Of a DNA stretch of 64,000 nucleotides, positions 1 to 64,000 are shown piece after piece. A program made the translations under genes and the position numbers. Source of the stretch: a virus; the IMG/VR virus record IMGVR_UViG_3300007735_000799, positions 55,267-119,266 of that record; one strand, 5' to 3'. The notes under the pieces are model-generated. The model did not search any database and had not been told where the DNA came from. It saw only the letters and a list, made by a program, of their open reading frames with translations. The first letter of the stretch is position 1. Every line of letters starts with the position of its first letter.

Positions 1-52
1 CTTGGCTCGGCGTTGGGTCTTTCAACCGTCCACCGAATTTGACGAGTTTCAT
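1..52 (-). CDS. Partial hypothetical protein (5' end only)
   Basis: An open frame begins with ATG at 52 and runs off the left edge, reading MKLVKFGGRLKDPTPSQ. A Shine-Dalgarno-like AGGA lies about nine bases upstream, in the loop of a hairpin at 53-72. Too little is visible to name it. It directly follows the half tRNA at 80-117, so it could be an ordinary small phage gene or an ORF inside an intervening sequence that splits that tRNA. Confidence 0.4.
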   Translation of the reverse strand, partial: MKLVKFGGRLKDPTPSQ

Positions 53-72
53 GTTTTGTATTCCTACAAAAC
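53..72 (-). other. Hairpin enclosing a ribosome binding site
   Basis: A perfect 8-bp inverted repeat, GTTTTGTA and TACAAAAC, closes a 4-base loop containing the AGGA upstream of the ATG at 52. It could sequester the ribosome binding site of the left-edge gene or be part of a larger RNA fold with the adjacent tRNA half. Confidence 0.5.
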
Positions 73-79
73 TGCTCCT

Positions 80-117
80 ATTGAAGTCGGCTACTCTACC
101 AATTGAGTTACCAGAGC
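80..117 (-). tRNA. 5' half of a tRNA, ending in the anticodon loop
   Basis: Read on the minus strand this has a 7-base acceptor strand GCTCTGG, the usual TA, a 4-bp D stem (ACTC/GAGT) around the canonical loop AATTGGTA, then GCCGA and the anticodon loop CTTCAAT. After the loop the matching 3' stem (TCGGC), T arm and acceptor 3' strand (CCAGAGC) do not follow. Either this is a decayed remnant or the 3' half lies beyond the left edge behind an intron. If intact, the loop would read anticodon TCA. Confidence 0.45.
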
Positions 118-133
118 ATATTAACTTGTAAGC

Positions 134-207
134 GTTCCTGATAGGATTTGAACCTATGACCTGATGCTTAGAAGGCATCTGCACTATCCGGGCTGTGCTA
201 CAGGAAC
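134..207 (-). tRNA. tRNA-Arg (anticodon TCT)
   Basis: A complete cloverleaf reads on the minus strand: acceptor GTTCCTG pairs with CAGGAAC, D stem GCAC/GTGC, anticodon stem GATGC/GCATC around loop CTTCTAA (anticodon TCT), and T arm ATAGG-TTCAAAT-CCTAT. No CCA is encoded. It decodes AGA, a codon T4-like phages often supplement. Confidence 0.93.
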
Positions 208-215
208 TTAGTTTT

Positions 216-488
216 TTAAGATTCCTGTTTTATACTTTTAACAGAATCCAATGTGAAACTGCGCCAAGCACTCTTATCCAAATCCCAAACGGAAATGGTG
301 GTATCGCTCTTCTTTCTAGGAGTCTTCGCTGTTGTGGATTCAACAACAGGAAGAACAGGAAGATGCTCGGTCTTCAAGGTGCAGCGCATCACTCGTTCAG
401 AACCATCACGCTTGGTGAAGGTAACAACACAAATGTTGTTGTGCAAAATTGCGCTGTATTCGTTTCGCTTATCTTCGGTGGTAATCAT
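216..488 (-). CDS. SH3-like beta-barrel small phage protein (DUF2693-like)
   Basis: This 90-residue protein has the pattern common in T4-like phages of a short beta-rich domain: CVVTFTKRDGSERVMRCTL, then SVWDLDKSAWRSFTLDSV near the C terminus. I recall this as the DUF2693/SH3-like family, of unknown function. Its ATG overlaps the stop of the upstream micro-protein by ATGA, so translation is probably coupled. Confidence 0.7.
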   Translation of the reverse strand: MITTEDKRNEYSAILHNNICVVTFTKRDGSERVMRCTLKTEHLPVLPVVESTTAKTPRKKSDTTISVWDLDKSAWRSFTLDSVKSIKQES

Positions 489-586
489 CGTCGCGTTTCC
501 TTGTCGTCAGTATACTTCATATAAGCCGACCATGCAAGAGTAATTGCTACAAAAACCAAAAGAAAAAATGTAACTGCGGAATCCAT
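485..586 (-). CDS. 33-residue membrane micro-protein
   Basis: The frame starts at 586 and reads MDSAVTFFLLVFVAITLAWS followed by a short charged tail ending KETRR. It is one transmembrane helix (about residues 4-20) with a cytoplasmic tail. The start overlaps the stop of the upstream gene (TAATG) and its stop overlaps the next start (ATGA), so it sits in a tightly coupled three-gene unit. Function unknown. Confidence 0.6.
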   Translation of the reverse strand: MDSAVTFFLLVFVAITLAWSAYMKYTDDKETRR

Positions 587-795
587 TATTGATCCAACTT
601 GTTATCGCTCAACCCACGAAACAATCCACTAAAGAATGCGTGTGTAAAGAAAAACGCTAGTGGAATCCATAGTGGAGAAAGAGTCCATCGCCAAGACCAA
701 TCCAATTGATCCATAACCTTCAGCACCACCAAAGTAATGGTGGAAGCGGCGGCGGCTGTTGCAACACTATTAAATGTATTGTTGGTTTGTTCCAT
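586..795 (-). CDS. Small membrane protein (69 aa)
   Basis: I chose the ATG at 795 (MEQTNNTF...), not the longer frame from 816, because a sigma70-like promoter has its -10 box ending seven bases before 795. Two hydrophobic segments are visible, about residues 10-25 and 33-55 (SPLWIPLAFFFTHAFF). The second resembles the WSWRW..SPLWIPLA pattern of small phage membrane proteins annotated as transmembrane Fragile-X-F-like; function unknown. Confidence 0.65.
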   Translation of the reverse strand: MEQTNNTFNSVATAAAASTITLVVLKVMDQLDWSWRWTLSPLWIPLAFFFTHAFFSGLFRGLSDNKLDQ

Positions 796-802
796 GTGGT
801 AT

Positions 803-831
803 ATCTTACCACACAAATCAGGTTAAGTCAA
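803..831 (-). promoter_or_regulatory. Sigma70-like promoter for the small membrane gene
   Basis: On the minus strand TTGACT (826-831) and TAAGAT (803-808) are separated by 17 bases. The -10 ends seven bases before the ATG at 795, which predicts a leaderless transcript. Confidence 0.6.
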
Positions 832-1242
832 GGCTCTTCTGATTGCATTTCCTCTAGCAAGCAAAGGTAATTTTAAATCAGTAGAACCCTTCATTTTTGA
901 AATTGATTTATAAACTTTACGAAGTGCTTTCAATGAATTTTTACTTTCGTGAATCTCTACCGCTTGCTTATCACCGTCTGTGGCTAAAGCAACCCATCCA
1001 CCGCTTCTACGCTTTTTTAAAGTTCCGTAGAAACGACGCATGGCTCCTGTGGGTTCACGAAGTGCCCAATCGTAAGATTCTTTACCTACGCGATAATCTC
1101 GGTGTTTTTTAACCATAACAGTAATGCAAGGTTTTTCGTGACGCATATCTGTGGGACGAATAACAATTGTGCCTGATGGTTCCACAGGTTTGTCTTCATC
1201 TGCTCCAGTTAATCTGTCCCACAAATCTCTAAAACTTGCCAT
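823..1242 (-). CDS. Hypothetical protein (139 aa)
   Basis: A soluble, basic protein starting MASFRDLWDRLTG. No family recognised. A K/R-rich middle (GTLKKRRSGGW) and C-terminal charged helices suggest nucleic-acid or protein binding, but nothing is diagnostic. It lies just downstream of the 64-aa gene. Confidence 0.6.
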   Translation of the reverse strand: MASFRDLWDRLTGADEDKPVEPSGTIVIRPTDMRHEKPCITVMVKKHRDYRVGKESYDWALREPTGAMRRFYGTLKKRRSGGWVALATDGDKQAVEIHESKNSLKALRKVYKSISKMKGSTDLKLPLLARGNAIRRALT

Positions 1243-1247
1243 TTGAT

Positions 1248-1442
1248 TTATTTACCGTAGTTTGGTTTTTTACGAGAATAAGGAGAAACTTCTATTGCTA
1301 CAGAAACTTTTTCATCGTTTATTGGAGAAGCAGCAACAACTTTAAGAAGAGGCAATCCTGGTCTGTCTATAACAGTTCCAAAAAGTAAAAAATTATTGTA
1401 TATTTCATTTGGAATAGAAACATTGACTACTTTTTTAGGCAT
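1248..1442 (-). CDS. Hypothetical small protein (64 aa)
   Basis: Begins MPKKVVNVSIPNEIYNN with an AGGAGA-type ribosome binding site just upstream. The first 15 residues resemble the strand of a ribbon-helix-helix protein, but the rest does not clearly continue that fold. Not otherwise recognised. Confidence 0.55.
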   Translation of the reverse strand: MPKKVVNVSIPNEIYNNFLLFGTVIDRPGLPLLKVVAASPINDEKVSVAIEVSPYSRKKPNYGK

Positions 1443-1469
1443 AGAATATCTCCTTTAAGTATATTGCTA

Positions 1470-2276
1470 TCATAGTGTTTCCACTAATTGCTTAAGTTTC
1501 ATGTAAACTCTAGATTGAACCATGACACTATTCTTAGCATTTTGTATATGAACATATCCTTTTTTGATGGCATCGTTGTCTAGTTTTATGTTACTAATTC
1601 TATCAGAATCATCACCATCCAAATATGTTGTTACAGTAATTCCATATTTTTTTGCTAAAAACCATAAGTAATATTGCTCGGATATTGTGGCTGGCATCCA
1701 TGTTTTTTCTTTATACATCACTTCAAATACATCTTTATTTTTTGCGTCTAAACTGAAATCCAAAGCACTCTTTGCATATTTTTTTATAAACTCATAATTT
1801 GTTCCACCAAAAATTCCCATGTTGTATGCTTTATGTGTCTTATCTGGCAATTCAAATTCATATTTCTCACCTATGTTAGCATAAAATTTTTCAAGTTTAT
1901 AATTATTGTATGCGTAAACTTCTGTACTCTGAACCACAATATCATTTTGTATAAACTCTTCAGGAATAGGTTTCATTAAAAGAACATCGTAATCTATATG
2001 TAAAAATGGTTCTTCTTTTTCTGCCAATAGTTTATAAGCATACAGTTTACCTAATGCCCAGTTACGATTTTCAACTCCATCAAAAACATCCAAATCTGTT
2101 GTTATGTTTGTGAATGGAGCATCTCGGAATAGATCTTTACTTTTACTATCCGTAATAAGTGTTATTTCTTTATAGTGTTTCACGGCATAACTTGCGGATA
2201 GTTTATGCAACCCCAAAACATATTCGTTGGGTGTTTTTTGATATCCACCAGACCAATAAGACATATAAACCTTCAT
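1470..2276 (-). CDS. Glycosyltransferase-like protein (DUF6734 type)
   Basis: 268 residues with a GT-A-like layout: N-terminal MKVYMSYWSGGY, a charged middle, WALGKLYAYKLL, then FLHIDYDVLLMKPIP whose D95-x-D97 is the expected metal/nucleotide-sugar DxD. This matches the DUF6734 family of putative glycosyltransferases as I recall it. A likely role is sugar transfer to a phage or host surface component. A good AGGAG site precedes the ATG. The substrate cannot be told. Confidence 0.65.
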   Translation of the reverse strand: MKVYMSYWSGGYQKTPNEYVLGLHKLSASYAVKHYKEITLITDSKSKDLFRDAPFTNITTDLDVFDGVENRNWALGKLYAYKLLAEKEEPFLHIDYDVLLMKPIPEEFIQNDIVVQSTEVYAYNNYKLEKFYANIGEKYEFELPDKTHKAYNMGIFGGTNYEFIKKYAKSALDFSLDAKNKDVFEVMYKEKTWMPATISEQYYLWFLAKKYGITVTTYLDGDDSDRISNIKLDNDAIKKGYVHIQNAKNSVMVQSRVYMKLKQLVETL

Positions 2277-2296
2277 AATTATAACTCCTATTTGTT

Positions 2297-2611
2297 TTAT
2301 CGTTTGGCTGTTTGCCAGTCTGGAACTTGCGGGAGTGATTGGTCAGCAACTGCTTCTTTAGCATTTGCTCCTGCGGCTTTTAGCCACTTTGCAACTGTTT
2401 CTCTGCGTCGTTCCGCATGTAAAGCATTCTCAACTTCCCAAGCAAATTTCTTGTGACGAATTTTCTTTTTGTCTATATCGTCTGTGCCTTCAAAATCTTC
2501 CACATCAAAATCAGCGGGAATCACATCAGCAAAAAATCCAAGACCATAATTGAAAATGGCTGTACTATTGCCTGCGCCTTCTTCCTTGATGTAATTCTTA
2601 AAAGACTTCAT
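2297..2611 (-). CDS. Protein with capsid-targeting-like leader (104 aa)
   Basis: The N terminus MKSFKNYIKEEGAG fits the leader seen in about 19 proteins of this window and resembles the T4 capsid-targeting sequence; cleavage would follow IKE, a weaker form of the [LI]-x-E prohead-protease site. The rest is acidic then Ala-rich (AAGANAKEAVADQ) with no recognised domain. The start overlaps the stop of the lipoprotein gene. Probably a head-packaged protein; function unknown. Confidence 0.6.
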   Translation of the reverse strand: MKSFKNYIKEEGAGNSTAIFNYGLGFFADVIPADFDVEDFEGTDDIDKKKIRHKKFAWEVENALHAERRRETVAKWLKAAGANAKEAVADQSLPQVPDWQTAKR

Positions 2612-2883
2612 TACTCAGATTTAGGAGTTTTAATTTCTTCTGTTTCTTCTTCTTTGCAAGGTGTCTTAAAATATTGATTATAAGCCCACACCACAACCAA
2701 GAACACAACAGGCAGATACCATAGAATCCATCCCCAATTAGTTGTTAGATGGGCGTTGTTTGTAATTTCCCATTGAAGTTTCTTCATCACCACATTGTCT
2801 TTCGTGGTATCAGGAACAATAACTGGTGCTGTGCTGCAAGCCGTTAAAACGAGTGAAGCGATTAGTCCGATTAGGTATTTCAT
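2611..2883 (-). CDS. Lipoprotein with C-terminal membrane anchor (u-spanin-like layout)
   Basis: I place the start at 2883 because the frame then opens with a lipoprotein signal, MKYLIGLIASLVLTAC, lipobox LTAC with Cys at residue 16. A second hydrophobic segment (WILWYLPVVFLVVVWAY) lies near residues 52-70, followed by a charged tail (EEETEEIKTPKSE). An outer-membrane lipid anchor plus an inner-membrane helix is the layout of unimolecular spanins that fuse host membranes at lysis. The periplasmic stretch is only about 35 residues, much shorter than known u-spanins, so this is a hypothesis. The neighbouring holin-like gene supports it. Confidence 0.55.
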   Translation of the reverse strand: MKYLIGLIASLVLTACSTAPVIVPDTTKDNVVMKKLQWEITNNAHLTTNWGWILWYLPVVFLVVVWAYNQYFKTPCKEEETEEIKTPKSE

Positions 2884-2893
2884 GTTTACTCCT

Positions 2894-3322
2894 TTACGAC
2901 TTGTTTGCTGCTGCTGCTGAACCAAAGTAGAATCCTACAATGCTCAACAAGATTTGACGATTCTCTGATGTGAACAAGAACCCGTTGATTTCCACGAAGT
3001 ACTTTCTCAGAACATCAGGCCCCAAGAAATTGGTTTGAGTTGCATCCACTTCAACGAATGTAGGAACACCAAAGAAGGGCAACACAAACGGAGCCAAGAA
3101 AGTTGCAAACAAGGTTGACAGAACTATAATCTGACGCACTCCCTTACCCATATCTAACGGAACACGCTCAACTGCTTTTTGTTGATTATCGGTGGTCTGC
3201 TTGTTTGCAGCCATCATCTGCTGAAACATTTCTTTTTGATCTTGAGACTTCTGTGCTATAAAGCGAAACAGAAAGCCTACCGCTGAACCACCAAGCATTG
3301 ACAATAGTTCTATCATAGGCAT
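2894..3322 (-). CDS. Holin-like membrane protein
   Basis: 142 residues with three hydrophobic segments: about 5-22 (LLSMLGGSAVGFLFRF), 62-87 (IIVLSTLFATFLAPFVLPFF) and 121-139 (ILLSIVGFYFGSAAAA), plus a charged loop rich in K, Q and E between the first two. The order resembles the three-TM holin-type proteins of gene transfer agents and phages. A late promoter (3349-3356) drives it and an AAGGGG site precedes ATG. Role inferred: inner-membrane pore formation at lysis. Confidence 0.6.
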   Translation of the reverse strand: MPMIELLSMLGGSAVGFLFRFIAQKSQDQKEMFQQMMAANKQTTDNQQKAVERVPLDMGKGVRQIIVLSTLFATFLAPFVLPFFGVPTFVEVDATQTNFLGPDVLRKYFVEINGFLFTSENRQILLSIVGFYFGSAAAANKS

Positions 3323-3348
3323 ACCAGCCCCTTTCTAAAAATACTAAA

Positions 3349-3356
3349 GTATTTAG
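3349..3356 (-). promoter_or_regulatory. T4-type late promoter
   Basis: CTAAATAC on the minus strand, 27 bases before the holin-like gene. This octamer matches the T4-like late -10 element that gp55-programmed RNA polymerase recognises. Confidence 0.65.
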
Positions 3357-3364
3357 GCGGCAAA

Positions 3365-3394
3365 TGAAAAGGGGAGGAGTCTCCTCCTCCCCTC
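3365..3394 (-). terminator. Intrinsic terminator after the beta-barrel gene
   Basis: GGGGAGGAG pairs with CTCCTCCCC (3371-3392) and is followed on the minus strand by TTTT. It isolates the barrel gene from the holin-like operon. Confidence 0.75.
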
Positions 3395-3415
3395 TCAAAG
3401 AATCTATTTTATAAA

Positions 3416-4186
3416 TCAGAACTTGATGCCGATACCAGCAGTCACATTCCACGAGTTCTCGTTGGCAGCATTCATTTCCTGCCATACAGGAACGCCGAAG
3501 CCTGCGTTTAGGTCAACATTGTTGGAGACCTTCCACTCAGCCTTTGGGCCAAGGAAAGCCACATTGCTGCCCTCGGTGTACCACTGGTTCAAGTCTACGC
3601 CGACCTGTAGACTGCTCCACTTGTAGGCAACAAACGACTCAGCATTGAGACCGTAGTTGTTGAAGTTACCAAACACAGGAGTGTAAGCGTATGAGCCAAC
3701 CCACAGAACATCAAAGGTCTGTGTGTAAGCAACCGAACCCCAAGTCATATCGTAATTAAAACCAACATGTGGGTTCACATTGTCGGTGTTGTAACCAGCA
3801 GAACCGGTTGGCATCCATGCGCCACCTTCAACAGCGAAGTTGGTGTTTGCACCAAGGAACTTTGCGTCCTTGACCAAACCGTATTCAACGCCGATGTCAA
3901 TAGCACCGTAGCCTGTTACATCTTGCGAGTAAACAGGAACAGTAATGTGCCATCCAAGCAAGTCATACAACTTGCCGCTGATGGTGGAATCCAACTCAGT
4001 TACAGTACTAACATTCGTCTTTCCCCAAAAGGTCAAGGTTTCATCAACCGAGATACTGTTGAAGAGAGAAGCCGATGCCTGCGGAGCAGGAGCGGTAGTA
4101 GTTGCAGCAGCCTGTTGAGCAACTGCATTGCTGTTTGCCAAAACTACTACGGCTACAGCAGCGAGGTATCTAAAGAATCGTGTCAT
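3416..4186 (-). CDS. Secreted outer-membrane beta-barrel-like protein
   Basis: The start at 4186 is chosen for its AAGGAGA site and because it opens a signal peptide (MTRFFRYLAAVAVVVLANS, cleavage near AVA-QQ). After an Ala/Pro-rich linker the chain is made of alternating aromatic/polar beta strands (VAYTQTFDVLW, GFNYDMTWGS, FVAYKWSSLQVGVDL) and ends VTAGIGIKF, with the C-terminal Phe expected of a BAM-inserted porin. 256 residues would suit an 8-10 strand barrel. Separate promoter region and terminator suggest independent control. Likely located in the host outer membrane; could block receptors, alter permeability or aid lysis. Unusual for a phage. Confidence 0.65.
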   Translation of the reverse strand: MTRFFRYLAAVAVVVLANSNAVAQQAAATTTAPAPQASASLFNSISVDETLTFWGKTNVSTVTELDSTISGKLYDLLGWHITVPVYSQDVTGYGAIDIGVEYGLVKDAKFLGANTNFAVEGGAWMPTGSAGYNTDNVNPHVGFNYDMTWGSVAYTQTFDVLWVGSYAYTPVFGNFNNYGLNAESFVAYKWSSLQVGVDLNQWYTEGSNVAFLGPKAEWKVSNNVDLNAGFGVPVWQEMNAANENSWNVTAGIGIKF

Positions 4187-4211
4187 TACATTTCTCCTTA
4201 TATAAGTTAAA

Positions 4212-4229
4212 CCCCTCAACTCCGAGGGG
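4212..4229 (-). other. Leader hairpin upstream of the barrel gene
   Basis: CCCCTC and GAGGGG form a 6-bp stem with a short loop 25-45 bases before the barrel start, preceded on the minus strand by TATACT, a possible -10. It may be a leader hairpin or a weak terminator of the upstream 49-aa gene. Confidence 0.35.
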
Positions 4230-4278
4230 TCTAGTATATTGGCCTGAAATGTGTTTAGGATACCATTTATAAAATGGT

Positions 4279-4428
4279 TTAGATTTTAACTTTTTCAGCA
4301 CGAAGCGTCATGTTGATGTGTGCTGGATAAGTTTTAGGCAATCCTGAACGAGAAACGCCACTTGGACGATTTCTAGTTTTGTATCCGCCTTTTTTAAAAG
4401 CCTTACTCGTGTCCTTGTTCTTTGCCAT
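4279..4428 (-). CDS. Small basic protein (49 aa)
   Basis: A frame too short for usual cut-offs starts at 4428: MAKNKDTSKAFKKGGYKTRN, then a Gly/Ser/Arg stretch, ending MTLRAEKVKI. Rich in K and R. It overlaps the 3' end of the upstream gene by 26 bases, and a GGCAAAACAGA context precedes the ATG. Function unknown. Confidence 0.5.
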   Translation of the reverse strand: MAKNKDTSKAFKKGGYKTRNRPSGVSRSGLPKTYPAHINMTLRAEKVKI

Positions 4429-4591
4429 CTGTTTTGCCTTTCACTTTCACTTCTTTCTTTACATCTTCAAGTTCTTCTTGCGCCTTTAACTCTTCTTTAG
4501 TTTCTGATGGTAGAGAAATTTCATTAACTGGTTTTATCTTACCAATCTCTACTCTTTCTCTAAAATTTGGCCCAAGAAAAAAATTACCCAT
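4403..4591 (-). CDS. Hypothetical charged protein (62 aa)
   Basis: Starts MGNFFLGPNFRERVEIG and continues into a highly charged E/K-rich coil (KEELKAQEELEDVKKEVK). Its ATG overlaps the stop of the 298-aa gene (TAATG). No family recognised. Confidence 0.55.
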   Translation of the reverse strand: MGNFFLGPNFRERVEIGKIKPVNEISLPSETKEELKAQEELEDVKKEVKVKGKTDGKEQGHE

Positions 4592-5487
4592 TAAGCGTAT
4601 CCCTTCATCACCAAGTTGTGTGCTTGTGTGAAGCCTTTAACGATTTCGTTCCAATCACGAAGATTGATGAATGCTCTGTGTACAGTTTCTTCATCGCCAG
4701 AATCTCCACCTGAGCAGACATTTGCTTTCTTGCAAAGTGCATCAGGAATGAAACTCAGATCGCCGTAGACCGACCAAGTTTGACGGTATCCACCAAAAGT
4801 CTTCTTGATACCACCCTCAGAGTAAATCACCATGATGGTTCCAATTCCAGGAATGATCTTTTCAATTGCGGGAATACCAGGACCTGTTGGATCGTCTAGC
4901 GTTGTTGCCTTCCATCCTTGTGGTGGACGGTTATAAAAATCTGGAATCTTTGGTGCAGTTTTCTTACCACCGAATCCAAAAATCTTCTCTTGTAGAGAAC
5001 GCTTTGCTTCTTCAAATATCTTACGCTGATAGTGTGGTGCACTGCCGCTAAGTTCAGCAGACTCCACCTTGGAGAAGTTATACTTCTGAGCCAAACCAGG
5101 AATAATCTCTGAGGCTAGGCGAGAAATCAAATCTCTTTCCTTCTGTGTGCATTCAGTATTGAGAATTTTTAGAACCTTTTCAGGACTGTTTGCATTGCTA
5201 TTGATCTTTGCAGCCAATCGTGGAAGAACCACAGAAGAGAAACTTGTAAGAAGTAGTTGCTCTGCTGGAGTAGCCTTGGTCTTGAACCATCCAAAGAATT
5301 CATTTACAGGAATAACTATGTGTGGTGTCTTGTCTGAAAGTACGCGAAGCATCTCGTCAAGAGTAACTTCACGATCTTCGTTCACAGACTGATTTTCAAC
5401 TTTTGGAGCGGCGATTTCGTTGGAAACAACCGACTTGGGTTGAAACTTGGCGGCTTCTTCCTGTAATTTCTTATTGTAATGGTACAT
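4591..5487 (-). CDS. Hypothetical protein, possible virion component (298 aa)
   Basis: No domain recognised. The N-terminal third is helical and charged; the C-terminal half is Gly/Pro-rich (GIPAIEKIIPGIGTIMVIY) and ends in an aromatic helix. A late promoter (5515-5522) precedes it, consistent with a structural or assembly role. It is divergent from the plus-strand pair at 5585-6765. Confidence 0.55.
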   Translation of the reverse strand: MYHYNKKLQEEAAKFQPKSVVSNEIAAPKVENQSVNEDREVTLDEMLRVLSDKTPHIVIPVNEFFGWFKTKATPAEQLLLTSFSSVVLPRLAAKINSNANSPEKVLKILNTECTQKERDLISRLASEIIPGLAQKYNFSKVESAELSGSAPHYQRKIFEEAKRSLQEKIFGFGGKKTAPKIPDFYNRPPQGWKATTLDDPTGPGIPAIEKIIPGIGTIMVIYSEGGIKKTFGGYRQTWSVYGDLSFIPDALCKKANVCSGGDSGDEETVHRAFINLRDWNEIVKGFTQAHNLVMKGYA

Positions 5488-5514
5488 TGTCTCTCCCTGA
5501 AAATAGGTTCTAGT

Positions 5515-5522
5515 TTATTTAT
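5515..5522 (-). promoter_or_regulatory. T4-type late promoter
   Basis: ATAAATAA on the minus strand, 28 bases before the 298-aa gene. It is one arm of a divergent late-promoter pair with 5550-5557. Confidence 0.6.
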
Positions 5523-5549
5523 GTTGCAAAATACGGCGGTTAAAATTAC

Positions 5550-5557
5550 ATAAATAC
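5550..5557 (+). promoter_or_regulatory. T4-type late promoter
   Basis: ATAAATAC on the plus strand, 27 bases before the gene at 5585, divergent from the promoter at 5515-5522. Confidence 0.65.
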
Positions 5558-5584
5558 TCAAAAATGCCTCTAAAGGAGCGTACC

Positions 5585-6196
5585 ATGAACTCGGATTTTA
5601 ACTTTCGTACCCCACTAAAAGCAAAGAACAATATCCTATCGGAAGCGTTCAAGCGTATCGGCAAGATTGCCGCAGATAACTTTAGCCCACTCAAGGGTAA
5701 GGGTTCTGAAAACTTGGTGGAGGCGGTTACTCTAGACCCAACAGAACGAGAGATTTTTCTGTATACCGTGAACCATCATGGCATCTATCGCAGTCGCATC
5801 ACCCCAATTATTGACAACTATAAAAAGAAGATCAGCGGTGGTAAGTTTGATCGTAACCTTGCAACCAAAGGATTCACCTACGCTGTTGAAGACGGCATCA
5901 AGGAATACAACAAAGAGAACGGAACCACAATCAAAATGAATCCTGCCTCGCGCATGCGCGTGGCTGAAAAGATGCTTGAGTATTACGGCGAAGAGATTGG
6001 CATGTCTGCTCGTAATGTATCGGTACACAAAGAAGAAGTGGCAGACGAAATTAAACTATCAGAAGTGTCGCCACCAGCAGGTGCTGCTCGCAGATTCTCC
6101 AAGAAGCCAGAAGTTAAAGCCTCTTTCAAGAAGCGTTACGGAGATCGTTGGAAGGAAGTAATGTACGCCACCGCTTGGAAAATGCACAATAAATGA
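5585..6196 (+). CDS. Hypothetical phage protein with C-terminal FKKRYGDRW motif
   Basis: Start chosen at 5585 (MNSDFNF) because AAAGGAG lies nine bases upstream; the in-frame ATG at 5564 has no such site. The 203-residue chain is helical and ends SFKKRYGDRWKEVMYATAWK, a short C-terminal motif I recognise from several unrelated phage proteins; its meaning is unknown. Stop and next start overlap as ATGA. A VVPPAG-like break and an LSE near residue 158 could be protease sites, but no leader is present. Confidence 0.6.
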   Translation: MNSDFNFRTPLKAKNNILSEAFKRIGKIAADNFSPLKGKGSENLVEAVTLDPTEREIFLYTVNHHGIYRSRITPIIDNYKKKISGGKFDRNLATKGFTYAVEDGIKEYNKENGTTIKMNPASRMRVAEKMLEYYGEEIGMSARNVSVHKEEVADEIKLSEVSPPAGAARRFSKKPEVKASFKKRYGDRWKEVMYATAWKMHNK

Positions 6197-6765
6197 AATC
6201 GTTTCGCTCATTCCTAACCGAAGCACCTGATTGCGCCGAACAATCCAAATTTATTTGGAAGGGTGCGGTTAAATCTGTTGCTGTATGCAATTTCAAGGAT
6301 GGGGTTGTATGGAAGGGAGCAACACAATCGGTTCCTCTTTTTAACATCAAGGGTGGTGTAATGTGGGAGGGTGTGCTGCAAGCCAAGGCTATCGGCAACT
6401 TCAAAGAAGGAATTCTTTGGGAAGGCATGGTTCAAGAAAAAGCCTTGTGCAACATTCGTGAAAATACCGTATGGCAAGGTATGCTTCAAGCCAAGGCAAT
6501 TTGTAATTTTGGAACTGCTGATGTTCCTGATGCCAAACCGGTATGCAATCAAGAAACCGTATTCGTATGGCGAGAGATGGTTAAGAGTGAAGCCATTCTT
6601 AACTTTAATATGAAAATGAGTAATCACACTAAACTTGCGATTGCATACACCTTTGTTATGAAGAATTCTTCTCCTAAAGTAAATAAAAAAACAGCCTCGG
6701 GGGATAAGCCCAAGGCTGTTAAAATCACACCAAAACCAAATAAGGTTCAGGCGTCCAAAGCGTAA
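6193..6765 (+). CDS. Tryptophan-repeat protein with capsid-targeting-like leader
   Basis: The leader MKSFRSFLTEAP matches the T4 capsid-targeting form with cleavage expected after LTE. Residues 19-140 consist of about six tandem units of 18 residues, consensus [VI]W[KE]G-x6-[AV]-x2-N-[FI]-K-x-G (for example VMWEGVLQAKAIGNFKEG). The tail is Lys/Pro-rich and basic. Beta-arch or beta-roll folding is likely. The C terminus overlaps the convergent gene at 6747 and contains a terminator hairpin. Function unknown; probably head-packaged. Confidence 0.65.
   Translation: MKSFRSFLTEAPDCAEQSKFIWKGAVKSVAVCNFKDGVVWKGATQSVPLFNIKGGVMWEGVLQAKAIGNFKEGILWEGMVQEKALCNIRENTVWQGMLQAKAICNFGTADVPDAKPVCNQETVFVWREMVKSEAILNFNMKMSNHTKLAIAYTFVMKNSSPKVNKKTASGDKPKAVKITPKPNKVQASKA
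6300..6613 (+). repeat. 54-base coding repeats (18-residue W-x-G units)
   Basis: Five to six in-frame repeats of 54 bases, each encoding a [VI]W[KE]G...N[FI] unit. DNA identity is partial; the two units around GCTGCAAGCCAAGG and GCTTCAAGCCAAGG are closest, so the array grew by duplication. Confidence 0.65.
6688..6722. terminator. Hairpin terminator inside the 3' coding end
   Basis: AACAGCCT pairs with AGGCTGTT with an inner GGG/CCC extension, flanked by A- and T-rich sequence on both sides. It lies between two convergent genes and within the coding tail of the repeat protein, so it may end transcription from either direction. Confidence 0.55.
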
Positions 6766-7565
6766 TTTTGCGCTTGCGATTTAGGGTTGTTGATGAAGTC
6801 TTCCATAGCCTTCATTATTTCCTCATACTGCTCGTACTGAACTTGATCCCGACCGTTCTTGTCTACGCATTTGGTAGCAACACGCGGTGAACGGAAATCG
6901 GGTTGACAATCCGCTAACACACCAGGATGATTGGCAATGTATTCCCGAGCCGTAGCAACACGATCAAGGTTGGTGGCAAGTACTGCTTCCACATCTAGTT
7001 TGCTCGTCAATCGTTCCCACACCTCATTGGATTCTACCATCGTGGTAAGTGTGCCGTTGCTGCGAACACACATGTTGGGAAGTGTGGTATTTCCCCAAGC
7101 GTACAATTTCTCCCACAGAAGTTTAGCAAGCGGCTGACGCATCAGAAGAAAATCTGAACCGCAAGCATCCAAACGAGTAGACAATCGGGGAAACACTTTA
7201 TGCTTGCGATTCCAACAATTTGCATCTGTAATGCAAGTTTTCCAAGAATCTCTAACACACTCAAGTTCTGAGGAATGCAGGAAGATTGGATCTCTATCTT
7301 CCACGCGATCTAAAAAAAGAAAATGTTGAATATCCGTGATGCTGTACGGACACCACGCTCGCAGGAGATTCTTACCGATGCCGCGAGGAGACTCACCCAC
7401 CCACTCGCGCATGAGAAAAGCAATTCTTGTATCCTCTTTGGTATCCAACTCCCAAAAGTGAGCCTCCACCACATTGTGGTAGTTTACACCGTACATGCCG
7501 ATGCTGTGCTTGCCCAACACAGGAACGCCACACAGATTCTGAATTTCCAACAGATCGTCAGTCAT
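6747..7565 (-). CDS. Hypothetical protein (272 aa)
   Basis: Soluble protein starting MTDDLLEIQNLCGVPVLGKH, containing several Cys and Trp residues (SWKTCITDANCWNRK) and an acidic/Gln-rich C-terminal helix. No family recognised. It overlaps the upstream 78-aa gene by eight bases and ends the leftward early-type operon starting at the 10670 promoter. Confidence 0.6.
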   Translation of the reverse strand: MTDDLLEIQNLCGVPVLGKHSIGMYGVNYHNVVEAHFWELDTKEDTRIAFLMREWVGESPRGIGKNLLRAWCPYSITDIQHFLFLDRVEDRDPIFLHSSELECVRDSWKTCITDANCWNRKHKVFPRLSTRLDACGSDFLLMRQPLAKLLWEKLYAWGNTTLPNMCVRSNGTLTTMVESNEVWERLTSKLDVEAVLATNLDRVATAREYIANHPGVLADCQPDFRSPRVATKCVDKNGRDQVQYEQYEEIMKAMEDFINNPKSQAQNYALDA

Positions 7566-7794
7566 TTGTTTCCTCTTCTAAGATAAGAATTGCTCCGCGA
7601 GCCATGACATAATCCCAATACCCACGAGCGGTTTCAAGGTTTGTGGTGTAGACCTTTGGAGAGGCTGTCTCTCCTTTAACCCAATGCTTGAAAATCACAA
7701 ATGTTGGATCAACACTATCGGCTTCAAACTGATAGATGTCGCATCTGTGTGCAGTTTGGTTCACGAGTTGCCACTTTCTTCGTGTGCGAATCAT
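7558..7794 (-). CDS. Small AR-W family protein
   Basis: 78 residues. The C-terminal helix LETARGYWDYVMARGAIL fits a motif shared with at least six other small proteins in this window, [AE]-x-AR-x-x-W-x-x-[LV]-x-x-x-G. The N-terminal half is beta-rich and binds no recognisable ligand. Function unknown. ATG overlaps the stop of the upstream gene. Confidence 0.6.
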   Translation of the reverse strand: MIRTRRKWQLVNQTAHRCDIYQFEADSVDPTFVIFKHWVKGETASPKVYTTNLETARGYWDYVMARGAILILEEETND

Positions 7795-8045
7795 TGCAGT
7801 TCACTCAGCCACTTGTGCCGAGCAATCAATCCAAATTCTTTTCTGATAGGCTTGCCTTCACGAAACGCTTGCATCATGTCCATCAGGAACATGGTCATAT
7901 GCTCGTCGCCTGCAATCAGAGTCTCGTCAAACAGAGTCTCAAACATTTCAATCAGGGCGTTGAGAGTAACAGGATACTTCTCTTCGCCGTGACGGTAAAT
8001 CCACACCGGCTTCTGCTTGGTGTTTTTACGAACAGGCTTCTTCAC
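7791..8045 (-). CDS. Hypothetical protein (84 aa)
   Basis: A basic start (MKKPVRKNTKQKPVW) followed by helices with many Met residues (TMFLMDMMQAF). No recognised family. Coupled to both neighbours by 4-base overlaps. Confidence 0.55.
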   Translation of the reverse strand: MKKPVRKNTKQKPVWIYRHGEEKYPVTLNALIEMFETLFDETLIAGDEHMTMFLMDMMQAFREGKPIRKEFGLIARHKWLSELQ

Positions 8046-8302
8046 GCTCCACCCGTTTCCATCATCATTTTGCCGGTTTTGTAAAGTTCCGAAAGACGAA
8101 GAACAGGATGAGCCATTGCATCCCGAAACAGATTCAAGGTTCCGTGCAAGCCGTCAACCGTATCGCTCAACACGCTTGCAAAGTGCGGAGACACCAGAAC
8201 GAGAGCGTCATCCTCATACGCTGCTTCGTGAATTGCGAAGAACTCGTTTCCTTCTTCATCAGTATCGTGGTGAACCACGCGATGATTCCATGTGAATGCC
8301 AT
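8042..8302 (-). CDS. Conserved small phage protein, WNHRVV/IHEAAY type
   Basis: Reads TWNHRVVHHD, then FFAIHEAAYEDD and a C-terminal helix ending MAHPVLRLSEL. This pattern is shared with the 151-aa plus-strand protein at 56492 (WDYRVL, FYEIHEVYYSD, TKPILDFE), so the two are paralogs of a widespread small family of unknown function. Confidence 0.6.
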   Translation of the reverse strand: MAFTWNHRVVHHDTDEEGNEFFAIHEAAYEDDALVLVSPHFASVLSDTVDGLHGTLNLFRDAMAHPVLRLSELYKTGKMMMETGGA

Positions 8303-8315
8303 TTTCTGTTTTCCT

Positions 8316-8648
8316 TTACTTGATGGGGTATGTGAACGGAACGGTCTGACCAGGCGTGAAAGACTGGTCGTTGCGAATCTCGGTCATCTCGGAACGATAC
8401 TCACCACACTGCTTGGTGACATAGTGTTGCCACAGTTTGCGACCCTCTTCTAAACTACCTTTCCAATTGCTGAGAATCTTGCCAGGCTTGCCGTTGGCAT
8501 CGTTGTGACGCACCAACACGCGGCACGGAACAACTAATTTGTTGAATTGAGTTTTCTTGTGAATCACGAACTGCACCCACTCATGCTTGGCAACGCCGTT
8601 GTAGTTGTCTTGGATAAGCAACCAATAATGAATAACTTCCCATCCCAT
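8316..8648 (-). CDS. Hypothetical protein (110 aa), AR-W-like C-terminal helix
   Basis: Start placed at 8648 (MGWEVIHYW), which overlaps the upstream stop as TAATG; the longer frame from 8669 would overlap that gene by 22 bases. The segment KGSLEEGRKLWQHYVTKQCG resembles the AR-W helix of other small proteins here. Its first 27 codons are duplicated in the chimeric mini-gene at 8986. Confidence 0.6.
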   Translation of the reverse strand: MGWEVIHYWLLIQDNYNGVAKHEWVQFVIHKKTQFNKLVVPCRVLVRHNDANGKPGKILSNWKGSLEEGRKLWQHYVTKQCGEYRSEMTEIRNDQSFTPGQTVPFTYPIK

Positions 8649-8977
8649 TAGACGGTCTCCTCCAACCATTCTGCGGCAGCGATAAGCCCCGCAGCAAGTT
8701 CACGAATCTTGGCAGGGTCATTCATTTCCACGCCAACAGTTTCGTTGTCGTAGCCATCGTTGAACCATGCGTCAACAGACACACGGCGAGCACCAGTCTT
8801 GCCGAAAGTCCGTGAATACCACGGGAACACGGCAATCCCTGAACGGTCTGCTGCATCACGAACACTCACAGACTTCGGAGCAGTAGCCATCGCCGCGTCC
8901 TCAATCTTCTGCATTTTTTCTGCCTTCTTCTGCAACTTGGTTTTCAGAGTCGGCTTCTTGGTCTTTTTGGTCTTCAT
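8648..8977 (-). CDS. Hypothetical Lys-rich protein (109 aa)
   Basis: Start chosen at 8977 (MKTKKTKKPTLKTKLQKK) because the longer frame enters the upstream duplicated segment. A very basic N terminus is followed by a beta-rich C-terminal part (GARRVSVDAWFNDGYDN, ending AAEWLEETV). It may bind nucleic acid. The region before its ATG is similar to that before the gene at 9512. Confidence 0.55.
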   Translation of the reverse strand: MKTKKTKKPTLKTKLQKKAEKMQKIEDAAMATAPKSVSVRDAADRSGIAVFPWYSRTFGKTGARRVSVDAWFNDGYDNETVGVEMNDPAKIRELAAGLIAAAEWLEETV

Positions 8978-8984
8978 GTTTGCT

Positions 8985-9026
8985 TTCAGTAAAAGTTTGG
9001 ATAGTTCGGGTTTGATTCCACGAACT
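8985..9026 (-). repeat. Direct repeat copy 1 of a 42-base segment
   Basis: The stretch from TTTCAGTAAAAG to GATTCCACGAAC is identical to that at 9525-9566. It encodes the C terminus VESNPNYPNFY in both places. Confidence 0.85.
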
Positions 9027-9102
9027 GTACCCACTCAAACTTGGCAACGCCGTGGTAGTTGTCGTGGATACGCAACCAGTAGTGAGTGACTTCCCATCCC
9101 AT
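8986..9102 (-). CDS. Chimeric mini-gene (38 aa) from two duplicated gene ends
   Basis: The frame starts at 9102 as TAATG with the upstream stop. Codons 1-27 (MGWEVTHYWLRIHDNYHG...) copy the start of the gene at 8648; codons 27-38 (FVESNPNYPNFY, stop) copy the end of the gene at 9756-9526. The join keeps frame across both parts. It may be expressed, but could also be a by-product of recombination. Confidence 0.5.
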   Translation of the reverse strand: MGWEVTHYWLRIHDNYHGVAKFEWVQFVESNPNYPNFY

Positions 9103-9512
9103 TAGACGATCTCCACCATCCTGGTGTAGATGCTGTTGATGCGGAACGGACTGCTGGCGAAGTTCTTGAGAACGGCAGTCATCTCCGACTTGCTGCCCTC
9201 AAACCCGAAGTCACGCAGACCCGTCATCAGGCAAGTACCGCTTCCCATGAGCAGACGATCAATCGTCCCCTCACCCATGCGATCCTCCACCCAATCAATC
9301 GGATCGTTCATGTCTTGCGTGTTGTTCAGCGTGAAGGTGATGTTCACACGGTACTGCGGCTCGTGCGTGAAGATGTTGCTGCACAGAGCGTTGTTCACCT
9401 TGCGAGTGTTGATGTCAGCCGTGACAGCCTGTGGACTGCGTGGTTTGTTGGTGGGAACGGTGGTCTTGGCCTTGCGAGAACGATTGGTGTTGTTGCGAGT
9501 CTTGGTCTTCAT
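9102..9512 (-). CDS. Hypothetical basic protein (136 aa)
   Basis: Starts MKTKTRNNTNRSRKAKTT with a long basic, probably disordered N terminus, then a beta-rich domain (YRVNITFTLNNTQDMNDPID). No family recognised. Stop overlaps the chimeric mini-gene start. Confidence 0.55.
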   Translation of the reverse strand: MKTKTRNNTNRSRKAKTTVPTNKPRSPQAVTADINTRKVNNALCSNIFTHEPQYRVNITFTLNNTQDMNDPIDWVEDRMGEGTIDRLLMGSGTCLMTGLRDFGFEGSKSEMTAVLKNFASSPFRINSIYTRMVEIV

Positions 9513-9524
9513 GGTCAGTTTCCT

Positions 9525-9566
9525 TTCAGTAAAAGTTTGGATAGTTCGGGTTTGATTCCACGAACA
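9525..9566 (-). repeat. Direct repeat copy 2 of a 42-base segment
   Basis: Identical to 8985-9026; here it forms the natural 3' end of the 76-aa gene. Confidence 0.85.
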
Positions 9567-9756
9567 GAGTGTTGAGAATTTGAATCACCCGAAACATTCG
9601 GGCAGATTCATCAGCAGGTTCATCCGCGTAATACGCAGAGATTGCTCTTACCACGGTTTGACGCAACCGCAGAATCTCGCTGCCTGCTGCTTTAGACAGG
9701 TCATCGTTTCTGCGGAACAGGTCATCCACGATATCGTGTTTGAACGGTTGAGGCAT
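9526..9756 (-). CDS. Hypothetical helical protein (76 aa)
   Basis: Mostly helical (DLSKAAGSEILRLRQTVV), ending NTLFVESNPNYPNFY. The last 12 codons recur in the mini-gene at 8986. Its ATG overlaps the stop of the 304-aa gene. Confidence 0.6.
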   Translation of the reverse strand: MPQPFKHDIVDDLFRRNDDLSKAAGSEILRLRQTVVRAISAYYADEPADESARMFRVIQILNTLFVESNPNYPNFY

Positions 9757-10670
9757 TACACATTCCTGCTGCCCAAACGAACGCTCACCCCAAGATAGTC
9801 CATAGTGTTCTGATTACACTGAAGACTCGGGTGAGCCGTGGGGAAATCCCACTGCGGCATGGCATCCACGAACGCAGAATAAACCCCCGTGGAGTGTTCC
9901 GTGGCAACCTCGTCAACCTTGCTAGCGTCCTGCTTCAGACGCTCCAAAGTCTGCATGTCGGAATCGCTTGGCACATACTCCAAGTTGTGTGGCGACACAA
10001 AGCCCACATCCGTGAACTTGCCATCAGGACCACGCTTGTCACTCCAAGCCAACCCGTAGGAATTACCGAAGCGAGTGCGACCCTCCCAAAACAGAACGCC
10101 AGTCTTGCCCTTCGGATACTTGCGTCCTGCGATCACTTGCCACTTGGAACCCTTGACAGGCTTCGGGTGAACCGTCTTCTCCCACTGGTCACGCAGATTG
10201 GCAAGGTAGCGTACCTTCACGGTAGCCTCGGCGTTCTTCGCCTGCCACTTCGCCCAAGTATTACGCCACCAAATCTGAAAAGCGATTCGCTCCTTCATGG
10301 GAGCATCAACGCGGAACTTGGTGTAGAACTTGCTGTCTCCACGCATCGCCACATACACAGTCTCGTGGCTCTGCACACGCTTGCACAGATACTCATGCTC
10401 CATGCCCTTGGCAACGGCATCGGTGTTCTCGTTGCGGAACCAAGCGTAGAGGCTTGCGAAAGGCGTGATGCTGTCATCCGCGTAAACATGCTCGCGGGAA
10501 ATTTCGTCCGTCAGGGCAACAATCTTGCCCGTGAGGTTGGTGAAGAACTCCTGAGCCTCGGTGTTCCACCCGTGCAACTTCGCGGCTTCGGGATTGTCCG
10601 AATGGAAGAAAATGGGCGTGATGACGCGCTCGGAAGCGAGGGTAACGGTGTTGGTTGTGGTCGCAGACAT
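9756..10670 (-). CDS. Hypothetical protein (304 aa), first gene of an early-type operon
   Basis: Directly behind the promoter at 10677-10705. The central part has KVRYLANLRDQWEKTVHPKP and a beta-rich stretch with SNSYGLAW-like strands around GRKYPKGKTGVLFWEGRT, which looks like an SH3-type or KOW-like module (residues about 180-225). No catalytic motif found. Codon use is GC-rich relative to the late genes, like the VWA and AAA+ genes. Confidence 0.55.
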   Translation of the reverse strand: MSATTTNTVTLASERVITPIFFHSDNPEAAKLHGWNTEAQEFFTNLTGKIVALTDEISREHVYADDSITPFASLYAWFRNENTDAVAKGMEHEYLCKRVQSHETVYVAMRGDSKFYTKFRVDAPMKERIAFQIWWRNTWAKWQAKNAEATVKVRYLANLRDQWEKTVHPKPVKGSKWQVIAGRKYPKGKTGVLFWEGRTRFGNSYGLAWSDKRGPDGKFTDVGFVSPHNLEYVPSDSDMQTLERLKQDASKVDEVATEHSTGVYSAFVDAMPQWDFPTAHPSLQCNQNTMDYLGVSVRLGSRNV

Positions 10671-10676
10671 ACCCTA

Positions 10677-10705
10677 ATTCTACCCGAAAAACGGGGGCCT
10701 GTCAA
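10677..10705 (-). promoter_or_regulatory. Sigma70-like promoter, leaderless type
   Basis: TTGACA (10700-10705) and TAGAAT (10677-10682) with a 17-base spacer. The -10 ends six bases before the ATG at 10670. Confidence 0.75.
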
Positions 10706-10734
10706 CCTGTAGGGCCGCCGAATCCTCATTTTTT

Positions 10735-10744
10735 ATTATCGGAC
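10735..10744 (-). promoter_or_regulatory. Recurrent motif GTCCGATAAT
   Basis: Copy 1 of a 10-base motif found five times, all in the three GC-rich gaps upstream of the early-type promoters at 10.7, 23.6 and 27.3 kb. Possibly an operator or activator site. Confidence 0.4.
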
Positions 10745-10747
10745 TAT

Positions 10748-10869
10748 ACCCCTAAAAGGGCCGGTTTCCTGCGGTGTTTTAGGGGTCATTGGGGAGGCTA
10801 GAATGCCCCAGGAGGCATCCCCGCAGTCGGCCCCGCCCGTTACCCCCAGAACGGGACCACCTCCCCAAT
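10748..10869. other. Multi-branched inverted-repeat element
   Basis: A 10-bp hairpin (ACCCCTAAAA 10748-10757 with TTTTAGGGGT 10777-10786) is followed by a 10-bp outer stem (ATTGGGGAGG 10788-10797 with CCTCCCCAAT 10860-10869) that encloses two inner hairpins (ATGCC/GGCAT and CCCGTT/AACGGG). No gene is present. Candidates are a structured RNA, a replication origin or a strong terminator for the operon upstream. Confidence 0.55.
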
Positions 10870-10878
10870 GGGCCCTAT

Positions 10879-10888
10879 ATTATCGGAC
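10879..10888 (-). promoter_or_regulatory. Recurrent motif GTCCGATAAT
   Basis: Copy 2, immediately downstream of the stop codon of the gene at 10889. Confidence 0.35.
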
Positions 10889-12151
10889 TCACCATCTGTA
10901 GGTTAGTTCGGTGGGTTCCAGGTTCAAGTAGCGGAAGAATGAGCCTACGCCGCGACTCAACAAATTTGCAATAAATGAAATTACCTTTTTGATGGCTTCA
11001 AGCAATTTCTTAAATCCATCTTTAATGTATTGATAACCTTTCATGCCTGCCTTGGTCATACTCTTGCCTGCTGTGGTTAGCCAATCACCCAAGCCTTCGT
11101 TGAGTTCATTGTAATAGTAGTTGTATCTTTCGGTTAATTCTTTTTCTGAGAATACCGTTTCATCCAAATCCTCGTCTTCCAATTTTGAATCGCCTGCCTT
11201 TTGAGCGTAGTCAATGCGAGCAGCGATACCACGAGAACCACCGCCACTCTTGCTGCTCTTGCGACCACGATCACGAAGACTAAACTTAAAGTTGGGAAGA
11301 GTCTTTGTAATAAATTCGTTTGCGTCCATGAACTTAATGGTTCCGTTTTCAAACCATTCAAGGAAGTGTGTAGCAATAAAGTCTTCATTCAAGAAACGCT
11401 TTTCGCCTGTGGCAAACTCTCGCAGAAGTTTCTTGCGATTGTTGGTGTCAATCATAAAGCGACTCATCTCTATAGTCAACTTTTCACGAATTCCTATAAT
11501 GCCTAGAAACTCGTTCATCTGCTTTATTTCTTCCTTTGAAGGAACGCCTGCGCCACTCTTGAATCCTGTGACACGACTGAGTAGTTGGTCAAATCCGTCT
11601 ACCCCGTATTCGTTTTCAAACTTCTTGCGTGTAGCCTTGTAAACAGTTTCGTTTCCTGATTCTGTAATAATGCGAGCAATGGTTTGTGTGAGTTTTGATC
11701 CTTCGCTACTGTTTTTAAATGTGGCGTTTAGAACCGCGTAGATTTCATTTGTTTGTGCGGAAGCAACCTGAAATGCTGTGCCGTTCTTGATGGAGCAACG
11801 AAACTTTTTGCCACCCACCATAAACACCGCATCTGTTTTTGGTTCACCACTCTTGATGCTTCTGCCTTCTCCACCTTCAGTATACGCAGGAGCAATCACG
11901 GACGGTGGGGCTTTGCCTGCCATGCGATACGCAAGACGAGGCTTACCACCTAGTTTAGGAAGCAGGGCTTTAATGCACGACTTTGCTGTTTCTTGTGCGT
12001 ACTTGTTTTGATACTTTAAAGATTCACCGCGAGCCTTACCTTCAGTTGAAACTTCATTGAAAGCCTTAACCAAATCAATCTCAAACTGTGTAGAGTTGAT
12101 GGTTCCTTCGGTTAAAAACTTTGTATGAATAAACGAGGTAAACTTGTTCAT
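10889..12151 (-). CDS. Head-packaged protein with PD-(D/E)xK-like domain and amphipathic tail
   Basis: Start at 12151 (MNKFTSFIHTKFLTEGT) gives a capsid-targeting-like leader with cleavage after LTE; a late promoter ends four bases upstream. Residues 20-140 hold a possible restriction-nuclease-like core: E24 in a helix, then KTDAVF with D107 and RCSIKNG with K122. The last 60 residues (from LGDWLTTAGKSMTK to SFIANLLSRGVGSF) are amphipathic or membrane-active. 420 residues. I infer an injected nuclease or DNA-binding effector; catalysis is unproven. Confidence 0.6.
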   Translation of the reverse strand: MNKFTSFIHTKFLTEGTINSTQFEIDLVKAFNEVSTEGKARGESLKYQNKYAQETAKSCIKALLPKLGGKPRLAYRMAGKAPPSVIAPAYTEGGEGRSIKSGEPKTDAVFMVGGKKFRCSIKNGTAFQVASAQTNEIYAVLNATFKNSSEGSKLTQTIARIITESGNETVYKATRKKFENEYGVDGFDQLLSRVTGFKSGAGVPSKEEIKQMNEFLGIIGIREKLTIEMSRFMIDTNNRKKLLREFATGEKRFLNEDFIATHFLEWFENGTIKFMDANEFITKTLPNFKFSLRDRGRKSSKSGGGSRGIAARIDYAQKAGDSKLEDEDLDETVFSEKELTERYNYYYNELNEGLGDWLTTAGKSMTKAGMKGYQYIKDGFKKLLEAIKKVISFIANLLSRGVGSFFRYLNLEPTELTYRW

Positions 12152-12155
12152 GTGA

Positions 12156-12163
12156 GTATTTAT
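12156..12163 (-). promoter_or_regulatory. T4-type late promoter close to ATG
   Basis: ATAAATAC on the minus strand, ending four bases before the ATG at 12151, so the late transcript should start at or very near the start codon. Confidence 0.55.
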
Positions 12164-12185
12164 TCTTTCCATATGATCGTCACTA

Positions 12186-13124
12186 TTAAACTGGCAAAAC
12201 TTTAAATGCCTTTTTTGCTATATCAGGACTTGAGAAATATTTGCTGAAGTGTCGCATGAATATTTCTTCATCCTCTTTCTTCCAATCCCAAACGGTTGTG
12301 CGGTTATTTCCTTCAGCCCATTCCGGATCTTCTCCGTATCCTCCTGGTATATTCTGCATCATGGCAACAAATGCTCGCACAGGAATATAAACTTTACAAC
12401 GAAGCGGAGAATTGCTTAAACGAATCACTTCTTCTTCATCACTAATACTTCCCATTACAGCATTCAAAAACGCGCTGCTTGAGTAACGGTTAAACAGAGT
12501 TTCTTGTTTGGTTAGATGTGCTTCCATGATTGCCATAACTCTAGACTTATTGGTTCGGTCTCGCACAAACCTTGAGGATGTTTTAGCAAATGTTTCTGCA
12601 ATGCTAAATGTATATGTCCACGATTGTCCTTCATATCTAGACTTGTAAGTTATATCTGTTATTAGATAATTGCCGCCGCCAACAAACGCAACATTATCAA
12701 ACTTCACATTCTTGAAGTCATCTAATCCCAAGGTAGTTCCGCGATACGCTAAACCATCAAACCAACTCCACGAAGCACGGGACGGACAGGCAATCAAAGA
12801 TTTCAATCCTCGCTTCATTGTGTTCATTTCACTTTGTGAAATATCTGCGTCTACTCCTAGTTTAAAATGCTCTCCAATATTTACTGCCGTCATCCAAATT
12901 TCTTTTGTTATGTCTGGCGCACCATCAGCAAACTTTTTGCGATACTCGTCGTATGCAGTTTTTATTTTATCTGTTTCAATCATATTGTAATCGTAACGAA
13001 CAGTTTCAAATCTTTCATAACAGAAATACACCAACTCTTTTAAAGCGTTGTGATGGGGCTGACGAATCCACCAGCAGATGCCTTCGTTTGTGCTTTCTTG
13101 AAGATAGTCTGAGAAGTCTTTCAT
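12186..13124 (-). CDS. Alt-like mono-ADP-ribosyltransferase, copy 1 (head-packaged)
   Basis: 312 residues. Leader MKDFSDYLQES. The ADP-ribosyltransferase layout is R128 in LAYRG, S168 in YEGQSWTYTF, and E230-x-E232 in DEEEVIRLSN, which corresponds to the R-S-E triad with the ExE loop of arginine-specific enzymes. Likely NAD+-dependent modification of host proteins (RNA polymerase and translation factors are T4 targets) directly after injection. It overlaps the next paralog by ATGA. N-terminal 100 residues are unique to this copy. Confidence 0.7.
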   Translation of the reverse strand: MKDFSDYLQESTNEGICWWIRQPHHNALKELVYFCYERFETVRYDYNMIETDKIKTAYDEYRKKFADGAPDITKEIWMTAVNIGEHFKLGVDADISQSEMNTMKRGLKSLIACPSRASWSWFDGLAYRGTTLGLDDFKNVKFDNVAFVGGGNYLITDITYKSRYEGQSWTYTFSIAETFAKTSSRFVRDRTNKSRVMAIMEAHLTKQETLFNRYSSSAFLNAVMGSISDEEEVIRLSNSPLRCKVYIPVRAFVAMMQNIPGGYGEDPEWAEGNNRTTVWDWKKEDEEIFMRHFSKYFSSPDIAKKAFKVLPV

Positions 13125-14410
13125 ACGCGATACTGCCTCCTAGCAATCTTCTCAAACTCTTTCCATACAGGTTGTGTAGTCATCTTTTTTACTGCGTCTT
13201 CGCCTGCAATCTTGGCAAGACGCTGTTGGAAATTTTTCAGGTCATCTGTGGTGGCATTACCTAGTTCTGCGTGTGCCAATTCACCCCAAATGCTTGGTAG
13301 ATTAACATACCCACGAACTGTTATTGGAGTGTTGCTTACACGAAGCACTTCTTGCTCATCAGGATGCACAGACACTTGACGAATCACATCAGGCATTAGG
13401 AAAGTTTCTTGGCGTTTAATAACATGCTCTATTATTAGAGCAACTGTATCGTATGAATTTCCTGGCCCAATGTTTGTGAAATTGTCGGCTACTTCGAAAC
13501 CGTAAGCCCAAGATTGTGCAGGATACTTAGACTTGTAGTTTCCTGCACACACCAAATATTTTCTGCCTTGTATTTCTACAACCTCACCTGTGAATCGGAA
13601 ATTCTGTCTCAGATAACCAGTAGACTTTCGTAATCCTCGCCAAACTTTTTTGTTGTCAAACGAGTAAGTCCAGTTTGCACGATTAGGACACTTTGACATT
13701 TTAACTATTAACGCATCAGAACCATACTTTTCTTCGCCTGATTTATCAAAGTAATCGCATACAGCACGAGTATACTGTAACAGTTCGCTGTCTAACGATG
13801 AATACTTATACTTGGAATTTTTTTTGTCAACTGCTTTAACCCAATTCACAAACTCTTTTTCATTTGGTTGAGACAGCAGTTCGCAAATAGTTGGTTCGGT
13901 TTCAGTTTCTGCGGCTTCGGTTAACTTCATGTAAGGCGTCAAGTCAAGCATAATTACTTTTGGCGTGATGCCGTTCATAAACGCAATGTCCATTCGGGTG
14001 TTGCCTGCCAACACTCGCATTTCGCCTTTAGGAAACTTCACCACGATAGGCATGTCTACCGGCTTGCCTGCTTTTATAAGTTTCTCTAGTTCTTTAAGTG
14101 TGTCTTCGTTTCTAAACTTTGGAAACGAACGATATCCTGAGATAAGGTTAAGCAACTGCTCCATGTTTTTAGTGCGACTACGATTATCAATATTGCGGTC
14201 AACCGCAGCAGATACCTCAACCACAGGAGCGGCTTTTACGGCTTTCACAAATGCCGCTTCGGTTGGAAAAATGTTTCTAGGCAGTTCGTGAATCAGATGT
14301 TTCAGATACTCAATCTGATACTCTTTGCGAATACTAGCATCGCTTGGGCGAACCCAATTGCCTGCTTTCGCTTCAGATAATGTTTCACGCAATTGCCAAT
14401 AGTCTTTCAT
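13121..14410 (-). CDS. ParB/sulfiredoxin-like domain fused to Alt-like ADP-ribosyltransferase
   Basis: 429 residues in two parts. Leader MKDYWQLRETLSEA. Residues about 55-155 resemble a ParB/Srx-type nuclease-like fold, with MPIVVKFPKGEMRVLAGNTR aligning to the GxxR box. At 161-166 the chain reads MKLTEAA, a second copy of the leader cleavage site, followed by EPTICELLSQP, which is nearly identical to the residues after the leader in the single ART gene at 42301 (VPTICELMSDS). The ART part has R258, S300 and E352-x-E354. A fused gene whose product may be cut into two effectors by prohead protease. Confidence 0.7.
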   Translation of the reverse strand: MKDYWQLRETLSEAKAGNWVRPSDASIRKEYQIEYLKHLIHELPRNIFPTEAAFVKAVKAAPVVEVSAAVDRNIDNRSRTKNMEQLLNLISGYRSFPKFRNEDTLKELEKLIKAGKPVDMPIVVKFPKGEMRVLAGNTRMDIAFMNGITPKVIMLDLTPYMKLTEAAETETEPTICELLSQPNEKEFVNWVKAVDKKNSKYKYSSLDSELLQYTRAVCDYFDKSGEEKYGSDALIVKMSKCPNRANWTYSFDNKKVWRGLRKSTGYLRQNFRFTGEVVEIQGRKYLVCAGNYKSKYPAQSWAYGFEVADNFTNIGPGNSYDTVALIIEHVIKRQETFLMPDVIRQVSVHPDEQEVLRVSNTPITVRGYVNLPSIWGELAHAELGNATTDDLKNFQQRLAKIAGEDAVKKMTTQPVWKEFEKIARRQYRV

Positions 14411-15516
14411 TTTTTCTTACCTAGAAGAGTCTTGTAGATATACTCTACCACTGAGTCCTCGTGACGAACTGCTCCTCGGAGAGATTCCTTGGTGATAATA
14501 AACTTTGCTTTAATCGGAGCGTTAGACACACGAATCACTTCTCTTTCATACACTCCTAATCCTGCCGTTTCCCCTATTTTTTTTGAGGATTGTGCGTTAA
14601 GTATACATTCTTGCTTAGGAACTGCTGCGGAAACCACAACAGGAATCCAACCAGATATCTTTGTAGAACCAACTGAAGGAAGATCTCCTCCTGAGATTCC
14701 TGAGATGTGTATATTGCCTTCAACCGAACCGCTAGCATTTGCATCGCCTATAGTTGAATTTCTTGCAAATGTTTTGGCTACACTAATGTTTGTTGTCCAA
14801 GATTGTGCTCCAAGTCTACTCTGATAAATTCCTTCAGCGTGTAGTTCAGAACCCACTTGTTTCCATTTCATTTGCTTGGCTTTATCCCAAGGAATAGTTT
14901 TTCCACGAGATAATGTGCCACTAAAATTTGGTATTGTCCAATTGGCTCGTGTTGGACAATCTCGTATTGCTTTGAAAACTTCTAGAACTGAACTTTTTCC
15001 GCGACCCATTAAATTTGATCCAAACCAATCTTTAAACGCATCATTAAGTTTTAAGACTACAGCCTCAAATTTACTCCATCCGTTCAACTTCCAGTCTTGT
15101 AAGAAATACTTGGTGTTTTCGCCCCACTCCGCGTCTATAACCATAGCATCTTTCCACGGAAATCCTGAACGCACATAAGCCATTTCATCATAAGGCAAAC
15201 TTATAATATCACACATGGTGACATTAGAGAAATCAGGAAATCCATCTTTATCCTTTTTTCCTTTGGTTATCTTTAAGAATAATTTATTGTCGTAGGAATC
15301 AAGTTTATAATCCTTGAGTTTAGGAGAATCATCATCCTTGTCTTTATAACTAGAACTAGATTTCTTTGGTGTCTTGGAACTTGAACTAGATTGCTTTGTT
15401 GTTGTTGTCTTAAAATACTTAGGATTGGGTAAACCTAAAGCAGTAAAATATCCATTTACACTGTCCTCTTTAACGACAGCCTTTAAATCTTTTCTTAGTT
15501 GCCAATAGTCTTTCAC
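14407..15516 (-). CDS. Alt-like mono-ADP-ribosyltransferase, copy 3
   Basis: GTG start at 15516, GTGA-type coupling region. Leader VKDYWQLRKDLKAVVKED has a weaker cleavage site than its paralogs. Residues 37-62 are a Ser/Lys-rich linker. The catalytic layout is R204 in LSRGK, S239 in GAQSWTT, and E324-x-E326 in YEREVIRVSN. Most similar to the next copy (shared KITKGK, CDIISL, LMG.GKS). Likely injected enzyme acting on host proteins. Confidence 0.7.
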   Translation of the reverse strand: MKDYWQLRKDLKAVVKEDSVNGYFTALGLPNPKYFKTTTTKQSSSSSKTPKKSSSSYKDKDDDSPKLKDYKLDSYDNKLFLKITKGKKDKDGFPDFSNVTMCDIISLPYDEMAYVRSGFPWKDAMVIDAEWGENTKYFLQDWKLNGWSKFEAVVLKLNDAFKDWFGSNLMGRGKSSVLEVFKAIRDCPTRANWTIPNFSGTLSRGKTIPWDKAKQMKWKQVGSELHAEGIYQSRLGAQSWTTNISVAKTFARNSTIGDANASGSVEGNIHISGISGGDLPSVGSTKISGWIPVVVSAAVPKQECILNAQSSKKIGETAGLGVYEREVIRVSNAPIKAKFIITKESLRGAVRHEDSVVEYIYKTLLGKKK

Positions 15517-15518
15517 AT

Positions 15519-16463
15519 TTACTTTCTTTTACTAATGATATTAAAGATGTGGTCGGTCTGTTCACCGTTAATGGTTACAGAATCCAACATTTGTCGTGTA
15601 ACGAAGAACTTTGCTTTAATTGGTTCGGTGGAAACGCGAAGCACTTCCTTCTCGTTTAATCCGCCCATGTCTATAGCAGTTTGAATCTTATCAAGCGTGT
15701 TTGGATTAAACAAACAATCTTTTGCAGGAATTACTGCTTGAATAATTACAGGAAGAAATCCTGTTATATTTTTTCCGTATACTTCTTTGTCTGCTCTATC
15801 ATCCCACCGTTCAGGAATTTCTAAATCTAAACCACTCATAGCACCTTCGTGTCCTGATGCAAAACTTCTTGCTGTAATCAGGTCTGTTGTCCATGATTGC
15901 ATAGCCAGTTTACTTTGATAGGTTGCGGTGCATTCTAGTTTACTGCCCCCGCTAGAAACCCGCCACGGCATTTGCTTGAATTGTTTCCAAGAAATTCTCT
16001 TGCCGCGATACAGAGTTCCACCTGCGAATCTTGCCCAATCACCTCGGGTTGAACACGATTTAATGTTACGGAAAACATGCACAACTTCCGACTTGCCACT
16101 ACCCATGAGTTCGTCACCAAACGCTTGTCCAAACACTTCGCGTATCTTATCTAACATTCCATCAAAAGTATACCATCCACGAACCTTGTAACCCGACATA
16201 ATAAAATCATCACTTTGACGAGAAAAAAATCCAGAACCAACATGACGAAGCAAATATCGGAAATCATCAGTATTCAACGAAACTATATCACAAAGGGTTA
16301 CTCCGGTTAAATCAGGAACGCCATTTTCGTCTCGTTTGCCTTTGTTGATCTTCAGAAGTAGTTTTTCATCTGTTGGATTGAATCCTGGAATATCATAATC
16401 ACTTTTCAGAGTTTTCTTCTGAGCAGCGGTTAAGTCTTCTAGTAGTTGCCAGTAGTTTTTCAT
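15519..16463 (-). CDS. Alt-like mono-ADP-ribosyltransferase, copy 4
   Basis: 314 residues. Leader MKNYWQLLEDLTAAQKK. R153 in LYRGKRISW, S190 in AMQSWTTDL, E271-x-E273 in NEKEVLRVS. Paralog of the gene at 14407 along its whole length but without the Ser/Lys linker, so the two arose by tandem duplication. Late expression and packaging are inferred from the cluster. Confidence 0.7.
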   Translation of the reverse strand: MKNYWQLLEDLTAAQKKTLKSDYDIPGFNPTDEKLLLKINKGKRDENGVPDLTGVTLCDIVSLNTDDFRYLLRHVGSGFFSRQSDDFIMSGYKVRGWYTFDGMLDKIREVFGQAFGDELMGSGKSEVVHVFRNIKSCSTRGDWARFAGGTLYRGKRISWKQFKQMPWRVSSGGSKLECTATYQSKLAMQSWTTDLITARSFASGHEGAMSGLDLEIPERWDDRADKEVYGKNITGFLPVIIQAVIPAKDCLFNPNTLDKIQTAIDMGGLNEKEVLRVSTEPIKAKFFVTRQMLDSVTINGEQTDHIFNIISKRK

Positions 16464-17236
16464 TTAAGTAAGAAACTTTCCGCTTCTGAACCTCTGTCAA
16501 TATAATGATGCTTTTCTTTTCCTGATGGGGTTATCTCAAGTATGGTAACACTAGTTTTATCTCCCATTACGGATAGAATCTCACGAACCGCTGCTTTAAA
16601 CGCTGCCATGTTTGTGCCTTCTAGACTGCAACTTGCTGATTCAGCACCGTAAACTTTCAACCAGCCTTTATCAAACGCTCGCTTGGCTAGCGGTGGACAA
16701 AGGTCTATGATTTCCCGTTTAATCATTTCTTTAATGCCCGAGGCTTCTATCTTTTCGCCTTTTTCAAGACCTATGGTTCTCTCGTAGTAATCACGCGACC
16801 TTGGATCTAAACCGCCGCTGTTTAATCTCTGTTTTTGAATATACTCATTCAATGCTTGATCCATTTCACTATCAGTAACACCAAACCTCTGAGGATTTTT
16901 CACCACCTGAGTGATGTGATACCCGTCTCCGAGATGTGAAAAAGTGAACGGAGGTTTTACTGCGTGCCACCAGCCTGCACACTCTCGCTTCCACGGAAAC
17001 GGTGGACGATTCAACCCAGACTTTTGTTGCTGTTGAATCTTTTTGAGTGCATTCGCATCACGACGCTGTGCTGCTGCAATAAGTGCTTGACCGCGTGGAC
17101 TTCGTTCAAACTTTAAACGCAACTCACGCTCGCGGGGAGTTTCGTAGTGTCCTCCCTTTGGTTCAAATGCGTTAGGATTAGTGTAGATACCAAGTGCTTC
17201 AGTTAACTCGGATAATAATTGAGATAAGGTTTTCAT
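16460..17236 (-). CDS. Head-packaged protein of unknown function (258 aa)
   Basis: I start at 17236 (MKTLSQLLSELTEALG), giving a leader with cleavage after LTE; the longer frame from 17266 overlaps the upstream gene. The mature part has a basic N-terminal helix (RERELRLKFERS) and two mixed alpha/beta segments ending VTILEITPSGKEKHHYID. No fold recognised. Overlaps the ART copy 4 start by 4 bases. Confidence 0.6.
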   Translation of the reverse strand: MKTLSQLLSELTEALGIYTNPNAFEPKGGHYETPRERELRLKFERSPRGQALIAAAQRRDANALKKIQQQQKSGLNRPPFPWKRECAGWWHAVKPPFTFSHLGDGYHITQVVKNPQRFGVTDSEMDQALNEYIQKQRLNSGGLDPRSRDYYERTIGLEKGEKIEASGIKEMIKREIIDLCPPLAKRAFDKGWLKVYGAESASCSLEGTNMAAFKAAVREILSVMGDKTSVTILEITPSGKEKHHYIDRGSEAESFLLK

Positions 17237-17240
17237 AGGT

Positions 17241-17744
17241 TTAGTCCCACAACATATCTTCGCCACGATCTAGTAGAATTCGGCGAGAGGCTTTGTCTAA
17301 TACTTGCAATCCTGTGCCAGCGGCTTTCAGTTCCACTTCTTTGCCAGACATGCTTAGGTAAGTTTCGCGTCCTAACTTCATGGCTTTCTTGACGAACATG
17401 GAACGAGGCTTGCCGTCACGCTCGCGTCCCATGATTTCAATTTTAATGTTTACCGGCTTGATGCTCAAGGTTAAAATCATATCCTTGGCGTTATCAATAG
17501 CAGCCCGGGTCATTTGCCGAGTAGTGGACCACGCCTTTTTGTTTGGCTTGGGAATTACATTTCCCATTGCGTCAGTCTTTCTAGCCTTTAAAGGATTCTG
17601 AGATCCTACAAAGCGTTGCGGATCGTCTAGATTAACTCCGTAACCAATGGTTCCTAAACTTGGGCCTTTGGGAAACTTTGGCTTCTCGGCAAGCAAGCCT
17701 AAAACCGCTTCCGCGTTTTCTAAAATCTCTCGGTAATCGCGCAT
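17241..17744 (-). CDS. Head-packaged protein of unknown function (167 aa)
   Basis: Leader MRDYREILENAEAVLGLLAEK, with cleavage expected after LAE. AGGAGG eight bases upstream of ATG. The mature part has a Lys-rich strand-helix pattern (PVNIKIEIMGRERDGKPR) and ends ILLDRGEDMLWD. No family recognised. Confidence 0.6.
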   Translation of the reverse strand: MRDYREILENAEAVLGLLAEKPKFPKGPSLGTIGYGVNLDDPQRFVGSQNPLKARKTDAMGNVIPKPNKKAWSTTRQMTRAAIDNAKDMILTLSIKPVNIKIEIMGRERDGKPRSMFVKKAMKLGRETYLSMSGKEVELKAAGTGLQVLDKASRRILLDRGEDMLWD

Positions 17745-17767
17745 ACGCCGTATCCTCCTGAATTCAA

Positions 17768-17775
17768 TTATTTAG
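17768..17775 (-). promoter_or_regulatory. T4-type late promoter
   Basis: CTAAATAA on the minus strand, overlapping the stop codon of the upstream gene and 23 bases before the start at 17744. Confidence 0.55.
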
Positions 17776-18487
17776 GCTTTGTAGTAAACGGGGACGCTTC
17801 ACCCCACCAAGCCAAGGTGCAGTTCGCCATTTCAGGTCGGGGAGAAGGCATTGGATACAGTTTCGCTCCCATGCTACCGGCTAATCGCTTGGCTATGGTA
17901 TTGTAGATTACCGCACGAACCGGTCGAGCGTTCGGCTTTGTGCCCCAAAAGATGCCTTCAGGGTTTTTTTTCTGTTTAAAATCTTTCACAATTTCAATAA
18001 TGGTTCCAAACACTCGGGTGACATGAGCGGTATCCGTTCCGCCTAAATCATCGTCTGTGCCTTGGTCAAAGCCGGAGCCGTTTGTGTCTACATAAGTGCC
18101 GAAGCCTAGTTCCCACATAGACTCAAACACCGGCAAAGCGATTTTAGGTCTGATTTCCGCTGAGAAATTTGCTCTGGCTAAACCACGATTGATTCTTCGC
18201 ATGCCTTCAAAGGCTGTAGTTCCCCGATGCTGAGTAAAGGTGACTACAACGCGCTGACGCAAGCCGGGATTCTCGGCTCGGTGCTGCGTCATTATGCGAT
18301 CTGTGGTGGCTATGGATCGTGGCACACCTGGCGTGAAGTTTGGGCCAGGATCAGGCTGCCAATCTGTACTGCCTGCGGGTTTTATCACATCAAATCGGTA
18401 ATCGTATGTTGCGCCACCTGAAGTGAAAAGCCGCCACGGATAAGATCGTTCAAAGATTTCTGTGATGTAAGATTCAAAGTATTTCAT
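17768..18487 (-). CDS. Head-packaged protein, IFERSYPW family (239 aa)
   Basis: Leader MKYFESYITE. The following IFERSYPWRL, the RVVVTF strand, the long FGTIIEIVKDF helix and the AVIYNTIAKRLA helix align in order with the 164-aa protein at 40902 (LFDKPFPIHL, VVVYF, VFASVLDGFKRF, KLYMALIKRYA). Both belong to a conserved phage family I have seen with the same layout; its function is unknown. Probably injected. Confidence 0.6.
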   Translation of the reverse strand: MKYFESYITEIFERSYPWRLFTSGGATYDYRFDVIKPAGSTDWQPDPGPNFTPGVPRSIATTDRIMTQHRAENPGLRQRVVVTFTQHRGTTAFEGMRRINRGLARANFSAEIRPKIALPVFESMWELGFGTYVDTNGSGFDQGTDDDLGGTDTAHVTRVFGTIIEIVKDFKQKKNPEGIFWGTKPNARPVRAVIYNTIAKRLAGSMGAKLYPMPSPRPEMANCTLAWWGEASPFTTKPK

Positions 18488-18493
18488 TTGTAG

Positions 18494-18501
18494 GTATTTA
18501 G
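18494..18501 (-). promoter_or_regulatory. T4-type late promoter close to ATG
   Basis: CTAAATAC on the minus strand, six bases before the ATG at 18487, directly after the terminator at 18505-18530. Confidence 0.6.
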
Positions 18502-18502
18502 A

Positions 18503-18530
18503 AAAAACAAACCTCCTTGCGGAGGTGTGT
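18503..18530 (-). terminator. Intrinsic terminator
   Basis: ACCTCC pairs with GGAGGT around a TTGC loop (18511-18526), followed on the minus strand by TTTGTTTTTT. It ends the transcript of the 18571-19532 pair. Confidence 0.75.
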
Positions 18531-18570
18531 TTTCAAAAGTTAAATTTAATTCAGGTGAATTAATTCTCAG

Positions 18571-19035
18571 TTAACGAGTATCAGTAGGAATATCGTTTGT
18601 TGCATTCTCTAAACATATTTTTAAATGTGCTTCAATCTCTAAAAGTAGACGGTTATGGGCGGAGTTGATACTCTGTACTGCTTCTTCATATTTTTTCCAA
18701 GCATCTTCTATGTCTTTATTATATTTTTCGTCACATTTCTCTATAGTCCAATTAGGATAATCAGTTATAGCCCAGATTGACTTACATTCAATATAGGTTG
18801 CATATGCTTTTATCAATCTCTGCTTAAGGAAATACGCCGCGTTTTTCAAAATTTCCTGACGACCGATTTCCAACTGATTTATGTCTCTGTTGGCCTTTTC
18901 AAAACATAGTTCAATACTCATTTTACGCTGCCACCACGGAACACGATCTATATCAGAGAGAACTATAGGCGCGTCGTAATCGACTCGTTGATTTAAGTAC
19001 GGATAATTGGTATTTGTGTTTGGTTTTATAGCCAT
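18571..19035 (-). CDS. Coiled-coil protein, NTNYPYLN family copy 1 (154 aa)
   Basis: Start at 19035 (MAIKPNTNTNYPYLNQ) rather than 19110, because the leading residues match its upstream neighbour exactly in layout. The body is long helices with spaced Cys residues (YIECKSI, EKCDEKYNKDIEDAWKKYEE). Paralog of the gene at 19532. Possibly a virion or adapter protein related in style to the Cys-rich proteins at 28-32 kb. Confidence 0.6.
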   Translation of the reverse strand: MAIKPNTNTNYPYLNQRVDYDAPIVLSDIDRVPWWQRKMSIELCFEKANRDINQLEIGRQEILKNAAYFLKQRLIKAYATYIECKSIWAITDYPNWTIEKCDEKYNKDIEDAWKKYEEAVQSINSAHNRLLLEIEAHLKICLENATNDIPTDTR

Positions 19036-19067
19036 TTGGTGTAATTTCCCGTACCGATATTCATCAG

Positions 19068-19532
19068 TTAAGCAGTAGGCCCTTGTGTTCCTTGTGCCTT
19101 CTTTAAACAAGAGTATAAAATTTTGTAATTCGACAGTTCCTCTAGAGCCGTCTGTTTTCCAATCGACTCTATTCCTCTTTCATATTGTTCTGCCGCCTCA
19201 TTTATTAGTTTATCTTTTTGTTTCTTACATTCGGCTATAGACGGTCGGTTAGGATTCGATAAAGGAAGTTGCCTGATTGTAATACACTCAAAATAGATTT
19301 TATATGCTTTTGAGATATCCTCCTTGTACAATGCTTTGTAGTATTTGATGCGGCGGTAATAGTTTGTTTGTGTCTCTAATTGTAAATTATAGAATGTATC
19401 AAAACACTTCTCTATCTCTTCTTTAAAGCGCGTATCAGTATCCTGATCCTGAGAACCAACATCTTCCAAGGCATCTTGATCTGATTCATTTAAGTACGGA
19501 TAATTGGTATTTCTTTCTGGTTTTATACCCAT
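19068..19532 (-). CDS. Coiled-coil protein, NTNYPYLN family copy 2 (154 aa)
   Basis: Starts MGIKPERNTNYPYLNESD. Same plan as its neighbour: short acidic linker, then helices with YFECITIRQLPLSNPNRP and AECKKQKDKLINEAAEQYE. A late promoter lies upstream at 19561-19568. Function unknown. Confidence 0.6.
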   Translation of the reverse strand: MGIKPERNTNYPYLNESDQDALEDVGSQDQDTDTRFKEEIEKCFDTFYNLQLETQTNYYRRIKYYKALYKEDISKAYKIYFECITIRQLPLSNPNRPSIAECKKQKDKLINEAAEQYERGIESIGKQTALEELSNYKILYSCLKKAQGTQGPTA

Positions 19533-19560
19533 TTGGTGGAATTTCCCTTCCCGTAAACAG

Positions 19561-19568
19561 ATATTTAT
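19561..19568 (-). promoter_or_regulatory. T4-type late promoter
   Basis: ATAAATAT on the minus strand, 29 bases before the ATG at 19532. The rest of the gap to 19780 is GC-rich, holds no gene I can support and contains several runs of G and C. Confidence 0.6.
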
Positions 19569-19772
19569 TCAAAAGTTAAATTCAACCTGGTTTTAGGGTT
19601 TGGGCCACCGCGTGTTTAGGGCGATTTTCAGGAAACCGAATGGTTATAGGTTTTAGGGGGTGGGGGCCGACTTTCTACGCGGACGCGATATAATTTTTCC
19701 CACTCGGGGTTTACTTGTATGGGAACCCATGCGTTTCTAAACTAAAGTGGGGGCCCCTTTTTTCTGGCGGAA

Positions 19773-19804
19773 ATAAAAAAACCTCGCCATTGCTGACGAG
19801 GTTC
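19773..19804 (-). terminator. Intrinsic terminator
   Basis: AACCTCG pairs with CGAGGTT (19780-19803) and is followed on the minus strand by seven T. It ends the leftward early-type transcript coming from 23.6 kb. Confidence 0.8.
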
Positions 19805-19824
19805 TCTGTAAATCTATTCAGTTT

Positions 19825-20286
19825 TCAGAAGGGAGGCAGCGTATCGGTACGATCATCAGGATCCTCGGGAATATCCTGGTCATCAATATCATCCGTCATG
19901 CCTTCAATCTGCTTGTTCATATCTTGAATCATCTGTTCAATCTTATCAATCAGATCGTCCTTCATGTTGGTTGTACCGTCCCAAGGAAAGAAAAATACTT
20001 CGTTTACTCCCTTGCTAGGCTTTGGCTTGGCTTCCTTGATGATGTTTCCACCCTTGAAAATCTTGCCAGTACTTTCCGAGTAGATGGTTTCAATCTCTTC
20101 AGGAGTCTTAGCCTTGATGATGCGAGCCGTGGCTTCCATCATGCAGGTATCGGTATTAGTCATAGCCACACCTGCTCGCTGAAGCACTACACTCAGATGA
20201 TCGTGACTCAAGCAAACCTGATAAAGTTTACTTGCAAGCAGTTTGTTTTGCATTTCCAAACGACGCACACGCTTTTCAGTATCCAT
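19825..20286 (-). CDS. Hypothetical coiled-coil protein (153 aa)
   Basis: Helical N terminus (MDTEKRVRRLEMQNKLLASK) resembling a leucine-zipper coil, a middle with ARIIKAKTPEEIETIYSES, and an acidic C-terminal coil ending DDRTDTLPPF. AAAGGAA site upstream. No family recognised; last gene of the operon. Confidence 0.6.
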   Translation of the reverse strand: MDTEKRVRRLEMQNKLLASKLYQVCLSHDHLSVVLQRAGVAMTNTDTCMMEATARIIKAKTPEEIETIYSESTGKIFKGGNIIKEAKPKPSKGVNEVFFFPWDGTTNMKDDLIDKIEQMIQDMNKQIEGMTDDIDDQDIPEDPDDRTDTLPPF

Positions 20287-20288
20287 TT

Positions 20289-20660
20289 TTAATTCCTTTC
20301 GTGAATCCAGCGAAGGGCTTCAGCAAACGCTGCTGATTCCTGTTCAAGTGTCCAATCCAAGTCTCGTGTCCACCATTTAACCAGCCAGTATTTATGAGTT
20401 TCTCCCAGATGGCGGGTAATAGTGGTGTTATATCGGGCTGAGGGGAATTTTGAATTCGGGTCAGCAGGTGTACATTGAACCATTACCTTCTCTCCCCGAC
20501 CCCACGGTGAAATCACCAAGGCTCCTTCGGTATGAGCCAGTAATTCAAGTTCAGGATCTGTGGACTCTACCTCTACACACCACAAGGCAGGAGTTAACTC
20601 GTGGCACTCGGCTCGGGTGACGGGAACTGACGCACGGGTGATGTTAAGGTTTACTTGCAC
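20289..20660 (-). CDS. Hypothetical protein (123 aa)
   Basis: I prefer the GTG at 20660 (VQVNLNITRASVPV), seven bases after AAAGG; the ATG at 20696 would add 12 residues and a 53-base overlap. Beta-rich with several Trp (YWLVKWWTRDLDW) and a C-terminal helix. Function unknown. Confidence 0.5.
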   Translation of the reverse strand: MQVNLNITRASVPVTRAECHELTPALWCVEVESTDPELELLAHTEGALVISPWGRGEKVMVQCTPADPNSKFPSARYNTTITRHLGETHKYWLVKWWTRDLDWTLEQESAAFAEALRWIHERN

Positions 20661-20949
20661 TAGACGCCTTTTGTTGGAAATGTTGATGCAGACCACTTAA
20701 CTCATCAGGACGCAAGATTCTGCAACACCAATACGGTGAGTTGTAAGAATCCATAGCAGCGTTCCATGCACGACGCAATTTCTCTCGCGTGGGATACGGA
20801 ATGGTTCGCTCCACGGCAGTCAAGGAATTTGTTTTAAAAATTGACATAACAAACCGTTGCTGTCTAGGACGGGTTTGAATTCGGAACTGACGCACAAACT
20901 GATCGCCGGTGGGATTGTGAACCGCAATCATGTAGTAGTATTCAATCAT
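20644..20949 (-). CDS. Hypothetical protein (101 aa)
   Basis: Basic, with RQFRIQTRPRQQRFVMSIF and the helix REKLRRAWNAAMDSY, a loose match to the AR-W helix. ATG overlaps the upstream stop by four bases. Function unknown. Confidence 0.55.
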   Translation of the reverse strand: MIEYYYMIAVHNPTGDQFVRQFRIQTRPRQQRFVMSIFKTNSLTAVERTIPYPTREKLRRAWNAAMDSYNSPYWCCRILRPDELSGLHQHFQQKASSASKP

Positions 20950-21197
20950 GTGGTATACACAACATCGTTAAATTTCCTGTCAATAATTGCGCCTTGCGAC
21001 ACAATTAAATCCCAAAGTTTCCGAGCGGGTTCTCGTGTGTGAATAGCACACTGACGAGTTTTAATTAGATTACCCACCTCCCATGAAATCACGGTAATCT
21101 CGTTCGGATCAGCCTCGGATTGTTCAAATCGCCAGTTGTACAGCACACCTTGCGACCGATGCTCTAACGCCCAAATGTTTCGCTTGAAAAGCCTCAC
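20946..21197 (-). CDS. Small AR-W family protein (83 aa)
   Basis: GTG start overlapping the VWA gene stop (GTGA). N-terminal beta strands with WRFEQSEADPNEITVISWEV, then TREPARKLWDLIVSQGAIID, the AR-W helix shared with other small proteins in the window. Close in plan to the 78-aa protein at 7558. Function unknown. Confidence 0.6.
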   Translation of the reverse strand: MRLFKRNIWALEHRSQGVLYNWRFEQSEADPNEITVISWEVGNLIKTRQCAIHTREPARKLWDLIVSQGAIIDRKFNDVVYTT

Positions 21198-23578
21198 GAC
21201 AGCACCACCTTCTTGCTGCTCGCAGGCTTCGCCATCAGATCCACGAGGCGGGTGCAGAGCAGACGATTGTTGCCTGCCTTCTCCACGCTAGCCGCGAACG
21301 CCTTGGCAAGCGTAGCCTTGGTGGCCGACGCCGTGGGAATACTGTCAAACGGATCAGTCTCGTCCAACTTAGGATTCGGCACAGCGAACCACACCGTGTG
21401 ACCGTGAACACCCTGAGCCGTCAGGAAGCCGTCACGCTTGCTCTGCTCAAGGCACTTATCCTGCTGCTCACCCGTGAGACCTGAGTAACGCAGCAGACCC
21501 TTGAACTCACGCTTCGCGGTGATAGAGATGCCCACAGAGTTGAGACCCGCGACACGCTTACGCAGCAGTTCATTCATCGCGGCTACATCACGGCTACCGT
21601 TGGTGCGAACACGCAGACCCGTGACAGGATCAATCAGTTCGCTGCCTGCGGTGTTCCAACCGGTGTAGTTGCTCACAGGATTCGCCACCTCGTCTGAGCC
21701 GTAGTAATTCTTCTTGCCGGTAGCCTTGCCGCGAGCGTACACACGATCACTCGGCTGTCCGTCCGTGAGCGTCACGAAGTGAACAATCTGAAGCGCGTGC
21801 TGACGCTTGAACTGTTCCACCACGGTGAGAGCCGCAGCGGTAGCCGCCACGGTCGGGGTGGAGTTCAACTGAAACAGACGCATCGCCGCCTTGTACTCCT
21901 CGTCAGTACCCCAACGACCGTTGGTGTTGTACACGCTGTAGTTACGAGCAGAATCAAACGCCGCCATCAAGCCACCTGCGGTGACGCGCCAATCGCGCTC
22001 CGACAGACCCTTGGTGCTGACAATGTGAATCAGACGCATGCTGGTTTCAAGATCAGCACGATTGGTTTCCGAATCCTTGAAAACCCAAGGAGACTTGATA
22101 TTGCCAGTCTCGTCCTTGCCCATCCACACCGAGCCACAACCGTCGCTGAATCCGTACACATCGCACGGAATGTTGCTGCGACGACACCACGCAGCCAGCA
22201 TCAGCATCTGACGAATGGTTTCACCCATGATGCTTGCCATGCTGCCCGAGAAGTCCACGAAGATCACGATGCCGTGCGACTGACCGTTACGCACCGTGGT
22301 GTTCTGAAGAAAGATATCGTCGGAAATCTTGTAACTCCACAGACGGTTCACATCAATGCTACCGGTATCCGCCACGCTAGTGCGAGCCGAAGCATCCGCC
22401 GCCATGCGACGAATAAACTCCTGCTGCATGATGCTCACATCACGACGGCTCGTGCTTTCCCACTTGGCAAGCAGCGTAGCACCATCGCACAAGGCGTTGA
22501 ACTTCTCAAGAACCGGCAGCACCTTGGTGCGGAACGCAATCACGCCGATCTTGGTGTCAAACGCAGGCATGGTGATCGGCATGAAGTACTGCGCCTTGTC
22601 GTCACGGAAGCCGTTGCTAGCGGTCTGCATCACGCTGTCGGTTTCAGCAGCGGTCGGCTCACGATCCGTATCGCTAGGCATACCCTGAGCATCCGAAGTC
22701 TCGTTGCCCGCAGCGTCCTGACCTTCGCTCTTGGCGCGCTTCGCCTTGCTCTGGTCACCCTTGCTCTCGGTCTGCTCCTCGCCCTTGCTGTCATTGTTGT
22801 TCTTCTGGCTCTTGCTCTCGCCAGCGTCCGTGTTCTTGTTCGGCTCGCGGGTGCTGCTGCTGCCCTGCGGGTTGTCCTGCTGCTGACCCTCTTCGCCAGC
22901 CGCACCCTCGTTGCCTTCAGCACCTTCGCCACCCTGCTGACCCTGCTCCTGCTCCTGCGGCTGAGGCTCGGCGTTCTCCTGCTCGCGCTGCATCTCCCAA
23001 ATGCGGTGAGCCACATCGATCACATCGTCAAAAGTCTTCGTGGTTTCCACAGCCTGCACCACGGTCAACTCCTCAGCAGTGAACGGCACAGTAACCCACG
23101 CGCCCCACTTGTAGTGAATGTTCACGCGATCAATCAGACGCATCTCGCCCACCTTGCTGAACAGATCAACAAACAGCGGGTGCTGCATCAGTTCCTTGTA
23201 GCCGTTGAAGAACGAACGACGCAGGCCCGGCAGACGGGTCTTCATCAGACGCTCAATTCGGGCATCCTCCACGATGTTGAGAAAGGTCTTCGCCGCGCTG
23301 CTACCGTTGCGGGTATCCACCTTGCGAATAGCGTCCATCAGCGGCTGAACGCCAGCCGGAGTGAACAGAGCGTGACCCGTTTCGTGACCCGCGAGCATAT
23401 CGTACAGGTCGCTGCTCATGCCCTTCCAACACGGGAACACGAGGCGGCGGCTCTCGGTGTCAAAGTAGGCGGTTTGTGCGTTCGGCACATGCTCCACGGT
23501 GATGTTTTCCGTCGCCATAAGACGAGCGAGAATGGCCTTGGAGTCGAGAACGGTGCGGTTGAGAGTACTTGTGGTCAT
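21194..23578 (-). CDS. HExxH metallopeptidase-like and VWA protein (CobT-like)
   Basis: 794 residues. Residues 50-115 carry HETGHALFTP (H65, E66, H69) and, 35 residues on, NIVEDARIERL, a zinc-peptidase-like arrangement. Residues 195-330 are a low-complexity Gln/Glu/Ser/Lys linker. From about 435 there is a von Willebrand A domain with the MIDAS motif in VDFSGSM (441-447), CDVYGFSDG and VTLTDGQ. The plan resembles CobT/VWA partners of MoxR-type AAA+ ATPases; the AAA+ gene is at 26016. Likely an ATPase-driven remodelling or metal-insertion pair. The promoter is leaderless type. Confidence 0.75.
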   Translation of the reverse strand: MTTSTLNRTVLDSKAILARLMATENITVEHVPNAQTAYFDTESRRLVFPCWKGMSSDLYDMLAGHETGHALFTPAGVQPLMDAIRKVDTRNGSSAAKTFLNIVEDARIERLMKTRLPGLRRSFFNGYKELMQHPLFVDLFSKVGEMRLIDRVNIHYKWGAWVTVPFTAEELTVVQAVETTKTFDDVIDVAHRIWEMQREQENAEPQPQEQEQGQQGGEGAEGNEGAAGEEGQQQDNPQGSSSTREPNKNTDAGESKSQKNNNDSKGEEQTESKGDQSKAKRAKSEGQDAAGNETSDAQGMPSDTDREPTAAETDSVMQTASNGFRDDKAQYFMPITMPAFDTKIGVIAFRTKVLPVLEKFNALCDGATLLAKWESTSRRDVSIMQQEFIRRMAADASARTSVADTGSIDVNRLWSYKISDDIFLQNTTVRNGQSHGIVIFVDFSGSMASIMGETIRQMLMLAAWCRRSNIPCDVYGFSDGCGSVWMGKDETGNIKSPWVFKDSETNRADLETSMRLIHIVSTKGLSERDWRVTAGGLMAAFDSARNYSVYNTNGRWGTDEEYKAAMRLFQLNSTPTVAATAAALTVVEQFKRQHALQIVHFVTLTDGQPSDRVYARGKATGKKNYYGSDEVANPVSNYTGWNTAGSELIDPVTGLRVRTNGSRDVAAMNELLRKRVAGLNSVGISITAKREFKGLLRYSGLTGEQQDKCLEQSKRDGFLTAQGVHGHTVWFAVPNPKLDETDPFDSIPTASATKATLAKAFAASVEKAGNNRLLCTRLVDLMAKPASSKKVVLS

Positions 23579-23584
23579 GCCTTT

Positions 23585-23613
23585 AGTATAGCCTAGAAAG
23601 GGGTTTATGGCAA
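23585..23613 (-). promoter_or_regulatory. Sigma70-like promoter, leaderless type
   Basis: TTGCCA (23608-23613) and TATACT (23585-23590) with 17 bases between; six bases from the -10 to the ATG at 23578. Confidence 0.7.
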
Positions 23614-23670
23614 GTCTATAGGGCGAAAAACGGGGGCCAAAATGCCGATTTTCTCAAATTTTTACCTAAA

Positions 23671-23679
23671 GTCCGATAA
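23671..23679 (+). promoter_or_regulatory. Recurrent motif GTCCGATAA
   Basis: Copy 3, here on the plus strand, 58 bases upstream of the VWA gene's -35 box; ACTATACCCC follows, as it does next to copy 1. Confidence 0.4.
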
Positions 23680-23784
23680 CTATACCCCCGTTATTTCATC
23701 AAAAACAGGGCCCTATTACCCGGTAAAGGCCCCCGTGGCAAGGGGCCTACTTATCAAGAATTAAGGTTAAATCTTGAATCCTAA

Positions 23785-23817
23785 AAAGAACAACCCCTGG
23801 ATTCAAGGTCCAGGGGA
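23785..23817 (-). terminator. Intrinsic terminator
   Basis: CCCCTGG pairs with CCAGGGG (23794-23816), followed on the minus strand by TTGTTCTTTTT. It ends the 101-aa gene transcript. Confidence 0.75.
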
Positions 23818-23925
23818 GTTCCAAAGGGGGAAGTTTTTCAGTAGCCGAACTGCGGGATGTGGTGGGCGACCACAGGATTCATTTCAATTATACGCCCACC
23901 ACACCCCCACAGGTTAACCACCAAC

Positions 23926-24231
23926 TCAGGCCGAGTAGGTGTAGTAGTTCGGGTAGCCAGCGCGGCGCAGGGTGTTGCGACGGAACGAAGCGCGGTGAGC
24001 CGACTTCTCCTTCAGCGACACCTTCTGATCCCACGCAAAGGTACGGCTCTCGCCGCACTCAAAGCGAACGCGCACCGTGCCCTTGCTAGCGTTGCGAGTG
24101 ATGCTCTCAACAAACAGGCTCGGCTCGCCACGCAGAAGGAACTCATCGCCCTCCAGCATGTTCTGAGCAGCGACGCGGATGCGAGAGGCGATCTTGACAT
24201 TACGACCGTTCGTGGTCATGGTTGCAGACAT
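23926..24231 (-). CDS. Hypothetical basic protein (101 aa)
   Basis: Starts MSATMTTNGRNVKIASRIRV with AAGGAG upstream. Contains MLEGDEFLLRGEPSLFVESI and a C-terminal basic stretch (SAHRASFRRNTLRRAGY). Possibly a small nucleic-acid binding beta-barrel protein; not recognised. Confidence 0.6.
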   Translation of the reverse strand: MSATMTTNGRNVKIASRIRVAAQNMLEGDEFLLRGEPSLFVESITRNASKGTVRVRFECGESRTFAWDQKVSLKEKSAHRASFRRNTLRRAGYPNYYTYSA

Positions 24232-24534
24232 AGTGACTCCTTAAGTGAATGCGCGAGTGTTTACATTAACTCGCTAGGTTTTGAAAATCCTTAGTGATGA
24301 TTTCTCACCACTAAGGGGTGTGCAGCAGGAGCAAATATACGGCAGAGGGTTTCGCATCATGCTGCTGAGTGCTACTCGCCTTGAGTTCTTGATCCGACGA
24401 CCCGAATTTTAACTCAGTAAATTATATTATTCATGGTTCGTATGTTCCGTTAGGGAAAATCCACCTGTCCTGTTTCCAAGACAGGTGGGGGTGCGACTCA
24501 GATGCCTCACAGGAGTCGCCACTGTCCCTCTACA
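24232..24534. other. Gap with two hairpins and no gene
   Basis: Two inverted repeats are visible: CCTTAGTG/CACTAAGG at 24289-24316 and CCACCTGT/ACAGGTGG at 24461-24488. On the minus strand each is followed by ATTTTC. No coding frame was supported. Confidence 0.5.
24455..24488 (-). terminator. Probable terminator after the 103-aa gene
   Basis: CCACCTGT pairs with ACAGGTGG; on the minus strand ATTTTCCC follows. The T tract is short, so strength is uncertain. Confidence 0.5.
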
Positions 24535-24846
24535 TTAGGCAGTCGCAGCAGCCTCCGAGGGGGTGACAGGGGACTGCGCCCCATTCGCTGCCACGAAAGC
24601 ATCGAATTCCACCCAAGGGAGGGAGTAAACGGCTCGCTGCACAGTGAAGTTCGCCGAGTTCGTCAGCCAAGCAGGCCACCGAAGCGTGTACCCGAAAGGA
24701 CCAGTCTTGCCTTGCCACTTGGTTTGAATATCCAAGAGTGCCTTGCGTGTCACCGTGGTGGTGCGACCAAACTCCTGTTCAAACTGAGCCATGAAGTTGG
24801 CTTGACGCTTGTTCAGACGAATCGTGATGTTGTTGGTGTTGCTCAT
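24535..24846 (-). CDS. Hypothetical protein (103 aa)
   Basis: MSNTNNITIRLNKRQANFMA followed by helices with a Trp-rich middle (LRWPAWLTNS) and an Ala-rich tail. AAAGGAG precedes ATG, and a sigma70-like promoter lies upstream. The first strand-helix resembles ribbon-helix-helix proteins, but this is not certain. Confidence 0.6.
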   Translation of the reverse strand: MSNTNNITIRLNKRQANFMAQFEQEFGRTTTVTRKALLDIQTKWQGKTGPFGYTLRWPAWLTNSANFTVQRAVYSLPWVEFDAFVAANGAQSPVTPSEAAATA

Positions 24847-24857
24847 TTGACTCCTTT

Positions 24858-24885
24858 ATTATACCTGATTTCAGGTGAGATGCAA
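24858..24885 (-). promoter_or_regulatory. Sigma70-like promoter with normal leader
   Basis: TTGCAT (24880-24885), 16-base spacer, TATAAT (24858-24863); eleven bases then separate the -10 from the ATG and include AAAGGAG. Confidence 0.65.
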
Positions 24886-24925
24886 GAGGCTAGGACTGAT
24901 TTTGCCTCAGATTCTTTTTTTAAAT

Positions 24926-25270
24926 TCAGTCCTCGCATTCCACATCCACGATTTCAGAATCGCGGAACAAATGTTGAATGCCGTTGTCGGTAATTCCACT
25001 CAGGAGAAACTCAACTTCAGTTTCCTTGAGATACGGAAAGTAAAGTGCAGCAGGCTTCAAGGGTGATTCAAGATTTCGCCAAGCCTGCCAGTCTGCGGTT
25101 TCCACTGTAACCGAGAACCATTCACCGGTAACTGGACACTTTCTAGTTACAGTATGCGGTTCCGTGAATTGGCGTGCCACGGGCGTCGCGGGCGTTAACG
25201 CCTTCTTCTCTGCAAGTTCAGTTTTCGCTGCGGTGATACGCTGTGCAATTTCAGTTTCCGTCATGCTCAT
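24926..25270 (-). CDS. Hypothetical protein (114 aa)
   Basis: Start at 25270 (MSMTETEIAQRITAAKTE), following AAGGGGA. N-terminal helix, then KCPVTGEWFSVTVETADWQ and an acidic C terminus (SEIVDVECED). Not recognised. Confidence 0.55.
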   Translation of the reverse strand: MSMTETEIAQRITAAKTELAEKKALTPATPVARQFTEPHTVTRKCPVTGEWFSVTVETADWQAWRNLESPLKPAALYFPYLKETEVEFLLSGITDNGIQHLFRDSEIVDVECED

Positions 25271-25292
25271 TTTGATTTCCCCTTTGTTGTGT

Positions 25293-25613
25293 TCAAGACT
25301 GCTTGGCAACCCAAGCGAAGATTTCCACGAGTTCTGTAGCCTGCACCCAACCCTTCACGGTATCGCCGCTTTGAAACGGCACGAGTTCACCTTGAGGATT
25401 AAAGACGCCGACTTCCACAGATTCAAAAGATTGAGTTGTAGACCAGGTGTGCGTGGTGATGTAGGTAAACTTGCCGTTAAGATACGCGGAGTAGATGCCG
25501 TTACCTGCACCAAAGCCGCCTACCCAAGAAACTTCCCATCCGTTGGGAAACTTAAGGCGACCGCGAAACACTCCATCGGTTTCTCGTGCGTGATCGTGGT
25601 TGAATGTAATCAT
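25293..25613 (-). CDS. Hypothetical beta-rich protein (106 aa)
   Basis: Many Trp, Gly and Phe residues (NGWEVSWVGGFGAGNGIYSA) suggest a compact beta fold. A very stable hairpin lies in its leader at 25631-25652. Function unknown. Confidence 0.55.
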   Translation of the reverse strand: MITFNHDHARETDGVFRGRLKFPNGWEVSWVGGFGAGNGIYSAYLNGKFTYITTHTWSTTQSFESVEVGVFNPQGELVPFQSGDTVKGWVQATELVEIFAWVAKQS

Positions 25614-25630
25614 GGTGGGCCCTGAGGGGC

Positions 25631-25652
25631 GGGGAGGACCGAAGTCCTCCCC
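25631..25652 (-). other. UUCG-capped hairpin in an intergenic leader
   Basis: On the minus strand GGGGAGGAC-TTCG-GTCCTCCCC forms a 9-bp stem with the extra-stable UUCG loop. No T tract follows, so it is more likely a transcript stabiliser, processing block or attenuator than a terminator. Confidence 0.6.
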
Positions 25653-25683
25653 TCCGCACGAAGCGGTTAACCCCTCACCAGGA

Positions 25684-25938
25684 TTAGGCGAGAGCCACGG
25701 TCACCTGAGCCGCGTCCATGCCGCTGCCCAGACGCTGATTCCATCGCTGCATCACGATAGGCAGACCCGCTTCGCTGGTCTTGTAGGTGTACGCCACGCG
25801 GTCGCCGATGTAATCAATACCGGCAGACTTGATGTTCGTGCCGCACAGACGCTTGCTGAACGCATCAAACTTGGTCTCGGTGCTGTTATCAAACAGATCC
25901 ACGCTGACGGTCACGAAATACTTGTTGCTGTTACGCAT
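25684..25938 (-). CDS. Hypothetical protein (84 aa)
   Basis: Starts MRNSNKYFVTVSVDLFDNST, beta-rich then helical, ending GMDAAQVTVALA. GAAAGGAAA upstream. Follows the AAA+ gene in the operon. Not recognised. Confidence 0.6.
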   Translation of the reverse strand: MRNSNKYFVTVSVDLFDNSTETKFDAFSKRLCGTNIKSAGIDYIGDRVAYTYKTSEAGLPIVMQRWNQRLGSGMDAAQVTVALA

Positions 25939-26015
25939 AGTGAGAGTTTCCTTTCAAAGAAACAGGGTTGAGAAGTGAGGAGTGAAACAGGATCAACACG
26001 ATCCTGAAGTTTAGT

Positions 26016-27296
26016 TTAGAACGGGCACTTGGTGGAGTTCACCGGCGCGACGGCTTCCTGCGGAGCCTTGCCGAGCGTATCATCCTTCGGGGCGTTCGCG
26101 GGATCAATCTTCTGGAACAAGGAGAGCATCGCCTCGCGGGTCACCTCATCGTAGATGTTGATGCCGAGTTCCACCGCAAGGGTACGCTCGCCGAGAATGC
26201 TCAGATTCTGAGCAATCTGCACAAGGCGGCGCGTGGTCATGGTTTCATCAAGACCGCCCTCGCGGTTCGTCTTGCGAATCATGCCTGCCCAATCCACGAG
26301 CAGCGCGGCGAATTCCGCGTCATCCACGCCTGCCACAGCCATGGCCTTGTTCAGAATCTTCTTCTCCACAGCCGGAGTGGGATAGTCGGCCACGAAGCAC
26401 ATGCCGCTGAGACGATCACGGAATGCAACATTCAAGGGATTCGCACCCACGAAGCGACCTGTATCATCGCCGTTGCCCTTGGTATTCGCGGTTGCGCCCA
26501 CATTGAAGCCCTCAGCAGGCTTCACCCACTGGTTAATCTTCTTGAGGAACACGGGCTTGCCGTTCAGAACCTGCTGAAGGCACATCACCTTGCTCGTGGC
26601 CTGGTCAATCTCGTCAAGCACCAGGAATCCGCCACGCATCATAGCCAAGGTGACAGGGCCGTAGATGAACTTGGTTTCGCCGTTCACAAGGCGGAAGCCG
26701 CCAAGCAGATCGTCTTCCGTGGTTTCGGTTGTAATCTGCACCTCGTAGTACTCGCGCTTCAGATCGGCGCAGGCCTGCTGATAGGCATAGGTCTTGCCGC
26801 AACCCGAAGGGCCAACCACATACGACGGGGCCCAACGACGCGAGCCGATGATACGCTTCACCGTATCGTAGTGACCATAGGCCACGAACAGCGCGTCTTT
26901 TTGAGGAATGCAGTCGCCGCACTCTGCAATCGCAGCAAGCGAGAGAGTAGCGTCAACAAGCGAATTAGAAGTCCCCTGCGCTGCGGCAGCGACCACCGGT
27001 GCAGCAGATGCGGAGGGGACGGTGACAGCCGTGGGAGACTTGCGCTCGGTCACGGGCGTCGTGTTCAGACTCTTCGCCACGGCAATCTTGTCCGCAGGAA
27101 TGCGGTAGTAGCCGCGACCGTGACGATTCGCGGGATCGTTGGTGAGCCACGCGGGATTCGCAACGCCCGCTTCACGAGCGGCGCGCAGCACCGTGGTGCG
27201 GTCAATGATGCAATTGCCGTTGCTAATCTTGAGAGCGGCGAGAATGAAAGCGGTCTGAGTGGCCGCACGATTACCGGTAGAATTCTTGGTGGTCAT
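26016..27296 (-). CDS. MoxR/CobS-like AAA+ ATPase
   Basis: 426 residues. Walker A VGPSGCGKT (about 166), the ETTEDDLLGGFRLVNG segment and FLVLDEIDQA Walker B, sensor 1 in GATANTKG, and an NVAFRDRLSG arginine-finger region are typical of MoxR/CobS-type ATPases. The N-terminal 70 residues (ILAALKISNG..) look like a small DNA-binding or partner domain. It lies one small operon away from the HExxH-VWA gene, its expected partner. Promoter of leaderless type. Confidence 0.85.
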   Translation of the reverse strand: MTTKNSTGNRAATQTAFILAALKISNGNCIIDRTTVLRAAREAGVANPAWLTNDPANRHGRGYYRIPADKIAVAKSLNTTPVTERKSPTAVTVPSASAAPVVAAAAQGTSNSLVDATLSLAAIAECGDCIPQKDALFVAYGHYDTVKRIIGSRRWAPSYVVGPSGCGKTYAYQQACADLKREYYEVQITTETTEDDLLGGFRLVNGETKFIYGPVTLAMMRGGFLVLDEIDQATSKVMCLQQVLNGKPVFLKKINQWVKPAEGFNVGATANTKGNGDDTGRFVGANPLNVAFRDRLSGMCFVADYPTPAVEKKILNKAMAVAGVDDAEFAALLVDWAGMIRKTNREGGLDETMTTRRLVQIAQNLSILGERTLAVELGINIYDEVTREAMLSLFQKIDPANAPKDDTLGKAPQEAVAPVNSTKCPF

Positions 27297-27303
27297 TACC
27301 TAT

Positions 27304-27332
27304 AGTATAGCCTATAAACGGGGCCGTGTCTA
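27304..27332 (-). promoter_or_regulatory. Sigma70-like promoter, leaderless type
   Basis: TAGACA (27327-27332) and TATACT (27304-27309), 17-base spacer; seven bases to the ATG at 27296. Confidence 0.7.
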
Positions 27333-27372
27333 CCCTATGGGGGCATTATACCGTCAGATTGTGCAGATTTTT

Positions 27373-27424
27373 ATTATCGGACACAGAGTTTTTCAGCGGG
27401 AAATCGGGGGGTGCGTCCGATAAT
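27373..27424. promoter_or_regulatory. Inverted pair of the GTCCGATAAT motif
   Basis: ATTATCGGAC (27373-27382) and GTCCGATAAT (27415-27424) face each other across 32 bases. They are copies 4 and 5 of the motif, 41 and 83 bases upstream of the AAA+ promoter. Confidence 0.45.
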
Positions 27425-27752
27425 TATTTCCGTGAATAAACTTGAATAGTTATGCAAAAATATTCAGCGGTAAATTTTAAAACGACGCGATACACCGACC
27501 GCTAAGGCGAACACGATATTACGCATTCCCCCGTGGTCCGCAAGTGGGGGTAAGTGGGGCAAGGTGTAGCCGTGTGCAGATTCCTAGAGTTAAATTAAAA
27601 AATTCCCTGATATCGCTCAGAGGAAAGCGGGTTCTTCGGAATAGGTGAACCGAGTTTGCTTTCGCTCTCTACCTAGACCCGTTGACTCTTACACGGTGAC
27701 AACGCAGACGGTTAGAACTCTAGAATTCAGGAATACCGACACCTTTGTTTCG

Positions 27753-28058
27753 TTACAAGTCACCGATCCAATCACTTACAGGAGGATGCGGTTCACACCA
27801 CGGTTCCCATCCTGCGGCAACAAGCGTCTGCCATACAAGTCTACCTGTCGCCACAGGCATGGTTGACACATCTAATGGTTTTAACTGATGGTGGGCCGAA
27901 TCACTTACTTTAAAAACAACAGTTTCTCGGCTTCGGTTTTCAATGGTAATCCAGTGCGGTGTCTGCGTCAAGGGTTCCGCTACAATGAAGCGCAAGCGGG
28001 TTCCGTCACCGCCGTGTTGTGGGTTTCGCCATAAACTGTACTCTTGATGCGGTCGCAT
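27753..28058 (-). CDS. Small AR-W family protein (101 aa)
   Basis: Start at 28058 (MRPHQEYSLWRNPQHGG), six bases after a -10 box. Beta-rich body (LRFIVAEPLTQTPHWITIEN), then VATGRLVWQTLVAAGWEPW, a member of the AR-W helix family. Function unknown. Confidence 0.6.
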   Translation of the reverse strand: MRPHQEYSLWRNPQHGGDGTRLRFIVAEPLTQTPHWITIENRSRETVVFKVSDSAHHQLKPLDVSTMPVATGRLVWQTLVAAGWEPWCEPHPPVSDWIGDL

Positions 28059-28064
28059 GGTAGT

Positions 28065-28093
28065 AGTATACTGTATAGACAAGCGAGCGTCAA
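28065..28093 (-). promoter_or_regulatory. Sigma70-like promoter, leaderless type
   Basis: TTGACG (28088-28093), 17 bases, TATACT (28065-28070); six bases to ATG at 28058. Confidence 0.75.
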
Positions 28094-28113
28094 GCGGAAC
28101 TTGGTTGAATTAA

Positions 28114-28152
28114 AAATAAAAAACCTCAGTCCAGACTGCTCAGGACTGAGGC
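28114..28152 (-). terminator. Intrinsic terminator of the candidate ncRNA
   Basis: CCTCAGTCC pairs with GGACTGAGG (28124-28151), followed on the minus strand by TTTTTTATTTTT. Confidence 0.8.
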
Positions 28153-28249
28153 TACTATGAAGATCTAAAGGTAGCGAAGTTCCTTTTAAAGCATGAATGG
28201 CGTAGTTCGCTGGTATACACTGTCCTACACGCCAACTCAGCCCGATCAT
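28118..28249 (-). ncRNA. Candidate small RNA from a late promoter to a terminator
   Basis: A consensus late promoter TATAAATA (28253-28260) is followed about 125 bases later by a strong terminator with no convincing gene between. The RNA could form TGGCGT/ACGCCA and AGCGAA/TTCGCT stems. An ATG lies three bases after the promoter, but its frame reads straight through the terminator, so I favour a noncoding RNA or a structured leader. Confidence 0.4.
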
Positions 28250-28252
28250 CTT

Positions 28253-28260
28253 TATTTATA
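28253..28260 (-). promoter_or_regulatory. T4-type late promoter (full consensus)
   Basis: TATAAATA, the classical T4 late element, on the minus strand. Confidence 0.7.
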
Positions 28261-28291
28261 ATATAACTTCTTTTCAGAACAAGAGTTAAAT

Positions 28292-28318
28292 AAAAAAGCC
28301 CCGATATCGGGGCTTTTT
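28292..28318. terminator. Bidirectional intrinsic terminator
   Basis: The palindrome GCCCCGATATCGGGGC (28298-28313) is flanked by six A and five T, so it can terminate in both directions. It ends the Cys-rich gene transcript. Confidence 0.85.
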
Positions 28319-28341
28319 CAAGGCGTGAACCTTTTAAATTA

Positions 28342-29316
28342 TCAATACGGATACTTTACATTGGATTGTGTATCACTCTGTTCTAACACCCGTGCGCCTG
28401 ATTCTTTTGCCTTTAGGCATTCCTCGTAAACCCGTGTGCCTTCCACACAACACAATATCTGCTCACAAGGCTTAGTTGTAGGAGGTGAGTCTGGCCATAT
28501 TCCAGGTTCTTGTCCAGTTTTCCTTCGGTAGGTGTCGTCGTTATTCTTGGTTGCATTTCCCGCTTCAGTTTCAGCATTAGCAGCACAAATCGCGTAACGC
28601 AGCCCGCATTGTTCTGCGGTATTATCCCATCTTTCACAACTAATCTTATCCGCATAACATTTTGCTAAATCCTGCTTTAGTTTTTGTTCTATTCGGTTGT
28701 CTTCTTGTTCCCAGTCTGCAAAAGCCTTGTTTCTACAGTTTACGCTAGCACTAATCATACGGTTTATACATTCACGAAAATCTTGACCGGTCGGTGGTTT
28801 GTATATAACAACTTCAGAACCTGAATTTTGTGAGTTTGTTGATTGCCTTGCAATAAAATTTGAAATTACAGGAGTTCCTTTAATTCCGTAATCCCGAACA
28901 GGAGTGTAGGTTCCTGCATACTGTGCGGTATCAGATATACCACCAGTTCCTATAGGGCCATTTGTATCACAACAAATTTGATACATAGTATCACCTTCTT
29001 GTGTGCAATACTGTTCATCGCAACAAGTGAATGATGCTCGAAGTTCCGCAAGATCTGTGTTGTATCTATTTTCAAAAAACGCAAACATCTGATTTCTTGT
29101 GTCCGCGCACTGAGTTGCACAACCACAAGGATCACAACCACACGCTGCAACACACAAGTAATACTCATCACTAATTTGTTGTTGCCGAGCCACCCATTGC
29201 TCTGCTAGCATTCTTTCTTGAAACGCTAACATTTGAGCACGAATAGCAAAACAAGAAGTTTTTGCTCTTTGTTTTTGAATATTGCAGTAGTATTCCCATT
29301 TACATGTGGTTGACAT
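28342..29316 (-). CDS. Cys-rich protein (324 aa)
   Basis: Start at 29316 (MSTTCKWEYYCNIQKQRA) after an AAAGGAGC site. Over twenty Cys, clustered in the N-terminal 100 residues (CDPCGCATQCADTRN, CCDEQYCTQ) and in helices further on (AKCYADKISCERW, QCGLRYAICAAN), ending SNVKYPY. The spacing suggests metal-bound or disulfide-linked helical hairpins. No family recognised; in an operon with two other Cys-rich proteins and late-promoter control. Confidence 0.55.
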   Translation of the reverse strand: MSTTCKWEYYCNIQKQRAKTSCFAIRAQMLAFQERMLAEQWVARQQQISDEYYLCVAACGCDPCGCATQCADTRNQMFAFFENRYNTDLAELRASFTCCDEQYCTQEGDTMYQICCDTNGPIGTGGISDTAQYAGTYTPVRDYGIKGTPVISNFIARQSTNSQNSGSEVVIYKPPTGQDFRECINRMISASVNCRNKAFADWEQEDNRIEQKLKQDLAKCYADKISCERWDNTAEQCGLRYAICAANAETEAGNATKNNDDTYRRKTGQEPGIWPDSPPTTKPCEQILCCVEGTRVYEECLKAKESGARVLEQSDTQSNVKYPY

Positions 29317-29330
29317 TTTATGCTCCTTTA

Positions 29331-30335
29331 TTAAGAACTGTTTCTGCTTGGCCACGGCGGTAGACCTAGCCCTGCGGGAGGAGGCGCAGTGGGTAGTGAA
29401 TTTGTTGGTGGAACCGGATTGATTGGTGGAACCGGTTCGCCCCATGCGTCTCGAAGTTTTTTAAGAATCTCAATTAACAACTTTTGATCTATTTCAGGTG
29501 GGCCCAGCAGTGATTTTAAAAACTCTATAAGTGCTACAAGTCCACGATGATGCCCTGATAAAATTGTTAGTAAATTTATCAGTTCTTGAATAGCGTCGGT
29601 TGGACTTTTTTGTGCTTTTCGTATCAATTGTTCCATGTAACAGCGTTTTGGAGTTGAACTTTTACTGCAAGGTGGTGCAGTCAGCATTTTCTCAAAGTTT
29701 AATGAGTCGAAAAGCAAGTCTACACAACGATCACCAAATGGATCGTTTTTACAGTCCTTCCCCAAATCTTCAAGGTCTTTTAAAATGATTCTAAACGCTT
29801 CTGCCAAGCAACTAGCAAAATCTTTACATCTGTATTTGGTTTTTAAACACTCGGGACATGGTATTCGAGGAGGGCCCGAACAATCCAACATCATTCCACG
29901 ATTTTTTGGACGAATCCAAACCGAATTTAATTTTTCACACAATCCTTTTAAAAGATCGTCTTCGTTTGCAAATACACCAAGAAGATTACCGACAGAATCA
30001 CGACGAGTTTGTTCTATATCCGAAATATTACGATACGAATCAATGTAAGCGTAAGCATCAGATAAAGGCTTATACGGGTATTGAATGCTAGCAACAAGTT
30101 TACTTACAGTTGGCTCTTCAATACTTCTTTTTACAGGAGACATGCATTTTTCATACTGTTCAGCAAGTTTTTCCCATGCGTCTAATATTTTTTTACATTT
30201 AGGATCGTCTGAACGAGTGTTGGGATCATTGCAACACCCACAAACATCTTCGTCTTGACAGCAGTAGAAAAAGTACCGCAAGTCAGAAATTTGTTTTCTT
30301 AAATCATCACATTGTCTAACTCGAATGTACGGCAA
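29331..30335 (-). CDS. Cys-rich protein (334 aa)
   Basis: TTG start at 30335 after AGGGGAG. Opens MPYIRVRQCDDLRKQ, then FFYCCQDEDVCGCCND. A middle helical region with CLEKL-like repeats (CPECLKTKYRCKDFASCLAE), and a Pro-rich tail ending AGLGLPPWPSRNSS. Late promoter upstream. Possibly an extended virion protein with metal-binding knots; function unknown. Confidence 0.55.
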   Translation of the reverse strand: MPYIRVRQCDDLRKQISDLRYFFYCCQDEDVCGCCNDPNTRSDDPKCKKILDAWEKLAEQYEKCMSPVKRSIEEPTVSKLVASIQYPYKPLSDAYAYIDSYRNISDIEQTRRDSVGNLLGVFANEDDLLKGLCEKLNSVWIRPKNRGMMLDCSGPPRIPCPECLKTKYRCKDFASCLAEAFRIILKDLEDLGKDCKNDPFGDRCVDLLFDSLNFEKMLTAPPCSKSSTPKRCYMEQLIRKAQKSPTDAIQELINLLTILSGHHRGLVALIEFLKSLLGPPEIDQKLLIEILKKLRDAWGEPVPPINPVPPTNSLPTAPPPAGLGLPPWPSRNSS

Positions 30336-30364
30336 GACGCTCCCCTTGTTGCTAACAGTTTACA

Positions 30365-30372
30365 GTATTTAT
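30365..30372 (-). promoter_or_regulatory. T4-type late promoter
   Basis: ATAAATAC on the minus strand, 30 bases before the TTG at 30335. Confidence 0.6.
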
Positions 30373-30402
30373 CTAATTTGAGTTATTGCTTTTATTTTTA
30401 AA

Positions 30403-30876
30403 TTATTGTTTATTGTTTTTCTTTGAGTTTTCCCAAAGTTCCCAAATCATCGTTGGGTTTTTTTGCACTTGATTTTTTATGTCGTTTTCCATTTTGTTTA
30501 ACGAGTCTTCAGTTGGAGTCTCTGAAAATGGAATTCCCTCATTTTCCATCCATTCTCCTCCTGTAGAATCCAAAATTTTCCATCTACTTCTTTCAGGGTT
30601 ATTGGTATCAAGGAAACTACTAGCCCTAAGAATAGAAAGACTGTTTGCTCGATAAAGGTTGTACACACTGTCGCAAAAATTTACATAATCCAAAAAATTT
30701 ACAAATTCAAATGAGTCTAACGACAAAATTAAATCTGTGTAGTCTACCGCAATTCCATCAATATAATAAACTTTACAGATCTTTATGTTTTGATTTTCTA
30801 TAAAAATTTCACAGTCATTCAAAATTACTCTATAGTTGTGAGTGACTTTATTTGTATTACTCATATTATTACTCAA
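30403..30876 (-). CDS. Hypothetical protein (157 aa)
   Basis: Asn/Ile-rich, with the segment EFVNFLDYVNFCDSVYNLYR and a C-terminal helix ending ENSKKNNKQ. No family recognised. Coupled to the receiver-domain gene by a 4-base overlap, so the two may act together. Confidence 0.55.
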   Translation of the reverse strand: MSNNMSNTNKVTHNYRVILNDCEIFIENQNIKICKVYYIDGIAVDYTDLILSLDSFEFVNFLDYVNFCDSVYNLYRANSLSILRASSFLDTNNPERSRWKILDSTGGEWMENEGIPFSETPTEDSLNKMENDIKNQVQKNPTMIWELWENSKKNNKQ

Positions 30877-31271
30877 TTTCCAATAAGTTTAAAAAGATTT
30901 TTCATTGTCCAAGCCCACGGAATTTTAAATGTGTAATTTTGAGTTCTAGCAAATAAAGAAAGAATATCTTGCGCTCCAACAGAATTTGCAGAATGCACAA
31001 CAAGAAGAGTGGAATCTGAAATATCGCCGTCATCAATCTTCTGACGAACCGCTCGGGCAAAAGGCAGAGAAGTAACATACTCACCAGCAGATCCCTCTCC
31101 CAAATCGTGATCGAAACAAATCACATCATAATTGTTAGTCATCAATAAATCAAAAGCCTCCACACAAGTGTATGCAGAATCAACTCGGCAATTTGGGTTG
31201 TTTTGAATGAATGCGGCGTGACGATGTTCATCGTCATCAAGAACCAATACAATAATAGGGTGGGTATTCAC
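30873..31271 (-). CDS. Receiver-like protein of the cyclic-phosphate-processing (cREC) type
   Basis: 132 residues, GTG start. A CheY-like plan: IIVLVLDDDEHRHAAF (acidic triad), DVICFDHDLGEG (phospho-acceptor-like Asp within DHDLG) and STLLVVHSANSVGAQDI. The DHDLG and HSAN..GA motifs are those of the cREC family, linked to 2',3'-cyclic phosphate processing. It may sense or process a nucleotide or RNA-end signal during infection. Separate leaderless-type promoter. Confidence 0.65.
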   Translation of the reverse strand: MNTHPIIVLVLDDDEHRHAAFIQNNPNCRVDSAYTCVEAFDLLMTNNYDVICFDHDLGEGSAGEYVTSLPFARAVRQKIDDGDISDSTLLVVHSANSVGAQDILSLFARTQNYTFKIPWAWTMKNLFKLIGN

Positions 31272-31277
31272 ACTAAA

Positions 31278-31305
31278 AGTATATCACATTGCTCAAAACA
31301 GTCAA
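31278..31305 (-). promoter_or_regulatory. Sigma70-like promoter, leaderless type
   Basis: TTGACT (31300-31305), 16 bases, TATACT (31278-31283); six bases to the GTG at 31271. Confidence 0.75.
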
Positions 31306-31346
31306 CTTGTTTTACAAAAATTAAAATATAAGATTTTAAATTAAAA

Positions 31347-32054
31347 TTATGCTTCCCAACCCGAAACACCCTCTCGTTGACTTATCCTCTTTACAGGATC
31401 TATTATAACTTCAGGAAATTTTATTGGAACTGGAGGAACAACTACTCCACCACCAGGTCTAATTACAGGAGGTAAAGGGGGTTTTCCATTTTGTTTACAG
31501 GCATCTTCGGCTTTCTTTCTTTTATCACAGCAATTACAAGGAATTGGTGGTGTGTTAAAGGGAGGATAATTTGTTCCAACACTTTCAGCCCATTCTTTAT
31601 TAGCAGCATCTATTTCTTTTTGATATTCTTCATAACCTTTATTGTATATGTTATTGTATATGTTGTTACATTCTTGACAAGCACGACTTTGCAGGCTACT
31701 CCCTTGATTTCCGCAACTTTTTGTTTTATATGTACAATACGGAAATTTTTCTACATCTTCAGCACAATCGTTTGAACTACACAGAGGATTACCAGGAATT
31801 CCAGGAGCGTAAACCCCGCGTCCAGATTCGCGGATGCATAGTGGTGCTTCTTGGCAGTCTATTCTAGCCTTAATTGCTTCGTGCACCACTCCAGGAACTA
31901 AAAGTTCATTGCTGTTTGGAGGCGGCTTAAATTTTCCAAACAGTTTTTCTTGAGCGAGTTTTATTCTCGCATCTCTTTTTGCTCCAGCCGCGCTTAGACA
32001 TTCCTCGTATATTTTGTCTGCATAGGATTTACAATCAATTGAGTCGAGTGGCAT
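31347..32054 (-). CDS. Cys-rich protein (235 aa)
   Basis: Opens MPLDSIDCKSYADKIYEECL, then pairs of Cys around LCIRESGR, CSSNDCAED and CTYKTKSCGNQG, a QECNNIYNNIYNKGYEEY helix and PIPCNCCDKRK. Pro/Val-rich C terminus. Third member of the Cys-rich group; directly upstream is a late promoter. Function unknown. Confidence 0.55.
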   Translation of the reverse strand: MPLDSIDCKSYADKIYEECLSAAGAKRDARIKLAQEKLFGKFKPPPNSNELLVPGVVHEAIKARIDCQEAPLCIRESGRGVYAPGIPGNPLCSSNDCAEDVEKFPYCTYKTKSCGNQGSSLQSRACQECNNIYNNIYNKGYEEYQKEIDAANKEWAESVGTNYPPFNTPPIPCNCCDKRKKAEDACKQNGKPPLPPVIRPGGGVVVPPVPIKFPEVIIDPVKRISQREGVSGWEA

Positions 32055-32094
32055 ATTAGAGGTTCCTTTAAAGGTTTTGTTTTAAATTACAAAA

Positions 32095-32102
32095 ATATTT
32101 AT
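32095..32102 (-). promoter_or_regulatory. T4-type late promoter
   Basis: ATAAATAT on the minus strand, 41 bases before the gene at 32054. Confidence 0.55.
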
Positions 32103-32113
32103 GAAAAACAATT

Positions 32114-33709
32114 TTAAACACCGATTGCTCCACCACTACTTATGATACCATCTATAACTCCAGGCAAACTGCTAAGAGAGGAAGCAAATGCTTCGTAAAT
32201 ATCTCCAAAATTACAAGGAATAAGTTCGGGATCGGGATGCCAACCACAAGCACATCTGTGAGAGTGTACAAAAACACCATACGAAGTCATAACTTGACAT
32301 GTATTAGCGTGTTTATTAGCGGGTGTATTAGCGGGTGTATCCCCCGTACAACCCGGACCACAAACTGTCCAAGTATTGATAGCGTATGATGATGGAGGAT
32401 TCACATCGCCGTTAACTAAACCACATTTTGTACAATCGGGTCCTGGTGCACTTCCTCCGTAACCGCTTCTTGGCGGGCAATTTTTCTTAAATCCATTTTG
32501 TCCAGGCGTTGCTGCAACATTAGTATTCAGGTAATTTTCATTTATATTATCGTAATAAGTTGGAATATACTTGTTGCCCATTAAAAGAGTTAATCCAACT
32601 CCTTGAACGCAAGAACCACTACCATCAGAACCTGATGAAGAATTTCCACTGCAACCATCTACATCTTTGTCACAACAGCCACTTTTTATTGCGTCTTCCA
32701 TATCGTTATAGTACTGCTCGGCGGCTGTATATCTTTCTATTTGCTCGGCATTACGAACAGTTGTTGTCCAATTTTCACATTTTTGATTTAAACATACAAC
32801 TAAATTCGCTAGTGATCCTAAAAGGATAGCGAGAGCAACATAGGGAACTGCTCTACCAGTTGCTAGTAAAAGTGTTCTTAAATTACCAATTGTGGAACCC
32901 ACTAAACCAACAAAAATAACACCAAAGGTTTTAAGTGCTCCTCTTATTCCTCCAGAGAATTTTGAGAAATTTGCTCTAATGCTTTCTTTGATGTTTTTTA
33001 ATTCGTGTTGAACCAAAGTGCTAAAAGAAGTTATGTTTCTTTTGGGTAGTGTTAACAGATATCTTAGTTTGTTTTCAATTTCTCCTTTTAGAAGCCTTAA
33101 CGCATCTTTTTCTGGATTTGTAAGTTTTCTGTTTTTCGTAGGATGCCAACCACTAAACAACATTTCTTCTATTACTTTAAGTTTTTCTCTTTGACCTAGT
33201 ATTTGCCTATCAAGATTCTCATTAAAAAATATATTTTCCAGCATTTCCTTTGTTGTAAGAGCCTTAATATTGTTTATTCTTTCAACAATCCAAGTGCTAG
33301 CACTTCCAAGAGCAACAGATAAATCTATTAGGTAAGTAAAAATAAGAGCAATACCAAATATTTTCATCAAAAAAGAAATCCAGTCTTCCAGACAGTCTAA
33401 TGCACCATATATAAAGTCTTGTGCCGCTTTTGTAATTTTACTGTTTACGGCTCCTAATCTTTTTTCAAAGTTACAATAAATTTCATTAAAAGTATCCGCA
33501 CAGTCTTTGCTTATGGTGTCGGCATTTTCTCCGATAATTGTAGTAACAGAATCTAAACTTTTACCCACATAAAGAGGAAGTTTGTTTATTGGCATGGAAT
33601 AAGGATATTCCGCGCCTTTAAAATATACAGTAGACAACAACATTCCACTTTCATAGTTTAATCCTGTCGGAATGACATTGGTATATAAAAATTGTTCAAT
33701 TCGTCCCAT
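32114..33709 (-). CDS. Membrane-segment paralog, copy 1 (531 aa)
   Basis: Start at 33709 (MGRIEQFLYTN), matching the N termini of the three paralogs; the longer frame from 33799 overlaps the upstream gene. Order: conserved head IPTGLNYESGMLLSTVYF, variable helices, hydrophobic stretch near ALAILLGSLANLVVC, GCCDKDVDG, the conserved cassette QGVGLTLLMGNKYIPTYYDN, then a Cys-rich tail with CGWHPDP. No family recognised. A possible membrane- or channel-forming virion protein. Confidence 0.6.
   Translation of the reverse strand: MGRIEQFLYTNVIPTGLNYESGMLLSTVYFKGAEYPYSMPINKLPLYVGKSLDSVTTIIGENADTISKDCADTFNEIYCNFEKRLGAVNSKITKAAQDFIYGALDCLEDWISFLMKIFGIALIFTYLIDLSVALGSASTWIVERINNIKALTTKEMLENIFFNENLDRQILGQREKLKVIEEMLFSGWHPTKNRKLTNPEKDALRLLKGEIENKLRYLLTLPKRNITSFSTLVQHELKNIKESIRANFSKFSGGIRGALKTFGVIFVGLVGSTIGNLRTLLLATGRAVPYVALAILLGSLANLVVCLNQKCENWTTTVRNAEQIERYTAAEQYYNDMEDAIKSGCCDKDVDGCSGNSSSGSDGSGSCVQGVGLTLLMGNKYIPTYYDNINENYLNTNVAATPGQNGFKKNCPPRSGYGGSAPGPDCTKCGLVNGDVNPPSSYAINTWTVCGPGCTGDTPANTPANKHANTCQVMTSYGVFVHSHRCACGWHPDPELIPCNFGDIYEAFASSLSSLPGVIDGIISSGGAIGV
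32523..32620 (-). repeat. 98-base conserved cassette, copy 1
   Basis: Encodes QGVGLTLLMGNKYIPTYYDN and the following NENYLNTN. Nearly identical at DNA level to 34156-34253, 35810-35907 and 37406-37503, while flanking parts of the four genes have diverged. Confidence 0.9.
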
Positions 33710-33731
33710 ATGAGTGTCCCGTTTCTTATGT

Positions 33732-35477
33732 TTACATTCCGCCATAGCCCACAGATCCTGGTCCGTTTCGGGATAACCAGTCACCAATATAGGATGCAAA
33801 ATCTGTCATTCCTTGTTTAAACAACGAAAGACCATCTGAAAGAAGGTTTCCTATTTCGTATGGTGCTGGAGGGTGTTCTACATGTCCGAAGTAGCCTCCT
33901 TCGTTAGCCCAACCCGTTTTATCGGGGTATCCACAAGCGCATTCAGGCGACGGCACTGTTAAAGACCCAAAACCCAGAGAAATTTGTTTAGTACACCCAT
34001 TCCAAGGATTGTTGTTTGGGTATGCTCGGAACTCACCACTGTCGTCAGGATCTATAATTTTTCCGTATTTAGTACAATCAGGGCCACCAATGCTTCCTGG
34101 TTTTGGAGGACAATTTGGTTTCCAACCGTTTACTCCAGGCGTTGCTGCAACATTAGTATTCAGGTAATTTTTATTTATATTATCGTAATAAGTTGGAATA
34201 TACTTGTTGCCCATTAAAAGAGTTAATCCAACTCCTTGAACGCAAGAACCACTGCCGCTGCCGAAACCACTGCCACCACCACTGCCGCCATTGCAGTCTC
34301 CGCTACCTTTATCACAGCAGCCACTTTTTATCAGATCATTGATTTCTTTTTCGTATCTAACTTCAGCACAAAATATACTATCAGGGTAATTTTTGCATGC
34401 GTTTTCTCTATCTGGTCCTAAATAATTTCCTCTTCCAACCGCTTGATCTATAGCAGATTGCCAACGACGATTGGCCTTGTCGATATTGTCTACTAGTTTT
34501 TGATAAGAGTTTAAAAGTGCTTGGACTAGTAGATACATCAAATAAACATCTAGCACATTGATAAGTAGTTTAATAGTCAACTTTAATACTAGCCAAAAGA
34601 CTTGAAGAACTGTCTTAAATCCTGATAGAATTTTTGTTATTATATTTATACTTACACTGCCTTTTCTTGCCTTTTTAACCCAATCTTTAGATAACTGTGC
34701 TGCGGAAGGTGAACTGTTTCCCCAAGTGGCAACTGCGGGAAATCTTGAAACAATATCTCTTATGAGAGAGTTAAGAATTGCTTGTCGTAAACGAAGTCTG
34801 TTTAATTCATCAAGTAATTGTGATCTTTTTGCATCGGTCATGTTAGTTCTAACAGACCGCCAATCAGGAACAGTACCTCCAGTACCACCAAGCAGGAGTA
34901 TTATTTCACTCATACGCTTTTGATTGTTTTTTAATTCTGTCGTATATGCTACCCATTCTGCTTTCATTTGACTATACTGCTGATACAAGCCAGTTGAGAT
35001 GTCTGTACGAACTACAACACCAGCGGCAACAAGAGCAGCATACTCTTCAGGAGTATTGAATGCTTCGGCAAATTTATCAGTCAAAATTGCTGGTATGTTA
35101 AAAACAGTATATAATGCAGTTGCTTCCCCCAACAGACTACCGTATTCATACAGACTATCAATAATATCATCATACCAGTTGGAATATGCGTTCCTAATTT
35201 GTATGTTAGAGGTTGCTAATGATACTTCTAATTTACGAAAGACATTATGGAAGTTATTCAAACATTCTTGAGATACATCGTCAGGATTGCCAGTCAGCAT
35301 TTTTGTTAAAGAGTCTTTTGATTTACCAACATATAAAGGTAAATTGTTGGGAAGAATTAAGTATGGATACTCAGAGCCCTCAGTTTGTACCAAAGACCTT
35401 AAAATATCAGTTTGATAATTTAATCCTGTTGGTATGTTGTTTGTGTATAAAAAATGTTCAATTCTGTTAGATTGCAT
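33732..35477 (-). CDS. Membrane-segment paralog, copy 2 (581 aa)
   Basis: Opens MQSNRIEHFLYTNNIPTG. Variable helical middle, a long hydrophobic segment (KLTIKLLINVLDVYLMYLL), GCCDKGSGDCNGGSG, the conserved cassette and NCPPKPGS, ending with the CACGY motif and a Gly-rich tail. Same plan as the other three copies. Confidence 0.6.
   Translation of the reverse strand: MQSNRIEHFLYTNNIPTGLNYQTDILRSLVQTEGSEYPYLILPNNLPLYVGKSKDSLTKMLTGNPDDVSQECLNNFHNVFRKLEVSLATSNIQIRNAYSNWYDDIIDSLYEYGSLLGEATALYTVFNIPAILTDKFAEAFNTPEEYAALVAAGVVVRTDISTGLYQQYSQMKAEWVAYTTELKNNQKRMSEIILLLGGTGGTVPDWRSVRTNMTDAKRSQLLDELNRLRLRQAILNSLIRDIVSRFPAVATWGNSSPSAAQLSKDWVKKARKGSVSINIITKILSGFKTVLQVFWLVLKLTIKLLINVLDVYLMYLLVQALLNSYQKLVDNIDKANRRWQSAIDQAVGRGNYLGPDRENACKNYPDSIFCAEVRYEKEINDLIKSGCCDKGSGDCNGGSGGGSGFGSGSGSCVQGVGLTLLMGNKYIPTYYDNINKNYLNTNVAATPGVNGWKPNCPPKPGSIGGPDCTKYGKIIDPDDSGEFRAYPNNNPWNGCTKQISLGFGSLTVPSPECACGYPDKTGWANEGGYFGHVEHPPAPYEIGNLLSDGLSLFKQGMTDFASYIGDWLSRNGPGSVGYGGM
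34156..34253 (-). repeat. 98-base conserved cassette, copy 2
   Basis: One difference from copy 1 (CATTTA changed to TATTTA). Confidence 0.9.
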
Positions 35478-35487
35478 TTAAATTCCG

Positions 35488-36975
35488 TTATCTATCACCT
35501 ATTGCTCCACCTGTGTCTAAAACTCCGTCTATAATACCAGGAATACTTCTAACCAAAGTTAAAATCCCACCAAGTGCTGAATCAAGAATATCCTTTAAAT
35601 CACATGGATCTAATGATGGTTCCTTTTTCCATCCACACGCACAGGTATGATTAGGAATCGGAATTCCTAATGAAGAAGTTATCGGTTTATCCTTACACTT
35701 TTCCCATTTATTATCATCAGGAGTTCTAGTTAATCCACAGGTTAGACAATTAAATTGTGGAGGACAATTTGGTTTCCAACCGTTTACTCCAGGCGTTGCT
35801 TCAACACTAGTATTCAAGTAATTTTCATTTATATTATCGTAATAAGTTGGAATATACTTGTTGCCCATTAAAAGAGTTAATCCAACTCCTTGAATACCAG
35901 AACCACTGCCACTACCGTTATCACAGCAACCTGATTTAAATATTGCTTCCATAGTGTCATAGTATAGGATTGCTGCGTTAGATCTGTCTATCTGTTCAAG
36001 ATCTCGAATTTTTGTTAATCTTTTTTCACAAGCGGCTGTAAAACATTGGTACAGTTTTGTATTAGCATATATCAATACTGATAAAGCGACCCAAGGAAGT
36101 AATCGTGCTAATCCCGCCGCCAAAGTACCAAGTAATGTTTTAATTTTTGAAAAAAATGTACTAATAAATACTTTCGCTTTGTTTAAAACTCCGGAAACTC
36201 CTGAAGTGCCACTTTTTGTGTACTGTTTAACTAGTCTTTCAATTTCTTGTGCTTCTCGCTCTAATTCGGCAGTTATATAGTTTAGCGGACGAAGTTGTTG
36301 TCTCAAATTTCGTAATTCAACGATCAATTCTTCTCTAAACTTAACGAGAACCCGGCGAACAAGCGGTCCTTCGGGCTTATGACCGTTACGACCAACCAAC
36401 TGACCTGTAATTTCTTCAATAGTGTCCTCTAGATATTCGATTCGATTTTTAAGTGCATCATTGAACTGTTGATTTGCTGCGGTTTGCTTTCCAATTGCTT
36501 CTTTATGTTTTGCTATTCTTGCCGTCAGCCAGGCTGGAATAGTAGCAGTAATTCCTGATTCTAATCCAGATTCAAGGATATATTCAAATGCTTCTGATAA
36601 TAAATTTATTCCTAGAAGTGCGCCATAAGTACGAGCCCAAGTTAAAAGACAATTCATAATATCGTCAACCCAGTTTTCATCCGCTTTATCAATTGAATAT
36701 TGTATTGATTCTAAATTTTTTTCAAACCCACAATAATTTTGATTAAATTTTTCTTGGCATTCTGTGGATATAGAGTCACTATCAATACCACTCATATTTT
36801 TTGTAAGAGAGTCTCTACTTTTTCCAACATAATTTGGCAGATTAAAAATGTCTATATGAGGATATTCCGCGCCTTTAAAATATACAGTAGACAACAACAT
36901 TCCACTTTCATAGTTTAATCCTGTGGGAATAGCATTTTGATATAAAAATAACTGAATTCTATTATTGATTATCAT
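35488..36975 (-). CDS. Membrane-segment paralog, copy 3 (495 aa)
   Basis: Opens MIINNRIQLFLYQNAIPTG. Hydrophobic stretch near RLLPWVALSVLIYANTKLY, GCCDNGSGSGSG, conserved cassette, CACGWKKEP tail. The head is almost identical in DNA to copy 1 (for example ATATTCCGCGCC region). Its AGGAGGA ribosome site comes from a 31-base duplication of the upstream gene's end. Confidence 0.6.
   Translation of the reverse strand: MIINNRIQLFLYQNAIPTGLNYESGMLLSTVYFKGAEYPHIDIFNLPNYVGKSRDSLTKNMSGIDSDSISTECQEKFNQNYCGFEKNLESIQYSIDKADENWVDDIMNCLLTWARTYGALLGINLLSEAFEYILESGLESGITATIPAWLTARIAKHKEAIGKQTAANQQFNDALKNRIEYLEDTIEEITGQLVGRNGHKPEGPLVRRVLVKFREELIVELRNLRQQLRPLNYITAELEREAQEIERLVKQYTKSGTSGVSGVLNKAKVFISTFFSKIKTLLGTLAAGLARLLPWVALSVLIYANTKLYQCFTAACEKRLTKIRDLEQIDRSNAAILYYDTMEAIFKSGCCDNGSGSGSGIQGVGLTLLMGNKYIPTYYDNINENYLNTSVEATPGVNGWKPNCPPQFNCLTCGLTRTPDDNKWEKCKDKPITSSLGIPIPNHTCACGWKKEPSLDPCDLKDILDSALGGILTLVRSIPGIIDGVLDTGGAIGDR
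35810..35907 (-). repeat. 98-base conserved cassette, copy 3
   Basis: A few differences, mainly at the two ends (GAACGCAAG replaced by GAATACCAG). Confidence 0.9.
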
Positions 36976-36981
36976 GGTTGA

Positions 36982-37012
36982 TCCTCCTGCAACTACTATA
37001 TCTGGAATTATT
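36982..37012 (-). repeat. 31-base tandem duplication, unit A (carries a ribosome site)
   Basis: One mismatch with 37021-37051, 39 bases apart. This copy sits in the gap and supplies AGGAGGA to the gene starting at 36975. Confidence 0.85.
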
Positions 37013-37014
37013 CA

Positions 37015-38754
37015 TTATTCTCCTCCTGTAACTACTATATCTGGAATTATTGTCCTGACATAATCAATAAGCCCTTGGTGAAGACTTTCAAATCCTTGAT
37101 AAAAAGTTGATACAAAATCGCAAGGACTAACGGCTGGCTTGTTTGGACGAGGCCAACCACAGGCACATGTGTGGTTTTGAACAGATACTACCGGACTATT
37201 TGGATCCGTTGTATTTCCCACAATAGTTACCACAGGATCAGTACAAATGCTCCATGTATTTTTATCATAAACCGTCCCCGACGAGGAGTTCGTTTCGTCT
37301 GCTACTTTGGTTTTACATCTAACGCAATTAGCAGAATAAGGTGAACCAGGCATAGGCGGGCAATTTGGCTTAAATTCGTATTTTCCTATCACCGATTCTT
37401 CATTCGTATTCAGGTAATTTTCATTTATATTATCGTAATAAGTTGGAATATACTTGTTGCCCATTAAAAGAGTTAATCCAACTCCTTGAACGCAAGAACC
37501 ACTGCCGCTACCGCTGTTTGATCCACCATTGCATCCTCCGCTACCTTTATCACAGCAGCCACTATTTAATATATTTTGAAGACTCTCATAATATTCCTTA
37601 GCGGCTTCTGCTCTTTGATTCTCTGCCGAACGAACCGTTCTTTCCCATTTTGCACATGCTTGTGATATTTGTTGTTTTAGATTTCCCAACCCTGCAATTA
37701 ATGCTGATACCGCATAAATTCCAGCAGCAACAATAATAACACTCAATGCTATCAAAGTTAATTTTAATGCTATAATAAACGCTCCAACTGCTGCTCCAAG
37801 TAAAGAAAAAAGTTTAAGCCATTCCTCCGCTGTTGGAAGATAAACAGACCCTCGTCTCCAAAAATTTTCTCCGGCAAAATAAGTGTCGCTCTTCCTAGCC
37901 ATCAGTGTTTTAATAAGAAGATTTATAGTATTTCTAAAATCTGCCGTAATCGACCCTATTGTTCCAGGACCACCGAACAACTGTGGATTATTTTTTACTA
38001 TACTTAAAAGTTCAGCAGCGGTTCCTCTTATAGTATCTCTCATTATATTCAGTGTTGCTCCAAGTCTGTTTGCTTGAGCGCGCAATATTTTAAGTTCTTT
38101 ATCAATATCAAAGAGGACACTTTGCTGGCTCATCTGTCTTCGAACTGCTTCCAATTGAGCAATTCTCTTTCTTGTTTTCATAAATTCAGCGTTTGTCTTT
38201 TGAAATTGTATATCTAAGTTCAACAAGTCTTCCAAATATTCTTGGGCTTGTTGAAATATTGGATCATCTCCTTGAAAACCACCCGCAAATCCTACTGCGA
38301 GTATATAATTCGGATCAGTTTTAATATCAAAACCGTCTTCGCCGACTGGAGTAGTTCCAGCAAGAGAATTTATAAAATTTAAATATAATTCTGGAAGTGG
38401 AAATATATCTCTTAAAATGCCAACCCAATCTACCAATGCACCGCTAATATCCTTAACAAATGTATCTCTTGCGTCTATGATTTTTTTGTTTATACCAGCC
38501 AATTTATATTCAAAATTGCAATAAGTGTTTTCGAAGTCATTCAAACATGCTTGAGATACCTCGTCAGGATTGCTAGTCAGCATTTGTGTTAAAGAATCTT
38601 TTGATTTACCAACATAACTAGGCAGTTCAGGTGGTAAAAATGGGTACTCTGCTCCCTCGTGATACACCAAAGACCGCAACATCGCTGTTTCATAATTTAA
38701 CCCTTTTGGGTGATTATTGGTGTAAATAAAGTGTTGAATTCTGTTAAATTGCAT
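37015..38754 (-). CDS. Membrane-segment paralog, copy 4 (579 aa)
   Basis: Opens MQFNRIQHFIYTNNHPKG after a GGGGGAC site. Has the strongest hydrophobic region (AAVGAFIIALKLTLIAL and a second segment after it), GCCDKGSGGCNGGSN, conserved cassette, CACGWPRPN tail. First gene of the four, behind a late promoter. Confidence 0.6.
   Translation of the reverse strand: MQFNRIQHFIYTNNHPKGLNYETAMLRSLVYHEGAEYPFLPPELPSYVGKSKDSLTQMLTSNPDEVSQACLNDFENTYCNFEYKLAGINKKIIDARDTFVKDISGALVDWVGILRDIFPLPELYLNFINSLAGTTPVGEDGFDIKTDPNYILAVGFAGGFQGDDPIFQQAQEYLEDLLNLDIQFQKTNAEFMKTRKRIAQLEAVRRQMSQQSVLFDIDKELKILRAQANRLGATLNIMRDTIRGTAAELLSIVKNNPQLFGGPGTIGSITADFRNTINLLIKTLMARKSDTYFAGENFWRRGSVYLPTAEEWLKLFSLLGAAVGAFIIALKLTLIALSVIIVAAGIYAVSALIAGLGNLKQQISQACAKWERTVRSAENQRAEAAKEYYESLQNILNSGCCDKGSGGCNGGSNSGSGSGSCVQGVGLTLLMGNKYIPTYYDNINENYLNTNEESVIGKYEFKPNCPPMPGSPYSANCVRCKTKVADETNSSSGTVYDKNTWSICTDPVVTIVGNTTDPNSPVVSVQNHTCACGWPRPNKPAVSPCDFVSTFYQGFESLHQGLIDYVRTIIPDIVVTGGE
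37021..37051 (-). repeat. 31-base tandem duplication, unit B (coding)
   Basis: The original copy, encoding the C terminus IPDIVVTGGE of the gene at 37015. Confidence 0.85.
37406..37503 (-). repeat. 98-base conserved cassette, copy 4
   Basis: Identical to copy 1 over almost the whole length. Confidence 0.9.
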
Positions 38755-38789
38755 TTGTCCCCCAATTGATTTTAATTTTTTTACTGTTA

Positions 38790-38797
38790 ATATTTAG
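38790..38797 (-). promoter_or_regulatory. T4-type late promoter
   Basis: CTAAATAT on the minus strand, 36 bases before the first membrane-segment paralog. Confidence 0.6.
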
Positions 38798-38815
38798 GTT
38801 TTTGCCTATATTGTG

Positions 38816-39916
38816 CTATTCGGTAATTTCAGCAGACTCTTTAATTGATTTCATACCAGCAATAATCATTGCTTTTGTTTGCTTATCGTAGGAATTTATG
38901 ATTTCTTTAATTCTTTCAACAGCGTCAGCAGCGTTCATTTTACGAATCTTTGCGTCAATCTCAGCCTGCTTTGGGTCAACAGCCTCTTCAACTTCTTCTT
39001 TCTTAACAGGCTTGCTTGGCTTGCCGGTAATCTTGTAAAGAGTATCACCTTCGCCGTGTTGAACGGAAATCTTGTAGCCTTGCTGGCGAAGAGCGTTCAA
39101 GTCAACCTTGGTTTTCTTTAAAGACTTCCACTCGGCTTCGGTAACAACCTCTTCCTTCTGAATCTTTTCCTTGGTAACAAAGATGCTTGCAGGCTCGCCT
39201 ACATCAACCACATACCCACCGCCGTGCTGCTGTGCCTTGCTTGTGCCACCGTCATCGTAGCGAATAATCCTGCCAGACACCATCTTGCCCTTGTGAGGAA
39301 CCTTTACCTTGTCGCCGTCTTTAAACGCTTCAGCAATCTGAACATCTTCACCCATCATTGAGCCTTTAGGACTCATGCTACGCACAATGTCAACTCCCGA
39401 GAAGCCTAGACCCTTGCCGTAATTGAATCCACCGCTAATTGCACCATCGTAAGCACCGCCAACCTGAACTGAATTGCTTGGAAACTGCTTTCTAACAGCA
39501 TCGTATACACTCTTGCCGAAACGATCTAGCAGTTCTTTGTTGCTGGCAATTATATTGCCAGTATCAACGGTTATGCCTTCAAAACCACCGTGAAACAATC
39601 CTGAAGTGTCTTTAGGCGTCATATACCGAACATCAAAACGACTTTGAGCCACAATCTTGTATTGTTTGCCAGCGTCGTTCAGCACCTTCTTAAAGAAATT
39701 TACAAGTTCAGGTGAAGCACTCTTGCCGTAGACACGAAGCATAAACCCGCTAACCGCAAACTTAACATCACCGTCTTCGTCTGCACTCATGGCTTTCAAG
39801 AGTTCCATGTTGTAGTTAAAAGGTGCAACTGTGCCTAGTTGCTTGGCTTCAGCAATAGGCTGTGGGTTAACAATCTGATTTGCGGCTTCGGCTAGTCTTT
39901 TGGCGGTTCCTGACAT
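38816..39916 (-). CDS. Scaffold- or core-like protein with several prohead-protease sites
   Basis: 366 residues, mainly charged and helical. Contains RLAEAAN at the N terminus, PIAEAKQ near 22, QIAEAFK near 200 and VTEAEW near 260, each fitting [LI/V]-x-E followed by a small residue. Residues 200-245 (FKDGDKVKVPHKGKMVSGRI) look like an SH3/KOW-type module. Multiple sites suggest an internal head protein cut into pieces. Late promoter upstream. Confidence 0.5.
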   Translation of the reverse strand: MSGTAKRLAEAANQIVNPQPIAEAKQLGTVAPFNYNMELLKAMSADEDGDVKFAVSGFMLRVYGKSASPELVNFFKKVLNDAGKQYKIVAQSRFDVRYMTPKDTSGLFHGGFEGITVDTGNIIASNKELLDRFGKSVYDAVRKQFPSNSVQVGGAYDGAISGGFNYGKGLGFSGVDIVRSMSPKGSMMGEDVQIAEAFKDGDKVKVPHKGKMVSGRIIRYDDGGTSKAQQHGGGYVVDVGEPASIFVTKEKIQKEEVVTEAEWKSLKKTKVDLNALRQQGYKISVQHGEGDTLYKITGKPSKPVKKEEVEEAVDPKQAEIDAKIRKMNAADAVERIKEIINSYDKQTKAMIIAGMKSIKESAEITE

Positions 39917-39938
39917 GGGTATATCTCCTGTTAATCTT

Positions 39939-39946
39939 ATATTTAG
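39939..39946 (-). promoter_or_regulatory. T4-type late promoter
   Basis: CTAAATAT on the minus strand, overlapping the stop of the upstream gene, 22 bases before the ATG at 39916. Confidence 0.55.
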
Positions 39947-40905
39947 GTGTTTAAGAGTGCTTCCATCGGTATGCCACCTGGAGCATCCGACCCGAAATCG
40001 TATAGGATATAGGTGGCTGTTATAGGTTGAGCGGATATCCGAACTGTTTCTCGCTCACGAGTATTTTTAGTAGACAGTTTCAGAGTCAACTTGATTTTGT
40101 CGCTAGCATCAGGATTAAACAAGAATTCTTTATCGTTGGTGCGATACTCTATGGTTACAGGCAGCACGGTATCTGTCACGGTTGCTCCGGCTCCTGATTT
40201 AATTCCTCGTTTCAACAACTCTACAAACTTGGCTCTTTCTACAGGTTCGTCGCCAGGATACTGTGGTTTATCAAACGGCAAGGCTCCTAGTTTAAGGGCT
40301 TTTTTAATTTGACTTTCCAAGTCTTCAGAACGCATTTTAGCAAACTCTAAAGCCTTTTGATAGTTGTAACTCCAAGACTGTAGGGGATACTGACTTTTGT
40401 ATGGAGCAGTGCAAACCCAAGATTTGCCTTGTTGTTTCCACTTACCTAACTTGTTTAGTTCTGCCAACGACATGGCTTTGCCACGGTATATCAGTTGTCC
40501 TGCTTTAGGCAGCATCCACGATGATTTGTTTTGACAGTTAATCAAGTCACGGAAAAACGGGTACACTTGCTGCTTCTGCTCAGGAGTGGCAGTCATAAGA
40601 CGATCACCAAAAAAGTCTTCTAGGTTTCGTCTAACATTATTGGTGTAATGCAGCAACTGTAGGATTTGAAAATTGTCTATTTGCTTCAACAGTTCATCGG
40701 TATTACCAAACTCAAATAGTCTTGGTGCTCCACGAACTTCACCACCAAAACCTTTCAGCAAGGCTAGAGCATCGTCTAGTGTTAAAGAAGCAAACACGCA
40801 CGGCGAAATAGGCGCACCTGATTTCAAGTATGGAATAACCTTTTCCAACACTCGGTTGGTTTGTGCAACAGACGCGGCTTCGTTGAATACTTGAAAGTCT
40901 TTCAT
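39943..40905 (-). CDS. Alt-like mono-ADP-ribosyltransferase, copy 5
   Basis: 320 residues. Leader MKDFQVFNEAAS, cleavage after FNE. R141 in LIYRGKAMS, S177 in PLQSWSYNY, E284-x-E286 in RERETVRIS. The N-terminal 100 residues differ from the other copies. Probably packaged and injected. Confidence 0.7.
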   Translation of the reverse strand: MKDFQVFNEAASVAQTNRVLEKVIPYLKSGAPISPCVFASLTLDDALALLKGFGGEVRGAPRLFEFGNTDELLKQIDNFQILQLLHYTNNVRRNLEDFFGDRLMTATPEQKQQVYPFFRDLINCQNKSSWMLPKAGQLIYRGKAMSLAELNKLGKWKQQGKSWVCTAPYKSQYPLQSWSYNYQKALEFAKMRSEDLESQIKKALKLGALPFDKPQYPGDEPVERAKFVELLKRGIKSGAGATVTDTVLPVTIEYRTNDKEFLFNPDASDKIKLTLKLSTKNTRERETVRISAQPITATYILYDFGSDAPGGIPMEALLNT

Positions 40906-41396
40906 TTCTTTACTATGGTAAACAATTCTCTGGTGTTTGGAAAGTTAATGTTAACTGTAGGCATTTCTTTTCTGCCTTCTAGTTTGTATCCGTGTGCTTC
41001 AGCGTATCGTTTAATCAAAGCCATGTAGAGTTTAACGCGAGAACCACTGGTATACGACAAGGTTGTAGCATTTATCTCACTCTTGGCTGCAATGAAACTT
41101 ATATCTTGCGGCTTATACTTTTGTAGGAATCGTTTGAATCCGTCTAATACTGAAGCAAATACTTGAGCGGCTTTTCCTTCGCCTGTTAAAGCGGTTGAAC
41201 CGTTTCGTGAAAAAGTGCAATCCCATGAATCAGGTGTAGGAGTTGATAGTCGGGCAAAATACACAACAACAAACTGCTCTTTGCCGTTTTCCATCCACTT
41301 GTAAGAATACTTGGCTTCATCCGTTCCTTCTCTTTGCAAATGGATGGGAAACGGTTTGTCAAACAGTTCAGTAAGATGTGTCTTGAATGATTTCAC
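40902..41396 (-). CDS. Head-packaged protein, LFDKPFP family (164 aa)
   Basis: GTG start at 41396 (VKSFKTHLTE), in a GTGA overlap, preferred over ATG at 41402. Cleavage after LTE, then LFDKPFPIHL. The chain ends with helices VKLYMALIKRYAEAH and strands VNINFPNTRELF. Paralog of the gene at 17768. Function unknown. Confidence 0.6.
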   Translation of the reverse strand: MKSFKTHLTELFDKPFPIHLQREGTDEAKYSYKWMENGKEQFVVVYFARLSTPTPDSWDCTFSRNGSTALTGEGKAAQVFASVLDGFKRFLQKYKPQDISFIAAKSEINATTLSYTSGSRVKLYMALIKRYAEAHGYKLEGRKEMPTVNINFPNTRELFTIVKK

Positions 41397-42301
41397 AGCC
41401 AACTTTGTTTCTTTAATAGGGTTTTGAATTTAGGATGATTTGCAATCTGTTTAGCAGCAGTTGTTCCTAGTATTGTAGCCAATCGCTTTTCCGCATATTC
41501 TGTCACCAGTCTGATTTGTTCTTTTTCTGAATCTATGTTTTCTAGTTTTTTCAGATAGTCTCTGCTCATAGTCTGCATTTCTTGTTCAACAAAATTGTCT
41601 AATTGCACATACATCTTTACTGGCGTTGGAACATTGCTTACTCGTATAATTTCATCTTCGCCGTATGAACCTAAAGTGTTGGAAATCTCGGGCGACAAAA
41701 AAGTGTTTTGTTTAGTTACATTGGTTTCCATAATCACGCCTATGCCACCAGCACTTGAACCGTATTGGTCGGATGTGAAACTCATAGACACTTCAAAATC
41801 TTTAGCCCATGATTGTGCCGCGTATTTGCTTTTGTAAACTCCGTTGGCTACAGCAAAAAATGCATCTTTCTTTTCCACAACCTCGCCTGTGAATTTCAAG
41901 CCTTTAATCCAATCGCGGGACTTGAACAAACCACGATAAACTTTGCCTGAGTAACCTGCCCATGCTGCTTTACCAGAACACGATGCCATCTTTACAATCT
42001 TAGGCATGAACGGTGCTTTTGCCCCACCTTGTGATTCAAACCAAGAATTCATTGCAAAAATGTATTCTATCAATTGCTTGTATGCTGCTTGTTTGTCGGG
42101 AGTAAAAGTTTGATTTAAGGCTTTTGCCATTAACTGATATAGTTTATTGATACTTGTTTTACGAGCATCATAATATCCCTCTGTGCCGTTACCAACAGCA
42201 GTATACAAATCTATAAGACGGTCTGGTGACGAGTCCGACATTAGTTCACAAATGGTGGGAACGCCAGCGGCTTCGGTAAGATGTGTCTTGAATGATTTCA
42301 C
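41393..42301 (-). CDS. Alt-like mono-ADP-ribosyltransferase, copy 6
   Basis: 302 residues, GTG start at 42301. Leader VKSFKTHLTEA, then GVPTICELMSDS, matching the second half of the fusion protein at 13121. R123 in KVYRGLF, S164 in AAQSWAKDF, E215-x-E217 in GEDEIIRVSN. Closest to the ART half of the fusion. Confidence 0.7.
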   Translation of the reverse strand: MKSFKTHLTEAAGVPTICELMSDSSPDRLIDLYTAVGNGTEGYYDARKTSINKLYQLMAKALNQTFTPDKQAAYKQLIEYIFAMNSWFESQGGAKAPFMPKIVKMASCSGKAAWAGYSGKVYRGLFKSRDWIKGLKFTGEVVEKKDAFFAVANGVYKSKYAAQSWAKDFEVSMSFTSDQYGSSAGGIGVIMETNVTKQNTFLSPEISNTLGSYGEDEIIRVSNVPTPVKMYVQLDNFVEQEMQTMSRDYLKKLENIDSEKEQIRLVTEYAEKRLATILGTTAAKQIANHPKFKTLLKKQSWL

Positions 42302-42426
42302 TTGCTCTTTTTCTTTCTGCCTTGGCAGTGTGCTCGCTGTGAAAATCCTTTAGGATTAGAGCAATTGATGCTTTGCTTGTATTTCCGCGACCACTTTTCC
42401 GAGATGTAACGCTTAAATGATTTCAT
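42298..42426 (-). CDS. 42-residue protein with leader and KGFSQRAHC motif
   Basis: Too short for most gene callers. Leader MKSFKRYISE, then KYKQSINCSNPKGFSQRAHC and a basic tail. The NPKGFSQ.AHC.GR motif recurs in small proteins of T4-like phages. Couples to the neighbours by GTGA and ATGA overlaps. Probably head-packaged. Confidence 0.65.
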   Translation of the reverse strand: MKSFKRYISEKWSRKYKQSINCSNPKGFSQRAHCQGRKKKSK

Positions 42427-42836
42427 ACAGAGGTTGCATTTCTTTTAATTTTGCCGTGTAGTTGACGAGAGAACAAGTTGGAACGATAGTCAAGGGGTTT
42501 GCCTGTTACCTTGTTTCTTAACGCCCAATCTCCTCCTGTGATTCTAGACAGAACAAGGTCTCTAATCTCCACAACATCTCCAACACGAAGTGGAGGTAGT
42601 TCTTCCTGTCGTTCGCTCTTGCCGATATATCCCATCAACATCCAACCCTCACTTGTTTTTATACGAACACGCCATCTCCAAAATTTAGTTTTATTCTTGT
42701 AGTTCTTGGTGGTTGTTTCATACACAGCCACAGCACTCACAACATTTCCGCTAATGTTAAAACGACTGATAAAATACTCACCACGGGGTTTAGGAGCCTC
42801 ATGCTGTTCTGCAAGATGTGTGGTGAATGATTTCAT
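42423..42836 (-). CDS. Head-packaged protein of unknown function (137 aa)
   Basis: Leader MKSFTTHLAEQHEAP. The body is beta-rich (KFWRWRVRIKTSEGW, LRVGDVVEIRDLV), like an OB or KOW-type barrel, with a basic tail. ATG overlaps the stop of the cupin gene. Confidence 0.6.
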   Translation of the reverse strand: MKSFTTHLAEQHEAPKPRGEYFISRFNISGNVVSAVAVYETTTKNYKNKTKFWRWRVRIKTSEGWMLMGYIGKSERQEELPPLRVGDVVEIRDLVLSRITGGDWALRNKVTGKPLDYRSNLFSRQLHGKIKRNATSV

Positions 42837-43180
42837 GTGCTAGTGCGATTGTAATCGTCCTCTATTCGGAAAATGTCAGATTCATCAAAAGATTCGCCCA
42901 ACTGAACTTCAACAAAAATCAAGTTTCCCTTGCCAGTATTCTTGATGCGATGTGAGTCTCCTAAACCAATACTTAAAATATCACCTGCTTGCACCACACG
43001 CTCCACACCATTCAAAGTGAATACTCCTTCACCCTCCACAATTGTCCAACGCTCACTACGGCGTTTGTGATACTGGTAACTTAAGCGTTGACCAGGATAC
43101 ACGGTGATTTGCTTCACCTTCATGTTGTGGGTCTCATACAAAATTGTAAAATTGCCCCAAGGACGCTCTTCTGTATACAT
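42833..43180 (-). CDS. Mannose-6-phosphate isomerase-type cupin
   Basis: 115 residues. Opens ERPWGNFTILYETHNMKVKQ and has LSYQYHKRRSERWTIVEGEG, GDSHRIKNTG and SDIFRIEDDYNR, the usual order of the C-terminal cupin of type II phosphomannose isomerase/GDP-mannose pyrophosphorylase. Metal ligands expected at H, E and H of these motifs. Likely sugar-phosphate isomerase activity for nucleotide-sugar supply or surface modification. Confidence 0.75.
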   Translation of the reverse strand: MYTEERPWGNFTILYETHNMKVKQITVYPGQRLSYQYHKRRSERWTIVEGEGVFTLNGVERVVQAGDILSIGLGDSHRIKNTGKGNLIFVEVQLGESFDESDIFRIEDDYNRTST

Positions 43181-43197
43181 GATGAATCTCCGTTTGA

Positions 43198-43205
43198 ATA
43201 TTTAG
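43198..43205 (-). promoter_or_regulatory. T4-type late promoter
   Basis: CTAAATAT on the minus strand, 17 bases before ATG of the cupin gene; drives effector cluster B's lower part. Confidence 0.6.
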
Positions 43206-43209
43206 GAAA

Positions 43210-43236
43210 AAGAAACAACCCTGTTGCCAGGGTTGT
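43210..43236 (-). terminator. Intrinsic terminator
   Basis: CAACCCTG pairs with CAGGGTTG (43216-43235), followed on the minus strand by TTTCTTTTT. Ends the early-type transcript from 46.6 kb just before the late promoter. Confidence 0.8.
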
Positions 43237-43273
43237 CGGACCAGAGATGCTATCTTTGGTGGGGTCTGTCTAT

Positions 43274-43564
43274 TTAGTCTGTGGTGATTTGCAGGCGAAC
43301 TAGAAATTCCTTGCCAGTAACTTTGGGTAGCCACTCTAAATTTTTAATAATTTTGTTGTCAGCACCCGCAACTTCCACCACAAGACTCAAAGGTAGTCCT
43401 GTTTCAAGATATGGGCCACCTTCAAAGTCTGCCATTTTCCACCCATTGCCGTCATCCGAGCCACGCACATACAGACTCTCGCCTTCAAGAATCCAAGTGT
43501 GCTCGTCAATCTTGTGAACGGTTCGCATCTGACCGTATCGGGATTTAAAAGTTTCAACAATCAC
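43274..43564 (-). CDS. Hypothetical protein (96 aa)
   Basis: Beta-rich with DEHTWILEGESLYVRG and GKEFLVRLQITTD. ATG overlaps the upstream stop. Not recognised. Confidence 0.55.
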   Translation of the reverse strand: MIVETFKSRYGQMRTVHKIDEHTWILEGESLYVRGSDDGNGWKMADFEGGPYLETGLPLSLVVEVAGADNKIIKNLEWLPKVTGKEFLVRLQITTD

Positions 43565-43815
43565 AGTCCAATCTCCTCGTCAAGTTGGCTCAGTTTATCA
43601 AGTGCTTCGTTGGCAGTTCCCCAACGCTTACGCCAAGCCTTCCATCGGGTAAATGCCGCGTTAAGATAAGCGTTAGGTGGATTCTCCATTGCTTCAAACA
43701 CACGCTTGGCATCTTCAGGAGACATAGCGTTTAGTTTCCACTCTAGTTCCACAGAACTCATCTGATGAACAGGCAGTTTCAAGAATTCTTTAACAGGGTC
43801 AAACGGTTCACTCAT
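43561..43815 (-). CDS. Hypothetical helical protein (84 aa)
   Basis: Start at 43815 (MSEPFDPVKEFLKLPVHQ), overlapping the phosphoesterase stop as ATGA. Helical, with AFTRWKAWRKRWGTANEALD. Not recognised. Confidence 0.55.
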   Translation of the reverse strand: MSEPFDPVKEFLKLPVHQMSSVELEWKLNAMSPEDAKRVFEAMENPPNAYLNAAFTRWKAWRKRWGTANEALDKLSQLDEEIGL

Positions 43816-44378
43816 CCCCAAACTCGCTTTCTGATTTCCGCAAGGGAAATCGGTGTGTAGTTGATACGCTCCACGCATACCGAGAAGTATCGTGGGTCTT
43901 CGGTTTGACACGCACGGAAAGCATCGTCTGCATCCGGCTGGTCAATGCTCATTACCGCTTCGTTGTGCAGGTGAGCGTGAATGTTCAGCCAATACTCGCC
44001 ACGATTTCTGCGAAACAAGGAGCCAGGATGAATCGGAATATGCGACAGCACTTCGCGTTCCATTTTGTGATACGCACGAATATCCTTGAAATACTTCAGA
44101 TACTCGCCAGGCTTCAGAATATCGTGATTGCCTTTAATAAGAATCTTGCGACCCTTTAGTTCACCTAGAATCTTGAGACTCTTGTTGGTAAACGCCACAT
44201 CGCCAAGCACATACACCTTGTCATCCTTGCCAACGGTGGCGTTCCAACGCTTCACCATCTCGGCATCGCCTTCTTCAGCCGTCTTGAATGGTCGCACCTT
44301 GGTTCCATCTTTGCGAGAAAACGAATACAGTTTCTCGTGACCAAAGTGAGTGCAACCTATAAAGAAAACATCATTCAT
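43812..44378 (-). CDS. Calcineurin-like metallophosphoesterase
   Basis: 188 residues with VYVLGDVAF, ILIKGNHDILK and WLNIHAHLH, three of the metal motifs of small phage/bacterial phosphoesterases. The first motif reads IGCTHFGHEKL, where the family has DTHFGH: the first Asp ligand is replaced by Cys. It may act on nucleotides or phosphoproteins; activity uncertain because of this change. Confidence 0.7.
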   Translation of the reverse strand: MNDVFFIGCTHFGHEKLYSFSRKDGTKVRPFKTAEEGDAEMVKRWNATVGKDDKVYVLGDVAFTNKSLKILGELKGRKILIKGNHDILKPGEYLKYFKDIRAYHKMEREVLSHIPIHPGSLFRRNRGEYWLNIHAHLHNEAVMSIDQPDADDAFRACQTEDPRYFSVCVERINYTPISLAEIRKRVWG

Positions 44379-44380
44379 GG

Positions 44381-44746
44381 TTAAAGTTCCTTGTGCCAGC
44401 CTTTTTCAGGAATCCACCCGTTTTGATGCAACCAATTCCAAATGCTTCGGGCAATAGCAGCAGGATACTCGGTGTGAGAGTCTTCACGGTGTATAGTATA
44501 CTCTTTATCCTGTAATCCTGCAATAGTGCAAGGAACAGTAATACTGTTTGTGTTTGCACTTTTATAAATTATAAGAACTCGTCTGTGCCAATCCATACTA
44601 AAATTAGGATTCACGGTATCAACATACTCAACATGGTCATAGCGAAACTGCATGTGACTTTTGCCGTCAGGAGAAAACAGATAAGTTACCCACCTGTTAT
44701 CCCTGAAATCTAAATCTGCAATTTCACTTGGATGTGAGTTGTTCAT
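44381..44746 (-). CDS. AR-W family protein (121 aa)
   Basis: Beta-rich body (RWVTYLFSPDGKSHMQFRY), then AAIARSIWNWLHQNGWIPEK. Paralog of the next gene upstream; both begin with a D/W-containing strand (LDFRDNRWVTYLF vs WDVRGGKWITFMV). Function unknown. Confidence 0.6.
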   Translation of the reverse strand: MNNSHPSEIADLDFRDNRWVTYLFSPDGKSHMQFRYDHVEYVDTVNPNFSMDWHRRVLIIYKSANTNSITVPCTIAGLQDKEYTIHREDSHTEYPAAIARSIWNWLHQNGWIPEKGWHKEL

Positions 44747-44749
44747 AGT

Positions 44750-45085
44750 TTAAAATCCTGAGACTCGTCCTGTTTCCGGCTTCCATCCGCAAGGAATCAG
44801 CAGCCAGTTCCAAATCTTTCTGGCTTCTGTAATACGACATTCGTAATACTGGTTACGGTTAAGTGTGTATTCCTCGCTACCATCATTGACCGGAATACTC
44901 AAATATCCGTGAAGATATCCTGTAACATGACTCTTGTAAACAATTCCAACATAATCGTCAACGCTGTTTTTGCCTGTATCGTAGTAGTGAAATTCCACAC
45001 AATCCTTTTGTGTAGGAGACACCATAAAGGTTATCCACTTTCCTCCACGAACATCCCAAACGCTAAGATCACGAGTAGTGTTCAT
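44750..45085 (-). CDS. AR-W family protein (111 aa)
   Basis: Has WDVRGGKWITFMVSPTQKD and ITEARKIWNWLLIPCGWKPE. Tandem paralog of the 121-aa protein. Function unknown. Confidence 0.6.
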   Translation of the reverse strand: MNTTRDLSVWDVRGGKWITFMVSPTQKDCVEFHYYDTGKNSVDDYVGIVYKSHVTGYLHGYLSIPVNDGSEEYTLNRNQYYECRITEARKIWNWLLIPCGWKPETGRVSGF

Positions 45086-45263
45086 CGTCAGTTTCCGTTG
45101 TTACTTCATCAACCGTGGGCACACGATTCAAGACCCGAAACATACGCCAAGCCTGACACGCAGTACAGGTGGCGTCATAGTCGGGACATTGCACTCCCCA
45201 CTCAGCAACCATGCGTTCAAGCAGACTCAACGCTTTCTCCTGAATCCAAACACAGGCGCACAC
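45069..45263 (-). CDS. Small protein with CPDYDATCTAC motif (up to 64 aa)
   Basis: Contains GVQCPDYDATCTACQAW, a possible metal-binding Cys cluster seen in small phage proteins. The start is uncertain: 45263 overlaps the upstream gene, while ATG at 45212 (MVAEWGVQC) overlaps nothing. Function unknown. Confidence 0.45.
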   Translation of the reverse strand: MCACVWIQEKALSLLERMVAEWGVQCPDYDATCTACQAWRMFRVLNRVPTVDEVTTETDDEHYS

Positions 45264-45760
45264 AACAGCAGCGCAACCGATGCAGGTGCAGGCACAGATG
45301 AAACTTCAAAAGTTCCCGAGATTGCGGCTTGGTCGCCGGGAGTCAAGGTGAAGTGCAATCGCATTTCAATACCTGTAGACGCGGGAAGCGAACTACCAGC
45401 AGACACCCAACCAAAACTATTGGTATACGAATTACCACCGCGAGCAGGAGCCGTTAAAGTAAACGCGGTGCTAGGCATAGCCTGAACCTGCACAGAGTTA
45501 ATCCATGCGGTATACAACATGCCAGAATCAGCGGAAAGGGTTGCTCCATCACGATTAAAATCGCTGAGAACAACGCTAACCGAACCTCGCATATAAGCAG
45601 GAGCAGTTAGCACACCCAATCCGTTAGTCGCAGAGAAATCGTATGTTTGAGTGGTAAAGGTGTTATTGGTTACAATCTGTGAAATTGAAACCAAAGCGGC
45701 TTGTGAAGCATTGGTTGCGGCAAGAGCGAGAACGGTAGTGGCGAGTAGCGGATTACGCAT
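45227..45760 (-). CDS. Secreted PEP-CTERM-like protein
   Basis: 177 residues. Signal peptide MRNPLLATTVLALAATNASQ; then a Thr/Ser-rich beta domain; the C terminus is VPAPASVALLLCAPV then FGFRRKR, that is, a VPxP motif, a hydrophobic helix and a basic end, the tripartite layout of PEP-CTERM exosortase substrates. It would be exported and cleaved or anchored at the host surface if the host has an exosortase. Rare in phages. Followed by a second protein with a similar tail. Confidence 0.65.
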   Translation of the reverse strand: MRNPLLATTVLALAATNASQAALVSISQIVTNNTFTTQTYDFSATNGLGVLTAPAYMRGSVSVVLSDFNRDGATLSADSGMLYTAWINSVQVQAMPSTAFTLTAPARGGNSYTNSFGWVSAGSSLPASTGIEMRLHFTLTPGDQAAISGTFEVSSVPAPASVALLLCAPVFGFRRKR

Positions 45761-46229
45761 TGCGAGAAGTCTTTCGTAGAGAGAAAATTGCGGAACAAAT
45801 CAAGATGACAATAGAGGCGGGTGACGGAACAGGTGGGGGTGGTGGCGGTTCAGGTTCGGGAGTGCCAAGATACGGCACAGAAGTAGTGCTTGGCGTGAGT
45901 GGCACACCCATACAAAACCCTTCAACACGATCAAATGTCACAGAGAACGAAAATACTTGATTGCTGAATTGATACACGCCCACAAGTTGATCGTTTAGAT
46001 ACAGTTTGTAAATCCACAAACCAGTTGCTTCACCTGTAAACATGGTGTTACTGTATTCAGCAAGAGGAACAGTATTCCCCTGAATGGAACTACCAAACTC
46101 TGTAGGCATGGTGAGTGCCGCCTTATACTGCGGCGGTTCGCAGTAAGTCTGTGTAGTGTAAGTAGAACCTTCGTAACTAGCGGTGTACGGCTTGTTGCCG
46201 CTACCGTAAAAGATTGATGTGAATCCCAT
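45753..46229 (-). CDS. Protein with PEP-CTERM-like tail, no clear signal peptide
   Basis: 158 residues. A beta-rich domain, a Pro-rich linker (TPEPEPPPPPP), then VPSPASIVILICSAIF and SLRKTSRNA. The tail copies the plan of the gene at 45227, but MGFTSIFYGSGNKPY is not a signal peptide. GAAGGAG site before ATG. Perhaps the two interact or the second is sorted with the first. Confidence 0.55.
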   Translation of the reverse strand: MGFTSIFYGSGNKPYTASYEGSTYTTQTYCEPPQYKAALTMPTEFGSSIQGNTVPLAEYSNTMFTGEATGLWIYKLYLNDQLVGVYQFSNQVFSFSVTFDRVEGFCMGVPLTPSTTSVPYLGTPEPEPPPPPPVPSPASIVILICSAIFSLRKTSRNA

Positions 46230-46231
46230 AA

Positions 46232-46444
46232 TTATCTCCTTCGGTCGTTGATGGCTTGTGCCCGACGCAGATTTTCGCGGTCATCAGGATTCACCATCAC
46301 AAGATCAGGTGCAGTTTTATGCTGCCAGTCCATAAAACCCTTGTAGGCGCGAACCGATGAACACTTCACGCAAGTCTCTGTGAGAGGAAGGGCTTGCAGA
46401 CGAATCACGGGAATCTCAATCCCGCACTTGATACACGGGCGCAT
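46232..46444 (-). CDS. DksA/TraR-like C4 zinc-finger protein
   Basis: Start at 46444 (MRPCIKCGIEIPVIRLQALP). C-x2-C, IP..RL.A.P, then ETCVKCSS is the zinc-finger signature of DksA/TraR proteins. The 70-residue chain ends basic (RRAQAINDRRR). A possible RNA polymerase secondary-channel binder acting early. Confidence 0.7.
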   Translation of the reverse strand: MRPCIKCGIEIPVIRLQALPLTETCVKCSSVRAYKGFMDWQHKTAPDLVMVNPDDRENLRRAQAINDRRR

Positions 46445-46637
46445 TGTAACCTCGGGTAAAAGTTTGCTTGATGGTTCGGCACTCAACACGGGCTTCGCCG
46501 TCTTTGTGCATACGACGCTGCTTCAGAATGCCGCGATTCCATCCGAACGGCTTGCAGATATGCGGAGCAAGTCGGCGAATAGCAGCAGACTCACGCTCGG
46601 CTTCCATATCAAATCGGTCTAGAACACGCTTAGGCAT
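46416..46637 (-). CDS. Hypothetical basic protein (73 aa)
   Basis: MPKRVLDRFDMEAERESAA then HICKPFGWNRGILKQRRMHK and an RVECRTIKQ stretch. Leaderless-type promoter upstream, first gene of the operon running left to 43.2 kb. Overlaps the zinc-finger gene start by about 29 bases. Not recognised. Confidence 0.55.
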   Translation of the reverse strand: MPKRVLDRFDMEAERESAAIRRLAPHICKPFGWNRGILKQRRMHKDGEARVECRTIKQTFTRGYNAPVYQVRD

Positions 46638-46643
46638 TACTAT

Positions 46644-46671
46644 AGTATACCCTATATTAAATCACAGTCAA
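46644..46671 (-). promoter_or_regulatory. Sigma70-like promoter, leaderless type
   Basis: TTGACT (46666-46671), 16 bases, TATACT (46644-46649); six bases to ATG at 46637. Confidence 0.75.
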
Positions 46672-46713
46672 GGCATAATTGAAATTTAAAATATTTAAAT
46701 ATTTTAAATTAAA

Positions 46714-46744
46714 TAAAAACGGCGAGTTTAACCTCGCCGCTTTT
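46714..46744. terminator. Intrinsic terminator after the structural gene
   Basis: CGGCGAG pairs with CTCGCCG (46720-46739), with TTTTTATTT on the minus side. It ends the 646-aa gene just before the next promoter. Confidence 0.8.
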
Positions 46745-46765
46745 ACAAATTTAAATTTATGATAT

Positions 46766-48706
46766 TTAGTTTGTTGTTGGTGGAATATAGGTTTGATTTA
46801 CTCCACCAGTCTCTATAGTATAACCAGTTCTGAGAATGTCAGCATAATTAGCATTTGAAGAATATGCTGGATTATTGCCGGGAGAGTAGAGATTTGCTCT
46901 AGCATCAATTCCACCTATACCATCACTACCAACAACTTTACTGTTTGCAAATTGTGTACCCTTAGATGGTCTTATTGTGCAAGTATCATCTTCAACCAAG
47001 ATACCGCCAACGATTTGTGTGTTTACACCTGTTCCTGTGAAACCACCTATGAATAAGGCATCCATATCAGGATTTCTAGAGAAATCCAAAGATGCTCCCT
47101 CACGCATTCTCAACGCTCCCATATAAACGGTTGCATTATTTGAACCACGAGACGAGTAATATACATTTGCACCATGAGCGAGCACATTACCTAACTGACA
47201 ATTTCCTAAAAGTTCTAGAGAATAAGAGGTTATTGCTCCTAACTCCGAATCACTTCTTGTTTGATCCCAATCTGGTGTGCCGTCTCTAGTGTTTGAATAC
47301 ATTTCTATAGAAGGAACAAAGGTGTAGAATCCTGTCACCGAATCTGCTGTAGCATAAATTGGGCCAGCAGTTCCACCAAACTCACCAACTCCAATTAGAG
47401 GATTTGTTGTGGACCAAGTAAATCCTGACATGCCTTTAGCGTAATTAGTGTTGTAGGTTGACGGATTTGTATTTGCAAGTATTCTGTTGTTCCAAGGTAA
47501 ATCTGTTTTTGCAGAAGCAGTTCCGTATGTTGCTTGTCTAGCACCAGCGGTTATTCCACCTGCAAAATATAGAACCCAAGGATGATAACGAGGATCATTA
47601 TTCTCAGTATCAATAACCAATCCACCAACTCTTGATTGTGGGCCTACAGATGTGTAATTGTGATAATCGGTTTGAATGCTTCCTGCTGTGCAAGCCTCAA
47701 ACATCATAGCCGCATCTCCTTGAGAAATGACGGAACGGAAAGTACCTGTTCTAAACACATAAGAGTGTAAAGGATTTCCACGACTTAGAATTTTAAGATC
47801 TGAAACAATCTGATTACTACCAGCAAGTTTGTCTCCAACCGTGTTGATGTCTAAGTTAAAAATTCTGTTTTGTGGTGTTGCGTTATCTCCTGGAGAGATT
47901 AAAAAGGCGGTTCTTGTGCCGAGAGAATCCTTTCCGCCTACACGAACTCGCAAACCTGCTTTTGCTTCTGCTGAAATTGAAGCATCAGTTCCCGTCCATC
48001 CTCCGCCAACCCAAGCATTCTCTGCTCTAGTATTAATGTCTCCCGCAGTATAACCTTGGAGAGAAAGATTCCATACACTCTTCAAGTAACGAAGAATATC
48101 TCCTGTAATTCCTCCTCCCAGATAAGGGAATGGATATTTGCTACTTTCCGAATTACTGATTGCTTGAACGGGGGTTGCTATTCCGCTTCCGTGTGGGTTG
48201 ATTGTCTGAAGCATTTGGAAGTAAAATGCTTCAGGGTTAATTCCAATATATGATGCAGCATTATTGATATTTTCTGTGCTGAATATTTTATTTGGCTCGT
48301 TAACAGAAACAGTACTATTAATAAGTTTTAGACTAATTGCATTAGATACCGAATCCATGCCGCTAACAGCAAGATTATCGGTTGCAATCACCATCATTGC
48401 GCCGCCTCCTGTAACACCAGCAGTATAGCCTGTGGAGCCGTGAGCATCGCCAGCGGTTTGACCTTGACACCAATTGCCTGCCGTACTACCAATACCGGTT
48501 GAGCCACTATAGCCACCGTATAGAAGTGGACTGAAGCAGTGAAGATCAGTACCGATCTTTACGGTATCGTTTCCTTGTGGTAATCTGCCGTAGGTTGAAG
48601 CACGAATAATTCCTTGATTTGTGCTTACTGCCCAGTTATTAATATTGTTCCAATAAAATTTTGTTATATTGTTGCCTGTGGAACCGATCCAGTGGAATTC
48701 TGCCAT
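46766..48706 (-). CDS. Structural (tail fibre/adhesin-like) protein (646 aa)
   Basis: Opens MAEFHWIGSTGNNITKFYWN. Long, Gly/Thr/Ser/Asn-rich, many beta strands with GGGITGDILR-like turns; the C-terminal part has LRMREGASLDFSRNPDMDAL, TQIVGGILVEDDTCTIRPS, which recurs in the gene at the right edge. Probably a virion surface or tail protein. Late promoter upstream. Confidence 0.55.
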   Translation of the reverse strand: MAEFHWIGSTGNNITKFYWNNINNWAVSTNQGIIRASTYGRLPQGNDTVKIGTDLHCFSPLLYGGYSGSTGIGSTAGNWCQGQTAGDAHGSTGYTAGVTGGGAMMVIATDNLAVSGMDSVSNAISLKLINSTVSVNEPNKIFSTENINNAASYIGINPEAFYFQMLQTINPHGSGIATPVQAISNSESSKYPFPYLGGGITGDILRYLKSVWNLSLQGYTAGDINTRAENAWVGGGWTGTDASISAEAKAGLRVRVGGKDSLGTRTAFLISPGDNATPQNRIFNLDINTVGDKLAGSNQIVSDLKILSRGNPLHSYVFRTGTFRSVISQGDAAMMFEACTAGSIQTDYHNYTSVGPQSRVGGLVIDTENNDPRYHPWVLYFAGGITAGARQATYGTASAKTDLPWNNRILANTNPSTYNTNYAKGMSGFTWSTTNPLIGVGEFGGTAGPIYATADSVTGFYTFVPSIEMYSNTRDGTPDWDQTRSDSELGAITSYSLELLGNCQLGNVLAHGANVYYSSRGSNNATVYMGALRMREGASLDFSRNPDMDALFIGGFTGTGVNTQIVGGILVEDDTCTIRPSKGTQFANSKVVGSDGIGGIDARANLYSPGNNPAYSSNANYADILRTGYTIETGGVNQTYIPPTTN

Positions 48707-48763
48707 TAGTGTTCTCCCTTTGAGAATTAGTAGTGGTTATAAAGTCTATACCTTGTGTTAGGT

Positions 48764-48771
48764 GTATTTAT
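48764..48771 (-). promoter_or_regulatory. T4-type late promoter
   Basis: ATAAATAC on the minus strand, 57 bases before the structural gene. Confidence 0.6.
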
Positions 48772-48818
48772 TATTAAAGGGATTTTCGTTACCATTTTTT
48801 TTATTATTTTCTATTTTA

Positions 48819-48846
48819 TTGCATTTTTACTTAAATAGAGTATGCT
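48819..48846 (+). promoter_or_regulatory. Sigma70-like promoter, leaderless type (plus strand)
   Basis: TTGCAT (48819-48824), 16 bases, TATGCT (48841-48846); seven bases to ATG at 48854. Divergent from the late promoter at 48764. Confidence 0.55.
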
Positions 48847-48853
48847 TGACACT

Positions 48854-49342
48854 ATGGAAACGGTGATACCTTTACCCCCAAAATTCCCTAATATCGACCA
48901 ATTTGTCTATTGGGCGATTAAAACGACTCTTATTAAGAAGGTTCCAGAACGAGCAATCAACGAAATGGGACTTCATAAATGGTGGATTATGCGAGATTAC
49001 TCTCGTGGCGTTAACTCGCCCGAAACTTATGTAATGTTTGTAAATATTGATGTAAACAACCCTCCAATATGTGAATTAAACACCGCTTTTGTGTGTTGGA
49101 ATCCAAGATCGTTTGGTTGGCGAATGTGGGAAAGGTGTTGGCGAGCACTAAAAAAGGCAAACTACCCGAAGCGTGGAGACTTGCTACAAGTTATTCCATT
49201 AATAGAAGGAATGAGTTTCAATTTGCGTCAGATGGTTCCTATTGCATCTAAAGCAGAACAATCTCGTAGGCTTTGGTATAACATGCAGGGAATAGGTTGG
49301 ACTCTTGTTGCTCAAGGCGAAACTCTAATTCGCAAACCATAA
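48854..49342 (+). CDS. Hypothetical protein (162 aa), AR-W-like tail
   Basis: Start at 48854 (METVIPLPPKFPNID) by promoter spacing; ATG at 48842 is also possible. Many Trp (KWWIMRDYSRG, GWRMWERCWRAL), and KAEQSRRLWYNMQGIGWTLV near the end, a loose match to the AR-W helix. Not recognised. Confidence 0.55.
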   Translation: METVIPLPPKFPNIDQFVYWAIKTTLIKKVPERAINEMGLHKWWIMRDYSRGVNSPETYVMFVNIDVNNPPICELNTAFVCWNPRSFGWRMWERCWRALKKANYPKRGDLLQVIPLIEGMSFNLRQMVPIASKAEQSRRLWYNMQGIGWTLVAQGETLIRKP

Positions 49343-49346
49343 ATAC
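49339..49346 (+). promoter_or_regulatory. T4-type late promoter
   Basis: ATAAATAC overlapping the stop of the upstream gene, 18 bases before the ATG at 49365. Confidence 0.5.
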
Positions 49347-49364
49347 ATTCAAAGGATTTATACT

Positions 49365-49736
49365 ATGCATTCCTCTACACATAAAGTTCTGCCACCAAAA
49401 GGCTCAAAGGTTTGGAGTCTAGTATCTCCTGAAACTCCGCAGAACATAAAGCGAATTTTACAGTTCGCACAAGATCCAGTAACAAATATAATTTACATTA
49501 GCAATCTTGGTGATACAGTATTGTCCCTGAGTATACACCATACCGAACATCTTGGTTCTCCTGTTAGTGGGAAATCTTCTTTGAGTTTACGAGAACTGAA
49601 CTCTTCCACTCCTGCTACTAGTGTCCATGATGTAACATTGTATCCTGTGGAAAAATCTGGCTCTTATGTGACAAGTTTGGATTTTGCTCGTAAGATTTGG
49701 GATAACTTGGTAAACGCTGGCTACAAGACTGTTTAA
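49365..49736 (+). CDS. AR-W family protein (123 aa)
   Basis: Beta-rich body and C-terminal VTSLDFARKIWDNLVNAGYK. AAAGGA site upstream. Function unknown; the only clear plus-strand member of the family. Confidence 0.6.
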   Translation: MHSSTHKVLPPKGSKVWSLVSPETPQNIKRILQFAQDPVTNIIYISNLGDTVLSLSIHHTEHLGSPVSGKSSLSLRELNSSTPATSVHDVTLYPVEKSGSYVTSLDFARKIWDNLVNAGYKTV

Positions 49737-49747
49737 AGGAGTCTAAA

Positions 49748-49960
49748 ATGTCTAGAATCAAGGAATCAAAAACCCGTTTTGAAGCACGGGAAGACGGTGC
49801 TACTTTTGAAATACAACACGATGAAGACAGCAATCACCTGTGCTTCACAGGACAGAACTATGTGTATTTGGATAAAGATCAGGCGGGGCGTCTTTACGAT
49901 TGGTTGAAGAAAAATCTTCGTCGTATGAACTCGTATAAGCGCAACAGAGAAGCAGCATAA
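49748..49960 (+). CDS. Hypothetical protein (70 aa)
   Basis: MSRIKESKTRFEAREDGATF, then LCFTGQNYVYLDKDQAGRLY and a basic helix DWLKKNLRRMNSYKRN. AAAGGAG site upstream. Not recognised. Confidence 0.6.
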   Translation: MSRIKESKTRFEAREDGATFEIQHDEDSNHLCFTGQNYVYLDKDQAGRLYDWLKKNLRRMNSYKRNREAA

Positions 49961-49993
49961 CTACTTACTCACAAATTCATAAAGGATTATCAC

Positions 49994-50194
49994 ATGGCTA
50001 AAAAGGTATCAAAGAAACTCAGTAAAAGCAAGAGCAAGAAGAAGCATGCAGTAAAGGTAAAGTTAAACAAGGATACTCCATACGAAGTGGAGTGGTTGTT
50101 TGTTCCTAAGACTCCTACCGGCAAGTTTAGTGCTTTTGGTGAATGGTTGATTAGAGTTAGCAAGACTGTTTGGACTAAGGTCACCGGTAATTAA
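49994..50194 (+). CDS. Lys-rich small protein (66 aa)
   Basis: The first 25 residues are almost all Lys, Ser and Val (MAKKVSKKLSKSKSKKKHAV), then YEVEWLFVPKTPTGKFSAFG. Probably nucleic-acid binding or a small packaged protein; not recognised. Confidence 0.55.
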   Translation: MAKKVSKKLSKSKSKKKHAVKVKLNKDTPYEVEWLFVPKTPTGKFSAFGEWLIRVSKTVWTKVTGN

Positions 50195-50195
50195 A

Positions 50196-50885
50196 ATGAA
50201 AACTTTCGGCGATCATCTAGATCAACACAGAGAATACGAACAAGAGATTGCGGAATTCACCTATCTCACTCAGAAAACACATAACGCAAGAATAATTGGT
50301 TATGTTGACGGTACTTCAATCTATTTGTTTGAAGCAAAAAGTTCTGATGGAGTTCTAATTACTTCTGGTTGGCAGGGCGATGAGCCTGCGGGTTGGGGTG
50401 CATCAAAGATTTTGTGTCAAAGATTTCCAAACGCATCGTTTATTCCTTTTGTGTCGCCTGCTTGTTTCAAGAGTAGACAACACCGAAACGATTACGGTCA
50501 GAATGTAGATCGTAGGTGGCCCAATCCTGAAAGTTCAGAAGGCAAAGTTTTAAAAGGAATAACCAAGGATTTAATTCGTCTTGGAAATCGTTGTTTCATT
50601 TCTTTGCAAGAAGATCCACATCGGTTTATTTCGTATTTTTACGGATGGGGTGTGGGAGTAGAAATGGAAGAGTTGATTACTCGCAAACTCAAAGAGCATT
50701 TTCCACTAACAGAAGACCCAAGACATACTGTACACGAAGGTATGTTTGGCGGGTACATGGTGAGTTCTGGTAGCAGAATGGCTATTCAGTTAGAGACTCC
50801 CGGCGATGGTTCTTACACCATCTCTAAGCGTATTGATTGTCAGGTTGATACTGCTTCGGCTATTATTAAAGCCACCGCAGATTAA
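50196..50885 (+). CDS. Zinc carboxypeptidase-like protein with altered metal sites
   Basis: 229 residues. The chain follows the order of M14/succinylglutamate desuccinylase-like proteins: LITSGWQGDEPAGWGASKI, FIPFVSPACFKSRQHRNDYG, VDRRWP and CFISLQEDPHRF..YFYGWG. In active enzymes the first and third motifs are GxHGDEPAG and SLHED; here both His are Gln (WQGDEP, LQEDP). The protein may be inactive or bind another metal or ligand. It has an MKTFGDHL start that only weakly resembles the capsid leader. Confidence 0.5.
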   Translation: MKTFGDHLDQHREYEQEIAEFTYLTQKTHNARIIGYVDGTSIYLFEAKSSDGVLITSGWQGDEPAGWGASKILCQRFPNASFIPFVSPACFKSRQHRNDYGQNVDRRWPNPESSEGKVLKGITKDLIRLGNRCFISLQEDPHRFISYFYGWGVGVEMEELITRKLKEHFPLTEDPRHTVHEGMFGGYMVSSGSRMAIQLETPGDGSYTISKRIDCQVDTASAIIKATAD

Positions 50886-51397
50886 CTTTTAACTTTAAAT
50901 CCCAACGCTTTGGCAATCTTAGGAAACTTCTTAGGATATTTCTCTACCAACTTCTTGAGAGTTTCATAGGCTAGTTGCTGCATGTTCAGCATCTTTTTGC
51001 CCTCAGGAGAAACTTTATCCTTTGCTGGCTCTGCTGACTTTTCAGCGGCTTCTTCCATATCACCCTTGGTTTGTGCGGTAGAGGTGTTGCCGTGCTTTTT
51101 TAAAGTTTTAGGATTGGCTGTGGGAGGAGACTTTGGGTCTTCCGTCTTGGGGGCCAGTTTCTTCTTGCCTTGCCCTGTTCCTGCGTGTTTGGCTAGACTC
51201 AAATCCTCTACGCCAGTAGCCGCTACATGGGTTCCCAGACTCTCTAGAATGACCTGTGTTGCGTTTTCATCTAGAGACCCCTCTACGACCACATATCCTG
51301 CGTGAGTGTGTCTTGCGGTGTATCCCCGATTCTGTAACCGCTCAACCACAAAACGGGCTGAGGATATGGTTGGAAATTTAAAAATAGAGTTGTTCAT
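50882..51397 (-). CDS. Hypothetical protein (171 aa)
   Basis: N-terminal strand-helix-strand (SARFVVERLQNRGYTARHTH, VVVEGSLDENATQVILESLG), a Lys/Pro-rich linker and a C-terminal helical tail with KYPKKFPKIAKALGFKVKS. Late promoter upstream. No family recognised. It overlaps the plus-strand gene's stop by four bases. Confidence 0.55.
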   Translation of the reverse strand: MNNSIFKFPTISSARFVVERLQNRGYTARHTHAGYVVVEGSLDENATQVILESLGTHVAATGVEDLSLAKHAGTGQGKKKLAPKTEDPKSPPTANPKTLKKHGNTSTAQTKGDMEEAAEKSAEPAKDKVSPEGKKMLNMQQLAYETLKKLVEKYPKKFPKIAKALGFKVKS

Positions 51398-51417
51398 TTT
51401 CTCTCCCTGTTGCTTCT

Positions 51418-51433
51418 GTATTTAGTTAAATAC
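51418..51433. promoter_or_regulatory. Back-to-back late promoter pair
   Basis: GTATTTAG (minus CTAAATAC, 51418-51425) and TTAAATAC (plus, 51426-51433) form an inverted repeat that serves the gene at 51397 and the one at 51438, the latter starting four bases after its octamer. Confidence 0.6.
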
Positions 51434-51437
51434 CGAT

Positions 51438-51581
51438 ATGAGCATAAGCGAACAAGAACTACAGACTATTATTCAGGAATTGAAAAACTACCGAGCAAAT
51501 GTTGCTGCTAGCATGATGCGTATACGGGAAATTGAACAATTCTTGGAAAGCCGACTGCCACAGAAACAGCAACAGTCTTAA
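51438..51581 (+). CDS. Small coiled-coil protein (47 aa)
   Basis: MSISEQELQTIIQELKNYRA, then SMMRIREIEQFLESRLPQKQ, a heptad-like coil. Its start lies four bases after a plus-strand late octamer. The stop overlaps the gp46 stop by four bases (tail to tail). Function unknown. Confidence 0.5.
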   Translation: MSISEQELQTIIQELKNYRANVAASMMRIREIEQFLESRLPQKQQQS

Positions 51582-53296
51582 GCAATCTTACTGAAGTTAT
51601 TCTTCTTAGTGAAGGTAAGATGGCTGGTGAACTTGGTTTCTAGCAATTCCTTTGGTTTATGTGAGATCACGAACGCATTGGTTCCGTCTCCAATAGCCCG
51701 AAGAATCTCAAGGAATGATTCCACCGAAGCATCATCAAGGCTACCGTCTAGAACCTCATCCATAATCAACAGATTGGTGTCTAGGCTGTTCTTCAGGGTA
51801 GCGATGGTTCGCCACGCAAACAGCAGGGCCAAATCAATCTTACGCTTCTCGCCTTCCGAGAATGAAGAGTATGTAAACACATCACGATGTCGGCTTTTGA
51901 TGGTTTCGTTGAACTCTTCATCCAAGTTGAATGATACAAACAATCCCATCTGATTCAGGTATCGGTTGATGATTTGATTGATGACGGGAATGTAATGCTT
52001 GATGATTCTGCTCTTGATACCACTATCCTTTAGTAGAGCAGAAGCAATACCAAAATAATATTGATCGTCCACCATCTCTTTTCGGGTGTCTTCAAGTTCT
52101 TGTAATCCTTCTTGCAGTTTAGTCAGTTCTTTTTCGTCTGCATCGCCTTGTGCCTTCTTTGCGGTTTCAAGTTCAACCAAACGACTCTCAAGTTTCTTAC
52201 GATTTGTAATTGTGGTTTGTAGACTTGCCGATGCTTGCGAACGCTTCACTTCAAGCGAACGAATTTCACCAAGCACAGAGTGAATCTGCTCTACTCGTTC
52301 GTTGGCTTTGCCCATAGAATCTTCAATATCGGTGATAGCCTCTTGAAGTTCCTTGCCCTTCTTGGTTTTAGTTTCCACAACAGCAGACTTAAACTGCGGA
52401 TCAATCTTCTGTGAGCAGGTTGGACACGAATCGTTCTTGTTGTAAAAATCTATCTCGTTAACAATAGTCTTTACTTTACCTTTTAGTTGACGCTGAATAG
52501 TAGATAGATCGGTGATACTTTTACTGACGGTATCAGTATCTTCAATCAAAGCGTGTTTGTTGTTGATGTCTTGATCTAGTTTTTCAATTGCTTGAATTAA
52601 AATCTCTTCATCTTCGTTGCACTTCAATACATCTGCACGACATTGATCCGCTGCAATATCTGTATTCTTGCCTCTATTCTCAAGATACTTCTGATTCAGA
52701 CGAACCTTTTCTCGTTCTACATTTACATCTGCATCAGTAACCGCCAACTCTTCCTTGAGTTTAGACAGTTTGCCTTTCAGCAATCCGTTCATTACAGAGA
52801 AGATGTTGATATCAAGAATGGATTCCACAACTGCTCTGCGCTCGGCTGCGGTTAAACGCATGAACGGAACATAGTTGGCTGAACCTAAGATTACCACCTG
52901 ACAGAACGCTTTGTATGACATACGAAGAACTTGTTCTTCAAACTGCTTTTGGTAATCTTTGCTCTTGGCGTCCTGATCTACAAGTTTGCCGTTCTTGTAA
53001 ATCTCAAATACAGCAGGTTCTAGTCCACGCTTAATTAAGTAGACATCAGAGCCAACTTCCATATCAAGTTCAACAAGGCAATCCTTTTCGTTTACCGAAT
53101 TCACGAGTTGCGGCTTGTTGATGTTGCGATAAGGTTTACCAAAAAGAGCAAAGGTAAGAGCATCCAAAAGGGTACTCTTACCTGCTCCGTTTTCACCTGA
53201 TATTAAAGTTGTATTTGAGGCACACAGGTCTACTTTCGTAGGATACTGTCCTGTAGAAAGGAAGTTAGACCAGCGTATCTGCTTAAATTTAATCAT
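51578..53296 (-). CDS. 46: Recombination endonuclease subunit gp46 (SbcC/Rad50-like)
   Basis: 572 residues. Walker A GENGAGKS (34-41), signature SFSEGEKRKIDLALL, Walker B LLIMDEVLDGS and the zinc-hook DSCPTCSQKI in the long coiled coil. With gp47 it forms the Mre11/Rad50-type nuclease that processes DNA ends for recombination-dependent replication. Here gp47 is not adjacent but about 4 kb to the right. Confidence 0.93.
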   Translation of the reverse strand: MIKFKQIRWSNFLSTGQYPTKVDLCASNTTLISGENGAGKSTLLDALTFALFGKPYRNINKPQLVNSVNEKDCLVELDMEVGSDVYLIKRGLEPAVFEIYKNGKLVDQDAKSKDYQKQFEEQVLRMSYKAFCQVVILGSANYVPFMRLTAAERRAVVESILDINIFSVMNGLLKGKLSKLKEELAVTDADVNVEREKVRLNQKYLENRGKNTDIAADQCRADVLKCNEDEEILIQAIEKLDQDINNKHALIEDTDTVSKSITDLSTIQRQLKGKVKTIVNEIDFYNKNDSCPTCSQKIDPQFKSAVVETKTKKGKELQEAITDIEDSMGKANERVEQIHSVLGEIRSLEVKRSQASASLQTTITNRKKLESRLVELETAKKAQGDADEKELTKLQEGLQELEDTRKEMVDDQYYFGIASALLKDSGIKSRIIKHYIPVINQIINRYLNQMGLFVSFNLDEEFNETIKSRHRDVFTYSSFSEGEKRKIDLALLFAWRTIATLKNSLDTNLLIMDEVLDGSLDDASVESFLEILRAIGDGTNAFVISHKPKELLETKFTSHLTFTKKNNFSKIA

Positions 53297-53322
53297 GGTA
53301 TAAAAATCTCTTTAAGGTGAAA

Positions 53323-53436
53323 TTACTTGTTCCAAGGCATCTTGGTTGAAACCCACTTCCAAAGTGGTGCTCCAATTAGTGCGCCTGCAACAAACATCAA
53401 TACACTCCACCATGCAGTTCCTAGTAGTTCGCTCAT
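53323..53436 (-). CDS. 37-residue membrane micro-protein
   Basis: Frame not in usual length cut-offs: MSELLGTAWWSVLMFVAGAL, then IGAPLWKWVSTKMPWNK. One transmembrane helix (about 6-25). AAAGGAGGAG site before ATG and a late promoter at 53460-53467. Function unknown. Confidence 0.55.
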   Translation of the reverse strand: MSELLGTAWWSVLMFVAGALIGAPLWKWVSTKMPWNK

Positions 53437-53459
53437 GTTAGTCTCCTCCTTTCCTACCT

Positions 53460-53467
53460 GTATTTAG
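53460..53467 (-). promoter_or_regulatory. T4-type late promoter
   Basis: CTAAATAC on the minus strand, 23 bases before the micro-protein at 53436, in the stop region of the upstream gene. Confidence 0.6.
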
Positions 53468-53468
53468 G

Positions 53469-54083
53469 TCAGGGATAGTAAGAAAGAAGAGCCTCTCTGA
53501 TACGGTTTGGTATCTTTTTATCTGCTTTTGCTTTAAAAGTATCAGGCATCATACCAATAAGTTTGCGTGAATTCATTGGATCCTTTGCTCCCTTTCGGTA
53601 ATTCCAAGAACGACGCTCTCGCATAATCCAGTGCATGTAGATGTAACAATTTGCTTGACGAATGTATTTTTCAATATCAACATTCAAGCCAAATCTTCTA
53701 ATCAATTCAACGGTTCGTCTTTCTGCATCTCTCTCCATCACCATAACACGACAAAACGCTTTTTGAATTTCCTTATTATCGTAATTATTTTTATTTGTAA
53801 GCCATTCAAACACTAGAAGACTAGCCTTATCGTCGGCGCGTATAATTTGTTGCGGCATTTCTAACCATTGCAAAAAGTGTGCGTATTCATGTGCAACAGT
53901 TGAAACTGGATCTCTTGATTTTTTCGCAACACGAATTTCTAAAGGTCTATCAGAAAAATAACCAACAGAACGACAACCGTCTCCACAATTTACTTTTTTG
54001 CCTCTGCCAAAAACCAACTTACCACCATATTCAGATAGATGTTCACGGACATGCTTAAGAAAAGTCTTTGCGTTTTTGTCCAT
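53469..54083 (-). CDS. HExxH zinc-metallopeptidase-like protein
   Basis: 204 residues. STVAHEYAHFLQWLEMPQ holds the HEYAH zinc site; a later ERDAERRTVELIRRF could provide the third ligand. An N-terminal CGDGCRSVGYFS Cys pair may bind a metal. Similar stand-alone minigluzincin-like proteins occur in phages; substrate unknown. Confidence 0.65.
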   Translation of the reverse strand: MDKNAKTFLKHVREHLSEYGGKLVFGRGKKVNCGDGCRSVGYFSDRPLEIRVAKKSRDPVSTVAHEYAHFLQWLEMPQQIIRADDKASLLVFEWLTNKNNYDNKEIQKAFCRVMVMERDAERRTVELIRRFGLNVDIEKYIRQANCYIYMHWIMRERRSWNYRKGAKDPMNSRKLIGMMPDTFKAKADKKIPNRIREALLSYYP

Positions 54084-54101
54084 GTGCGGTTTTCCTTTAA
54101 A

Positions 54102-54425
54102 TTACGGTATACTTACAATAAACTCTTCCCCGTATCTAAACTCAACTTGCTCCCCCATAATCTTATAAACTTTATTCTTCTCATCTGCGTTCAAGTTTTT
54201 AAGGTCTTTGAATTCAGAAATCAAAATATCTTCATTCAATCCCTTTTTCTTGCAACTACAAATATTAGGATCATACCACAATCTTGCTCGGTTTATCCAA
54301 TTATGAAAAATGCCTCTATTTTCAAAAGCCTTAATTTGAATGTGAGCAAAGCGGTCTTCAACGAGTCTTCTATCAATGTGCTGTAGAATTTCTGTTGGAT
54401 TTCTTAATATTTTAACATCACTCAT
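54102..54425 (-). CDS. Hypothetical protein (107 aa)
   Basis: Helical, with RGIFHNWINRARLWYDPN, CSCKKKG and VYKIMGEQVEFRYGEEF. Overlaps the membrane protein gene by eight bases. Not recognised. Confidence 0.55.
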   Translation of the reverse strand: MSDVKILRNPTEILQHIDRRLVEDRFAHIQIKAFENRGIFHNWINRARLWYDPNICSCKKKGLNEDILISEFKDLKNLNADEKNKVYKIMGEQVEFRYGEEFIVSIP

Positions 54426-54789
54426 TTTCGTCTCCTAATCGGTCAAACCAACTAATCATGGCAGATACTCCAAAGTATGTAGATAAACTACCCAAGTATA
54501 CTACTGGAAGCCATTCTAGGCAAGAGAAAATCGCAGAAAATCCCAAAGAAAGCCATGCCGACAAACAATACGGGCAAGTCACTAATCTTGTAAAAAATGA
54601 GTTGTGTGTGGTCATCCAAAACATTTTATAAGAAAGAGTAAAGTTATATCTTTTTTCTATTTCGTATTCTTTAAGTTTTGTAACTCGTTCAGGTAAAGGT
54701 AAAACTTTAAAATACTCGTAAACAGCAGTTGTTTTAAATACTACAAATAATGTTGCCGCGACCCAAGATATTGCAGCAAGTATGTTCAT
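54418..54789 (-). CDS. Membrane protein with CPYC motif (123 aa)
   Basis: Three hydrophobic segments: about 3-20 (LAAISWVAATLFVVFKT), 75-90 (LSAWLSLGFSAIFSCL) and 95-115 (VVYLGSLSTYFGVSAMI); TCPYCLSAW precedes the second. The CPxC..A layout resembles small DUF1360-like membrane proteins. Role unknown. Confidence 0.55.
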   Translation of the reverse strand: MNILAAISWVAATLFVVFKTTAVYEYFKVLPLPERVTKLKEYEIEKRYNFTLSYKMFWMTTHNSFFTRLVTCPYCLSAWLSLGFSAIFSCLEWLPVVYLGSLSTYFGVSAMISWFDRLGDENE

Positions 54790-54806
54790 GGTGTAAATCT
54801 CCGTTT

Positions 54807-54814
54807 GTATTTAT
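54807..54814 (-). promoter_or_regulatory. T4-type late promoter
   Basis: ATAAATAC on the minus strand, overlapping the stop codon of the kinase gene and 17 bases before ATG at 54789. Confidence 0.55.
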
Positions 54815-55695
54815 TGCTCGGCTTGAGCGTTTAGATACTTTTCTATTTCTTCTTTGTCTGGCGTGTTTTTCAGAATCCATCTTAAGACTATGTTTGATAT
54901 AGCCGTGGATGGTTTAAATGGTTGACCCACTTCCTTTACTTTAACATACTGAAATTCTTTAACAACCTTTGGTTTTGGTAAATTGGTTGCGCCTGCAAAT
55001 TGTTGTCTAGTCTTATCTGCACCAGCAGGGGGTTTAAAATAAACCGTATTTTCTTCTCCACCAAGAATAACAAAAGCGTCTCCGTTAATCAAGTTGGAAG
55101 GATAGTTTTTAAACAAGAAATGTTTCATGGTTTCTGCTGCACCACTATGAGTTCCAATCAATACGGTAACAGGAACTGTTCTATCTCGGTTCATGTTGGC
55201 TTGAAGCGCAATACGATAATTTGTTAGCACCCAAACAAGATGCATGTCTTCTTTTTTGTAACCCATACTTATCAGTTGAGGAACAAGTTCCTGAAACTCT
55301 TCAGCGTCTTTAAATGTTTTATCAAAGATGATGTTAGGAAGATTGTTTTTATCTGCTCGGTGTACCGCTAAAAAGTTACTCAAAATTTTCTTGTCCCACT
55401 TTAACCGATCACGAACAAATGTGTGAATAAACGATACATCATTAGGATTTCTTAAACTCTTTCCTAACAGTTCAGGATATTTTTTCGTGGTTTCGTTCCA
55501 ACGAAGAATAGTTTTCTTTAGAGCATCAGGATCAAAAACCTTAAAATCATTTGACTGTATGAAATGCTCTATTGCAAAACCTTTGCCTGAACCTGCACCA
55601 CCTGCTAAAAAAATAACTTGTCCTGTTCTCTTGCCGCCACCGACAATAACAAGTTTCTCTTCAAGATATCGTTTAAGTGTGTTAAAAGTTTTCAC
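54811..55695 (-). CDS. Zeta-toxin-like P-loop kinase with capsid-targeting-like leader
   Basis: GTG start at 55695 (VKTFNTLKRYLEEK), in a GTGA overlap with the upstream gene; the ATG at 55773 would overlap it by 82 bases. Walker A IFLAGGAGSGKGFA (about residues 27-40), then FDPDALKKTI, RDRLKWDKKIL, PNIIFDKTF and LVWVLTNYRIALQANMNRDR, a plan like zeta toxins or phage P-loop kinases. Presumed cleavage after LEE. I infer an injected kinase; the substrate is unknown. Confidence 0.6.
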   Translation of the reverse strand: MKTFNTLKRYLEEKLVIVGGGKRTGQVIFLAGGAGSGKGFAIEHFIQSNDFKVFDPDALKKTILRWNETTKKYPELLGKSLRNPNDVSFIHTFVRDRLKWDKKILSNFLAVHRADKNNLPNIIFDKTFKDAEEFQELVPQLISMGYKKEDMHLVWVLTNYRIALQANMNRDRTVPVTVLIGTHSGAAETMKHFLFKNYPSNLINGDAFVILGGEENTVYFKPPAGADKTRQQFAGATNLPKPKVVKEFQYVKVKEVGQPFKPSTAISNIVLRWILKNTPDKEEIEKYLNAQAEQ

Positions 55696-55976
55696 TTGTG
55701 GTGATTCTTTACTCTTTCGGAGGTACTTTTTGCCAAAGTTTCTGTAAACTTCTTGTTGTCTTTCACATACCACATCTCTTCCGTATCGTGTTCCTCTTTG
55801 GTTTTACTGTTTGAAGTTTTTACTTGAGTTGTGGTTGTTACTTTTGGAGTCATTATCATTTTTGCACTAACCGAGCCTGGGGCTTTACCTTCAGAACCAC
55901 TAATTCCCAATCCTTGACCGGATGCAGAATTTGAACTTTCTCTTAGTTTAAGTAGTAGATTTTTAAATGTAATCAT
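55692..55976 (-). CDS. Head-packaged protein with Ser/Thr/Lys tail (94 aa)
   Basis: Leader MITFKNLLLKLRESSNSASG, then Gly/Ser and Thr/Lys-rich, probably disordered (TTTTQVKTSNSKTKEEH), ending in a charged helix. Likely packaged in the head; function unknown. Confidence 0.55.
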   Translation of the reverse strand: MITFKNLLLKLRESSNSASGQGLGISGSEGKAPGSVSAKMIMTPKVTTTTQVKTSNSKTKEEHDTEEMWYVKDNKKFTETLAKSTSERVKNHHK

Positions 55977-55978
55977 TT

Positions 55979-56419
55979 TTATGGATTAGGTGCTGGTGGT
56001 CTAGGATCTTTATTTGGTGGTGGACGAGTACCAGGATCGCGGGGTGAGGGTTTTGGTGCATCTGGCCCATAAGGTTTTGGTTGCGGTGGTTGTCCAGTGC
56101 CTGGTTGACTACGATCTGCTTTAGGATTCACAAAAGTATTTTGTTGTATTTTAATTTCATGCGCGTGCTTATTTTGCCACATATCAATCGTTTGCTTTAT
56201 AATTTTTGTTTGTTCTATATTTTGTTGCGTATACAGCATTTTTACGGGGTCATCTTTATCATCGGTATTCATTTGACCTTGTGTGGGAACATAACGAAGT
56301 GCTCCTGATCTTTCTGAGGGGGTAATCAGATCTGCTTCTAATTGACCACCACCAATTAAACCCGCAGAATTACCGAAATTTTCTTTTAACTTGTTTATTA
56401 GTTGCTTAAATGTTTTCAT
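55979..56419 (-). CDS. Head-packaged Pro-rich protein (146 aa)
   Basis: Start at 56419 (MKTFKQLINKLKENFGNSAG), preceded by GTGGAG. Helical middle (NIEQTKIIKQTIDMWQNK) and a Pro/Gly/Lys tail (QPPQPKPYGPDAPKP). Leader with cleavage after LKE. Function unknown. Confidence 0.55.
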   Translation of the reverse strand: MKTFKQLINKLKENFGNSAGLIGGGQLEADLITPSERSGALRYVPTQGQMNTDDKDDPVKMLYTQQNIEQTKIIKQTIDMWQNKHAHEIKIQQNTFVNPKADRSQPGTGQPPQPKPYGPDAPKPSPRDPGTRPPPNKDPRPPAPNP

Positions 56420-56438
56420 TTTGACATGTCTCCACACT

Positions 56439-56446
56439 TTATTTAT
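56439..56446 (-). promoter_or_regulatory. T4-type late promoter
   Basis: ATAAATAA on the minus strand, before the effector cluster C. Confidence 0.55.
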
Positions 56447-56468
56447 TCCTTTTAGAAGCCCCATTTTA

Positions 56469-56476
56469 CTAAATAC
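56469..56476 (+). promoter_or_regulatory. T4-type late promoter
   Basis: CTAAATAC on the plus strand, 15 bases before the ATG at 56492, divergent from 56439-56446. Confidence 0.6.
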
Positions 56477-56491
56477 AATGGAGGGATGCCT

Positions 56492-56947
56492 ATGTCGTGG
56501 GATTACCGAGTTTTGAGAAAGTACGAACGAGCAGGCGGCAAAACCTTTGTTTTTTACGAAATTCACGAAGTCTACTATAGTGACCAAGGTAAGGTTGCGT
56601 CTATAACAGAAGATGCTGTAGCCCCGTATGGCGAGAACATCTCGGAACTAATGATTGAAATGAGCATGTTTTTGGATGCCTTCACCAAACCTATTCTAGA
56701 CTTTGAGTTAATAGACAAAAAAGGATACGAGGCGGAAATACAAGAGTATCTCCGCCCCGAAAACCTTAGTTTTAAGAAAATGCTTGAAACTGCTCCCGAC
56801 AAGAACGATTTAAAAAATCTTGAAATTGAACTACGCCGAGAGCGCGATCTTGCCGAGGATGTCTATAACGAGGTTTGTGTAGACAAGCCTAAGCAAACCG
56901 TAATGGACTTTATTGAAGTCTTACGGAAGAAGTGGCGACAAGTTTAG
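56492..56947 (+). CDS. Conserved small phage protein, WDYRVL/IHEVYY type
   Basis: Start at 56492 (MSWDYRVLRKYERAGG) seven bases after GGAGGG. Has FVFYEIHEVYYSDQGKV and TKPILDFELIDKK, aligning with the 86-aa protein at 8042, but with an extra C-terminal coiled region (NLEIELRRERDLAEDVY). Function unknown. Confidence 0.6.
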   Translation: MSWDYRVLRKYERAGGKTFVFYEIHEVYYSDQGKVASITEDAVAPYGENISELMIEMSMFLDAFTKPILDFELIDKKGYEAEIQEYLRPENLSFKKMLETAPDKNDLKNLEIELRRERDLAEDVYNEVCVDKPKQTVMDFIEVLRKKWRQV

Positions 56948-57267
56948 TCAGTAACCAACTTCAAGCCACTATTTGGAGTAGCAATCTTCTTGGATGGGGC
57001 TACCAAATTGCTGATGAATCCCATACGATACTCTTCAGCCAAATCCTTGAGTGGCTTGAAAGTAAAGTAGGTTGATTCCTTGGGAATCAAGATTCCATTC
57101 TCGGGCAACTCTCCGTACATCAACCAAGGCAGCATGCCAAGGTTTCCCTTGCCAGCAGGCACAAGCATTGCAGGCTTCTTGAGCAAATAGCCTTCATCTG
57201 TGGTGGTGACTTGAGAAATAACATCTTCACCGCTACGCATACGCACAATCAAAATCTCGGGTTCCAT
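56944..57267 (-). CDS. Sm-like small phage protein (107 aa)
   Basis: EILIVRMRSGEDVISQVTTT, YLLKKPAMLVP, LPWLMYGEL and FKPLKDLAEEYRMGF follow the pattern of Sm/Hfq-like proteins common in T4-like cyanophages. Similar to the 157-aa protein at 59046. Role unknown, possibly RNA-related. Confidence 0.6.
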   Translation of the reverse strand: MEPEILIVRMRSGEDVISQVTTTDEGYLLKKPAMLVPAGKGNLGMLPWLMYGELPENGILIPKESTYFTFKPLKDLAEEYRMGFISNLVAPSKKIATPNSGLKLVTD

Positions 57268-57282
57268 AGTGTCTCCTATTGG

Positions 57283-58335
57283 TTAGATAAAAAGTGATTC
57301 CATGTAAAGGTCACGAATGATAGACTTGAGTTTGACGGAATTCGTCACCTCTAAATTATCAATCTCCTGATTGATGAGAGAAAGTGTATCTTTACTCACA
57401 TCTACTGTTGTTGATAGTTCCGTTTCGCTGCCTTTGTCTTCAAGAACAGTTACTCCGTGTGCTCCAACGCTATTAATTGCATCCATGAACAGATCAAACA
57501 TGGCGGGATTGCGTTTACGATTAACGCGAACTCGCACAAAAGTTTCCTTGAATCTACTCATGTCGGGCATCGCCTTGGTGTAATCTGTAACAGCATCATC
57601 GTAACCCAATTCACCAAAAATGCGAAGTGGATTTTCAATATACTGTATAGAACGATCTTCCGTATCAAACACATGAAACCCCTTTGGTTCATTCAAATCG
57701 CCAAAGGTAATCTGATACGGAGTACCCAAGTAATGCACATTTCCTTTAGTATGCTTGCAATGAAAGTGCCCGCTGTATACTGCTTGAAACCTTTCAAGCG
57801 GAGCAGGATCCATTCCGTTAGTAAACTGTGTTCCACGAAGAACTTCATATCCTGTCAATTCAAGATGCCCCAAAACAATAGGAGCGTCTGTTGTGGCAAT
57901 CAGTTTTCGTGATGCCTCTTCATTACTGCGATTTATCCACGGCAGAAGAAGAAACTTTGTTCCCCCTAAAGTCAATTCGGTTGGATCTTTATGAACAACA
58001 ATTCCCTGCTTGTCCATACCACCAAAAAGTTCTTCAATTGAATTAATACTGCTGGTATTGCGGAAATAGGTATCGTGATTACCAAGTAGAATGTTTGCAC
58101 GAATTCCCTTTTCAAGCAATTTATTAATAAATCTCTCTCGGGTTTCGTGTAGTGTGGCAAAATTTACAAATTTACGCCTATCCATAAGATCACCAAGATG
58201 TAAAATTTCGGTGATACCTTCTCGTTCAAGATATGGGAAAAATACCTCATCTAAAAAACGGAAGAAGTAGTGCAGAAAAATTGGAGAATCGTTTCTAGCA
58301 CCAAAATGAGTATCACAAAGGATGGCTACTCGCAT
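57283..58335 (-). CDS. 47: Recombination endonuclease subunit gp47 (SbcD/Mre11-like)
   Basis: 350 residues with the Mre11 phosphoesterase motifs: CDTHFGARND, LHLGDLMDRRK, LLGNHDTY, LGHLELTG and YSGHFHCKHT. Partner of gp46. The promoter is of the leaderless type. Confidence 0.93.
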   Translation of the reverse strand: MRVAILCDTHFGARNDSPIFLHYFFRFLDEVFFPYLEREGITEILHLGDLMDRRKFVNFATLHETRERFINKLLEKGIRANILLGNHDTYFRNTSSINSIEELFGGMDKQGIVVHKDPTELTLGGTKFLLLPWINRSNEEASRKLIATTDAPIVLGHLELTGYEVLRGTQFTNGMDPAPLERFQAVYSGHFHCKHTKGNVHYLGTPYQITFGDLNEPKGFHVFDTEDRSIQYIENPLRIFGELGYDDAVTDYTKAMPDMSRFKETFVRVRVNRKRNPAMFDLFMDAINSVGAHGVTVLEDKGSETELSTTVDVSKDTLSLINQEIDNLEVTNSVKLKSIIRDLYMESLFI

Positions 58336-58340
58336 ACCCT

Positions 58341-58369
58341 AATATACTCTCATTTCATAAAGTTGTCAA
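58341..58369 (-). promoter_or_regulatory. Sigma70-like promoter, leaderless type
   Basis: TTGACA (58364-58369), 17 bases, TATATT (58341-58346); five bases to ATG at 58335. It overlaps the end of the gp55 gene. Confidence 0.7.
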
Positions 58370-58928
58370 GTCTTGTCTTCTCAGGTTTTTCGCTTTTTGC
58401 CACTTCTGTCTTTTTAGAAGTTTTCTTTTTGTTCTTAATTTTAAACTTCTTTTCAAAAACTTCTACATCTTCTTGCGACAACTGAAGTATATCAGAAAAT
58501 GGATTTTGTTCAGGTTCAAACTTTTCCTTTAACCAGTTGCGAAACTTTCCTGTAGGATCGTGTTCCTCAAACTGCTTCATCTTGATATACAACTGCTTCT
58601 TCTCCTTCTGAATGCGACGAAGAAAAGCATAGAAGATGATCTGTGTGAAGAATGCGAATGGATTCTTTGATTTGGCGGTATCAAAGTTTGTGGTGTACAT
58701 CATGCAGTTTTCCACCGCATCGCCGATCATCTCTTCTTTAAACGGGTAATTGGCAAAGTTTGGCTTCTTTGCCAAGTTTTCAGCGATATCCATAAAGCAT
58801 TGACCGATGTAATTATTAACACCCGGTTTAGGAAGGTTTTCTCGCTTTGCCTTCTTAACTTCCTTCTTGTACTTTATAATTTCTTCTAAAAACTTCTTAT
58901 TGTCTATGTAATGTGAATTTTTCGCCAT
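58350..58928 (-). CDS. 55: Late promoter sigma factor gp55
   Basis: 192 residues. YIGQCFMDIAENLAKKPNF, MIGDAVENCMMYTTNFDTAK, NPFAFFTQIIFYAFLRRIQK follow the order of T4 gp55, a minimal sigma that recognises the TATAAATA-type late element. The many late octamers in this window are its expected targets. Confidence 0.9.
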   Translation of the reverse strand: MAKNSHYIDNKKFLEEIIKYKKEVKKAKRENLPKPGVNNYIGQCFMDIAENLAKKPNFANYPFKEEMIGDAVENCMMYTTNFDTAKSKNPFAFFTQIIFYAFLRRIQKEKKQLYIKMKQFEEHDPTGKFRNWLKEKFEPEQNPFSDILQLSQEDVEVFEKKFKIKNKKKTSKKTEVAKSEKPEKTRLDNFMK

Positions 58929-59045
58929 GATATAAAATCTCCATAAATCTATTTTAATTATTGTGTGACTGCAACTTTGCTCGCATAAATCTCAGTGTCC
59001 GGTTTGATGAAAAGGACCATAAATTACTAGAGTACCTTAAGTAGG

Positions 59046-59519
59046 TTAATCAGAATCTTCTGGTCTACCTTCTTCATCTTCATCGTAGTACTCATCGTCC
59101 TCATCTTCATAATCTCGTATATCTGAATTATACTCTATATCCTTATTGTTGTCAGGATTATTTTTACCATAATTCTTGGATATATCTTCAAAGTCTCTTT
59201 GAATTCTATGAAGTTCATTGTTCTCTAAAGCATCAAAGTACTCGTTAATCATCTCGTCTTCGGGATTTGCAATAAGCATTACTACATCTTTTGGAATCTT
59301 AAAATGTTTATCTTTGCTGTATTCCAACCATTCTTGCATGAAGATAGTCATGCTTTGTATTCCCTTTTTTGATACCACAGGAAGCATGTTTATCTGCATA
59401 GGACTTTCTAGCAGATAGCAGTACTCTTGAAAGTTATTATCTACCGACAATGAGCAGATGATTGTATCACCATTTTTGAATCTTAGAATTTTTACATTGG
59501 TTCTAGATTTTTCGCTCAT
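59046..59519 (-). CDS. Sm-like phage protein with acidic tail (157 aa)
   Basis: VKILRFKNGDTIICSLSVDN, YLLESPMQINMLP, MTIFMQEWLEYSK and MLIANPEDEMINEYFDAL follow the same order as the Sm-like protein at 56944. The tail is very acidic (EDEDDEYYDEDEEG). Possibly an RNA- or protein-binding partner. Confidence 0.6.
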   Translation of the reverse strand: MSEKSRTNVKILRFKNGDTIICSLSVDNNFQEYCYLLESPMQINMLPVVSKKGIQSMTIFMQEWLEYSKDKHFKIPKDVVMLIANPEDEMINEYFDALENNELHRIQRDFEDISKNYGKNNPDNNKDIEYNSDIRDYEDEDDEYYDEDEEGRPEDSD

Positions 59520-61026
59520 TTTGAGAACTCCTTATTAACGGTAGTTTAATCATCTTGTATGGAAATCCTTCTTCAGAGTATATTTTGATTCTTTCCACAA
59601 AATGCTTTAGTGTGTGATTTTTACGACTCTTCCATCGTAAGTCATCGGAAATATCATACAGTTTTGCAGTATCCTTCTTTTCGCTTTTACGCAACTGCCT
59701 GCCTATGGATTGAAGAACTCGTATTCTACTTTTTGATGGACTAGCAAAGATGATATTTTTCAGACTACGAATATTTATGCCTGTAGAAAAAGTACCATAC
59801 GAGGCTACGATAATGGCATTGTCGTGTTCTTCGGTAACTAATCGTACACTTTCACGATAATCGGCTTCTGTTTCTCCGTGAACAAAGAATATCGGTCTTG
59901 ATTTGGCTTTCTTCTTTATCATATCGTACAGAGGCTTACCGTGCTTTTCTACAAACTGAAACAGTACAAGAGTGTTTCCCTTTGTGGATAGCGCAAGATT
60001 GGTTATGAAAGAATTTCTAGCACTATTAGAAACTAAAAATTCTAGTTCATCCTGATACGATGCTTCCTTGAGAGATTTGCATACTTCAGGTGGATAGTTT
60101 AACACAATACAGTCAATAGAAATGGTAGACAACAGATTGCTGTCAATTAAATCCTTAGTGGAAGTTACCTTAAGCATTGAACCAAACAATCCCTCAATAG
60201 TTAGTTTGTTGGTTTTAGTTCCATCCAAGGTTCCTGTTAGGGCAATGCGATACGGACACTTAGTGAGTTTAGTCATTATGGAAGTTAATGACTGTGCTTT
60301 AAACAGATGTGCTTCATCACCAATCACCACTTCAAACTGGTCAAAATACGATTTTGGTAGTTCGTAAATAGACTGCCATGTGGAAATCACAATTTGCCGT
60401 GAGTCCATTTTTTGCTGTCCACCAAATATTGTGTGACAGTTTTCTTCTGCATCCCATCCCTCAAGTTTTGAGTAATCAGCAAAATCAGATTTCATTTGAG
60501 AAACAAGAGAAATTGTAGGAACCACAATTAGTATCTTGCGATCAGGAGGAATAATATCCTGATACCATCTCAGTAATGAATAAATTATAAGAGATTTACC
60601 ACTAGCAGTCGGTGACAGCAACAAACATCGTTCTCGGTTTATTGCTGCGTGAATAGCCTGCAACTGATGAGGATGCGGCTCAATAGTCTTTCCGTTGGCG
60701 TGCAGTTTAAGACCGCTTAAGAATTCACTAAGAGATTCTTCGGTTACTTGCGGTGGAGTTTCTGTGAATCCCTTGTCAAATTGTAGTGTATAGTTTCGCT
60801 CTTTAGCAAACTGTGCAAGATAATCTAGCAGTCCAATATACAGCAATCCGTTGAAAGGAGAAAACAAACGAATCTTTCCGTCCCAATATCGGTTTTTATA
60901 CGCTGGTGTGAATTTTGCGTTTGGTACATCAAATGTGAAATACTCTTGTATCTCACGAGCAATACCTGGCTCGGTCATAATCCGAGCATGCACAGTATTA
61001 AAACATGTAATAGAAATCACAGACAT
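59503..61026 (-). CDS. uvsW: UvsW-like DNA/RNA helicase
   Basis: 507 residues from ATG at 61026 (MSVISITCFNTVHAR), after GGGGAG and a late octamer. SPTASGKS Walker A, GDEAHLFKAQ DEAH box, LTGTLDGTK, and IGRQLRKSEKKD (motif VI) mark an SF2 helicase of the UvsW type, which unwinds R-loops and branched DNA and promotes the switch to recombination-dependent replication. Confidence 0.9.
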   Translation of the reverse strand: MSVISITCFNTVHARIMTEPGIAREIQEYFTFDVPNAKFTPAYKNRYWDGKIRLFSPFNGLLYIGLLDYLAQFAKERNYTLQFDKGFTETPPQVTEESLSEFLSGLKLHANGKTIEPHPHQLQAIHAAINRERCLLLSPTASGKSLIIYSLLRWYQDIIPPDRKILIVVPTISLVSQMKSDFADYSKLEGWDAEENCHTIFGGQQKMDSRQIVISTWQSIYELPKSYFDQFEVVIGDEAHLFKAQSLTSIMTKLTKCPYRIALTGTLDGTKTNKLTIEGLFGSMLKVTSTKDLIDSNLLSTISIDCIVLNYPPEVCKSLKEASYQDELEFLVSNSARNSFITNLALSTKGNTLVLFQFVEKHGKPLYDMIKKKAKSRPIFFVHGETEADYRESVRLVTEEHDNAIIVASYGTFSTGINIRSLKNIIFASPSKSRIRVLQSIGRQLRKSEKKDTAKLYDISDDLRWKSRKNHTLKHFVERIKIYSEEGFPYKMIKLPLIRSSQNERKI

Positions 61027-61033
61027 CTCCCCT

Positions 61034-61041
61034 TTATTTAG
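61034..61041 (-). promoter_or_regulatory. T4-type late promoter
   Basis: CTAAATAA on the minus strand, seven bases before ATG of uvsW. Confidence 0.6.
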
Positions 61042-61061
61042 GGAGGTCTGTACGAGAGGTT

Positions 61062-61499
61062 TTACACCACGCCTTGAGTGAACTTTCGCCATTCTATTGC
61101 ATTGCGAATAATCCAATGTCTCTGAGAAATGCCCTTTAACAGAGATTCTAGATATTCTACTTTTTCGGTTTGCAAAGCAAGTTTGCTTCCCATTTCATTC
61201 AGATGTGGATCAGCATCCATATACAGGCTGATATCTTGTCGCATAATTCGCGTTTGAAATGGTTCCCACCCAAGCGCAGTCAATTGTTCTTGACTCATCT
61301 TGCCTGTCATCCATTCCCACTTATTTTTATGAAGTATTTTGTACTCTGCGGTCAACTTGTTCAAAATTAACCGCTCGTCGTGAAATAGGTTTAGATACTT
61401 GTTATGTAATTGAGGAATACGAGTAGACTCATCGCCTAATTCGGTTTTATCTATACCGATATCTTTTTCTACCATTTCACGAATTTGTTCAAATTTCAT
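61062..61499 (-). CDS. uvsY: UvsY recombination mediator
   Basis: 145 residues. DIGIDKTELGDESTRIPQLH, KYLNLFHDERLILNKL, WEWMTGK, LGWEPFQTRIMRQDISLYMD and HWIIRNAIEWRKFTQGVV match the UvsY order. It loads the UvsX recombinase on ssDNA coated with gp32. Adjacent to UvsW as in T4. Leaderless-type promoter. Confidence 0.85.
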   Translation of the reverse strand: MKFEQIREMVEKDIGIDKTELGDESTRIPQLHNKYLNLFHDERLILNKLTAEYKILHKNKWEWMTGKMSQEQLTALGWEPFQTRIMRQDISLYMDADPHLNEMGSKLALQTEKVEYLESLLKGISQRHWIIRNAIEWRKFTQGVV

Positions 61500-61506
61500 A
61501 CCAAAT

Positions 61507-61534
61507 ATTGTAGCAGCAATATTGCAAAAGTCAA
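61507..61534 (-). promoter_or_regulatory. Sigma70-like promoter, leaderless type
   Basis: TTGACT (61529-61534), 16 bases, TACAAT (61507-61512); seven bases to ATG at 61499. Confidence 0.6.
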
Positions 61535-61535
61535 A

Positions 61536-62075
61536 TTATAAATCTTCAATAATGTAATCGTTTAATGTGAATTTTGCTGTAGCAATAATCGGTTTGTTTT
61601 CAGTATCGGTATAGTTAAATTCAATACCTGATAATTCTGTGGGAAATACCCCACGCATGGTTATTTTTTTATACGGAACTTTTTTGTTTGTAAGATAAAT
61701 CAAAAACGCTTCTTCCCAAACATCTTTTATAGGCTTCACTTCAGTAAAATCTTTATAAGGCGTTGCTTCTCTTAACCATTTTACTATCTCGTAGTAGTTT
61801 TGCATATTTTCATTCACCAAAAAAGTTACTGTAAAATATGTTATAGACGCAGAAACTGATGGTAGTTTTAGATTAGGGCCTAAAAGCGAAGGCACATCCA
61901 TAGGATCAGAACTCACCTCATTTAATGCTACAGTTTGTATAAAATATGAAAATGAGGGCATTCGTTTCATAGCAAATTGAAAATTTTGCGGTATTGCTAT
62001 GTTAGTATTATCTGATGGTCTGTTTATACCACCAACAGGTCTATCAGGTATTCCGTAATAATCTGAATTAGTCAT
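61536..62075 (-). CDS. Tail tube-like protein, copy 1 (179 aa)
   Basis: FQFAMKRMPSFSYFIQTVAL, PSLLGPNLKLPSVSAS, TFLVNENMQNYYEIVKWL, MRGVFPTELSGIEFNY and a final ATAKFTLNDYII follow the gp19/tail-tube-family order. Tandem paralog of the next gene. Whether it is the tube itself or a baseplate tube-junction protein cannot be told. Confidence 0.6.
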   Translation of the reverse strand: MTNSDYYGIPDRPVGGINRPSDNTNIAIPQNFQFAMKRMPSFSYFIQTVALNEVSSDPMDVPSLLGPNLKLPSVSASITYFTVTFLVNENMQNYYEIVKWLREATPYKDFTEVKPIKDVWEEAFLIYLTNKKVPYKKITMRGVFPTELSGIEFNYTDTENKPIIATAKFTLNDYIIEDL

Positions 62076-62613
62076 TGAAGAATTCCATATTGTAATAGGT
62101 GAATGACATTGAAGCGGTTGCCGTCATATTATTTGCTTCAGGATCTGCGCTGTTTAAAGTCATGCCTGAAAGTCTATTTGGAAATAATCCTCGGAAAGTT
62201 ATTCTGAACTTTGGATTTTTCTTGGCAGATAAAACAATTAATTGTCCTTCTTCACTCATCCAATTTCTATATTTTAATATAGGATCATCATCGGTAAAAG
62301 TAGTCATATGACGAAACCATTCTTGAAGTTCTGTATAATTTTTTAGTTTTTCATCTACAAGATAAGTGAACGACAACTCTCCATGTATAATCTCGCTGCC
62401 TGGAACTTTAAGATTCATACCTCTTCCTCTTTTATACTTCAGTTCCGGACAACTCATACCTGGCATGCTTACATTAGTGCAAAAGTAAACAGCATTTGGT
62501 ACTTTGGGTAGAAAAAACACAAAGTTGGTGTTGTATGCTAAATTTGTGTTTGATGGTTGGCTGCCCAAAGCACCAGCGGTTATGTAATTTGGTATACCGT
62601 AGTCTTTTTCCAT
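62068..62613 (-). CDS. Tail tube-like protein, copy 2 (181 aa)
   Basis: MEKDYGIPNYITAGALGSQP, FVFFLPKVPNAVYFCTNVSM, LSFTYLVDEKLKNYTELQEW, FRGLFPNRLSGMTLN and ASMSFTYYNMEFF align in order with the first copy. Late octamer ends four bases before ATG. Confidence 0.6.
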   Translation of the reverse strand: MEKDYGIPNYITAGALGSQPSNTNLAYNTNFVFFLPKVPNAVYFCTNVSMPGMSCPELKYKRGRGMNLKVPGSEIIHGELSFTYLVDEKLKNYTELQEWFRHMTTFTDDDPILKYRNWMSEEGQLIVLSAKKNPKFRITFRGLFPNRLSGMTLNSADPEANNMTATASMSFTYYNMEFFND

Positions 62614-62617
62614 AAGA

Positions 62618-62625
62618 GTATTTAG
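62618..62625 (-). promoter_or_regulatory. T4-type late promoter close to ATG
   Basis: CTAAATAC on the minus strand, four bases before ATG at 62613. Confidence 0.6.
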
Positions 62626-62626
62626 A

Positions 62627-62655
62627 AAAGAAAGGACGGCTCTGAAGCCGTCCTC
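62627..62655 (-). terminator. Intrinsic terminator after the right-edge structural gene
   Basis: GGACGGCT pairs with AGCCGTCC around CTGA (62634-62653), followed on the minus strand by TTTCTTTT. The late promoter for the tail genes follows directly. Confidence 0.8.
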
Positions 62656-62684
62656 TCATAGGGTATAATGTATATTTTAATGTT

Positions 62685-64000
62685 TTATGGCAATGGAAGT
62701 TCTGCAACATCATCCTGTCTAGCAACAAATCGCCTTGTTGTTGATAGGATATTGTTGTTTGTATCAGCAACAAAGTTCTCGGAAGATACTGCGTTATTGA
62801 TATTCTTGTTGAACAATGCAATACCAGAACTGGTTCTAATTGTGCAAGTGTCGTCTGCGTAGATACCACCCAATATTTGAGTTGTTGTACCGGCAGCAGG
62901 AAGTAATCCAAAATTCCAAGAGTTTATATCAGGAGCCGCATTAAGTAACAATTCTGATTGTCTACTCATTCGCAAACTACCAATATCAATTGAACTGTTT
63001 TGAGCATCCCTCCAAGCACTTATTTTTGTATTAACTACTTGAGCGTCTGCTATAGCAACAGTTCCCATGAACACAAGATTTGTTGGAGTTAAGTAGTTGT
63101 TGAAAATTTCCAAAGAAGAAATTTTAGCAGAACCTGTATAGCCTATACCAGTAACTCCTGAATAATTTAGGAAGTTGCCTATAGCCACATTAACTTGACT
63201 GCTTGTTATTCCTCTAGTGGTTTGAAAAACTTCTGGAGTTGCGTTTACTGACAATTTACCGTATTCAACACCAGTTAAACCACTCGTTAAGGTATATCCT
63301 AAAGCAGCAAGAGGTTTATCTGAAATTTCACCTAGAACTGTTAATGGATATTCTGATAATCCCAAATATTGTGTAGTGTTTGAGTAGGAATATACAGTAT
63401 TGATATTCATTTTTCCAACAGTAGAATTGTTATCTACAACAACATTGCATAGATTATATCCCGCATATGATCCTAGAGTGAGTCCAGAACTATTCCATCC
63501 TAGATTCACTTCAGGATAACCGTATAGACCTTGATTTAAATCGGTATAGTCTTGACGAATTTGCGTTACATCACCACTTGTTCGTATAAAATTATCGCTT
63601 GGTCGGGATTCGTCTCGGAATTCGTTTAAGAAACCTGTTAAATGAATTTTTGATCTGCTTGATGGGCCATTGTTCCAAGAATTTCCACTACCACCCGATC
63701 CCTTTGTAAACAATCCAACAGGATATCCCGCAGGAGAAACCGCTTTAACAAGATTTAAGAAGATTACTTTATTGTTTGCTCTTGAAGATTCTTCTTTAAA
63801 TGATTGTGCTTTAAGTTTTAGTGATTGATAGTGCGGATTAGCGGAATATGCACCAAAAGTTACACCGTATGCGGCACTTACACCAGTTACAGAACCTGAA
63901 GTAACTCCCATAGAGTATAGTGAGTTTAATCCTCCACCAACAATATTAAATGGATATTTTTGTTCGTAGCCATATTCCCATTTAATGTTTACTTCTTGTA
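62685..64000 (-). CDS. Structural protein, 5' end beyond the window (partial)
   Basis: The frame stays open to the right edge (reads EQKYPFNIVGGGLNSLYSMG before the internal Met at 63911). Thr/Ser/Gly/Asn-rich with beta strands; the C-terminal part SLRMSRQSELLLNAAPDIN and TQILGGIYADDTCTIRTSSG matches the 646-aa protein at 46766. Likely a tail or virion surface protein. Confidence 0.6.
   Translation of the reverse strand, partial: QEVNIKWEYGYEQKYPFNIVGGGLNSLYSMGVTSGSVTGVSAAYGVTFGAYSANPHYQSLKLKAQSFKEESSRANNKVIFLNLVKAVSPAGYPVGLFTKGSGGSGNSWNNGPSSRSKIHLTGFLNEFRDESRPSDNFIRTSGDVTQIRQDYTDLNQGLYGYPEVNLGWNSSGLTLGSYAGYNLCNVVVDNNSTVGKMNINTVYSYSNTTQYLGLSEYPLTVLGEISDKPLAALGYTLTSGLTGVEYGKLSVNATPEVFQTTRGITSSQVNVAIGNFLNYSGVTGIGYTGSAKISSLEIFNNYLTPTNLVFMGTVAIADAQVVNTKISAWRDAQNSSIDIGSLRMSRQSELLLNAAPDINSWNFGLLPAAGTTTQILGGIYADDTCTIRTSSGIALFNKNINNAVSSENFVADTNNNILSTTRRFVARQDDVAELPLP

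Follow-up and report, generated by a model that had tools for sequence, protein, structure and literature searches.

Probable concerted evolution of a short protein motif within a tandem gene array of an uncultured T4-like phage

The DNA analysed here is a window of 64,000 nt at the end of the record of an uncultured virus (IMGVR_UViG_3300007735_000799, 119,266 bases). The DNA polymerase encoded by this contig is ~50% identical to the cyanomyovirus gp43, and T4-type replication and recombination genes are also present, i.e. those for a helicase, a primase, a clamp, a clamp loader, UvsX and gp46/gp47-like proteins; the phage is therefore T4-like. A search for an S77 prohead protease, run without a working positive control, returned no match. 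On its minus strand, the window carries four large paralogous genes in head-to-tail orientation, in the order A, B, C and D, and all four open reading frames (ORFs) listed in an initial annotation are indeed there. Paralog A (37015-38754, 579 aa) is the first gene of the array, and is followed by B (35488-36975, 495 aa), C (33732-35477, 581 aa) and D (32114-33709, 531 aa when counted from the ATG at 33709). This ATG is most likely the start of D, a TTG at 33799 being a possible alternative.

The proteins share a common domain order, which consists of a conserved N-terminus of ~100 aa, a poorly aligning helical centre, a hydrophobic segment, a helix that leads to a GCC motif, a Gly/Ser linker, the sequence QGVGLTLLMGNKYIPTYYDN and a Cys-rich C-terminus. 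A hydrophobic segment lies ahead of the GCC motif in every full-length member of the family, namely A-D and the copies tA, tB and E on the related contigs described below, in keeping with the membrane helices that had been proposed as possible; the strongest such segment of A spans aa 326-344 (37723-37779, minus strand), with a mean hydropathy of 2.67. In the alignment, the Cys-rich C-terminal region of A (37015-37374, minus strand) has the form NCPP..C..C..W..C..CACGW..PC. Two Cys motifs had been ascribed to the proteins in general, and each holds for a part of them: GCCDKG occurs in A and C, but is GCCDN in B and GCCDKD in D, whereas CACGW occurs in A, B and D, but is CACGY in C.

No significant relative of the paralogs was found in PHROGs, Pfam, NCBIfam and PDB sequences or by tblastn of a phage collection, and a scan of bacterial and archaeal genomes revealed no family member; the early remark that no known family came to mind therefore holds across all these libraries. 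Scans of viral contigs with the family returned relatives on two contigs alone, termed T and U, and two queries with neighbouring genes led to the same contigs. As to structure, prediction of which had been advised with a membrane pore or a sheath in mind, two AlphaFold models of low confidence (mean pLDDT 58 and 51) have an all-helical predicted core, but a Foldseek search with the better model gave no match under E=0.001 in PDB or BFVD.

Each of the four genes carries on the minus strand a homogenised block of 98 bases, located at 37406-37503 in A, where its protein part is QGVGLTLLMGNKYIPTYYDNINENYLNT, at 35810-35907 in B, at 34156-34253 in C and at 32523-32620 in D. Over the 98 bases A and D have no mismatch, C differs from A and from D at one position, B differs from A and from D at four, and B and C differ at five, whereas the DNA identity among the paralogs beyond the block is 50-56%, so that the near-identical block amid diverged genes, the central claim of the initial annotation, is confirmed. 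A core of 60 bases is identical in all four paralogs (37423-37482, 35827-35886, 34173-34232 and 32540-32599), while its expectation in shuffled sequences is 0, and the exact runs within the block are 68-98 nt long depending on the pair, compared with permutation maxima of 24-30. Synonymous positions are alike too: at identical amino acids, the six window pairs use the same codon in 92-100% of the cases within the block (25/27, 25/26, 26/27, 25/26, 26/27 and 26/26) versus 46-60% elsewhere, with Fisher p values of 5e-5 to 3e-7 for pairs that are not independent of each other. Furthermore, 21 columns of the motif are invariant in all eight aligned sequences, E included, and the motif is thus truly conserved as protein.

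The homolog set comprises three contigs in all, since the search for homologs of the block recovered orthologs of A, B and D, as well as an additional copy, on the IMG/VR contigs T (L005) and U (L006/L017), both of which are incomplete. Contig T encodes tA, a complete ortholog of A with 57% amino acid identity (L005:10001-11755), and tB, an ortholog of B (L005:11758-13005), and it ends inside the block, so that the downstream part of tB is missing. Contig U, on the other hand, begins inside the D block and lacks the upstream part of the ortholog uD, of which the C-terminal 154 aa are encoded at the start of L006; past uD it has the same downstream genes as the window, and ~28 kb away from the array it carries one more, detached copy, E, the fifth of the family. 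An ortholog of C was not recovered. Both contigs thus break inside the block, and the 102-nt overlap of tB and uD is identical, as is expected because the repeat is too long for the assembler; a DNA search for an overlap between T and U, run without a positive control, gave no match. The presence of orthologs of A, B and D on these contigs implies that the array genes predate the split of the lineages, and orthologs can therefore be compared with paralogs.

Between orthologs, the codon match within the block is 18/23 for A, 20/24 for B and 20/24 for D, and elsewhere in these genes it is 71%, 83% and 72%, respectively. The two ranges (78-83% and 71-83%) are similar, and thus silent sites do not change more slowly in the block than in the other parts of these genes. 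The synonymous divergence between lineages (dS) is 0.36-0.58 for A, B and D, and 0.51 and 0.56 for two well-conserved neighbours. The mean DNA identity of the block is 0.97 among paralogs versus 0.87 among orthologs. Moreover, tA, tB and uD all have the synonymous states GGA>GGT, CTT>CTA, TTA>TTG and TAT>TAC, while the window copies (wA-wD) have none of the four. The block of copy E matches those of the array copies at 9-14 of 20-21 codons, which is similar to the rest of the E gene. In the tree of the block, the window copies cluster together, i.e. by lineage, whereas the trees of the flanks group by ortholog, with wA joined to tA, wB to tB (100%) and wD to uD (98%). Accordingly, AU tests find the block incompatible with the ortholog tree (p=8e-6) and both flanks incompatible with the lineage tree (p=4e-9 and 9e-75).

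The block is thus homogenised within a lineage and differs between lineages at synonymous sites, while the flanks stay orthologous, and the copy outside the array has a diverged block. The ortholog codons, the shared synonymous states, the tree conflict and copy E together indicate that the identity results from exchange among the array copies, and not from selection on the DNA. We therefore consider it highly probable that the block encodes the most conserved motif in the proteins of this orphan four-gene tandem family, and that recombination among the copies of the array keeps its DNA nearly identical. Of the causes initially put forward, gene conversion is the one that the related contigs support, and, judged from sequence comparison, the process appears to be concerted evolution by gene conversion or an equivalent recombination over a protein-conserved motif. 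A conversion event as such was not observed, and a similar trace would be expected from unequal crossing-over, or from copying out of a relative during co-infection.

The central part of the proteins has evolved rapidly. The Ka/Ks analysis that had been recommended gave whole-gene dN/dS values between lineages of 0.59 for A and 0.70 for B, versus 0.15 and 0.23 for the REC-like and CobS-like neighbours, and the centre of A and B has a dN of 0.66-1.03. However, fast evolution is not unique to the array, because the neighbouring gene at 31347 has a dN/dS of 0.75, as high as A and B, and the C-terminal part of D has one of 0.32.

Other traces of recombination were found in the family. The N-terminal parts of B and D share a second tract (36856-36959 in B and 33599-33702 in D, both minus strand), which is 89% identical over 104 nt, 66 of them an exact run, in agreement with the claim that some 100 N-terminal bases are near-identical in two of the four genes. 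Directly past the block, further exact tracts extend for 43 nt between B and C and for 38 nt between C and D, and the A/B junction contains a 31-nt tandem duplication with 97% identity (36982-37051, minus strand; copies at 36982-37012 and 37021-37051). On contig U, an exact 122-nt repeat of E's own 5' end lies behind E and then stops (L017:6189-6310 and 7884-8005). This repeat is direct evidence of recent duplication or recombination in the A-E family, and it resembles what a lost tandem copy would leave behind, or the start of a new one.

The phage itself would probably supply the recombination proteins for the exchange, namely UvsX and those of the gp46/47 type. Genes for gp46 (SbcC/Rad50)-like and gp47 (SbcD/Mre11)-like subunits of a recombination nuclease are located on the minus strand at 51578-53296 (PHROG 77, E=5e-169) and 57283-58335 (PHROG 100, E=8e-93), respectively. 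Recombination proteins would need a stretch of near-identity, which the protein constraint on the motif may supply, and every exchange would then reset the near-identity of this stretch.

Several repeats elsewhere in the window were noted as well. A second tandem pair of paralogs (18571-19110 and 19068-19532) has a near-identical 5' block (18988-19056 and 19485-19553, 88% over 69 nt), which encodes MxIKPxxNTNYPYLN, with the rest diverged, and possibly reflects the same process as the array. The 5' part of a small gene at 8316-8669 is repeated upstream as a 5' stub (8565-8667 and 9019-9121, 87% over 103 nt), and small genes related to it recur in contig U (L017, 10-11 kb). In addition, self-BLAST revealed a perfect 26-nt palindrome at 28293-28318, in the intergenic region upstream of the gene 27753-28082.

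Among the alternatives to exchange confined to the motif, the one that survives best, though we regard it as unlikely, is modular shuffling, in which the blocks would act as anchors for swapping the variable upstream and downstream halves among the four genes. The exact tracts described above end differently from pair to pair, both past the block and at the N-terminus, and the central region is fast-evolving, as such swapping would lead one to expect; however, both flanks of A and the recoverable flanks of B and D still group with their orthologs, and therefore swaps of whole halves are not seen. Recent wholesale shuffling across the block, as had been suggested initially, is likewise not shown, because the sequences on both sides of the block retain their ortholog relationships. 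It is similarly doubtful that the array works as a diversity machine, in which a protein-constrained motif would double as a recombination anchor for four late surface or virion proteins; also with little probability, sequence would be exchanged in such an array while the central coils and Cys-rich loops diversify against the host. If true, the array would be a phage counterpart of cassette-based antigenic variation.

That the block is a DNA or RNA element, e.g. a recombination or packaging site or a regulatory or structured RNA, with its nucleotide sequence under selection, had been among the initial proposals, and the near-perfect identity within one genome, synonymous sites included, speaks for it. 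The ortholog comparison largely refutes it, as codons are identical between lineages just as often inside the block as in the remaining gene, and copy E is diverged at synonymous sites. The suggested check for RNA structure agrees with this, since the coding strand does not fold better than shuffled sequences (z = 0.47, 0.34, -0.88 and 0.47), and the block has no Rfam match; the antisense fold of one copy gave z=-1.97, in one of five tests and uncorrected. We thus give this reading a very low probability. The same holds for an assembly artefact, in which the metagenome assembler would have homogenised or chimerically joined short repeats. Although all the sequences come from uncultured contigs, and both T and U end inside the block, the four window copies share a single contig, where their flanks are unique, their frames are intact and they differ at single positions within the 98 bases, the flanks keep their ortholog relations to independent contigs, and the repeat pattern recurs with tA and tB inside another contig. 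Least probable of all is that selection on amino acids and codons alone keeps the four blocks alike without exchange, for although the motif is conserved as protein at its 21 invariant columns, such selection would not be expected to fix lineage-specific synonymous changes in every array copy, the occurrence of which refutes it, and it leaves both the conflict between block and flank trees and the other codons of E unexplained.

Concerted evolution by gene conversion, the preferred reading, is a general phenomenon, known for instance from the duplicated rRNA or tuf genes of bacteria. The array resembles these systems in that a tract is closer among paralogs than among orthologs, with lineage-specific synonymous changes and ortholog-like flanks; it is unlike them in that the tract is restricted to ~100 nt that encode one motif, and in that it belongs to tandem phage genes that diverge rapidly. 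In the library of papers searched, no earlier case of concerted evolution or gene conversion between paralogs of a phage turned up, although this does not prove that there is none. Cassette-based antigenic variation, such as that of pilE/pilS and vlsE, also involves tandem or dispersed paralogs, constant blocks beside variable parts and recombination between copies; here, however, all four array copies look like full genes, and it is the constant block that is homogenised, while exchange of variable parts is not seen. Diversity-generating retroelements likewise combine constant and variable regions in phage proteins, but the block is the constant part, and adenine-targeted variation is absent. 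The reverse transcriptase family PF00078 was unmatched on the contig, which may be incomplete, while a control search matched 3 of 14 genomes, and this candidate was rejected.

As regards the function of the paralogs, our reading is based on a promoter motif, the neighbouring genes and composition. A CTAAATA sequence, which is the late promoter described for the T4-like phage Aeh1 (PMC1524935), lies upstream of A (38791-38797, minus strand) and also upstream of tA. Of the 22 minus-strand copies of this motif on the contig, 16 are located within 80 b upstream of an ORF (p=9e-13), and one copy precedes a collagen-like tail fibre gene. Two neighbouring genes upstream of the array (41393-42301 and 40902-41402) share the start (M)KSFKTHLTE, in which L occupies position 8 and E position 10. 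In the capsid targeting sequence (CTS) of T4, these two positions are important for processing (PMC9026906). Such a start is absent from the paralogs, as A-C begin with M(Q/I)xNRIxxFxYxN and D begins with MGRIEQFLYTN; the array is thus like the internal proteins with a CTS in T4-like phages in having neighbours with a CTS-like start and in that both loci lie in a T4-like genome (PMC9026906), but unlike them in the N-termini of the four paralogs, none of which is of this kind. The long helices and hydrophobic segments of the paralogs recall tail tape measure proteins (PHROG 1535 and others), but a tape measure would not be expected to occur in four similar copies that each end in a Cys-rich region; the best E value of 0.0045, obtained with single members against 38880 families, is not significant and reflects a composition-type match to long helices, and this candidate was also rejected.

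Some further features of the neighbourhood and of the related contigs may be recorded here. A 30-nt stretch with 97% identity, common to 41367-41396 and 42272-42301, encodes the (M)KSFKTHLTE start, and similar CTS-like starts occur in L005, L007 and L017. The genes 39943-40905 and 41393-42301 have Y-R-G, S-W-(S/A) and E-x-E-like motifs in addition to a CTS-like start, which suggests that they encode ADP-ribosyltransferases resembling T4 Alt; no family or PDB sequence match was found in support of these candidates. The array is followed by three genes for Cys-rich proteins without a family match (28342-29445, 29331-30335 and 31347-32054), the order of which is the same in contig U. On contig T, the products of L005:5378-5932 and 4870-5385 have C-termini that look PEP-CTERM-like by eye (VPAPAS..hydrophobic..RRRR) and were not recognised by NCBIfam; these ends might point to a planctomycete-like host.

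The likeliest reading is that the paralogs are late proteins of the virion or of the infected-cell envelope, with about an even chance that they are virion proteins. The paralogs may all dock to one partner through the N-terminus and the LLMGNKYIPTYYDN motif, the variable parts being the central helices and the Cys-rich loops. On the other hand, with appreciably lower probability, the paralogs could be pore or exclusion proteins that insert into membranes of the host envelope and not parts of the virion, which would be compatible with concerted evolution of the block. The hydrophobic segment in each full-length copy and the all-helical predicted core fit such a role, as does the appearance of the alpha-pore-forming proteins AhlC (E 0.22) and ClyA (E 0.34) among the many weak Foldseek matches of the pLDDT 58 model. 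However, at such model confidence long helices match anything, in line with the lack of a PDB or BFVD match at the threshold given above, and the late promoter and the CTS-like neighbours are just as compatible with a place in the virion.

Concerted evolution, a known process, accounts for the striking identity at silent sites, and its setting here is unusual, i.e. a short motif shared by tandem, fast-evolving genes of an orphan phage family. The array is a clear phage example of concerted evolution limited to one motif. With the orthologs, recombination could be told apart from DNA-level constraint; either can conserve silent sites, and the two are easily mistaken for each other. The array illustrates the way in which genes of a viral family can evolve in concert, and adds a protein family without a relative in the searched libraries, in a late-promoter-linked T4-like locus beside probable packaged proteins. 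If the variable parts of these proteins touch the host, the family would provide a lead on how related phage proteins may co-assemble while each of them diverges.
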